Origin: a virus
DNA length: 24,822 nucleotides
Virus record (IMG/VR): IMGVR_UViG_3300037218_000009
Location: 1-24,822 of that record
Direction: 5' to 3' (one strand)
In this document: positions 1 to 24,822 of the stretch, in pieces
How the letters are laid out: each line of letters opens with the position of its first letter
Position numbering within the stretch: the stretch's first letter is position 1
The notes under the pieces: model-generated
Told to the model about the DNA's origin: nothing
What the model saw: only the letters and a program-made list of their open reading frames with translations
Database searches by the model: none
Translations under genes and position numbers: made by a program

Positions 1-561
1 TGGCGGATTTGCCACGAGTTGCGTAAACTCATGGCCTCAGCCGACCAGCGGGGGCGATTGGGCGGCATCGGCAAGCACGTTGAAGTTGACGAGACGCTAG
101 TCGGCGGCACGCTGCGACATCACGGCAAGGGCAAGCACCGCAAAAACAAGACAACCGTGTTTGGCATCGTTGAACGTGACGGACGCATGGTTGCCGGGCC
201 GGTCCCGGACGAAACCAAGTTCACGCTAGAGCCGATCATCCGTGAAAATGTTGAAGCCGGAACGACCGTTAGTAGCGATGGTCATTACGCTTACCGTGAT
301 CTTAGTGGCGATTATAGCCACGGCTTCGTGGATCACAGTGCGAAGGAGTACGTGCGAGGCATCCACCACACCAATTCTATTGAGGGTCATTGGTCGCTGC
401 TAAAACGCGCGATCAAAGGCACGCACGTTCACATTTCGAGCAAGCACGCTTGGAAATACATCGCCGAGTTCAGCTACCGCCGAAACATGCGACATTCACA
501 TTGGGCGATGTTCAATCTTCTGGTGCGGGCCTTCGCGTTGCCGCGCTTAATAGAGACATGA
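1..561 (+). CDS. IS1595-family transposase, 5' end outside window
   Basis: This is the C-terminal catalytic part of an ISXO2-like DDE transposase, which cuts and rejoins IS ends. The frame is open from base 1 (the first residues read WRICHELRKLM), so the true start lies to the left; a TTG at 19 is only an internal codon. Counting from base 1, the first catalytic Asp is in VDETLVGG (about residue 30), the second in SSDGHYAY (about 93), and the third block is HHTNSIEGHWSLLKR (Asn/Glu at about 125-128). This spacing fits the family. The N-terminal zinc-ribbon part cannot be seen. No terminal inverted repeat or target duplication could be recognised after the stop, because only one end of the element is in view. 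The family assignment is confident; whether the copy is active is unknown. Confidence 0.85.
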   Translation, partial: WRICHELRKLMASADQRGRLGGIGKHVEVDETLVGGTLRHHGKGKHRKNKTTVFGIVERDGRMVAGPVPDETKFTLEPIIRENVEAGTTVSSDGHYAYRDLSGDYSHGFVDHSAKEYVRGIHHTNSIEGHWSLLKRAIKGTHVHISSKHAWKYIAEFSYRRNMRHSHWAMFNLLVRAFALPRLIET

Positions 562-635
562 AATCCTCTCGGTGAGTGGGGTTCACGTCGCCAGAAGGAG
601 GCGCAGAAGCGTCCTGATCGCCCTCGCAAGCACCG

Positions 636-965
636 TTAGGCTGCGGGTGCTGGTTTGGCTTTTTCTTCGTCTTCGTCCGGCGGGGTGACGGCGTTGATTT
701 CATGAATCACCACCTCATTGTCATCATGGGTGTAGACAACCCAAATTTCGGGCGTCCGGGCTAATTCGTCAGCGGCCTGAATATGCAACCGATAACCAGT
801 AGGTACGCCGTTGATCGTCTGGGGGTAGCCAATCTCCGGCTTCCTAGACAATAGCCATTTAAGCCCTTCCCACGCTTCGTCAAAGCGGTCGAATTGCTCC
901 GAAAATAAATCTGCCGCCTCTTGGGCGGCAGCATCTTCTATGATCGTACGTAGGCGTTGCCACAC
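636..965 (-). CDS. putative RelE/ParE-like toxin paired with Panacea antitoxin
   Basis: A 109-residue protein starting at GTG (963-965), 7 bases after the stop of the upstream antitoxin gene on the same strand, so the two are surely co-transcribed. The core (residues about 30-95) has an alpha-helical start (FDEAWEGLKWLLSRKP) and then beta-strand-like segments (YRLHIQA, IWVVYTHDDNEVVIHEI), as in the RelE/ParE fold. The C-terminus is a charged, Pro/Ala-rich tail. I see no clear catalytic set of an mRNA interferase, so the activity (ribosome-dependent RNase, gyrase poison or other) is open. Pairing with a Panacea-domain antitoxin is the strongest argument for a toxin role. The fold call is my reading of the pattern, not a search result. 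Confidence 0.6.
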   Translation of the reverse strand: MWQRLRTIIEDAAAQEAADLFSEQFDRFDEAWEGLKWLLSRKPEIGYPQTINGVPTGYRLHIQAADELARTPEIWVVYTHDDNEVVIHEINAVTPPDEDEEKAKPAPAA

Positions 966-972
966 GACAAAC

Positions 973-1515
973 CTAAGCTGCTACTTGCTTCCTCGATTCA
1001 ACCCTTTGTACCACAGCATCGGCCCATTGCACAACGCGATCTGTCAATTCCCCCCGCGCAGAAGCGAGGACCGCAAACATGGGGATTTCTTCCCCCTCGT
1101 TGGCAGCATCCCAAATCTGATCGTGCGATAAATCGCTGATCGAATTGGCGGTGTGATTAATGCAGATGTCTGCAATCACCGTATTGATTATGTCCATTTC
1201 TACGTGCGAAAACGCACTTGAATCGGGCGTAACAAGCGGAACGAAAAGCCGCATCTTGTGGCTTCCGACCGCCTTTTCAAAGACGTGAATTTTCTTCTCG
1301 TCTTCTAGTTCGCGGATGGTTTTCAGTATATTTTTGGGCACCGGACCGCGCTGGCGCTTGACGTATGTCTCCCCAGTGATCGGAACGCCATTCAGGCGAT
1401 ACCCGATCGTATCGGCAAACCAGCAAATCTTATTCAATCGGACAGCACCAAGCCTTAGCGGGTCCTCGCAGGAGGCCACAATGTAGTGGACTAGTGCCTT
1501 GAACTTCTCAGTCAT
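973..1515 (-). CDS. Panacea/SocA-domain (DUF4065) antitoxin
   Basis: This 180-residue protein matches the SocA/Panacea antitoxin domain. An N-terminal block has RLNKICWFADTIGY followed by GVPITGETYVKRQRGPVP (residues about 27-62). A later block has FSHVEMDIINTVIADI and a SDLSHDQIWDAANEGEEIP segment (residues about 105-150), which is the conserved order of the family. Panacea proteins neutralise many unrelated toxins encoded next to them, and here the partner is the small gene directly downstream. The ATG at 1513-1515 is taken as start; a GTG one codon upstream (1516-1518) is equally possible and no strong ribosome site separates them. The gene runs opposite to the phage structural genes and has its own promoter, as expected for a moron cassette. 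Confidence 0.85.
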   Translation of the reverse strand: MTEKFKALVHYIVASCEDPLRLGAVRLNKICWFADTIGYRLNGVPITGETYVKRQRGPVPKNILKTIRELEDEKKIHVFEKAVGSHKMRLFVPLVTPDSSAFSHVEMDIINTVIADICINHTANSISDLSHDQIWDAANEGEEIPMFAVLASARGELTDRVVQWADAVVQRVESRKQVAA

Positions 1516-1539
1516 CACACACCCGAATCTCTTTTCTAC

Positions 1540-1557
1540 GGGATACTATAATATCCC
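1540..1557. promoter_or_regulatory. operator-like palindrome upstream of the toxin-antitoxin pair
   Basis: A perfect 6-base inverted repeat, GGGATA / TATCCC, with a 6-base centre. It overlaps the -10 region of the predicted promoter for the minus-strand pair, where an autoregulating antitoxin or other repressor could bind. The protein that binds it is not known. Confidence 0.5.
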
Positions 1558-1573
1558 CTTGACAACTAAACAA
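1545..1573 (-). promoter_or_regulatory. sigma70-type promoter for the Panacea toxin-antitoxin operon
   Basis: On the minus strand TTGTTT (1573-1568) is followed after 17 bases by TATAGT (1550-1545), a good match in sequence and ideal in spacing to a -35/-10 pair. It lies about 30 bases upstream of the antitoxin start and overlaps the GGGATA/TATCCC palindrome. A TTGACA on the plus strand at 1559-1564 has no well-spaced -10. Confidence 0.55.
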
Positions 1574-1616
1574 CTTCGGTATAGCCGCGCCCCATTTTGG
1601 GACACAGCGTAGACTT

Positions 1617-1634
1617 TCCTTGGCTTTCCAAGGA
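1617..1634. other. short perfect hairpin in the intergenic region
   Basis: TCCTTGG (1617-1623) and CCAAGGA (1628-1634) form a perfect 7-base-pair stem with a 4-base loop. It is the clearest structure in the interval between the divergent toxin-antitoxin operon and the first phage gene (1574-1786). There is no T-run directly after it, so it is not a standard terminator. I see nothing else supported in that interval. Confidence 0.35.
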
Positions 1635-1786
1635 CTTGTATAGATTTTCAGCCGTCGAATCGCCTAGCGACCTGTGGAAACCAACGTCCGCCAGCTCTTT
1701 GAGTTCGACCAACCCCCGAAAGATCAGCGGATTGTCCATCAAAAGCTGACTCGGTCCAGCGATTTCCGGCTTCTACACCGCCAAAC

Positions 1787-2014
1787 ATGGCGATTCTTTG
1801 CCTGGTGTTGTTCCGGCGCAACGTATATGGGTTCGCCCGGCACTTGGCGCAAGGGGATAATCTCCCCGTCTTGACTGCTGAAGAAATCCAATACTTCACG
1901 GACCGCTGTGAAGATTGCGAGCGGCTTTGGCTTGATCGCGTCGAAGCGTGGGCCAGCGGCGCGCCTGATCACATACTCGACCAGCAATTCGGCATGCCGC
2001 GCACCATCCACTAA
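1787..2014 (+). CDS. small hypothetical phage protein upstream of the portal
   Basis: A 75-residue ORF ending 15 bases before the portal start. The second half (from LPVLTAEEIQYFTDRC to the end) has good coding character for this genome and is rich in charged helical residues; the first 25 residues are less convincing. The start ATG has no recognisable ribosome binding site, and the frame is open upstream to a stop at 1700, so the true start could be different or the gene could be a remnant. No family recognised. Its position suggests a small accessory head protein or what is left of a gene that once preceded the portal. Confidence 0.45.
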   Translation: MAILCLVLFRRNVYGFARHLAQGDNLPVLTAEEIQYFTDRCEDCERLWLDRVEAWASGAPDHILDQQFGMPRTIH

Positions 2015-2029
2015 TTCTGAGAGATACCG

Positions 2030-3898
2030 ATGGCTTACGCCGCCGATCGCTTCGACGCTGACGCCGTCGCTCATTACGAAATGGCGTCGGCCTCATTGCT
2101 GGCGCAGGCACCGGCACTTGCCAAGCAAGAGTGGTACGCGGACGACAATAAGAAGGGCTGGGCAGACTTCCGCCTCGAGCTCGAGCAACGGCTCTACGCG
2201 CTAAGGAATTGGCGCCTCTCCTGGTGGGAGCATTGGGCCAAGCTTGCCGAGGCGATCCTACCACGCCGCTATCACTGGCTGATCGTCCCTAACACAATGT
2301 CGAGAGGCCTGGCGATCAACCAGGCGATCAAGGATCCGACCGGCGCCCAGGCCGTGCGCGTCTGTACTGCCGGCATGCGCTCCGGCATCATGAGCTCCTC
2401 GCGCCCATGGTTCAAAATCAAACCGGGGATCCGTAACTATAAGCCTGATCGTGCCGCCGAACTTTGGTTCGAGCAAGTCGAGGACATGATCTATCGCGTG
2501 TTCTCGGGCTCGAATTACTATCAGTCCGCAACGCAGATGTTCGAGGATCTGATCGTATTCGGCACCGCGCCGAAAATCATGTACGAGGATCGCGACGATA
2601 TCATCCGCTGCTACAATCCCTGCGCTGGTGAGTATTACCTCGGCGCCGGATCAGACTTCCGCATCAACTCGTTCTACCGCACCTTCAACCTGACCGTGAT
2701 GCAATGCGTGCAGATGTTCGGGCTGGAGAACTGCCCGCCCGACGTCGCCGAGCTCTGGGAGAACAAGGGCGCCGGGCTGGAGACCGAGATCATTATCGCC
2801 CACGCCATCGAGCCGAATTTCTCGGCATCGATGCCAGGGCAAGCCCCAAATCTCGGCGTCATCCCCGGCAACTTCACCTATCGTGAGTATTACTGGACAT
2901 GGGGCCGCTATAGCGCCAAGCCGCTATCCATGCGCGGCTTCCGGCAGAAGCCGTTCATCGCGCCGCGCTGGTCGACCACATCGAACGATGCCTATGGCCG
3001 TTCCCCTGGGATGGATGCGCTGCCCGATATCCTGCAGCTTCACCTCATGACCGTGCGCCAGGCGGAAGCGATCGACAAGCTGGTGCGGCCGCCGATGCTC
3101 GCCGACAACTCCTTAAAAAACCAGCCCTCCTCGATCAACCCCGGCAAGGTGACCTTTACCGCCGACATATCGAAGGGCATGAAGTCGATCTACGATATCC
3201 GTCTCGATATCGAGCACATGAGCGCGCTGATCGAGAAGATCGAAGCCCGCTGCGGCAAGTGGTTCTTCAACGACCTGTTCCAGATGATGGATAACATCGA
3301 AGGGGTACAGCCGCGCAACGAGCTGGAGATCGCCGAACGCCGCGGCGAAAAGCTGCAAGTGCTCGGCCCGGTGGTCGAAGGCATCGAGAACGAGTTGCAC
3401 GACGATATCCTGCGCGTGATCGCCATCCTCAATCGCCGCCAGCTCCTTCCGGCAAAGCCGCCGAGCCTGATCGGCATTCCCCTCGAGATCGAATTCGACT
3501 CGATGATCGCCGTTGCCCAGCGCGCGGCCGAGAGCGCCACCATGGAACGCGGCATGACGATCGCAACGCAACTGGATAAGTCCTATCCCGACGAGCGTCC
3601 CGGCGATGTGATCGACAAGACCGGATGGCTTCGCGACTATCTCGAAAAATCGAACTTCCCGAAAAAGGACATGCGCGGCGACGACGAAGTCAAGCAGATC
3701 AAGGCCGCGCGCAACCAGGCCAATCAGGAAGCCGCGCAGAAGGCGCAGGCGATGCAAGCCGCAACGCATACCGCCCCGGCAGTTGCTTCGGCCGCAAAGG
3801 ACGCCAGCCAGATCGATACTGGCGGCCTCCTCAACGCTCTGCAGATCGCCGCCGGCCAGGGTGGCGCTGCGCCTGGCGCCACGGGGCTGTTGCAATGA
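2030..3898 (+). CDS. portal / head-to-tail connecting protein (T7 gp8-like)
   Basis: A 622-residue protein of the podovirus head-tail connector family, which forms the dodecameric ring at the capsid vertex for DNA entry and tail attachment. Residues about 59-80 hold the characteristic start of the family (LRNWRLSWWEHWAKLAEAILPR). This is followed by a TAGMRSGIMSSSRPWFKI block (near 118-135), a FEDLIVFGTAPKIMYED block, and further on a conserved MDALPDILQLHLMTVRQAEAIDKL helix region. An ERRGEKLQVLGPVVEGIENELHDDILRV helix lies in the C-terminal part. The last 70 residues are Ala/Gln-rich and probably flexible. The start is preceded by GAGAGA at a suitable distance. A roughly 50-residue N-terminal extension precedes the family core. 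No terminase gene is present just upstream, which is unusual for this gene order. Confidence 0.9.
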   Translation: MAYAADRFDADAVAHYEMASASLLAQAPALAKQEWYADDNKKGWADFRLELEQRLYALRNWRLSWWEHWAKLAEAILPRRYHWLIVPNTMSRGLAINQAIKDPTGAQAVRVCTAGMRSGIMSSSRPWFKIKPGIRNYKPDRAAELWFEQVEDMIYRVFSGSNYYQSATQMFEDLIVFGTAPKIMYEDRDDIIRCYNPCAGEYYLGAGSDFRINSFYRTFNLTVMQCVQMFGLENCPPDVAELWENKGAGLETEIIIAHAIEPNFSASMPGQAPNLGVIPGNFTYREYYWTWGRYSAKPLSMRGFRQKPFIAPRWSTTSNDAYGRSPGMDALPDILQLHLMTVRQAEAIDKLVRPPMLADNSLKNQPSSINPGKVTFTADISKGMKSIYDIRLDIEHMSALIEKIEARCGKWFFNDLFQMMDNIEGVQPRNELEIAERRGEKLQVLGPVVEGIENELHDDILRVIAILNRRQLLPAKPPSLIGIPLEIEFDSMIAVAQRAAESATMERGMTIATQLDKSYPDERPGDVIDKTGWLRDYLEKSNFPKKDMRGDDEVKQIKAARNQANQEAAQKAQAMQAATHTAPAVASAAKDASQIDTGGLLNALQIAAGQGGAAPGATGLLQ

Positions 3899-4009
3899 TG
3901 ATGTATCGGGGCTTGCAAGGGGACTAAGCCTTCAAACCTTAAATCGTCTGGGGCGATGTAAGGACAAGGTCGGGCTAATAGAAGCCGCTCTGGCATCGGA
4001 GAGACGGGC

Positions 4010-4147
4010 ATGATTTTCGCTCCTGATTCGGGTTGCACCATCAGGATAGCGAAAGGCGGGGAAGGGCGTCATTGCTCTTCCCCGCTATCTAACGGCAATT
4101 CTAGTTGGTTCGGCGGATCACGCCGGAAGCCCTTTTTTGTTGGATAA
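4010..4147 (+). CDS. possible 45-residue ORF between portal and next gene
   Basis: ATG at 4010 preceded by GGAG 8 bases upstream; it reads MIFAPDSGCTIRIAKGG and so on, ending 14 bases before the next gene. The ribosome site and fit to the gap argue for it. The dense RNA structure in the same stretch and the lack of any recognised family argue against it. Coding status undecided. Confidence 0.25.
   Translation: MIFAPDSGCTIRIAKGGEGRHCSSPLSNGNSSWFGGSRRKPFFVG
4021..4138 (+). other. multi-hairpin RNA element, possible attenuator or processing site
   Basis: Three successive stems are visible. Stem 1 is TCCTGAT (4021-4027) with ATCAGGA (4040-4046), with an inner GGT/ACC. Stem 2 is GATAGC (4045-4050) plus GGGGAAG (4058-4064) with CTTCCCC (4077-4083) plus GCTATC (4084-4089). 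Stem 3 is TTCGGCG (4109-4115) with CGCCGGA (4121-4127), followed by TTTTTT at 4133-4138. Stem 3 with its T-run could act as a weak terminator between portal and downstream genes. Stems 1 and 2 share two bases and could be alternatives. Folding is from base pairing seen by eye only. The preceding stretch, 3899-4009, shows nothing I can support. Confidence 0.45.
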
Positions 4148-4161
4148 GGATGAAATAGCTC

Positions 4162-4560
4162 ATGGCGCTGACCGACGACGAAGGTAACGAACTGAGCGCG
4201 CTGAAAGGCAACGATAAGCCGCCGCTGCCTAATCTGCACGGGCAACCCGGCCAAGCTGGCGGTCCGCCTCTCGCCGACGTTCGGCAGGTTGCGACCTGGG
4301 ACGGCAAGAAGACCGTTCCGATTGCCCACGGCTTGCCAAGCCAGCGTGTCGACGATTATCCCGTCTCTGAGCCCAGCGCTTTCCGCCGCGTCTTCGAATA
4401 CGATATCATTCCCTGGAAAGACGAAGGTGGCCTTTCCGGCATGATCGCCTTCCTCAACGAGAAAGGCGCTGACGGCTGGGAAGCGTTCTATGTGGTGACC
4501 GGCCAGAATCCGAAGGACGGTATGCGGCATTTCATTCACTTCAAGCGGGAACTCGCATGA
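4162..4560 (+). CDS. hypothetical phage protein with DUF4177-like C-terminus
   Basis: A 132-residue protein. Residues 1-75 are polar, Gly/Pro-rich and probably disordered. Residues about 78-130 (FEYDIIPW, then LNEKGADGWEAFYVV, then HFIHFKREL) resemble the small alpha-beta DUF4177 pattern, in which an EYKV-like strand, a helix ending in GAEGWEL and a final strand form a compact fold of unknown function. AAGGA lies 13 bases upstream of the ATG, slightly far. The stop overlaps the next start (ATGA at 4557-4560), so the two genes are translationally coupled. No precise role can be assigned; neighbours suggest a head- or packaging-associated accessory protein. Confidence 0.7.
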   Translation: MALTDDEGNELSALKGNDKPPLPNLHGQPGQAGGPPLADVRQVATWDGKKTVPIAHGLPSQRVDDYPVSEPSAFRRVFEYDIIPWKDEGGLSGMIAFLNEKGADGWEAFYVVTGQNPKDGMRHFIHFKRELA

Positions 4561-5102
4561 CTGACGACAAAATCCTCGCGCCCGACGGCACCCCGGCCGA
4601 AGCGCCCAAACAACTGATCGAAGTCGATGCCCAAGGCGATCCGATCCGCCAGGGCACGCTCATGCTCGAGAAAGAATCCTACGAGCGCGTGATCGAGGGC
4701 TTGCGCATGATCTCGGATTCCTGCGCGCATCTGATCAAGCACGAGCCGGAAAGCGCTGATGTATGGCGCGGCTACTTGGTGCGCTTCGACAAGGCGCGAT
4801 TGATTTGCGTCCAATACGCCCGCCTCGGTCTCACCATGAAGGAAAAGGAAACGGGCGAAGTGCGCGGCGATCCGCTGCCGTGGAAGCAATGCCGCCAGCG
4901 CTTCCTCGATGGCGTGATCCAAGCTGCCGGTGGTTGCCGCCAGCTCGCGACCTGTCATCGTGGCGATATGTGGTGGACGCGCATGGCCGACGTGCTTGAC
5001 GAAATGGCGCGCAAGCTGCGTGGTCACCAGGCACTTGCCAAGCGCAAGGCGCTCGCCGCGAGAATGTCGCTGATTCTGCCGGAGCATTTGACGAGGCAAT
5101 GA
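4557..5102 (+). CDS. hypothetical phage protein
   Basis: A 181-residue, mostly helical protein with no family I recognise. An N-terminal acidic segment of about 30 residues precedes helices such as EKESYERVIEGLRMISDSCAH. A Cys/His cluster (LATCHRGDMWWTRMADVLDEMARKL, residues about 137-161) follows, and the C-terminus is Lys/Arg-rich. Both ends overlap neighbours by ATGA (4557-4560 and 5099-5102), placing it firmly in the coupled run of small genes between portal and scaffold. The WW and the Cys residues may be structural. Function unknown. Confidence 0.7.
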   Translation: MTDDKILAPDGTPAEAPKQLIEVDAQGDPIRQGTLMLEKESYERVIEGLRMISDSCAHLIKHEPESADVWRGYLVRFDKARLICVQYARLGLTMKEKETGEVRGDPLPWKQCRQRFLDGVIQAAGGCRQLATCHRGDMWWTRMADVLDEMARKLRGHQALAKRKALAARMSLILPEHLTRQ

Positions 5103-5275
5103 AACTTCCCCCGTGCGGCAAATGCGGGGTCTATCAGCGCGATGCACTCTTACCCGGATCTCCATCGTCCCCGGTGAAGTGTCCATCGCTTCCCCCGGTT
5201 CGTCGCGCCTGGGCTTTGCCGGCCGGGGGCGATGGAGGCTATGACCATGACAACGCTGCACCCTTCCACCTTTGA
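5099..5275 (+). CDS. 58-residue coupled ORF, possible leader for the Acb2-like gene
   Basis: ATG at 5099 overlaps the previous stop as ATGA and reads MKLPPCGKCGVYQRDALLPG, with a CxxC and a third Cys at residue 28, like the start of a small zinc ribbon. The rest is Pro/Gly-rich and the frame ends at 5275, inside the next gene. It may not make a stable protein: its translation would run through and open the hairpin at 5160-5237 that hides the next gene's ribosome site, so it could serve mainly as a coupling leader. Evidence is the overlap and position only. Confidence 0.4.
   Translation: MKLPPCGKCGVYQRDALLPGSPSSPVKCPSLPPVRRAWALPAGGDGGYDHDNAAPFHL
5160..5237 (+). promoter_or_regulatory. ribosome-site-sequestering hairpin with two alternative arms
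   Basis: CCGGGGGCGATGGAG (5223-5237) contains the GGAG of the ribosome site used by the following gene. It can pair with CTCCATCGTCCCCGG (5160-5174) over 15 bases with a single G-U pair. A second near-copy of that arm (TCCATCG at 5182-5188 plus CCCCCGG at 5192-5198, separated by CTT) can pair with the same strand over 14 bases with a 3-base bulge. Both structures would block initiation at 5247. Translation of the overlapping upstream ORF would melt them. Confidence 0.55.
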
Positions 5276-5477
5276 ATATTTGAAGCCGACCACAGGCCAA
5301 GTCGATGTAATGGCGCATCTGCGCGGGCTTTCGGCCTCATATGCCGCGGCCATCGATCAGGCGCTCGATGACGGTCCCGACAAAACCTATATCCTGCGGC
5401 GCATCCGCGAGACGGCAATGTGGATCAATGTTGCACTGACGCGAAACGCCGACGGATCGCCGCGGGCCAAGCCATGA
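5247..5477 (+). CDS. Acb2/Tad1-hairpin-like protein, putative cyclic-nucleotide sponge
   Basis: A 76-residue helical-hairpin protein. The pattern TFEYLKPTTGQ, then MAHLRGLSASYAAAI, then DGPDKTYILRRIRETAMWINVALTR matches the order of conserved features in the Acb2/Tad1 hairpin family (F-x-Y-x-x-P near the start, an LR-led helix, a short loop, and a second helix ending in MW-x-N-x-x-x-x-R). Characterised members bind cyclic oligonucleotides made by CBASS or Thoeris defence and stop the signal. The start at 5247 is chosen because GGAGG (5234-5238) lies exactly 8 bases upstream; in-frame ATGs at 5232 and 5241 are too close to it. The stop overlaps the next gene as ATGA. The family call is from pattern memory. 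Which nucleotide it binds, if any, is unknown, and the whole family is not proven to be anti-defence. Confidence 0.65.
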   Translation: MTTLHPSTFEYLKPTTGQVDVMAHLRGLSASYAAAIDQALDDGPDKTYILRRIRETAMWINVALTRNADGSPRAKP

Positions 5478-5761
5478 AAAAAGGTAAGCGCAAACATAGG
5501 ACGCTACGCATTCTTGAGGGCGGAGTTCCTTTGAAAAAGCCGAAGCTTCCGCGCCACCGACACCTGAAGGAAGCGCAAGCGGCCTTTGACGCACTCGGGA
5601 GATTGATCAGGGTATTGCCGATGGTGGAAAAGCAGCGCGACGATATTCGCCATGCCATGGGTGTGATCGAGCGCGCCTTCAAAGGCCACAGGTTTAAGTT
5701 GCCGAGCGGAACAACCCTTACGCTCTCCGATTGGGCCCAGCGGGTGGTTTGGCCGCGATGA
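5474..5761 (+). CDS. hypothetical basic phage protein
   Basis: A 95-residue protein starting at ATG 5474, which overlaps the previous stop as ATGA; a GTG further upstream (5420) is in frame but lies inside the preceding gene and is unlikely. The first 33 residues are strongly basic (MKKGKRKHRTLRILEGG, KKPKLPRHRH). A helical middle (KEAQAAFDALGRLIRVLPMVEKQ) and a C-terminal FKLPSGTTLTLSDWAQRVV segment follow. The basic head suggests nucleic-acid contact but no domain is recognised. Its stop in turn overlaps the next start (ATGA at 5758). Confidence 0.6.
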   Translation: MKKGKRKHRTLRILEGGVPLKKPKLPRHRHLKEAQAAFDALGRLIRVLPMVEKQRDDIRHAMGVIERAFKGHRFKLPSGTTLTLSDWAQRVVWPR

Positions 5762-6228
5762 GCGAAGATAGTTTTCGCGACGCCTTCCTGCGCGATCGTG
5801 TTCGCGAACTCAATAAGTTACCGTTCCGGACCGTCCGTGAGAACGGCATGGTGCACGTCGACGCTGCCGTCGATGCTGCCTTCCGCAAGGCTCTGCTCGA
5901 GGGCATTCCGCTTTCGCTGCGCAGCAAAATGCGCGAGGCTTTAGCGGCTTCGCCTGGCGCCAAGGCCAACGAGCATTCGATCCGCTATTTCGGTGGACCG
6001 GACAAGATAGCCGAGATCAAGAACCGGATTGCCCCGCTCCTGCTCGAACTCAACCACTTCCTCACCACCGCGCGCAATCTGCCCGGCCTGTTCGACTGGC
6101 TACAGGTGACCAACTTCGGCGCCGACTATAGGATGATCAAGGCATTCCTCGCCTGGGCGGAATTGGCGGAGACGCCATCGCTTGGGCAAGTGCCGGCCCA
6201 GCCGCCGCGGTCCGTCACCTATGGCTGA
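5758..6228 (+). CDS. hypothetical phage protein
   Basis: A 156-residue protein, start ATG 5758 overlapping the previous stop (ATGA). It is mainly helical and mixed-charge: DRVRELNKLPFRTVRENG at the N-terminus, a KNRIAPLLLELNHFLTTARNL helix near residues 85-105, and a FLAWAELAE helix near the end, followed by a short Pro-rich tail. No family recognised. It lies directly before and overlaps the Bbp19-like gene by 8 bases, so a role in head assembly or packaging is the simplest inference. Confidence 0.65.
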   Translation: MSEDSFRDAFLRDRVRELNKLPFRTVRENGMVHVDAAVDAAFRKALLEGIPLSLRSKMREALAASPGAKANEHSIRYFGGPDKIAEIKNRIAPLLLELNHFLTTARNLPGLFDWLQVTNFGADYRMIKAFLAWAELAETPSLGQVPAQPPRSVTYG

Positions 6229-6694
6229 CGATCAAGGACCGCCCGAACCATTCGACGCTACCGATCCACGGGCGCAAGACAATGCCGCGCGCGACGTCGC
6301 CCGCAAGAAACGCGAAGACGCCGACGTGCTGCGCACGCTCATGCACAATAAGCACGGCCGCGCCTTCCTCTATCGTTTCCTCGAGGGCTGCCACATCTAC
6401 GGCGACACCTTTGCCGGCGAGAACTCGCACACCTCGGCATTCAACCAAGGCCAGGAGAACGTCGGCAAGCGCTTGATGGTCATGGCCATGGACGCGTCGC
6501 CTGATCTCTATGTGCAGATGATCAAGGAGCAGCGCGAGGAGGAATCCAGGCTCGACGCTGTCCGCCGGCAAGAGGAGCGTTCGCGCCGTGAGCGCGATGA
6601 GCCGCCAAGCGCCGAGCAGATGCTGGCCGTGCAGGATCTGCCGCCTCCGGCCGGTTATCCCGGCCATGTGCCGCCGAAAATGCCGAACGAGTAA
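6221..6694 (+). CDS. Bbp19-like phage structural-module protein
   Basis: A 157-residue protein whose core (residues about 37-100: VLRTLMHNKHGRAFLYRFLE, then GDTFAGENSHTSAFNQGQENVGKRL, then ASPDLYVQMIKEQ) follows the pattern of the Bbp19 family named after Bordetella phage BPP-1. In those phages the gene lies just upstream of scaffold and major capsid genes, as here. The exact function of the family is not established. A long charged helix (QREEESRLDAVRRQEERSRR) and a Pro-rich tail follow the core. ATG 6221 is used as start, 8 bases inside the previous gene; an upstream TTG-type extension is less likely. Confidence 0.75.
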   Translation: MADDQGPPEPFDATDPRAQDNAARDVARKKREDADVLRTLMHNKHGRAFLYRFLEGCHIYGDTFAGENSHTSAFNQGQENVGKRLMVMAMDASPDLYVQMIKEQREEESRLDAVRRQEERSRRERDEPPSAEQMLAVQDLPPPAGYPGHVPPKMPNE

Positions 6695-6741
6695 ATACTT
6701 TGTTGAAAATGTGCTAAGGAAAATCCCTCTGGGTGATTCGG

Positions 6742-7839
6742 ATGCTATCGAAATTCCACGATCGCTATCTGCCCTATTACGCCGCGCCTGACGCGGCCCC
6801 TGGCACGCCAGTTCCAGCGGCTGACGCTGCGCCCGCTGCAAGCCCTATTCCGGCGCCGGCGGCAGCCCCTGCCGCTGCGGCGCAGCCGAGTGGGGATTCT
6901 TCCCCATCGGCGTCGCCTATTGCCGCGACGGACGCGGCTTTGCCAGCTTCTACGAGCCCCGGCGCGTCGGCACCGGCCACGCCGGCCGAGGCAGCGCCCG
7001 CTGCGCCGCCTGCAAAGACTGATGGCGCGGCACCTGCCGCAGCCGATAAAGCTCCCCCCGAATCCAAACCGTCTCTCCTCGAGGCGGCTAAGAGCAAGCC
7101 CAAAGCCGACGCCAAGGACGCGAAAGCGCCTACGGTCGACGCCAAGGCTGGCTCGGATACCAAGCCGGCTCCGGCCGAAGCTGACAAAGCTGCCGATGGC
7201 AAAGACGCCAAGCCCGAGGGTGACAAGCCCGCGGACAAGGTTGCCGATGCCAAAGCAGATGACGCAGCCAAGGCGCCCGACCCGGCGAAAGAAGCCACGG
7301 CCATAGCGCCCCCGGCTCCGTTGAAGTATGAAGCGTTCAAGGTTCCCGACGGCATCAAGCTCGACGACAAGGAAGTTGCGAAATTCACCGATATCATCGG
7401 TGCTCGCCAGATTCCGCAAGAGGACGCGCAAAAGCTGCTCGACCTCTACGTCGAAGAGCGCAAAGGCGATGCCGAGCGTGCGCGTACCGAGCAGCGTCGT
7501 GTATGGGACGCGCTCAACGATACCTGGAAGACGGAATTGCGGAAGAATCCCGAGTTGGGAGGCAGCCGCCTCGAGACGTCGCTGTCCATGGCCAAAGCCG
7601 TGGTTGAGGAATTTCTCTCGCCCGAACAGGCGCGGGTTTACCTCGCTCACACCACGAACAACGGCATGGGCAACTTCATCGAGCAAGTCCGGCTTCTGCA
7701 CAATATCGGCAAGGCCTTGAACATCTTCGAAGACGGAATCGTGCCGAGCCTCCCGAAAGCGCCGAAGATCCAAAAGGGTCCAGGCAATCGCGGCTGGTAC
7801 GATAAGAGCCCAGATTTAGGCGGCGCCCAAACCTCGTAA
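6742..7839 (+). CDS. capsid scaffolding / assembly protein
   Basis: A protein of about 365 residues placed immediately before the major capsid gene, the usual position of the scaffold (Bbp18-like). Residues about 15-190 are a low-complexity Ala/Pro/Lys/Asp-rich segment (repeats such as APAAAP, KADAKDAK, DKPADK), probably disordered. The C-terminal part (about 195-340) is a helical core: LKYEAFKVPDGIKLDDKEVAKFTD, EDAQKLLDLYVEERK and a long QRRVWDALNDTWKTELR helix. That C-terminal pattern recurs in phage proteins annotated as scaffold or assembly peptidase; I see no catalytic triad, so scaffold is preferred. ATG 6742 has GGTGA 5 bases upstream; GTG 6733 (AAGGA 12 bases upstream) is an alternative. 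The Ala/Pro run may vary in length between strains. Confidence 0.7.
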   Translation: MLSKFHDRYLPYYAAPDAAPGTPVPAADAAPAASPIPAPAAAPAAAAQPSGDSSPSASPIAATDAALPASTSPGASAPATPAEAAPAAPPAKTDGAAPAAADKAPPESKPSLLEAAKSKPKADAKDAKAPTVDAKAGSDTKPAPAEADKAADGKDAKPEGDKPADKVADAKADDAAKAPDPAKEATAIAPPAPLKYEAFKVPDGIKLDDKEVAKFTDIIGARQIPQEDAQKLLDLYVEERKGDAERARTEQRRVWDALNDTWKTELRKNPELGGSRLETSLSMAKAVVEEFLSPEQARVYLAHTTNNGMGNFIEQVRLLHNIGKALNIFEDGIVPSLPKAPKIQKGPGNRGWYDKSPDLGGAQTS

Positions 7840-7907
7840 GCCGGTTTCTTTCGTTAGCGTTTCCATTTTTCACACTCTCCGCGGCAATGGAGAACAGCGC
7901 GATTCCG

Positions 7908-7928
7908 GTCATGCCCGAGGCATGATCT
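7908..7928 (+). promoter_or_regulatory. 5' hairpin just upstream of the major capsid ribosome site
   Basis: GGTCATGCC (7908-7916) and GGCATGATC (7920-7928) pair over 9 bases (one G-U) around a CGA loop. The stem ends 4 bases before the GGAG (7933-7936) that serves the capsid ATG at 7944. There is no T-run, so it is not a terminator. A role in mRNA stability or 5' end processing for this very highly expressed gene is plausible. Confidence 0.45.
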
Positions 7929-7943
7929 TACGGAGTCGACCCC

Positions 7944-8981
7944 ATGGCCTATCTGACGCTTGCCGATATCGGGCGCATGACGGATCCCGACGGCAAAATC
8001 GCCGACATGGCGGAGCTGCTCTCGCAATGCAACGAAATGGTCGACGATATGCCGATGGTCGAGGCCAATGGTCTCACCACGCACGTCACCACGGTGCGCA
8101 CTGCGCTGCCCAAGGGCACCTATATCCGCTACTACCAGGGAACGCCCTACTCGAAATCCAACGCCGCACAACTCGAATTCGGCATGTCGCTGCTGCGCGA
8201 TTACTCGCAGGTCGACAAGGAGCTCTGCAAACTCGGCGGCCAGGAAAGTGTGCGGCGCGAAAAAGAGGACGTCGCGCACATGGAAGGAATTTCGCAGCAA
8301 CAGTCGACTACGCTGTGCTACGGCAATTCCTGGACAACGCCCGAGCAGTTCACCGGCTGGGCGCCGTTCTTCAACACGGTCTCGACCGCTACAGCCCAGA
8401 ACGCCGTCAACGTATTCGATTGTGGTGGAACAGGTTCCAGCAATGCCTCGATCTGGATGATCGGCTGGGGCGATTCGACTGCCTACGGCATCTACCCGAA
8501 AGGCTCCAAGGGCGGCCTCGTGTTCGAAGACAAGGGCGATATCGTGCCCGGCTTCGATGCCAGCCAGAACCGTTTCGAAGCCTACACGTCGTTGTTCCAG
8601 TGGCAGCTCGGCCTGGTGGTCGAGGATTGGCGCTATACCGTTCGCCTCTGCAACATCGACACCACGACTGCGGGACTGCTCGGCCCGACGCCCCCCGATC
8701 TCTTCGCCATCCTGGCGCGTGCGATCGTCCGGCTGCCGACCGCTGGCCGCACTGTCTCTGGCATCACCAAGACCGATGCTCCGGACAAGATGGCCCCGGC
8801 CATCCGGCTCAAGATCTATTGCGACCGTACCGTGCGGGCTTCGCTCGACATCCAAGCTATCCGCGACAAGAACGTGCTGTTGTCGCCGACGGATTATGCC
8901 GGACGGCCGATCGTCAATTGGCGCAATGTGCCGATCGGCGTGCAGGACTCGCTCCTCAATACCGAAGCGCGCGTCGTCTAA
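7944..8981 (+). CDS. major capsid protein (BPP-1 Bbp17-like)
   Basis: A 345-residue major head protein. Recognisable stretches include MAYLTLADIGRMTDPDGKI at the start, LPKGTYIRYYQGTPYSKS, a GWGDSTAYGIYPKGSKGGL segment (near residues 172-192), LVVEDWRYTVRLCNIDT, and a C-terminal IVNWRNVPIGVQDSLLNTEA. This pattern is typical of the capsid family of BPP-1-like podoviruses. By cryoEM the BPP-1 protein has an HK97-like fold with permuted topology, so the same is expected here. GGAG lies 7 bases before the ATG, and a stable hairpin precedes it. The cement gene follows after 63 bases and both end at a strong terminator. Confidence 0.85.
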   Translation: MAYLTLADIGRMTDPDGKIADMAELLSQCNEMVDDMPMVEANGLTTHVTTVRTALPKGTYIRYYQGTPYSKSNAAQLEFGMSLLRDYSQVDKELCKLGGQESVRREKEDVAHMEGISQQQSTTLCYGNSWTTPEQFTGWAPFFNTVSTATAQNAVNVFDCGGTGSSNASIWMIGWGDSTAYGIYPKGSKGGLVFEDKGDIVPGFDASQNRFEAYTSLFQWQLGLVVEDWRYTVRLCNIDTTTAGLLGPTPPDLFAILARAIVRLPTAGRTVSGITKTDAPDKMAPAIRLKIYCDRTVRASLDIQAIRDKNVLLSPTDYAGRPIVNWRNVPIGVQDSLLNTEARVV

Positions 8982-9044
8982 ACCGCAACGCTGGCGGCGG
9001 ATGAGCCGCCGTCAGCACTTCACCCCTTCACAGGACCAACTCCC

Positions 9045-9590
9045 ATGGCACTCCAAGACCAAAACCTGGTGCTGTCGAGCGCGCAGGCGGTCACGGCTTC
9101 GGCTGTCTCGACCAACTGCTACGACATTCTCAACGGCGTCTTGATCGCGACCTCTGGCGGCACCTATACCGTTCCGCCGAATTCGATCATCGGCAATGCG
9201 ACCTATTTCGGCGAGGATCTCGGCCTCGGCCGCGGCGTTGGGACGCCCACGATCGAGGTTTTCTCCGGAACCGGCACGCCGGCGGTGGCAACCTCGTTGC
9301 AGGTTGCGTTGCAAGGTGCACCCGACAACGGCGGCGGCACCATCTCCGGTCTCACGTTCGTGACCTATATCGAGACCGGTGCCATCCCGCTCGCCAATAT
9401 CCTCGCCTCGATCCGGGTATGCGCTTTCGACTTGCCGCGCCGGCAATCCGGCAATGCTTTGCCGCGGTTCCTCCAACTCGATTATATCGTCGCCGGATCG
9501 AACTTCACCGGCTTGACCGTCACCGGCTACATCAACCTGGGCGGCACTTCCGCGCAGACTAGTTTGGGCCAATACGCCGCGAATTACTAA
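9045..9590 (+). CDS. capsid cement protein (Bbp16 family)
   Basis: A 181-residue beta-rich protein directly after the capsid gene. The sequence order MALQDQNLVLSSAQAVTASAVSTNCYDIL, then FGEDLGLGRG, then the IPLANI segment, then FDLPRRQSGNALPRFLQLDYIVAG, then LTVTGYINLG fits the Bbp16 cement family. In BPP-1 this protein forms trimers on the outside of the shell that stabilise it. The conserved LPRR-x-x-GNALPRFL motif is near residues 127-141. AGGA lies 11 bases before the ATG. The gene is followed within 46 bases by an intrinsic terminator. Confidence 0.8.
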   Translation: MALQDQNLVLSSAQAVTASAVSTNCYDILNGVLIATSGGTYTVPPNSIIGNATYFGEDLGLGRGVGTPTIEVFSGTGTPAVATSLQVALQGAPDNGGGTISGLTFVTYIETGAIPLANILASIRVCAFDLPRRQSGNALPRFLQLDYIVAGSNFTGLTVTGYINLGGTSAQTSLGQYAANY

Positions 9591-9635
9591 CCCTCCGCCA
9601 GGCCGGGGCGCTGACGCCTCCCGGCTTGTCCTCCT

Positions 9636-9665
9636 CTGCAGCGGTAATGCCCGCTGCAGCTTTTT
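9636..9665 (+). terminator. intrinsic terminator after the capsid and cement genes
   Basis: CTGCAGCGG (9636-9644) and CCGCTGCAG (9651-9659) form a perfect 9-base-pair GC-rich stem with a TAATGC loop, followed after one C by TTTTT (9661-9665). Position after the last capsid-shell gene fits a transcript end or attenuation point that separates abundant head mRNA from the genes downstream. Confidence 0.85.
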
Positions 9666-9695
9666 CCCCGAGTTTCAGTTTGAAGGATAAAGGTC

Positions 9696-10367
9696 ATGAA
9701 CGAGAAAACCACCAGAGCAACCGAACTGGAGGCATCGGCCGACGGCGATCTGGCGCTGCTCGCCAGATACGGCTTCAGCGATCTGCCGGAAGTGTTCGCC
9801 ATGCGCGACGGCAACGAGATCATCCAGGAACGCAGCCCCTGCTACCGCTGCGTCGCCGATGGCTTCTATGGCGAAGGCACCTCGGGCACCTGGTATGCGG
9901 AAGGCTCGATCATCGTGCTCGAGCGCGTCCCCAACCAATATGTCGAGCCGCTTAATCGTGCTGCAGGCCTGCGCTGGGCCAAATGGGCCACGAGCCTGCC
10001 GCAGGGCCGCGTTTTCTACGGCATCGAGGACATGGCGGAAGCCGCCACTATGCTGGCCAAGGATCCGCGGGTGACCGACCTCAATCCGATCGCCTATCAG
10101 AAAGCGCTGATCTCGCTGTGCGAGGAGATCAAGCTGCGCCGCGATGGCAAGGACGCCCGCTCGCTGCCCGGCATGTCGCACAACTTCGCTCCGCAATCCG
10201 GTCAGGGCTCCGCATCGCCGATTCTAGGCGCCAAGGTTGCACAGATGAACGAGCGCGGTCCCGGCCATCTGCACGGCCCGAATCCGGGACAGAGCCGTGG
10301 TGCACGCCGCGCCGGCGCTACGTCGCCCGTAACGAGTCCGCTCGGGGGCAATCCCCCGACGCCATGA
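9696..10367 (+). CDS. hypothetical phage structural-module protein
   Basis: A 223-residue protein with AAGG-type ribosome site (GGATAAAGGTC before the ATG). The folded part seems to be residues about 15-150: LALLARYGFSDLPEVFAMRDGNEIIQ, a YRCVADGFYGEGTSGTWYAEGSII strand-rich region with a Cys pair, and a helix ALISLCEEIKLRRDGKDARSL. The last 65 residues are Gly/Pro/Arg-rich and disordered-looking. No family recognised with confidence; it occupies the place of the gene after cement in BPP-1-like phages. It is the first gene after the terminator, so it needs either read-through or a promoter I cannot see. Confidence 0.65.
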   Translation: MNEKTTRATELEASADGDLALLARYGFSDLPEVFAMRDGNEIIQERSPCYRCVADGFYGEGTSGTWYAEGSIIVLERVPNQYVEPLNRAAGLRWAKWATSLPQGRVFYGIEDMAEAATMLAKDPRVTDLNPIAYQKALISLCEEIKLRRDGKDARSLPGMSHNFAPQSGQGSASPILGAKVAQMNERGPGHLHGPNPGQSRGARRAGATSPVTSPLGGNPPTP

Positions 10368-10568
10368 GTTATACCCAGAGGGCTTGGTAAGGCTCGCAAG
10401 GCCCCCAGCGGCATCTTTTAGGGGATGCCCGAACCGAGATGGTCATGAAATGTCGGAAAGATCGGCGAAGCGCATAGTCGCCAAGTCAGAGTCCGCCACA
10501 GTCTCGGGGAAGGTTCGCAGAACCGGCCCATTCGACTTTAACAGGAGCGCCGCAAGGCGATAACGCAA
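10368..10568. other. 201-base non-coding interval with several small hairpins
   Basis: No convincing gene. Short perfect stems occur at GGCATC/GATGCC (10410-10415 with 10424-10429), GGCGA/TCGCC (10464-10468 with 10478-10482) and GGTTC/GAACC (10512-10516 with 10520-10524). No T-run follows any of them and no sigma70-type promoter stands out. It is the leader of the first exported-protein gene and may hold a phage promoter or an untranslated leader. Confidence 0.3.
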
Positions 10569-11054
10569 ATGAAACTCTTCCAGAATATCCGTTTGATGGC
10601 GGGCGCCGCATTCGTAATCGGCGTATCGATCTTCGCCGGCATCCAGGCATTTTCGGCGCCCGTCAATCCCCCTGGCCCCCCGGCTTATGGCTCAACGCCG
10701 GCGCTCGTGTCGCAATATCCTGCGGCCTCTACGCCGCTGACTGCGGTCGGGGCCGGCACCACGGGCGCGGTCGTGGGCACGCTTGCGGCGACGGCAAACG
10801 TGACCAACTATCTCTGCACCTTCGACGTGTCGGTCATCGGCGGAACGGCTGCCGTTGGACCGATCGTTGTGGCAGGCCTGATCGGCAATTCGTTCACCTA
10901 CCAGATGAGCGCATCGGCGGCCGGCAATACCATGTCGCGAAGCTTCAATCCCTGCATTCCGGCGAGTGCCGTGAATACGGCGATCACGGTAACGACCACG
11001 GCCGATGGTTCGGCGACAGCGGTCGACGTGAATATGGGCGGCTACCAGCAGTAA
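10569..11054 (+). CDS. exported hypothetical protein in phage structural region
   Basis: A 161-residue protein with an N-terminal signal peptide: basic start (MKLFQNIRLM), hydrophobic core (AGAAFVIGVSIFAGIQ) and likely cleavage after AFS near residue 29. The mature part is Thr/Ala/Val-rich and beta-like, with two Cys (in NYLCTFDV and NPCIPAS) that could form a disulfide after export. No family recognised. The ribosome site is weak (AAGG 11 bases upstream; AGGAG is 22 bases away). It may be a virion protein with a membrane-targeted N-terminus or a secreted lysogen product; the cluster of similar exported proteins downstream makes the signal look real. Confidence 0.7.
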   Translation: MKLFQNIRLMAGAAFVIGVSIFAGIQAFSAPVNPPGPPAYGSTPALVSQYPAASTPLTAVGAGTTGAVVGTLAATANVTNYLCTFDVSVIGGTAAVGPIVVAGLIGNSFTYQMSASAAGNTMSRSFNPCIPASAVNTAITVTTTADGSATAVDVNMGGYQQ

Positions 11055-11060
11055 TCGCCG

Positions 11061-11240
11061 ATGCCGCCGGTCAGCCAAGCACAACGCCGATGGGCCTGGG
11101 CGAACAAAGACAAGCCCGGCCAAGAGGGAAAGGCTGCCGCCGAATTCGCCGCCGCCGATCCTGGCGGCAAGCTCCCAGCTAAGGTTAAGAGCGGCAAACC
11201 GACCAAATCCCGCAACGAGAAGTGGTATGGCAAAAAATAA
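11061..11240 (+). CDS. 59-residue small phage protein with C-terminal WYGKK
   Basis: ATG 11061 starts 6 bases after the previous stop and reads MPPVSQAQRRWAWANKDKPG, then EFAAADPGGKLPAKV, then SRNEKWYGKK. The start SQAQRRWAWANKDKPG and the PGGKLPAKV motif are typical of small basic proteins found in many phage structural modules (S-x-AQ-x-R type). Function is not established. The end of the gene overlaps the next start by 14 bases, the next ATG lying inside the WYG codons. The C-terminal SRNEKWYGKK is repeated at the end of the next gene. Confidence 0.65.
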   Translation: MPPVSQAQRRWAWANKDKPGQEGKAAAEFAAADPGGKLPAKVKSGKPTKSRNEKWYGKK

Positions 11241-11463
11241 GAAATGGATCGCCGGCGCGATCAAGCACCCTGGGGCTCTGCACCGTGCCTTGGGCGTCCC
11301 GGAGGGCGAAAAGATTCCCGCAGCAAAGCTTGCAACCGCGCGCAACTCAAGCAACCCGCGCATCGCGCGAATGGCCGCTTTGGCGCATACGCTTAAAGGC
11401 ATGCATCACGGCGGCGAGAACAAGAGCGATAAATCCCGTTCCGACAAGTGGTACGGCGAGAAA
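11205..11463 (+). repeat. duplicated coding segment for the K-S-R-x-x-K-W-Y-G-x-K tail
   Basis: Bases 11205-11237 and 11431-11463 encode the same C-terminal tail in two adjacent genes (KSRNEKWYGKK and KSRSDKWYGEK). Both begin AAATCCCG and contain AAGTGGTA. A third related motif, KKRDWYGGKK, is encoded near 11508-11537 at the start of the following gene. Confidence 0.6.
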
Positions 11464-11469
11464 CACTAG
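11227..11469 (+). CDS. small conserved phage protein with C-terminal WYGEK
   Basis: An 80-residue basic protein reading MAKNKKWIAGAIKHPGALHR, then ALGVPEGEKIPAAKL, then ARMAALAHTLKGMHHGG, then the tail KSRSDKWYGEKH. The KWI-x-GAIKHPGALHRALGVPEGEKIP block is a recurring small module of phage virion regions, of unknown function. It overlaps the preceding gene by 14 bases and is followed after 23 bases by a third WYG-containing gene. Strongly positive charge suggests DNA or acidic-protein contact inside the head, but this is inference. Confidence 0.7.
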   Translation: MAKNKKWIAGAIKHPGALHRALGVPEGEKIPAAKLATARNSSNPRIARMAALAHTLKGMHHGGENKSDKSRSDKWYGEKH

Positions 11470-11492
11470 CGCCTCAACAACGGAGATCGATC

Positions 11493-11810
11493 ATGGCCGA
11501 GAAAAAGCGCGATTGGTACGGCGGAAAAAAGAAAGAGGACAAAGGCGAAGCCAAGGGCGGCGAGGAATCAGTGCACGAGCGCCACTCGCGCGAGCGCGGC
11601 GAAACCCATGTCCGCCACGCCAAGGCGCGTGAGGATATGAACAAGGCGCACCAGGAAGAACTCGCGCAGATGGCCGAGCGCCAATCAAACGAGATGGAAG
11701 CCGGGCCCGGCGCCGGAACGCCTGGCGGCGAGCCAGCGGCCGCGCCGATGAATGTCGCCGGAGCAGGAGCTGCGGCCGGTACGCCGGCGGCGGTCGCCGG
11801 TCAGGGCTGA
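11493..11810 (+). CDS. small charged phage protein with N-terminal DWYGGK
   Basis: A 105-residue protein; ATG 11493 has GGAG 8 bases upstream, better than the in-frame GTG at 11448. It begins MAEKKRDWYGGKKKEDKGEA, continues as a charged helix (HERHSRERGETHVRHAKAREDMNKAHQEELAQMAERQ, about residues 28-65) and ends in a Gly/Ala/Pro-rich tail. The KRDWYGGKK near the N-terminus resembles the tails of the two genes before it. No family recognised; probably a coiled-coil or disordered accessory virion protein. Confidence 0.65.
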   Translation: MAEKKRDWYGGKKKEDKGEAKGGEESVHERHSRERGETHVRHAKAREDMNKAHQEELAQMAERQSNEMEAGPGAGTPGGEPAAAPMNVAGAGAAAGTPAAVAGQG

Positions 11811-11846
11811 GAGTTTTTTCGTAGCGACAACACAAGGAGACTTCTT

Positions 11847-12182
11847 ATGCGTAGGATTTTGCTTGCGGCGGCAATCGTAGGCAGTTTTGCAGGAGCAGCG
11901 CGCGCGGACGGCAAGCTCGTGCAGTTGATGGTAACTCAAGAAGACGCGCAATTGTTGCTTAACACACTAGCCGAAAAACCCTGGAAAGAGGTTAATTCGC
12001 TGATCCAGCGGCTCGTCATACAGGTCCAGGAACAAAACCGACCGCCCGCGCCGCCGGCTACCGCTCCGGCTCCAGAGCCGCCCGCTTCGCCGTCCGCTCC
12101 CGCCGAGCCGCCGCCGGCCCCTCCCCCTGCGGCAGCAACTGCCCCAGCGGCTCCGCCAGCGGTGACCTCGCCGTCAAAATGA
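11847..12182 (+). CDS. exported small protein with Pro/Ala-rich C-terminus
   Basis: A 111-residue protein with a clear signal peptide (MRRILLAAAIVGSFAGAARA, cleavage after ARA, residue 20). A short helical region follows (residues about 21-65: LVQLMVTQEDAQLLLNTLAEK, then WKEVNSLIQRLVIQVQEQ), and then about 45 residues of Pro/Ala/Glu low complexity that could span periplasm or cell wall. AAGGAG lies 8 bases before the ATG. It precedes the coupled fibre genes by 16 bases. Function unknown; the helix pattern is reminiscent of small periplasmic proteins in this clade. Confidence 0.65.
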   Translation: MRRILLAAAIVGSFAGAARADGKLVQLMVTQEDAQLLLNTLAEKPWKEVNSLIQRLVIQVQEQNRPPAPPATAPAPEPPASPSAPAEPPPAPPPAAATAPAAPPAVTSPSK

Positions 12183-12198
12183 TCCCGGAGAAATAACG

Positions 12199-13503
12199 AT
12201 GCGCAGGTTATTGATCGTTCTCGCCGCCATCGGCATTGCCTTCGCCGCTTGGTCGAATCCCGCCTTCGCACAAGGCGGCTTCGGCAATGTGACGGGCTAT
12301 GCGATCACTACCTGCGGATCGCCGCCGGTCGCCTATAAGCCGTCGACGTCGACGCAAAACCGGCCGGGCCCCTTCACCATCGATGCGAACGGGCTTCTTT
12401 GCGTCAATGCGACGGTTAGCGTCAGCGCCAGCATTGCCGGATTTGCGCCCGGAGGCAGCTACGCCAATCTGACATCGAATGCGACGTCGCATGACGCAGC
12501 GCTTCCGACTGGCGCCGTCGATATCGCGTTCAATACCGGCACGACTGCGGTCTCGTGCGAACTCTCGGTCGGCGCCGGGACGGCGGTTGCCAGTGAGAAC
12601 GTCATCCAGCCGGGAAGTTGGCTTGCTTTCACGGTCGGCTCCAACACGCATACCGCCTGTATCAACCAAGCTGGTGACTCCGCATCGAACGTCGTGGTGT
12701 TTTCCGGGGGTACTGGTCTGCCGACCGGAGCTGGGGGCGGATCCGGTAGCGGTGGCGGCGGTGGCAACGTCAACCTCACGCAGATACTTAGTGCAGCGCC
12801 GAGCGCTACCAACCCACTATGGGTCTCCCCGGCAACAGGAGCGACATTCCCAGTCTCAGGCACGTTCTGGCAAACCACGCAACCAGTTTCTCTGACGTCC
12901 ACGACGATCACTGGAACGGTTGCGGTAACGCAGGCGTCCGCTTCAATAGCAAGCGGCGCATTCGCTTCTGGGTCTATCTCAAGCGGCGCTGTAGCATCTG
13001 GAGCCTTCGCCAGCGGCGCCATTGCCAGCGGTGCGATAGCGAGTGGGGCTATCGTAAGCGGTGGTGACGTGACCGAGGGCACTACGGCAGAGACGACCGT
13101 GTACGCTGGCTCTGGCGGCTGTACGGTCGTTGCATGTCTCAAGGGTCTTTATGCTGGTATTGTCGGCTCAATTCCGGCTGGCACGAATACAATCGGTGCA
13201 GCTATCGTTCAGGGTCAGGCCGCCGCCGCCCGGAATTTCCCCGGCTGCACGGTTGGTGCGACGACCACGAATTGCCTTGCCGCCTCGACCGCTACGCAGT
13301 TCCTGCAAATCCAGAACACATCTACCAGTGCTACCATTGCCTGCGCCTTCGGCGCCGCTGGCGTGCTCAACTCAAAAACCTCAGTGCAGCTTGCAGTCGG
13401 GCAGTCTGCTTCGTGGAACCCAAACACTGGCGGCGTTCCGACCGGGCAGCTTAATTGCATCGCAAGCGCAGGTTCAACGCCGCTCTATGTGGAGTGGCTG
13501 TAA
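12199..13503 (+). CDS. exported fibre-like protein with SGA repeats
   Basis: A 434-residue protein with signal peptide (MRRLLIVLAAIGIAFAAWSNPAFA, cleavage near residue 24) and ribosome site GGAG 8 bases before the ATG. The mature part is Gly/Ser/Thr/Val-rich and beta-like. Residues about 60-170 form one domain, a Gly-rich linker (GGGSGSGGGGGNV) lies near 178-190, and a degenerate pentapeptide repeat (SGAFA, SGSIS, SGAVA, SGAIA) follows at about 250-289. The C-terminal domain contains four Cys (GGCTVVACL, then GCTVGATTTNC, with one more near IACAFG). Such repeats are common in phage fibre shafts. The stop overlaps the next start (TAATG at 13501-13505). Tail fibre is the best call; a secreted adhesin of the lysogen is the alternative. 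Confidence 0.65.
   Translation: MRRLLIVLAAIGIAFAAWSNPAFAQGGFGNVTGYAITTCGSPPVAYKPSTSTQNRPGPFTIDANGLLCVNATVSVSASIAGFAPGGSYANLTSNATSHDAALPTGAVDIAFNTGTTAVSCELSVGAGTAVASENVIQPGSWLAFTVGSNTHTACINQAGDSASNVVVFSGGTGLPTGAGGGSGSGGGGGNVNLTQILSAAPSATNPLWVSPATGATFPVSGTFWQTTQPVSLTSTTITGTVAVTQASASIASGAFASGSISSGAVASGAFASGAIASGAIASGAIVSGGDVTEGTTAETTVYAGSGGCTVVACLKGLYAGIVGSIPAGTNTIGAAIVQGQAAAARNFPGCTVGATTTNCLAASTATQFLQIQNTSTSATIACAFGAAGVLNSKTSVQLAVGQSASWNPNTGGVPTGQLNCIASAGSTPLYVEWL
12946..13065 (+). repeat. degenerate 15-base coding repeat (SGA-x-A shaft)
   Basis: Eight imperfect units of 15 bases encode S-G-A/S-F/I/V-A/S. The protein pattern is kept while the third codon positions differ between units (AGCGGC, TCTGGG, AGCGGT, AGTGGG). 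This suggests old duplication held by protein selection rather than a recent slippage array. Confidence 0.6.
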
Positions 13504-15488
13504 TGCGTTTTGTTCTTGCGATCCTCGTCGCTCTATTTGCGCCCGCTATTGCGCAGGCTCAGATCGGTCCTGCGCCTGGTGGCGGCGGCAGCGGCATCAC
13601 GGCGCTAACTGGCGATGTGACGGCATCCGGCACGGGTTCTGTGGCGGCAACCGTCGCAGCGATTGCTGGCGTCGCCGTCGGCACACCGACCGGAACAACC
13701 AATGTGGTGTTTTCAAACTCTCCCACGTTGGTCTCGCCGACTTTGGGCAATGCAGCGGCGACCTCGTTCGGCCTATCCGGCAACATCAGCGCCGCAGCTT
13801 GGACGACCAGTGGTATCCGCTACAAGAACGCCGCGGTGACGCTGACTGACACATCGTCAAGCGGAACGGTCGCCACGGTTTACAACGACGTGTGGGGTGG
13901 CAATACCAATGCGGCGTCGAGCGCGACGACCTATACGAACGCTTTTGGCAGCTATTTCAAGGCTCCGATTGCCGGGACAAATGTTACGTTCACCAACAAA
14001 TACGCGGTAGGTGTTGACAGTCTCTTTTCGCCAGGGGTGATTACCGATCAGCAAACTACCACGACTGGCGGCCTCGCGGTAGCATTCACGAACGGCAGCG
14101 CCGTCATTACGGCAACCAACACTCTCGTCGTCAATCAACCCATATATTTCCAGAACAGCGGCGGGGCGCTACCAACTAACTTCACTTCCGGCACCGTCTA
14201 TTATGTGATTGCTACTGGGCTATCCACCAGCCAGTTTGAAGTTGCGACTTCTTCGGGGGGCACTGGTGTCCTTGCTGGTAGCGCCGGCTCTGGAACCCAG
14301 ACCGCCTCTCCAGTCACTCAAACAGACGCGGTTATCCTGCAAAATTCCACCGCAGCGACGGCCTCAATCCCAGTACAGTGGTCGCCTAGTTTGCACTTCA
14401 TTGGGCAGGGCTGGAAAACAACGGCGACGGCGGCGTCGCAGACCGTCGATTGGCTTATCACAAATCAACCGATCCAGGGAACAACCGCGCCGACAACCAA
14501 TCTTGTTATCTCCGAACAGATTAATGGTGGCGGCTATTCTACGGCGGCAAGTATCGCCGCGGCGGGGACTACCGGCACTGCCGCTGGCATCACCATTCCT
14601 TTGACAAACGCTACAGTCATAACACGTTATTTCGGCTTTAGCGGACCTGCCGTAACTGGTGGTGGCTGCGGTATCGGAACAAATACGAATGGTGCCGGCG
14701 CTCTTGATCTTATGTGTGGTGGTTCGTCGTTGCTTAATCTTAACACCGGCACGGTGCAAATTGAAACCACGTCAACAGGAGCTTTCGCCTGGGCAACCGG
14801 GTCTGATCCGAGCTCACAAAGTCCACAAACCTGGCTTACTAGCCCGGCTTCGGCGACTGTCCAATTCGGCGCGGCCAACGCTGCTTCGCCAATTAATCAA
14901 ACGGTTCAGTCGCAGGGCGTCATTGTTGGCACGACTAGCAATGGCGCTGGCGGGAATCTGTTAATACAGCCCGGTGTCTCAACCGGAAATGCAACATCAT
15001 CGCAATTAAATTTTGATACCTGGGTTGTAACCTCATCCGGTACGGCGACGCAGACGCAAACTCTAACGATGCGATTAACTAACGGCGCGGTGCTAATGCC
15101 CAGTCTGGCGGCATCCTCTGCGGCCACCACTGGCACAGTATGCTGGACGACAGGCGGCAACCTGACAGTTGATACTACGCTCGCATGCCTGGCCTCTCTT
15201 GAAGAGCTGAAAGATATTCATCAGCCGCTTAGTGGCGCGCTTGCGGAAGTCTCAAGGTTGGAACCGTTTTCGTTTTCTTGGAAAGATGGGACTCCGCAAC
15301 GAGCTGGTGACACTCAAGAGCAGGTTGGATTTGGGGCGCATCAGGTTGCCGCTGTTGATCCGCGATTGGTGTCCTATTCCGATGATGGAAAACTGCTAGG
15401 GGTTCGCTATCAGGAAATGACGGCGCTTTTGGTTCAGGCCATCAAAGAGCAGCAAGCCGAGATCGAAGAACTAAAGCGGTCGCGCTAA
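13503..15488 (+). CDS. exported tail fibre with C-terminal S74 chaperone domain
   Basis: A 661-residue protein starting at ATG 13503, which shares one base with the previous stop. A signal peptide (MRFVLAILVALFAPAIAQA, cleavage near residue 19) is followed by a fibre linker (GGGGSGITALTGDVTASGTG). A beta domain with an inserted FCCH-like module spans about residues 192-269 (TNTLVVNQPIYF to STSQFEVATSSGG), and a GQGWKTTATAASQTVDW segment follows. The C-terminal about 100 residues are a peptidase S74 intramolecular chaperone, with Ser565 and Lys570 in ASLEELKD and the later FSFSWKDGT, GFGAHQV and LGVRYQEMTALLVQAIKEQ blocks. The Ser/Lys pair needed for self-cleavage is kept, but the Arg commonly found between them is Glu. 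The S74 domain normally trimerises fibres and is then released. Confidence 0.8.
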   Translation: MRFVLAILVALFAPAIAQAQIGPAPGGGGSGITALTGDVTASGTGSVAATVAAIAGVAVGTPTGTTNVVFSNSPTLVSPTLGNAAATSFGLSGNISAAAWTTSGIRYKNAAVTLTDTSSSGTVATVYNDVWGGNTNAASSATTYTNAFGSYFKAPIAGTNVTFTNKYAVGVDSLFSPGVITDQQTTTTGGLAVAFTNGSAVITATNTLVVNQPIYFQNSGGALPTNFTSGTVYYVIATGLSTSQFEVATSSGGTGVLAGSAGSGTQTASPVTQTDAVILQNSTAATASIPVQWSPSLHFIGQGWKTTATAASQTVDWLITNQPIQGTTAPTTNLVISEQINGGGYSTAASIAAAGTTGTAAGITIPLTNATVITRYFGFSGPAVTGGGCGIGTNTNGAGALDLMCGGSSLLNLNTGTVQIETTSTGAFAWATGSDPSSQSPQTWLTSPASATVQFGAANAASPINQTVQSQGVIVGTTSNGAGGNLLIQPGVSTGNATSSQLNFDTWVVTSSGTATQTQTLTMRLTNGAVLMPSLAASSAATTGTVCWTTGGNLTVDTTLACLASLEELKDIHQPLSGALAEVSRLEPFSFSWKDGTPQRAGDTQEQVGFGAHQVAAVDPRLVSYSDDGKLLGVRYQEMTALLVQAIKEQQAEIEELKRSR

Positions 15489-15655
15489 TGCTGACATTTG
15501 CTTACACGGCTCCGAATGGATGGGTTTGCAACGCACACGATCAATCGACTCCCGCCGACGTGCTAAACCAGACATCTAACACCACGACAAGCTGCACGCT
15601 AACGGGGACAACGGTTGCATCTGATGTGATCGCATTTAATGCCATGGCGTTCTGA
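15488..15655 (+). CDS. 55-residue stand-alone fibre-tip module
   Basis: ATG 15488 shares one base with the previous stop and the TGA at 15653-15655 shares one base with the next ATG. The protein (MLTFAYTAPNGWVCNAHDQS, then TPADVLNQTSNTTTSC, then a GTTVASDVIAFNAMAF end) looks like the C-terminal domain found on many phage fibre proteins (GW-x-C-x-x-D-x-x-TP, then a final VI-x-F-x-A-x-aromatic). Here it is an independent gene with no signal peptide. It may be a tip subunit that joins the fibre, or a domain split from it. Confidence 0.65.
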   Translation: MLTFAYTAPNGWVCNAHDQSTPADVLNQTSNTTTSCTLTGTTVASDVIAFNAMAF

Positions 15656-16026
15656 TGCTCAAGGTCTCACGGCGAAAGGTTATTCTCGCGGCCCCTGCGC
15701 TTCTATTATTTAAGGCGTCGACCGCGCTGGCAGGGACCCCCCACGGTTTGCCTGCCGGGCCGTTCGACGTTTTTCTAATTTCTGGACAATCCAATGCTGT
15801 CGGCAATGGCGATGGTATCAATACCTCTGGCCTGGACGCGCCGTCGGCACAGATTTTCCAGTGGCCAGGGACCAATCCGCCAGGCGGGCCGCCAATTCAA
15901 GCCATTGATTGTTTGCTGTCACCGACAAATACCGGCCCACTCTACGCAACTGGTGTTGGTTTTGCCATGACCTTCGCGAAGAATTATCCGGCCAACGGGC
16001 TGCTTACGGAGTCTATGACCCAATGA
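15655..16026 (+). CDS. truncated SASA/SGNH esterase with Tat-like signal
   Basis: A 123-residue protein. The N-terminus MLKVSRRKVILAAPALLLF has an SRRKVIL twin-arginine motif and a cleavage site near ALA (residue 26). The next part (FDVFLISGQSNAVGNG) is block I of sialate O-acetylesterase-like SGNH hydrolases with the nucleophile Ser46. A VGFAMTFAKNYPANG stretch aligns with the next part of such enzymes, and then the frame ends. Complete family members are about twice as long and carry the catalytic Asp/His near the C-terminus; these are missing. The truncation point coincides with the start of the next gene (ATGA at 16023-16026), so this looks like a recombination-made fragment kept in a coupled operon. 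Esterase activity alone is unlikely. Confidence 0.65.
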   Translation: MLKVSRRKVILAAPALLLFKASTALAGTPHGLPAGPFDVFLISGQSNAVGNGDGINTSGLDAPSAQIFQWPGTNPPGGPPIQAIDCLLSPTNTGPLYATGVGFAMTFAKNYPANGLLTESMTQ

Positions 16027-19000
16027 AACGTCTCCACATAGCGCTGCTCACGGCGACTCTCCTCGTCGTTGGCGCTTTGCTCTGCACCGTCGGCCCGGTA
16101 CAGCGCGCCATCTCGCAGGGCGCGGTGCAGATCACGACGCTGGTCGGGACTGAGCAGATATCGCTCGACTATCCGTGCACGGTGTCGTGCTTTGTCACCA
16201 CGGCCACGCTGAAGAATTATATTAATGCCGGCGGCGGCGGTGGTGGCACAGTCACCAGCATAACCGCAGGCACAGGTCTTTCCGGCGGGGTGATCACTAA
16301 CAGCGGGACGATTGCCTGTGCCCTAGGGACGACCTCGACGATAGGTTGCCTCAAGCCAGATGGGACGACCATAACGGTATCTGCTGGCGTTATAACGGCA
16401 ACAAGCGGCGGCGGTTCCATTGGCACAATCTTCCCCCCTTATTGGGGTAGCATCAACGTCAACGACTACTACAGCGGCGTCACATGCCCGACAGGAGCCT
16501 CCGCTGACAGTTGTGCGATCCAAGCGGCGATTGATGCGGCCTCTGCGGCAAAGATTCAAACTGTATATCTGCCGCATCGGAGTTCTTGTTACGCACCGAA
16601 CGTCTCCATGTATCTCGATGTTCCCGGCAATTTGCGCGGTGGCGGTTCGGCGTGGAGTTCATCGACCACCTACTCGCAAGGGCAAATCATCAATGTCAGC
16701 GGCATCAACTATGCGTCGCTGGTTGGCAGCAACCTAAACAATCCTCCAGCATCATCGCCGTCTGACTGGCACTTGGCGGCGTACAATTCCGGGACGACTT
16801 ACGCGCTCAACGACACCACGCAATATGCCGGCGTGATGTGGATTTCGCTGGCTGGTTCCAACACCGGGAATACCCCAAGCGTTACCTCTACCTATTGGGC
16901 GCAGACGATCAGCTCAATTAACACCGCCGATTCATTCTCGATGACGCTTGCTGGCGATGTTGCGGGCAATGCCAATCATGAGGGTTTCGGCACGCAGATT
17001 TGCCCGACGTTCAACAACGGCACGGCGCTTTGGCTCGGGGCCGGTCGCGGTATGGGCACCAAGTCCATCCAGATAATCGGCCCCAACAACGCCTATCGTG
17101 GCAATCTAAACGTCAACGGTGTTGGCGTCGCCGTCGCCGAACTCGCAAGCCGAACCAAAATCATAGATACGGAAGTCGATAATTACTATAATTGTTTCTT
17201 GACCGGTCCAAATGGCGCCGATCTAGCCGACTCCAACGCTTTCATCAGGCCGGTATGGAGCAACTGCTATAACGGAATTAATTTTTACGGCATCGAAAAT
17301 TGGATCAATCAAGTTCAAGACCCTGAGTGTGACTCGACTATCTGTATAACGTCAATCGTAGCCAAGAATGTAACGGTTCTTGGCGGCAATCTTTCAGCGA
17401 CCAGCGGACGCTCCAATGCATTCACGATAGGGAGCATCTCGTCGCTCACCGCGACGAACTGCGGCAACTCAAATTACTGTTACACTTTCACTGGCGTCAT
17501 CACGTCGCCCGACATCTATATCCCGAGCGTCTATAACAGCTATATGTTTGTGACTGCCGACTTCGGCGTTGTTCCAGTGATTATGAACTCGTGGAATAGT
17601 GGCACTAACACCGGCACGTTTGAAATCTTGCCGATGTGGGGATACTTTTATTTCCAGCCAGGCACTAACGCCCTGACCATTTCCAATTTGCAGTCGGAGA
17701 TACAGGCCGTCACCACGCTCTATGCCGCCGAGCGCGTTACGACATTCTACGGGCCCGCCTTCGATGCGGTCGGCGTGCATGTCGAGAATCCGACCGCGTG
17801 CACGACATTCATTGATGCTTTTGCGGGGTTTGGCGGCGATAACGGGATCACGATTGAAAGATCGTTCTTCAATTACGATCCAAGCCTTAATCAGTATAAG
17901 CCTGCGAACAGCCCGTCTCCGGCGCAGCTTGCGCTGTTCTATTGCCAGCAAAGCTTTCCGTTTATCTTCGATGAGCCAAACGGAGCGGCTTATATAAATT
18001 TGCGTAACAATAATTTTGGGCAACTACCCAGTAGTGACCCGGTCATCATCGATCTGGCGGAGAATGGTTTTAATAATTTGGTAATTTCTGGTTCGCGCAA
18101 CACTTTGGTCAATCCGTCAATGCGCAATGTTTCTAAATACCAAGCTGTGGATGCTGGCGACATAAGCGGAGGCTACTTCGCGGCCTATACCGCGGGGCTC
18201 GGCGGTGGCGAATGGGATCAGACGCCGTTTTTGGCAACCAACTACATGGCCCAAGGGCAGTTGCAAAATCCGCAAGTGCAAATCGGCGGCAGTATGTCGC
18301 CGTTTATCGGCTGGTATCCGGCCAACTGGTTGCACCCCCGCATCACGCCGTCGCAATACTCGATACTCGAAAACATCGGCACGACGACGCTCGGCACCTA
18401 CATGCTGCCGGCCGGGGCGACGGTCTATGACATACTCAACTGCCGGAACTGCCAGAGTGCTGCGGGGCAGATCGCGGCCACATCGTCTAGCGGCGCGGTC
18501 ATCACCAACTCAGGAACAAACAATCTTGTTTCCGGGCAGCCAATTTCGTTTCAAGGGCCCACTCTTGGTGGCCTGACTGCGGGAGTTCCGTACTACGTTC
18601 TGGCTACCAGTCTCACGGCGACCACGTTCGAGGTCGCGGCGACCATCGGCGGCAGCGCCATAACGCCATCAACATCTATTTCCGCAACCGTGACGCCGTA
18701 CATCTCTGCGGTTTCCGCTCATAAAGGATTTTCCTACGGACAGGAGCTGACGACCTCGAACATTGCCACGCTGGCATGGAGCTATCTGGGCCAGTCGTTC
18801 GTCGTGAAATTGGATGCGGGAACGCTGTCGTGGATGTTTGATGGCTTGGTAGTGGATTTCAACAACGGCAGCGGCGACGTTTCGTATGTCGTGACTGGCG
18901 TCTATCCGTCGCTGGGCTACATCACCGTCCTGAACATCACCAACGATGGATTCCCGGATCTGCTCGCGGGAACCAATACTGTCACCTACAACGGCACTTC

Positions 19001-19109
19001 GATTGATGAGCCTGCCTATTCCTGGACTCAGTATCAATTCTTGCTTAAACGTGATCTTGATCCCGCATCAAATGACAACACACCTGCATTTTTGAATCAG
19101 GCCGCTTGA
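16023..19109 (+). CDS. pectate-lyase-like tail spike with inserted binding modules
   Basis: A 1028-residue protein starting at ATG 16023 (ATGA overlap). A hydrophobic N-terminus (MKRLHIALLTATLLVVGALL) is a signal peptide or anchor. A fibre linker (GGGTVTSITAGTGLSGGVI) follows. Residues about 160-206 give the start of a pectate-lyase-type beta-helix (SCAIQAAIDAASAAKIQTVYLP). It is interrupted at about 210-297 by two repeats of about 44 residues (STTYSQGQIINVSGINYASL and GTTYALNDTTQYAGVMWISL, each ending in a DW or YW) that resemble CBM5/12-like binding modules. The beta-helix resumes to about 700. A FCCH-like module lies at about 816-891. The protein likely binds and perhaps cleaves a surface polysaccharide. 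No catalytic residues could be assigned. Confidence 0.75.
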   Translation: MKRLHIALLTATLLVVGALLCTVGPVQRAISQGAVQITTLVGTEQISLDYPCTVSCFVTTATLKNYINAGGGGGGTVTSITAGTGLSGGVITNSGTIACALGTTSTIGCLKPDGTTITVSAGVITATSGGGSIGTIFPPYWGSINVNDYYSGVTCPTGASADSCAIQAAIDAASAAKIQTVYLPHRSSCYAPNVSMYLDVPGNLRGGGSAWSSSTTYSQGQIINVSGINYASLVGSNLNNPPASSPSDWHLAAYNSGTTYALNDTTQYAGVMWISLAGSNTGNTPSVTSTYWAQTISSINTADSFSMTLAGDVAGNANHEGFGTQICPTFNNGTALWLGAGRGMGTKSIQIIGPNNAYRGNLNVNGVGVAVAELASRTKIIDTEVDNYYNCFLTGPNGADLADSNAFIRPVWSNCYNGINFYGIENWINQVQDPECDSTICITSIVAKNVTVLGGNLSATSGRSNAFTIGSISSLTATNCGNSNYCYTFTGVITSPDIYIPSVYNSYMFVTADFGVVPVIMNSWNSGTNTGTFEILPMWGYFYFQPGTNALTISNLQSEIQAVTTLYAAERVTTFYGPAFDAVGVHVENPTACTTFIDAFAGFGGDNGITIERSFFNYDPSLNQYKPANSPSPAQLALFYCQQSFPFIFDEPNGAAYINLRNNNFGQLPSSDPVIIDLAENGFNNLVISGSRNTLVNPSMRNVSKYQAVDAGDISGGYFAAYTAGLGGGEWDQTPFLATNYMAQGQLQNPQVQIGGSMSPFIGWYPANWLHPRITPSQYSILENIGTTTLGTYMLPAGATVYDILNCRNCQSAAGQIAATSSSGAVITNSGTNNLVSGQPISFQGPTLGGLTAGVPYYVLATSLTATTFEVAATIGGSAITPSTSISATVTPYISAVSAHKGFSYGQELTTSNIATLAWSYLGQSFVVKLDAGTLSWMFDGLVVDFNNGSGDVSYVVTGVYPSLGYITVLNITNDGFPDLLAGTNTVTYNGTSIDEPAYSWTQYQFLLKRDLDPASNDNTPAFLNQAA

Positions 19110-21577
19110 TGATCCGACTTCTCTCCATTCTCCTGTTCTGCCTGCTATGGGTTTTACCAGCAGGCGCAGTTTCGTTCGAGTCCATCATGGTCAGAGGAAC
19201 CATGACGGATACTATTTCATGGAATCATGGCAGCGTGGGAACGCCCACCGTACCGGCGCAAATTCAGCTCAGCGTAGGCACAGGCGATTCTGGAGTAGGC
19301 AACGGCAATCAACCGATCTGCATCAATTGGTTCAAATGTTCTCAATATAATTTGAACAGCAACTCGCCTACCATTCTCGATGCCAATCAATATCCAAACG
19401 CCGGAACCATGACGGATACCATGTCATGGAACCCCATCAAGCAGACGCCGCTTTCTTACTACAGCGGGAATTGGGAAGAACTCTGGACGGGCGGTCCATT
19501 TCAGATCAACAACGACAGCGGCATTACGATTGTCAGCGATCCGCAGAGTTGCAGCAACGGTGATGGCAGTGGCAACGCTGGTCACTTCAAGGGCACCAAC
19601 TGCGATGTGATTTTTAGCTACGGGTCTAATCCTGGCGGGAACGCAGTTATTCCAATCGGAACGTGGGGGACAACCACGCCAGTTTCCGGCGCTGCCTTGT
19701 TCCGTAGCTCAGACAAGACGGCCTATCTCGCGGGGCAAGTATTCTTGCCGGAATACATCAGCATTTTGAAATCTCTGAATCCTCTGGCTATTCGCACGAT
19801 GGGAATGAGCTTCCCGGTGCAAAATGCGGAGAATGTGGCATCTTGGTCCGACCGCCTCCCCATGACGGCGGCGAGTTGGGGCGCTCAGAACTGGATACCG
19901 AACGATTGGGCCGGGGCGGATACGACGCATACCGACAATTACGTTCTGGGTTCTTACACGAACATGCCGGGGACGTGGACGGACAGCGAACTGTTTCAGG
20001 CGAGCTTTACCCACGGCAGTAATGCTGGCCTGACGATAACGGGGGCAGCGAATGACTCCGGCAACAGTGAAGTCAGGCTGACAGTTTCCTCGACTTCGAC
20101 GCTCACGACCAATCAGAATGTATTGGTAAGCAACTGCCAATCGAACTCGCCGCCAACAGTTTATGAAATCACCGTCGAGAGCGGCACAACTCTTGATTTG
20201 CAGGGCACCACTTATTCGTCAGCATGGGCTAACTGTCCCGCTAGCGGCGGCGGTAACGGACTTCTAACAACCACGACAGTCAATGTCGGAAGCCGGGGGG
20301 CCAAGTTTGTATTACCGATTGCAGGTCTGTTTGGCAATCCCGGCATCGCCAATGGAGACAACGGAACATTCATCTACGACGCCTTGCTGGGAATTTTAGT
20401 CTATAGCAGCGGGGGCATCTCCGCCGGCCTGCCGCCTGAGACGCATATAGCAATGGCGAATGAAAGCGGGCGGCCACTTTGGTTTAATTTCCACCCTTAC
20501 TGGCACGCTGCGGACGTGACTTCGTTTATCGACTATGCCAATGCAAACCTGACGACCGATCTTTATGTTGAATTTGACAATGAGAATTGGAATTATAATT
20601 ATCAGGGCCAGGTATGGCAGCAGCGCGGGGAAGCAATAGGATTACCGTCGGGTTCAAATACTGCTTCTTACAGCTACATCGGTCTGCAAATTCGTGTGCT
20701 TTTCGGTGCCGCCACTGCCGCATGGACTGGCGGGTCAGCGCACCTGCATCGTGTTAACGCCGCGCAGGAAAGCGGTAGTCCGGCGCTTTTCGCCTCTTTG
20801 CAGTTCTCCGGCAGCAACCTTTGCGGGACGAGTTGCGGCAACTCGACTTATCAGTCGAAGATCGGGACTGATTACAACGCCTCTCCTAATCGCCCCCAGG
20901 ACTATAGTGATGCCTATGCTATTGCGACTTACTTCAATGGCGCGCAATCAGGAGGTAACCAATTTAATGCGTTATCGCAGATTACCGGAACCTGCAACGG
21001 TACGACTTGTACGGGGCTGATTGCGGCGGCATCCTGCTATGCGGCGCCGTCTAGCTCAACATGCGGGAGCGGAGGCACGTCAGCACTAGCTTTGCAGTTC
21101 ATGGATACGGACAATCGCAGTGGACAACTCATCGGTGAAACTGGATGCACCTACCCCACCAACGTCACCAATCTATTTACTGTTAGTTGCTCACAGTCCG
21201 CCATCTGGGGAGGTGCGGGAGGATGGAATGCTCAGGCATTGGCGGACGGTAAGAAGCTGCTGGCCTATGAGGGTGGCTTTTCAAACTATGGACCGACTGC
21301 TGCTTATCTCACATCGCTCGGTGACGGCAACGCCACGGCCGACGCAACGAATATCAATAATCTGGAAGTAGCTTATCGCTCCAGTTCGCTGTTCTATGCC
21401 ACCTACATCTATTGGAACACGATTTGGTTCAGCAATTCGCAGGTTGCAGGCAATTCAAATCTGAGCATACAGAACGGTCCGACCGTCGGCATCGGCGCGC
21501 AGAATTGGGGAATGGTCACGTCCATCATGCCGCTTGCGACCTGGCAGAACTATAATGCGTTTGAGGCGATCAACTAA
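19109..21577 (+). CDS. exported glycoside-hydrolase-like protein
   Basis: An 822-residue protein whose ATG shares one base with the previous stop (TGATG). Signal peptide MIRLLSILLFCLLWVLPAGA, cleavage near residue 20. The N-terminal part (about 25-300) is Gly/Asn/Ser-rich with two GTMTDT-x-SWN copies. A FCCH-like module follows at about 304-384. From about 430 onward a TIM-barrel-like enzyme domain is seen: RPLWFNFHPYWHAADV, then LYVEFDNENWNYNYQ with candidate acid/base Glu492, and LLAYEGGFSNYG with candidate nucleophile Glu721. An N-E pair and a later E on a strand fit clan GH-A hydrolases. Substrate unknown; a capsular or exopolysaccharide is likely given the spike next to it. It could act on the virion or as a secreted enzyme of the lysogen. 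Confidence 0.65.
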   Translation: MIRLLSILLFCLLWVLPAGAVSFESIMVRGTMTDTISWNHGSVGTPTVPAQIQLSVGTGDSGVGNGNQPICINWFKCSQYNLNSNSPTILDANQYPNAGTMTDTMSWNPIKQTPLSYYSGNWEELWTGGPFQINNDSGITIVSDPQSCSNGDGSGNAGHFKGTNCDVIFSYGSNPGGNAVIPIGTWGTTTPVSGAALFRSSDKTAYLAGQVFLPEYISILKSLNPLAIRTMGMSFPVQNAENVASWSDRLPMTAASWGAQNWIPNDWAGADTTHTDNYVLGSYTNMPGTWTDSELFQASFTHGSNAGLTITGAANDSGNSEVRLTVSSTSTLTTNQNVLVSNCQSNSPPTVYEITVESGTTLDLQGTTYSSAWANCPASGGGNGLLTTTTVNVGSRGAKFVLPIAGLFGNPGIANGDNGTFIYDALLGILVYSSGGISAGLPPETHIAMANESGRPLWFNFHPYWHAADVTSFIDYANANLTTDLYVEFDNENWNYNYQGQVWQQRGEAIGLPSGSNTASYSYIGLQIRVLFGAATAAWTGGSAHLHRVNAAQESGSPALFASLQFSGSNLCGTSCGNSTYQSKIGTDYNASPNRPQDYSDAYAIATYFNGAQSGGNQFNALSQITGTCNGTTCTGLIAAASCYAAPSSSTCGSGGTSALALQFMDTDNRSGQLIGETGCTYPTNVTNLFTVSCSQSAIWGGAGGWNAQALADGKKLLAYEGGFSNYGPTAAYLTSLGDGNATADATNINNLEVAYRSSSLFYATYIYWNTIWFSNSQVAGNSNLSIQNGPTVGIGAQNWGMVTSIMPLATWQNYNAFEAIN
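19196..19431 (+). repeat. pair of 29-base direct repeats, in frame
   Basis: GGAACCATGACGGATAC at 19196 and the same at 19403 begin two 29-base copies (19196-19224 and 19403-19431) that differ at only two positions. They are 207 bases apart, a multiple of three. Each encodes GTMTDT-I/M-SWN in the glycoside-hydrolase-like gene, suggesting a recent internal duplication or a repeated structural turn. Confidence 0.75.
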
Positions 21578-21650
21578 GATTTGTGTCATTCACGGCCTGT
21601 GCGTTAAACATCTCAGTGCGGTCACCCGTCCGCAATAAAGGAGAAGAGCG

Positions 21651-22058
21651 ATGGCTCACTTCACCGCCATGGTCGACATGGCAAAGACGCCGGAAGACGT
21701 GAAAGAGGAGGTGGCGATGCCTGTGCCCGCGAGCGCCGCCAAGCCATCCGTCCCGGCTTATTCATACGGGCTCTGCCTCTCGCTTGAAGATGACGAGCTG
21801 GAGAAACTCGGTATCGACGAGGAGCTGCCAACTGTAGGCGACATCATCCACCTCTGCGCTCTTGCCAAGGTCACGTCCGCCAGCCAGAGCGAGCGCGAGA
21901 TGAGCGACGGCAGCAAGAAACAATGCCGCCGCATCGAGTTGCAGATCACGCATCTGGCGACCGAGGACGAAGAAGACGAGAACGAAGGCGCCAAGGCGCA
22001 GATGGCTGCCGACGAAGGCCGCCGCAAGCGTTTCTACGGAACTCCAGAGGCGGCGTAA
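21651..22058 (+). CDS. capsid staple-like protein
   Basis: A 135-residue protein with AAGGAG 9 bases before the ATG. The core is residues about 38-105: PAYSYGLCLSLEDDELEKLG, then LPTVGDIIHLCALAKVTSAS, then CRRIELQITHLATEDEED. It follows the pattern of small podovirus head proteins annotated as capsid staple (epsilon15-type), which clamp neighbouring capsid subunits. The acidic EDEEDENE stretch and the final RRKRFYGTP tail also fit. It is placed after the fibre module, away from the capsid genes. The 73 bases before it hold no clear terminator or promoter. The family call is from pattern memory. Confidence 0.6.
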   Translation: MAHFTAMVDMAKTPEDVKEEVAMPVPASAAKPSVPAYSYGLCLSLEDDELEKLGIDEELPTVGDIIHLCALAKVTSASQSEREMSDGSKKQCRRIELQITHLATEDEEDENEGAKAQMAADEGRRKRFYGTPEAA

Positions 22059-22111
22059 CGCTTATCCCATTCGAACCCAATCTTTCAACGGATCACATAG
22101 AGGAGGCACTC

Positions 22112-22897
22112 ATGCCGCAACGGATCCGACTACTGGCAACCTGCCAGGTCAATGGCGCCCTGCATTACGCTGGCGAGATCGTCACTCTGCCCGATGGCCA
22201 GCGCGGTCCGCATCGCTCGGTCGTGGCGTCCAGTCATGGCGCAGCGCTCGGCGACGTCGCATCGCAAAACCTGATCGACGACCCACTCTTTGTCGTGGTC
22301 GACGAGGGCATCGAGAAAGAACGCGAGGAAATGCGTGCTCGCCAGGCCGAGGAACGCAACAAGCTCGACCATACCGATGAGCGTGCTGCACTGGTGCGTA
22401 AGCAAGGCGAGGAAGCGGCCGCGTTCGAGATCCGCTCGGCCGAGACCGAATTGCACACCCGCCAGGAGCAAGAGGCCGCAACCTTGAAAGATCGGCAGAC
22501 GGCCGAAAACGTCGCGTTCGACAAGCGCGCCGAAACCGTGCCACTGGCAAATCCGCCGGTCGAAGTGAACAAGGAAGAGCTCACCAAGCGCCAGGCTGCA
22601 GAAACCGAAGCCTTGCAAAAGCGCCAGGCCGAGGAAAAACTGGTGCTGGAAGCCCGCAAGGCAAACGTTTGGCCGGCGGCGGGGGCACAAGCGCCATATG
22701 TAGAAATGACCGATGCAGAACTGGCCGCCTGGAATCGTTCAAAGGGCCGGCTCGAAGACGATCAGACCGAGCGGCTGCAAAGGAACCGCGCCAATGCTCA
22801 GTCCCCGGCGGCGCCGCTGCCGCCACGGCAACCGGCTCGAGCCGCGTTCGAAGCACCACCCCCGGTGCCGGCTGGCTTCCCAGCGCGTCCTCTGTAA
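22112..22897 (+). CDS. coiled-coil phage protein
   Basis: A 261-residue protein; GAGGAGG lies 5 bases before ATG 22112, which decides the start against the longer in-frame ORF that begins inside the previous gene. Residues 1-65 form a small beta-like domain (MPQRIRLLATCQVNGALHYAGE, then LPDGQRGPHRSVVASSHGAALG). Residues about 70-190 are a long charged coiled coil built from repeats such as RQAEERNKL, RQEQEAATL, RQTAENVAF, RQAAETEAL and RQAEEKLVL. A short MTDAELAAWNRSKGRLEDDQ segment and a Pro/Ala-rich tail end it. Function unknown; the place before the tail adaptor suggests an internal head or tail-assembly protein. Confidence 0.7.
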   Translation: MPQRIRLLATCQVNGALHYAGEIVTLPDGQRGPHRSVVASSHGAALGDVASQNLIDDPLFVVVDEGIEKEREEMRARQAEERNKLDHTDERAALVRKQGEEAAAFEIRSAETELHTRQEQEAATLKDRQTAENVAFDKRAETVPLANPPVEVNKEELTKRQAAETEALQKRQAEEKLVLEARKANVWPAAGAQAPYVEMTDAELAAWNRSKGRLEDDQTERLQRNRANAQSPAAPLPPRQPARAAFEAPPPVPAGFPARPL

Positions 22898-22966
22898 GGC
22901 TCGGCGTATCGGACCGACCGGCGGCGCTGCCTATAACGGCGGCGCCGCTTGGGATTGGGGGCGCTG

Positions 22967-23773
22967 GTGACTTCAAACATCGACCTTTGCAACCTGGCTC
23001 TCGATCAGATCGTTGCCCGAGCATCCATCTCGGGTATTGGTCCGCCGACGCCGCCGAACAGTCTCGCCGCCCAGGTTGCAAGCCGCACCTATCAGCTCCA
23101 GGCCGATGCCGTGTTTCGCGCGGCGCATTGGAATTCAGCGCGCAACCAACAAACGCTGACGCTGCTCAAGGCGGCGATCGGCACGCCGGAGAATCCATCC
23201 GGTGCATTGCCAATGCCGCCAGTCCCCTGGCGCTACGAATACGCCTATCCGCCAGATTGCCTGCTCGTGCGCTTTGTCATTCCGATGCCGGATCTACCGG
23301 CCGCCGGGCAAGCGCCGCTCATGACCAATGTCGGCATCAATTTTATTTCCTTCGTGAACACCTCGATGCCGTTCGTGCCGGCGATCGATACCGACGCCAA
23401 CGGCAACCAGGTCAAGGTGATCCTGACGCAAGCGCGCAAGGCGCAGGCGGTCTATACGGCGCGGATCCTCAATGTCGATCTCTGGGACTCGTCGCTGCAG
23501 AATGCCGTTATCGGCGCGCTCGCCGCTTGGTTTGCGGCACCAATCACCGGGGATTCAAAAAAACAAGCACAAGCGATTCAGATTGCTAGTGGATTGATTC
23601 AGGCCGCACGCATCTCCGATGGCAATGAAGGAATTACGAGCACTGATTTTGTGCCCGACTGGATGCAGATTCGCGATAGCGGCGGCGGTTGGGGGGCTGG
23701 CTTCCAGATCCCGAATGGCGGTTTCATGGGCGCTTGGTCGTCCTGGGGCGGTCCGGATGGGATCAGCTACTGA
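22967..23773 (+). CDS. tail adaptor, T7 gp11-like (tail tubular A)
   Basis: A 268-residue protein. The N-terminal pattern TSNIDLCNLALDQIVARASI, then AAQVASRTYQLQADAVFRAAHWNSARNQQTL (ending in a conserved W-N-x-A segment) is that of podovirus gp11-type adaptors, which sit between portal and nozzle. WRYEYAYPPDCLLVRFV and AVYTARILNVDLWDSSLQNAVIGALAAWFAAPITGD also occur in such proteins. GTG 22967 preceded by GGGGG is preferred over TTG 22949. The C-terminus is Gly/Trp-rich. The upstream gap contains GCGGCGC/GCGCCGC arms (22921-22927 with 22942-22948) of uncertain meaning. Confidence 0.7.
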   Translation: MTSNIDLCNLALDQIVARASISGIGPPTPPNSLAAQVASRTYQLQADAVFRAAHWNSARNQQTLTLLKAAIGTPENPSGALPMPPVPWRYEYAYPPDCLLVRFVIPMPDLPAAGQAPLMTNVGINFISFVNTSMPFVPAIDTDANGNQVKVILTQARKAQAVYTARILNVDLWDSSLQNAVIGALAAWFAAPITGDSKKQAQAIQIASGLIQAARISDGNEGITSTDFVPDWMQIRDSGGGWGAGFQIPNGGFMGAWSSWGGPDGISY

Positions 23774-23827
23774 GAAGCAAATCCTCGCTCCCCTCCCTTT
23801 GGAATCCCGCAAGAAGAGAGAAAACTA

Positions 23828-24259
23828 ATGAAACACCAAGCGGAAACCATGGAAGTCGATCCGCCTGCCGGACCGGAGGAACTGGAGAATCTAGCACGAG
23901 CGTTTCATTCGACCAAGCGCACGTTCGAGGAAAATCGCGAACTAACAGCGCGCGTTGATCACTACGAGCGCGCGGCCGCTGTGCTCGAGCGGGAAAACGA
24001 AAATCTTCGCCGGGTCATAAAGCGCGTTAACAGCGAACGCGATCATTATTTTCGGGCGTTTACGGCGCTATCCGCGCAGCTCGACCAGATCGCGTCGGGG
24101 TTGGTGACGGCAATCCACCTGGCCAGGGCGCAAGCCTACGGTGCGCGGCGGCCGCCGCAAGATAAGCCGGTCGACAAGCTCGATCCGCTGCCAAGTTTCC
24201 TGCGATCCACGCCGGTCGCGGTCGACCTCGACCGGCTCGAGATCTCGATCGCGGGCTAG
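23828..24259 (+). CDS. hypothetical coiled-coil protein between tail genes
   Basis: A 143-residue protein with a weak GAGAG-type ribosome site. Residues about 17-75 are a heptad-rich helix (ELENLARAFHSTKRTFEENRELTARVDHYERAAAVLERENENLRRVIKRV), followed by a second helix (FRAFTALSAQLDQIASGLVTAIHLARAQ) and a Pro-rich, polar tail. No family recognised. It lies between the gp11-like and gp12-like genes with close spacing, so a tail-assembly role is likely. Confidence 0.65.
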   Translation: MKHQAETMEVDPPAGPEELENLARAFHSTKRTFEENRELTARVDHYERAAAVLERENENLRRVIKRVNSERDHYFRAFTALSAQLDQIASGLVTAIHLARAQAYGARRPPQDKPVDKLDPLPSFLRSTPVAVDLDRLEISIAG

Positions 24260-24265
24260 TCGCCA

Positions 24266-24822
24266 ATGACCCTGACCGTAATCAAACCGTCGTTCAGCGC
24301 CGGCGAATTAAGTCCCAGTCTTTGGGGCCGCGTTGATTACAGCGGCTGGGCTATAGGCGCGTCCGTTTTTCGGAACATGTTTGTGAGTTACAGGGGTCCG
24401 GCATCATCGCGTGCGGGACTCGCGTTCGTCGGTCAATCGCTAACGCCGGCGTCGCCCTCGAGCATTCCGCCGAAGATCGTCCGCTTTCAATTCAATATCT
24501 TCCAGAGCTACATTCTGGAATTCGGCGTCGACGCGCTCAATCGCCCCTATATGCGGGTGATCGTCAACGGCGCCTTTGTGACCGAGGCGCCGACGGCGGT
24601 CTCGGCGGTCTCGCTCACTAATCCGTCCATCGTCACGGATCCGGCAAACGGCTATGCGACGGCTGATTGGCTTTATGCCTCTGGCTTTGGCGGCACGACC
24701 GAATTCAACGGCCGCACCCTGGTCGCGCGCCTGGTCGCCGGCAACAACATCACGCTCGGCGATACGTTTGGGAATCCGATCAACGCGCTTGCCTATGGCG
24801 CCTATACCGGCGGCGGTACGCT
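24266..24822 (+). CDS. tail nozzle, T7 gp12-like, with FCCH module; 3' end outside window
   Basis: The first 185 codons of a larger gene, cut by the window edge. ATG 24266 begins 6 bases after the previous stop. The start (IKPSFSAGELSPSLWGRVDYSGWAIG) and RNMFVSYRGPASSRAGLAFV, followed by IVRFQFNIFQSYILEFG, are the standard opening of podovirus nozzle proteins (tail tubular protein B family). Residues about 115-185 (VSLTNPSIVTDPANGYATAD, then ASGFGGTTEFNGRTLVARLV) form an FCCH-type insert, common in these proteins. Full-length relatives are several hundred residues longer. Confidence 0.8.
   Translation, partial: MTLTVIKPSFSAGELSPSLWGRVDYSGWAIGASVFRNMFVSYRGPASSRAGLAFVGQSLTPASPSSIPPKIVRFQFNIFQSYILEFGVDALNRPYMRVIVNGAFVTEAPTAVSAVSLTNPSIVTDPANGYATADWLYASGFGGTTEFNGRTLVARLVAGNNITLGDTFGNPINALAYGAYTGGGT

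Follow-up and report, generated by a model that had tools for sequence, protein, structure and literature searches.

The question raised by this locus is what a small gene, encoding only 76 residues, is doing among the head genes of a phage. The window (the whole stretch of DNA that was analysed, 24,822 nucleotides) is a 24.8-kb virus record with the late genes of a podovirus that resembles BPP-1. Homologues of Bbp19 and Bbp16 are found in it, the Bbp16 match falling just under its cut-off, and the closest named phages, judged by capsid, are less than 60% identical. At the left edge (19–561, + strand) lies a transposase domain of the IS1595/ISXO2 type (PF12762, E 2.3e-37).

A sequence-only reading of the same DNA had proposed a nucleotide sponge of the Acb2/Tad1 kind, built into the head operon. 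The answer reached here differs in part. The gene probably encodes an Acb2-like sponge, and is best described as accessory cargo, inserted in a slot of the head operon behind a conserved leader that is predicted to form a pseudoknot. The features concerned are collected in Table 1.

Table 1. Features of the window discussed in the text, with the evidence behind each
Feature	Coordinates	Strand	Evidence
Portal (head-to-tail connecting protein)	2030–3898	+	PF12236, E 2.8e-107
Head-operon gene 5' of the cargo slot, conserved, function not assigned	4557–5102	+	Locus comparison
Structured RNA leader, predicted H-type pseudoknot	5107–5244	+	Covariance model R1, 116 bits
Leader 5' hairpin; 7-nt loop CGGCAAA at 5116–5122	5109–5129	+	
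GCGCGA, 5' strand of second pseudoknot helix	5137–5142	+	
CTCCATCGTCCCCGG, strand pairing with the Shine-Dalgarno strand	5160–5174	+	
TCGCGC, 3' strand of second pseudoknot helix	5203–5208	+	
TTTGCCG, pairs with the 5' hairpin loop (pseudoknot helix)	5215–5221	+	
CCGGGGGCGATGGAG, 3' strand with most of the Shine-Dalgarno (GGAGG, 5234–5238)	5223–5237	+	
Acb2-like nucleotide-sponge gene (predicted), 76 aa	5247–5477	+	PF24729 homology, AlphaFold2, dN/dS
Second cargo gene, overlapping the end of the sponge gene; L179 homologue directly after leader	5474–5761	+	Locus comparison
Head-operon gene 3' of the slot, conserved, function not assigned	5758–6228	+	Locus comparison
Scaffold/protease-like gene	6733–7839		phrog_458
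Sister leader before the major capsid gene: hairpin, loop CGGCAA, then stem pairing GGAG (7932–7935)	7876–7943	+	Weak R1 match, motif
Major head protein	7944–8981	+	phrog_212

The gene and its reading frame

ORF calling returns the gene where it had been placed, from ATG 5247 to TGA 5477. Two further in-frame ATGs lie upstream, at 5232 and 5241. The start at 5247 is preferred because the GGAGG of the Shine-Dalgarno is only 8 nt away. The stop codon overlaps the start of the next gene in the tetranucleotide ATGA.

The motif order described earlier is present in full: F9-x-Y11-x-x-P14, L25-R26, DGPDK at 42–46 and M58-W59-x-N61. Conservation was judged in an alignment of 26 rows, consisting of the window protein and 25 of the 32 loci from a scan of viral contigs; L002 (identical to the window) and L020 and L024–L028 (repeats of others) were left out. 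Invariant in it are T8, F9, P14, Q18, M22, D45, K46, R51, R54, A57, M58, W59, R66 and G70. Residues Y11 and R26 each reach at least 90%, and L033 has a histidine at the position of Y11.

By the Nei-Gojobori method, five of six relatives give dN/dS values of 0.092, 0.085, 0.148, 0.213 and 0.225; the comparison with the sixth, L007, is saturated. The gene is real, conserved and intact, and these ratios place it under purifying selection. Within its phage group only the window and one twin contig hold the gene at this place, as could be expected of a decaying or non-functional passenger. Given an open frame and a dN/dS of 0.09–0.23 against five of six relatives, such a passenger is very improbable.

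Family relationships

The window protein matches the Acb2/Tad1 hairpin family PF24729 with E 3.7e-4 over 56 residues, at 21.1 bits against a curated gathering cut-off of 27, and phrog_1454, a family with no assigned function, with E 9.7e-7. It has 32 relatives in the viral-contig scan. A search with the 26-row alignment identified 320 relatives among 350 candidate stretches, the best 80 being kept.

All 26 aligned relatives match PF24729 at E-values up to 1, the best at 1.6e-12. When ten were scanned singly, eight exceeded the cut-off, with scores from 28.7 (L003) to 47.9 bits (L017), and the other two fell below it at 24.7 and 26.7. The same model matches T4 Vs.4, which is Acb2, at 71.4 bits and a fragment of PaMx33 Acb2 at 66.5. 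In hhalign, the 26 relatives were set against six T4-type Acb2 proteins in the expected register, with a probability of only 18% and P 0.0013.

Routes to solved Acb2 by sequence are weak. Neither phmmer with the window protein nor hmmsearch with the 26-row profile found an Acb2 chain in the PDB, the top match being a designed helical bundle, and PADLOC gave only weak, chance-like matches. With the window protein as query, no relatives were found in plasmids, in genome contigs, or in named phages at E 0.01; L017 as query matched 126 phage records, all below 60% identity. Deposited homologues exist and are filed as hypothetical proteins. Acb2 of a Microbacterium phage has already been announced (PMC13348362).

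Taken over the family and the model described below, the window protein is judged to be homologous to the Acb2/Tad1 hairpin family, as a divergent homologue within a known sponge class. The family assignment of the sequence-only reading therefore holds as homology, eight of ten relatives lying above the cut-off, but its proposed profile search leaves this particular sequence short, at 21.1 bits against 27. Because of this score the protein is called Acb2-like and homologous, and is not filed as a member of PF24729.

Two named phages carry hairpin genes of their own. In Gordonia phage UBSmoodge (L305) an Acb2/Tad1 hairpin gene scoring 55.8 bits, annotated as hypothetical, directly follows the portal gene. 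In Mycobacterium phage ScoobyDoobyDoo (L286:2968–3411) one protein combines the hairpin with about 80 further residues to which no function is assigned.

Predicted fold and ligand pocket

AlphaFold2, given the 26-row alignment, places helices at residues 6–12, 16–39 and 44–65 (pLDDT 91.5, pTM 0.71). The predicted shape is that of the Acb2 protomer, a short N-terminal helix followed by the two-helix hairpin that had been expected. The model contains no strand of three or more residues, so this helical protein of 76 residues is without the N-terminal antiparallel beta-sheet of Tad1. Tad1 membership is ruled out on this ground, and the former label "Acb2/Tad1-like" is narrowed to Acb2-like.

Structural matches to the PDB are weak in Foldseek, where 7uq2 (E 4.2) and 8h2x (E 5.1) appear amid unrelated bundles and Acb2 chains fall at E 4–7. 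In VIA-align, chain 7uq2_D (T4 Vs.4 with cGAMP) takes second rank with Z 6.5 and rmsd 2.9 over 64 aligned residues, and the Acb2 entries 8h2j and 8h2x both have Z 5.8 (rmsd 3.3 and 3.0), values of Z that are common for helical bundles. The three Acb2 chains superpose with an rmsd of 2.9–3.3 over 61–65 residues, and the unrelated rows near them mostly have a larger one. A search of predicted viral structures gave 170 matches, and the top 11 all bear the name of Acb2/Tad1 hairpin proteins, at probability 0.97–1.00 and with weak E-values of 0.022–0.21.

When nine diverse members were aligned, T4 Acb2 and the PaMx33 fragment among them, the only invariant columns were Y11 and M58. The R26 column holds arginine or lysine in all nine; the basic residue of PaMx33 Acb2 aligned with R26 is K26, which is presumably a ligand contact. 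T4 Acb2 Y8 aligns with Y11, and T4 F82 falls on T65 in the register chosen here, so that F82 is not kept. For T4 Acb2, binding of cyclic dinucleotides is reported to be disrupted by the mutation Y8A, and F82 to stack on the ligand (PMC12657218). The tyrosine and the basic residue of a putative cyclic-dinucleotide pocket are thus kept in these nine diverse members.

An Acb2 homologue could also bind some other ligand, such as gcADPR, a linear nucleotide, nucleic acid or protein, or act in another way altogether. The tight DGPDK turn and the invariant R51 and R54 would suit such a change, since at these places T4 and PaMx33 differ in residues and carry a longer insert (again in the register chosen here), and Tad1 is reported to bind gcADPR besides cyclic nucleotides (PMC12043709). 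Retention of the pocket tyrosine and basic residue in nine of nine diverse members makes this unlikely, and binding of cyclic nucleotides is the preferred reading.

Distribution and gene neighbourhood

The gene had been described as lying between portal and scaffold. It does so, but adjoins neither, and the further claim that it is built into the head operon fails when loci are compared.

One comparison starts from the sponge. In a tblastn search with 14 window proteins on 110 sponge-carrying loci, the same neighbourhood was seen only in two loci of one contig; one other locus (L058) shares the capsid and Bbp16 genes, and four share a portal at a different distance. No neighbour family occurs in more than nine of the 73 distinct sponge loci, counted within five ORFs on either side at a blastp E of 1e-5, a count that remoter homologies would escape. 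Relatives of 54–84% identity sit amid unrelated genes.

The reverse comparison starts from the head genes. It covers 98 distinct loci, 19 found by the window portal and 80 retained out of 126 found by the capsid, with one shared. A six-frame search of them with the sponge model matched only L114 and L133, which belong to one twin contig that is identical to the window here, with no other match up to E 10. Both genes that flank the slot are present in 43 of the 98 loci. The resulting 31 distinct slots measure from -45 to 1150 bases and differ in content, and the sponge is in one of the 31 (L114). Among 20 related records, some of them incomplete, 19 are without the sponge. The remaining record, G005, has it at 13363–13578 with the capsid gene near 43.2–44.2 kb, that is, in another part of the genome. 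An arrangement without the sponge is seen in L179, where the leader is directly followed by a homologue of the gene that lies 3' of the sponge here (alignment z 17.3).

A fixed structural gene is rejected on this pattern, with the sponge confined to a twin contig among 98 loci and to one of 20 related records. The gene is, judged from the loci compared, patchy accessory cargo in a variable slot and not a fixed head gene: one of 31 slots holds it, and the 73 sponge loci show no common neighbourhood. The same distribution bears on the idea that the gene makes a small protein for head assembly or packaging, with no more than the helical hairpin in common with Acb2. Position speaks for that idea: the gene belongs to the head operon, its end overlaps the gene that follows, and its leader is related to that of the capsid gene; the Gordonia phage homologue is likewise next to a portal gene. 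Its absence from all but two twin-contig loci of the portal and MCP sample and from 19 of 20 related records, and the unrelated surroundings of relatives that are 54–84% identical, make a head protein quite improbable. Accessory cargo remains the preferred reading.

Two observations concern other cargo. Near the sponge of G005, L037:11756–15100 (- strand) encodes a protein of 1115 residues that carries PF00300, a histidine-phosphatase domain, and weakly matches an ADP-ribosyltransferase. In the window, the gene at 4162–4560, 5' of the slot, resembles by eye the one that immediately follows the leader in L135 (L135:3823 onward), and cargo may thus move around the slot.

The structured RNA leader

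When slots are placed side by side, conservation is seen in the non-coding DNA that precedes the sponge, and the gene that follows varies. This leader opens with a 5' hairpin, followed by GCGCGA, CTCCATCGTCCCCGG and a further hairpin; next come TCGCGC, a short stretch able to pair with the first loop, CCGG...CGATGGAG and the start codon. Such an order of strands implies a pseudoknot of the H type, with the Shine-Dalgarno contained in its second stem.

A covariance model, R1, was built from 16 full elements with the pseudoknots excluded. Seven divergent sequences (L121, L123, L125, L126, L129, L132 and L154, at 43–55 bits) were left out of the alignment; in six of them, all except L129, the Shine-Dalgarno stem is kept by eye and the 5' hairpin is seemingly absent. 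The search with R1 covered 68 sources, part of the loci, and gave 30 matches of at least 43 bits, contig duplicates counted.

In the alignment of 16 rows, 36 pairs are formed in 97.0% of cases and stem 2 in 96.9%. Twelve pairs are doubly changed, compared with 4.1 in shuffles (0 of 500), and the two pseudoknot helices, which are not in the model, are paired in 194 of 194 cells with six doubly changed pairs against 2.0 (0 of 500), although relatedness of the leader sequences inflates both shuffle tests. Sliding the pseudoknot strands by one to three columns lowers pairing to 21–54%. Seven loop forms (CAGCAA, CAGCTA, CGGCTA, CGGCTAA, CGGCAAA, CACCAA and CAGGAA) each retain their partner. Pairing of the 5' hairpin loop with its partner was found by script in 15 of 16 rows, and in L135 by eye and in the pseudoknot count. 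The covariation points to a leader that folds as an H-type pseudoknot and pairs the Shine-Dalgarno of the sponge gene.

Other accounts of the leader were tried and set aside. A chance GC-rich hairpin is rejected because of the strong covariation, despite a single-sequence folding z of -1.04. An HDV-like ribozyme has a similar strand order and, by eye, an unfit spacing. An alternative pairing of 5160–5167 with an upstream GCGATG would free the Shine-Dalgarno; by eye it fits well in roughly half of the 16 rows and poorly in the window.

Rfam gives no match in the window at its gathering score and none up to E 5 at 5050–5300; the best in relatives, in L120 and L119 (E 4.1 and 0.15), are far below the cut-offs. 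No such leader was found in the openly accessible literature, mostly at the level of titles. As far as these searches reach, the leader RNA and the arrangement of leader plus cargo slot are new. In a pattern search, 61 matches in genome contigs were taken, as a group, to be chance, and 16 were viral, one of them (L224) without the element by eye.

Small genes with no assigned function stand directly behind the leader in the slots of L115, L119, L134, L138, L162 and L213, and those of L115 and L162 have no PHROG match. These genes are possible further anti-defence cargo.

Sister leaders

Weak R1 matches also occur just 5' of the capsid gene in many relatives. The layout there is a hairpin with a similar loop, GCGCGA or similar, a stem pairing GGAG and the capsid ATG. 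Capsid-leader loops differ from genome to genome, yet each remains complementary to the 3' strand of the slot leader in its own genome.

Full pairing between the capsid-leader loop and the 3' segment of its own genome's slot leader is possible in 14 of 14 genomes, 11 of them by Watson-Crick pairs only, a result favoured by relatedness and by the choice of capsid leaders with a motif close to the slot loops. With permuted loop partners the mean was 4.9, and 14 was never reached in 5000. The 14 are the genomes with both leaders; L120 and L213 are without an MCP start there.

Over the 60 kb of record G002 that were examined, there are four such hairpins. Two further leaders of the hairpin-GCGCGA type stand before other genes in it (L287 positions 9665 and 3938, - strand). 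A phage of this kind may own a small regulon of such leaders.

A tentative proposal, given somewhat less than even weight, is that a leader family absent from Rfam gates the translation of head genes, with a pseudoknotted member ahead of a cargo slot and simpler sisters ahead of the capsid gene and others. Its leaders may interact in trans or share a phage factor, and the sponge would have been captured behind one of them, tying counter-defence to capsid synthesis.

Proposed mechanism and significance

In the proposed mechanism, the helical hairpins would assemble into an oligomer, which in Acb2 is a hexamer. In pockets between protomers, Y11 would stack on a base and R26 contact a phosphate. 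Cyclic di- or trinucleotides would be held uncut, and effectors of the CBASS type would stay off.

The gene itself would have been inserted directly behind the leader. Since the leader is predicted to pair its Shine-Dalgarno, the sponge would adopt the translation control of head genes and be made with the capsid proteins. The trigger could be a phage protein (as gp32 is for T4 gene 32), an RNA contact between leaders, or a small molecule. Phages without acb2 are reported to have carried capsid mutations that aid escape from CBASS (PMC10419184), and making sponge and capsid together would accordingly be sensible. If this is true, counter-defence is timed to the synthesis of capsid proteins, which can trigger defence.

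The homology adds to the known anti-defence sponges a divergent subfamily from metagenomic phages, one that curated cut-offs can miss. A patchy gene in a fixed slot suggests a way for a phage to take a counter-defence gene into its late operon while leaving the operon unbroken, and a slot behind the leader would give any newcomer ready-made timing. Genes in the same slot of other phages, mostly with no assigned function, are candidates for further anti-defence functions. The leader is a predicted regulatory RNA with strong covariation, undescribed as far as was searched.

Comparison with known systems

The closest known system is Acb2 (T4 Vs.4; PaMx33 p26), the anti-CBASS sponge. It belongs to the same Pfam family, combines an N-terminal helix with two antiparallel helices, and is likewise a small accessory phage gene. 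The pocket tyrosine is kept, lysine is replaced by arginine here, and the MW motif of T4 is retained. Identity is 12–18% by structure or sequence. The window protein has a tight turn where Acb2 has about 20 residues between the helices, and T4 F82 has no counterpart in it. The T4 gene lies in the vs region, whereas the gene described here, known from sequence and model, stands behind a structured leader in the head operon.

Tad1, the anti-Thoeris sponge, is reported to have an N-terminal antiparallel beta-sheet (PMC12043709), unlike the model of the window protein. The C-terminal helical hairpin family PF24729 is common to both.

For the leader, the SAM-II and preQ1 riboswitches offer one parallel. 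They are H-type pseudoknots with the Shine-Dalgarno in the second stem, as is predicted for the leader. The leader differs in its length of about 135 nt, in an extra 5' hairpin whose loop would form part of stem 1, and in having no useful Rfam score.

The mRNA pseudoknot of gene 32 in T4 and RB69 is another phage leader pseudoknot 5' of a start codon, there serving as a translational operator. In T4 it is reported to lie 67 nt upstream and to nucleate cooperative binding of gp32 (PMC3014915). In the leader described here, the Shine-Dalgarno itself would be in a pseudoknot stem, different genes follow the leader in different phages, and the hairpin recurs before the capsid gene.

Follow-up and report, generated by a model that had tools for sequence, protein, structure and literature searches.

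In tailed phages, folding and assembly of the appendages are assumed to take place in the cytoplasm. What, then, is a cassette of seven genes with predicted export signals doing in the late structural operon of a short-tailed phage? The window (the whole stretch of DNA analysed here: 24,822 nt, positions 1 to 24,822 of IMG/VR record IMGVR_UViG_3300037218_000009) is a fragment of an epsilon15/BPP-1-like podovirus, from a clade of soil short-tailed phages. The epsilon15/BPP-1-type order of head-tail connector, capsid protein, cement protein and tubular proteins is conserved, and the major capsid protein shares about 42% identity with those of Pseudomonas phages and 38% with Bbp17 of BPP-1. The seven genes, S1 to S7, lie between the capsid and tail tubular genes (Table 1). 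Searches for a host returned a single match in a genome collection (a 48% capsid match in a beta-proteobacterial MAG), distant matches only among 398 Pseudomonadota genomes, and, for a terminal ABC-transporter gene of an isolate-derived relative, only ~53% matches on alphaproteobacterial plasmids.

Table 1. Features of the window, with predicted signal peptides and cysteine counts of the predicted mature proteins.
Feature	Position	Strand	Signal (residues)	Mature Cys	Remarks
Portal (head-to-tail connector)	2030..3898	+	none		PF12236, E 3e-107
Major capsid protein	7944..8981	+			sequence identity; left border of appendage interval
Bbp16-like capsid cement protein	9045..9590	+	none		PF21190, 25.4 bits, slightly below cut-off 27.1
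S1, 161-aa preprotein	10569..11054	+	about 1-29	2	
S2, 111-aa preprotein	11847..12182	+	about 1-19	0	Pro/Ala-rich tail
S3, 434-aa preprotein	12199..13503	+	1-24	10	
S4, 661-aa preprotein	13503..15488	+	1-19	4	fibre body; C-terminal Peptidase_S74 intramolecular chaperone
S5, 123-aa SASA-type carbohydrate esterase remnant	15655..16026	+	twin-arginine-like	1	truncated at S6 junction
S6, 1028-aa preprotein	16023..19109	+	about 1-28	18	
S7, 822-aa preprotein	19109..21577	+	1-20	14	
Gp10-like coat protein	21651..22058	+	none		PF21628, 39.6 bits
Tail tubular protein A	22967..23773	+	none		phrog_394 tail protein; right border of appendage interval

The initial annotation, which held that these seven genes begin with signal peptides or hydrophobic segments and called for signal-peptide prediction on each, is borne out: all seven genes are present with the starts given, and all seven pass our scorer, compared with none of the 18 other genes of the window. 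The scorer was built in-house from 37 known E. coli signal peptides and has a leave-one-out sensitivity of 28/37; it is not free of false positives, among them two tail fibres of BcepIL02 whose N-termini are rich in Ala, and in the window it accepts 2.1% of arbitrary open start codons. By sequence, every cassette gene carries a Sec-type signal that fits the features expected for Sec and signal peptidase I, namely a positive n-region, an uncharged hydrophobic core and an AXA-type cleavage site, the AXA motif itself being present in most. Predicted cleavage falls after MRRLLIVLAAIGIAFAAWSNPAFA and before QGG in S3 (gene at 12199), and after MRFVLAILVALFAPAIAQA and before QIG in S4 (gene at 13503). 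The signal of the truncated S5 contains VSRRKVIL, which appears twin-arginine-like. The S7 start at 19109 competes with an internal ATG at 19202, picked by our own gene caller; we favour the former, which overlaps the stop of the upstream gene and includes the signal, there being no homologue to decide.

The same pattern extends across the family. In relatives, 97 of the 608 genes in the interval between capsid and tubular proteins bear signals, as against 10 of 831 outside it (Fisher p about 1e-27). In a de-duplicated family set of 79 cleavage sites, Ala occupies position −1 in 66, position +1 is Gln or Ala in 66, and the AXA motif is exact in 57; a lipobox with Cys at +1 (signal peptidase II) occurs in one, so that lipoprotein signals are not indicated. 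The capsid-protein tree did not support one common origin of the signals, since 8 changes would be required, a count in which some rows scored as lacking a signal are probably missed signals.

Cysteine content provides a second line of evidence. Among mature signal-bearing proteins of at least 150 aa, de-duplicated at 40% identity, even and odd cysteine counts stand at 52:4 (p 5.5e-12), compared with 92:115 for the rest, and cysteine makes up 1.68% of residues versus 0.78%. In 21 cases the predicted signal itself contains one Cys, and 19 of these have an even mature part, so that the full-length count is odd. Because the even bias of the mature parts holds also when the signal contains Cys, parity points, indirectly, to cleavage of the predicted signals and disulfide formation in the putative mature chains. 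Against the pattern, odd counts occur in signal-bearing, docking-domain fibres of two relatives (L123 and L135); the single odd count among S1 to S7 belongs to the truncated gene at 15655. A search of 13 relatives found no DsbA homologue, leaving a phage-encoded oxidase of the DsbA family unsupported. Signals in all seven genes, their enrichment across the family and cysteine parity together lend strong support to the predicted export of the cassette and family proteins, and this part of the earlier proposal stands.

Many of the signal-bearing proteins resemble appendages of the virion. The main tail fibre of complete relatives is predicted to consist of a 20-33-aa signal followed directly by an N-terminal virion-docking domain homologous to that of the epsilon15-type tailspike and Cobetia phage Carin1 Dpo31 (PDB 28lx, 28mg, 8ck1); the window ends before this locus. 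In alignments, residue 27 of one such fibre (L112:10052-12076:-) pairs with residue 2 of the tailspike of SPN1S (epsilon15-type), the HTVC024P tail fibre and Carin1 Dpo31, and the docking-domain profile matches the solved tailspike Dpo31 from residue 2 (E 4e-19). Compared with the epsilon15 tailspike and Dpo31, the fibre of this clade thus has a signal peptide in place of the initiator Met, and paired cysteines in its body. Omega is 0.06-0.07 for the signal and 0.03-0.06 for the docking domain, values that reflect purifying selection on both. Near relatives (L134, L139, L141-L144, L147 and L148) carry the same domain directly after Met, without a signal, and a small LxGxE protein has an equal on/off pattern of signals among relatives. 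One small exported protein has a predicted fold nearest to the Pa223 capsid spike and the CBA120 TSP4 N-terminus, the capsid-spike match being weak (E 4e-3). In one relative (G004) an acyltransferase-like gene lies among the exported spikes.

Within the cassette, S4 is a tail fibre with an S74 chaperone (PF13884, 29.1 bits against a gathering cut-off of 22), and its C-terminus matches a 'putative tail fiber protein' (PDB 8jov, E 4e-8). S6 comprises an LVGTE N-terminal domain, a CBM5/12-like module and a tailspike-like body. After its signal, S3 has a conserved N-terminal domain (xTGxxxxxCGxxP..LC) common to divergent exported proteins of four relatives (L034, L049, L050 and L052), and S1 has a 62% identical homologue at the equivalent place in L023; S3 and S6 gave no match in the phage collection. 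The SASA match of S5 (17.5 bits, below the cut-off of 24.8) covers 74 of 226 profile positions, short of a full catalytic domain. S7 contains the motifs FDNENWN and AYEGG, which by eye only are glycoside-hydrolase-like; it gave no Pfam match, no significant PDB sequence match and, in the viral collection, a sole match to the same phage itself, and an AlphaFold2 model of S7 alone (pLDDT 31) had no usable fold. Pfam/PHROG-type profile searches detected no lysozyme, amidase or transglycosylase family in S1 to S7, and hence no sign of signal-peptide or SAR endolysins.

Cleavable export signals and paired cysteines suggest that the fibre- and spike-like surface proteins of this clade do not fold until they have left the cytoplasm and are added to the virus particle only on lysis of the cell. 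We give a probability of about 0.6 to the reading that the cassette encodes appendages exported as preproteins, oxidised in the periplasm and docked at lysis. The products would be appendages on the surface of a short-tailed phage, namely fibres, one tailspike-like protein, small proteins resembling spikes, and glycan-active modules. They would pass through Sec late in infection and, once cleaved, would fold and acquire their disulfides in the periplasm; the cytoplasm, meanwhile, would produce heads filled with DNA but still lacking appendages. Holin-endolysin lysis would mix the two compartments and allow the appendages, probably, to dock on the virion via their N-terminal domains. Export may also keep glycan-cutting enzymes away from the cytoplasm, and, ahead of lysis, these enzymes may attack the periplasmic glycans of the host. 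For S1 to S7, docking is inferred from the S4 fibre chaperone, the conserved S6 N-terminus and synteny; the closer resemblance of S5 and S7 to enzymes than to fibres counts against it. The earlier suggestion that virion fibres take an undescribed membrane route gains real support from relatives in which the signal directly precedes a known virion-docking tailspike domain, with both under purifying selection, but nothing points to assembly at or across the membrane, and docking at lysis offers a simpler account.

The main rival to docking after export is that the proteins are free secreted enzymes, never virion-bound, that digest or cap host glycans. Acting on nascent surface polysaccharide in the periplasm or on debris after lysis, they would leave progeny untrapped and block superinfection; in lysogens this would amount to conversion. 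The glycosidase-like motifs of S7, the esterase remnant S5, the CBM-like module of S6 and the acyltransferase-like gene of G004 are all consistent with such a role, and WceF of Pantoea stewartii is an exported enzyme with a tailspike fold (PMC7949094), although its gene is bacterial and belongs to a polysaccharide cluster, its export depends on Tat, and it is not a virion component. Free effectors are nevertheless the less likely reading, as the exported fibre of relatives retains a virion-docking domain under purifying selection, close relatives have that domain without a signal, and the genes sit within the structural operon. A tyrosine-integrase match, which speaks for the effector reading, is found in 5 of 19 relatives (4 of them above the curated cut-off), and, this being so few and the position being that of a late structural operon, the proposal of a conversion set secreted by the lysogen is the less favoured overall, while possible for S7 and S5.

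That signal-plus and signal-minus versions of one fibre occur among close relatives could instead reflect inefficient signals, with a cytoplasmic fraction assembling conventionally and the exported fraction a by-product or decoy; this we consider improbable, since the even-Cys bias, present also when the signal contains Cys, implies that selection acts on the cleaved, oxidised protein. Least plausible is that the fibres assemble in the cytoplasm with the segments as hydrophobic anchors that stay uncleaved, or that the gene starts are artefacts, as the scorer's false positives and the alternative S7 start might suggest; against this stand the AXA sites, cysteine parity, the signal's exact junction with the docking domain and its low omega.

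Filamentous phage coat proteins are virion proteins with signal peptides that assemble after membrane targeting, but those are membrane-extruded ssDNA phages, whereas the phage here is tailed, has dsDNA and would fill its heads in the cytoplasm. Host Sec is also used before lysis by signal-peptide endolysins (Lys44 of phage fOg44) and SAR endolysins (PMC6116005); these are lysis enzymes, whereas the cassette proteins are appendage-like and lack a lysozyme domain. The structural modules of epsilon15, BPP-1, BcepC6B, RapA and phage AF have the same order of portal, capsid protein, cement-like protein, tubular proteins and internal proteins, but their capsid and tubular genes do not flank a multi-gene cassette, and the scorer passes 3 of 136 tested CDS. 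Three fibre-like genes of cultured phages (BcepC6B gp19, Xanthomonas phage PBR31 orf035 and Pseudomonas phage AF gp25) have a clear signal peptide and an even mature Cys number, one such gene per phage as opposed to a whole appendage set here. The annotations examined for these three genes make no mention of signals.

The literature searched, in which subscription papers were thinly covered, contained no description of exported tail fibres or of an export-then-dock route for tailed phages. We lean towards a tailed phage built in two compartments, with cytoplasmic heads and a whole receptor-binding set that would be exported, cleaved, disulfide-bonded and added only at lysis, a route that evolution would have switched on and off by gain or loss of a signal exactly at the first residue of the fibre. 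If the clade does route its appendages through Sec, the periplasm would be an assembly compartment, disulfide-stabilised fibres would be normal phage parts, and host Sec and Dsb would be infectivity factors; the signal peptides on the fibre genes of the cultured phages BcepC6B, PBR31 and AF would then be functional features.

The structural module found in the 24.8-kb virus record (G000) is that of a short-tailed phage (see table) and shares its gene order with the epsilon15, BPP-1 and BcepC6B modules. Unlike in those phages, the capsid block and tail tubular protein A are separated by 11 kb, and most of this interval is taken up by seven genes (starts at 10569, 11847, 12199, 13503, 15655, 16023 and 19109). 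The initial annotation held that all seven open with signal peptides or N-terminal hydrophobic segments, and this was borne out: a home-made scorer, trained on 37 established signal peptides from E. coli (28 of the 37 recovered in leave-one-out testing), passes 7/7 of them versus 0/18 other window genes, with a background of 2.1% at arbitrary open start codons. Among 136 annotated CDS from five named relatives it gave three positives: two fibre-like proteins with what look like true signals, and one transmembrane segment of a spanin; it is imperfect, in that two Ala-rich BcepIL02 fibres also pass. The start at 19109 is favored but not proven. At the left end, where relatives carry terminase genes, the window holds a transposase end and an antitoxin gene, and L016, a contig whose capsid protein is identical, starts at window position 1744; an IS insertion, a decayed prophage or an assembly join are possible readings.

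Features of the window, of related loci and of cultured phages
Source	Positions	Feature
Window	1-2029	left-end region: ISXO2/IS1595-family transposase end (PF12762), then the antitoxin gene and its neighbor
Window	636-965	small neighbor of antitoxin gene
Window	973-1518, minus strand	SocA/Panacea antitoxin (PF13274)
Window	2030-3898	head-to-tail connector (PF12236)
Window		Bbp16-like cement protein; Gp10-like coat protein
Window	7944-8981	capsid protein; ~42% identity to Pseudomonas podophage capsid proteins, 38% to BPP-1 Bbp17
Window	15488-15655	55-aa ORF without signal (MLTFAYTAPNGWVCNAHDQS...), overlapping fibre gene stop
Window	15655-16026	SASA esterase, signal intact, truncated at overlap with next gene
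Window	22967-23773; from 24266	tail tubular proteins
L023	13465-15557	cargo
L089	13031-15275	cargo
L028	14181-14900	cargo
L112 (G004)	6488-7600, opposite strand	OafA-like membrane acyltransferase (by eye)
L172	20959-22032	BcepC6B gp19
L176	2932-3741	Xanthomonas phage PBR31 orf035
L174	24808-25830	Pseudomonas phage AF gp25

According to a passage of PMC7678975 citing Dutton et al. (2008), exported proteins of many Gram-negative bacteria favor even cysteine numbers because disulfides pair cysteines. After de-duplication at 40% identity, even and odd counts stood at 52:4 for signal-bearing proteins whose mature part is 150 aa or longer versus 92:115 for other proteins, and cysteine content was 1.68% versus 0.78%. 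Where the predicted signal itself contains one cysteine, the mature part is even in 19/21 proteins; the full-length count is therefore odd, and parity emerges only after signal removal, as in the tailspike-like protein at 16023 (19 to 18) and the product at 19109 (15 to 14). Cysteine parity, evidence independent of the scorer, indicates probable cleavage and oxidation. Ala occupies position -1 of the predicted cleavage site in 66/79, and position +1 is Gln or Ala, likewise in 66/79.

The signal-bearing proteins look like virion appendages. The fibre starting at 13503 ends in an S74 intramolecular chaperone and matches a solved tail fibre. In complete relatives, the main fibre behind the internal proteins, a locus before which the window ends, reads signal, then docking domain: its residue 27 aligns to residue 2 of the SPN1S tailspike, the Pelagibacter phage HTVC024P tail fibre and the Cobetia phage depolymerase Dpo31, and a profile of the docking domain hits the solved Dpo31 structure beginning at residue 2 (E 4e-19). 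The signal therefore occupies the position of the initiator Met, which in these canonical fibres directly precedes the domain. Other phages (L134, L141-L144, L147, L148) likewise have Met followed by the domain, most with too few codons between upstream stop and start for a signal; in L134 the signal-less fibre has 11 cysteines versus 10 in the adjoining signal-bearing spike. A small LxGxE protein alternates in the same way, without a signal (MALSGSE or MSLVGNE) in L056, L077, L083, L086, L094 and L096, whereas in the window's clade a signal precedes the domain. One such protein from a relative was modeled (pLDDT 75); its predicted structure has the Pa223 capsid spike and CBA120 TSP4 N-terminus as nearest folds (E 4e-3 and weaker), which may serve as a lead. 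In comparisons of close relatives, the fibre's signal shows an omega of 0.06-0.07 and its docking domain one of 0.03-0.06; thus, export and docking both appear to be retained by selection.

Scans of IMG/VR that used the capsid protein and tubular protein A as queries yielded 94 loci. Signal-bearing genes number 97/608 within the capsid-to-tubular-A interval versus 10/831 outside it, and signal-bearing genes are a family-wide feature. Pieces of sequence from five relatives, complete or nearly so, reveal another cluster of fibre-like proteins with signals behind the internal virion proteins. On the capsid-protein tree the window falls within a 27-row clade with strong support, 23 rows of which have signal-bearing interval genes versus 6/24 outside, some negative rows carrying near-threshold signals. 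The label requires 8 changes, so a single origin of signals is not shown. Tyrosine integrases score above cut-off in 4/19 relatives (L033/G007, L072/G015, L009/G001, L023/G005), from which part of the family is temperate, although only a single distant relative turned up in the genome collection.

Truncation of the esterase looks like module swapping within the cassette, and the 55-aa ORF is possibly a remnant of another appendage gene. Non-structural cargo in three relatives, radical-SAM/B12-like and sugar-metabolism-like as judged by eye, marks the interval as a putative insertion hotspot. In G004, the acyltransferase gene sits amid exported spikes, possibly for surface modification by a lysogen.

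We infer that appendages would be exported and then oxidized in the periplasm while heads are built in the cytoplasm, docking once lysis mixes the two compartments. Late docking is chemically plausible, since P22 tailspikes are able to join completed particles in vitro. Its main competitor is a reading in which some or all of the cassette proteins are free secreted enzymes. The product at 19109 has glycosidase-like motifs, its weak matches in 9/398 bacterial genomes fall mostly within that motif region, and Pantoea WceF illustrates that an exported tailspike-fold protein can act as a glycan enzyme (PMC7949094). The sequences themselves show Sec-type signals with AXA sites, cysteines paired in the mature parts, signals joined exactly to docking domains, and purifying selection on signal and domain alike. 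Export may yield disulfide-stabilized fibres, keep glycan-cutting enzymes from reaching substrates in the cytoplasm, or allow host glycans to be acted on early.

Known exported proteins of tailed phages are the SP- and SAR-endolysins (PMC6116005), and full-text literature searches returned no description of a tailed phage sending its fibres through Sec. Known appendages would here take a putatively new route. Among cultured phages, BcepC6B, PBR31 and AF each carry a single fibre-like gene with a clear signal peptide and an even mature cysteine number, and these genes offer experimental entry points.
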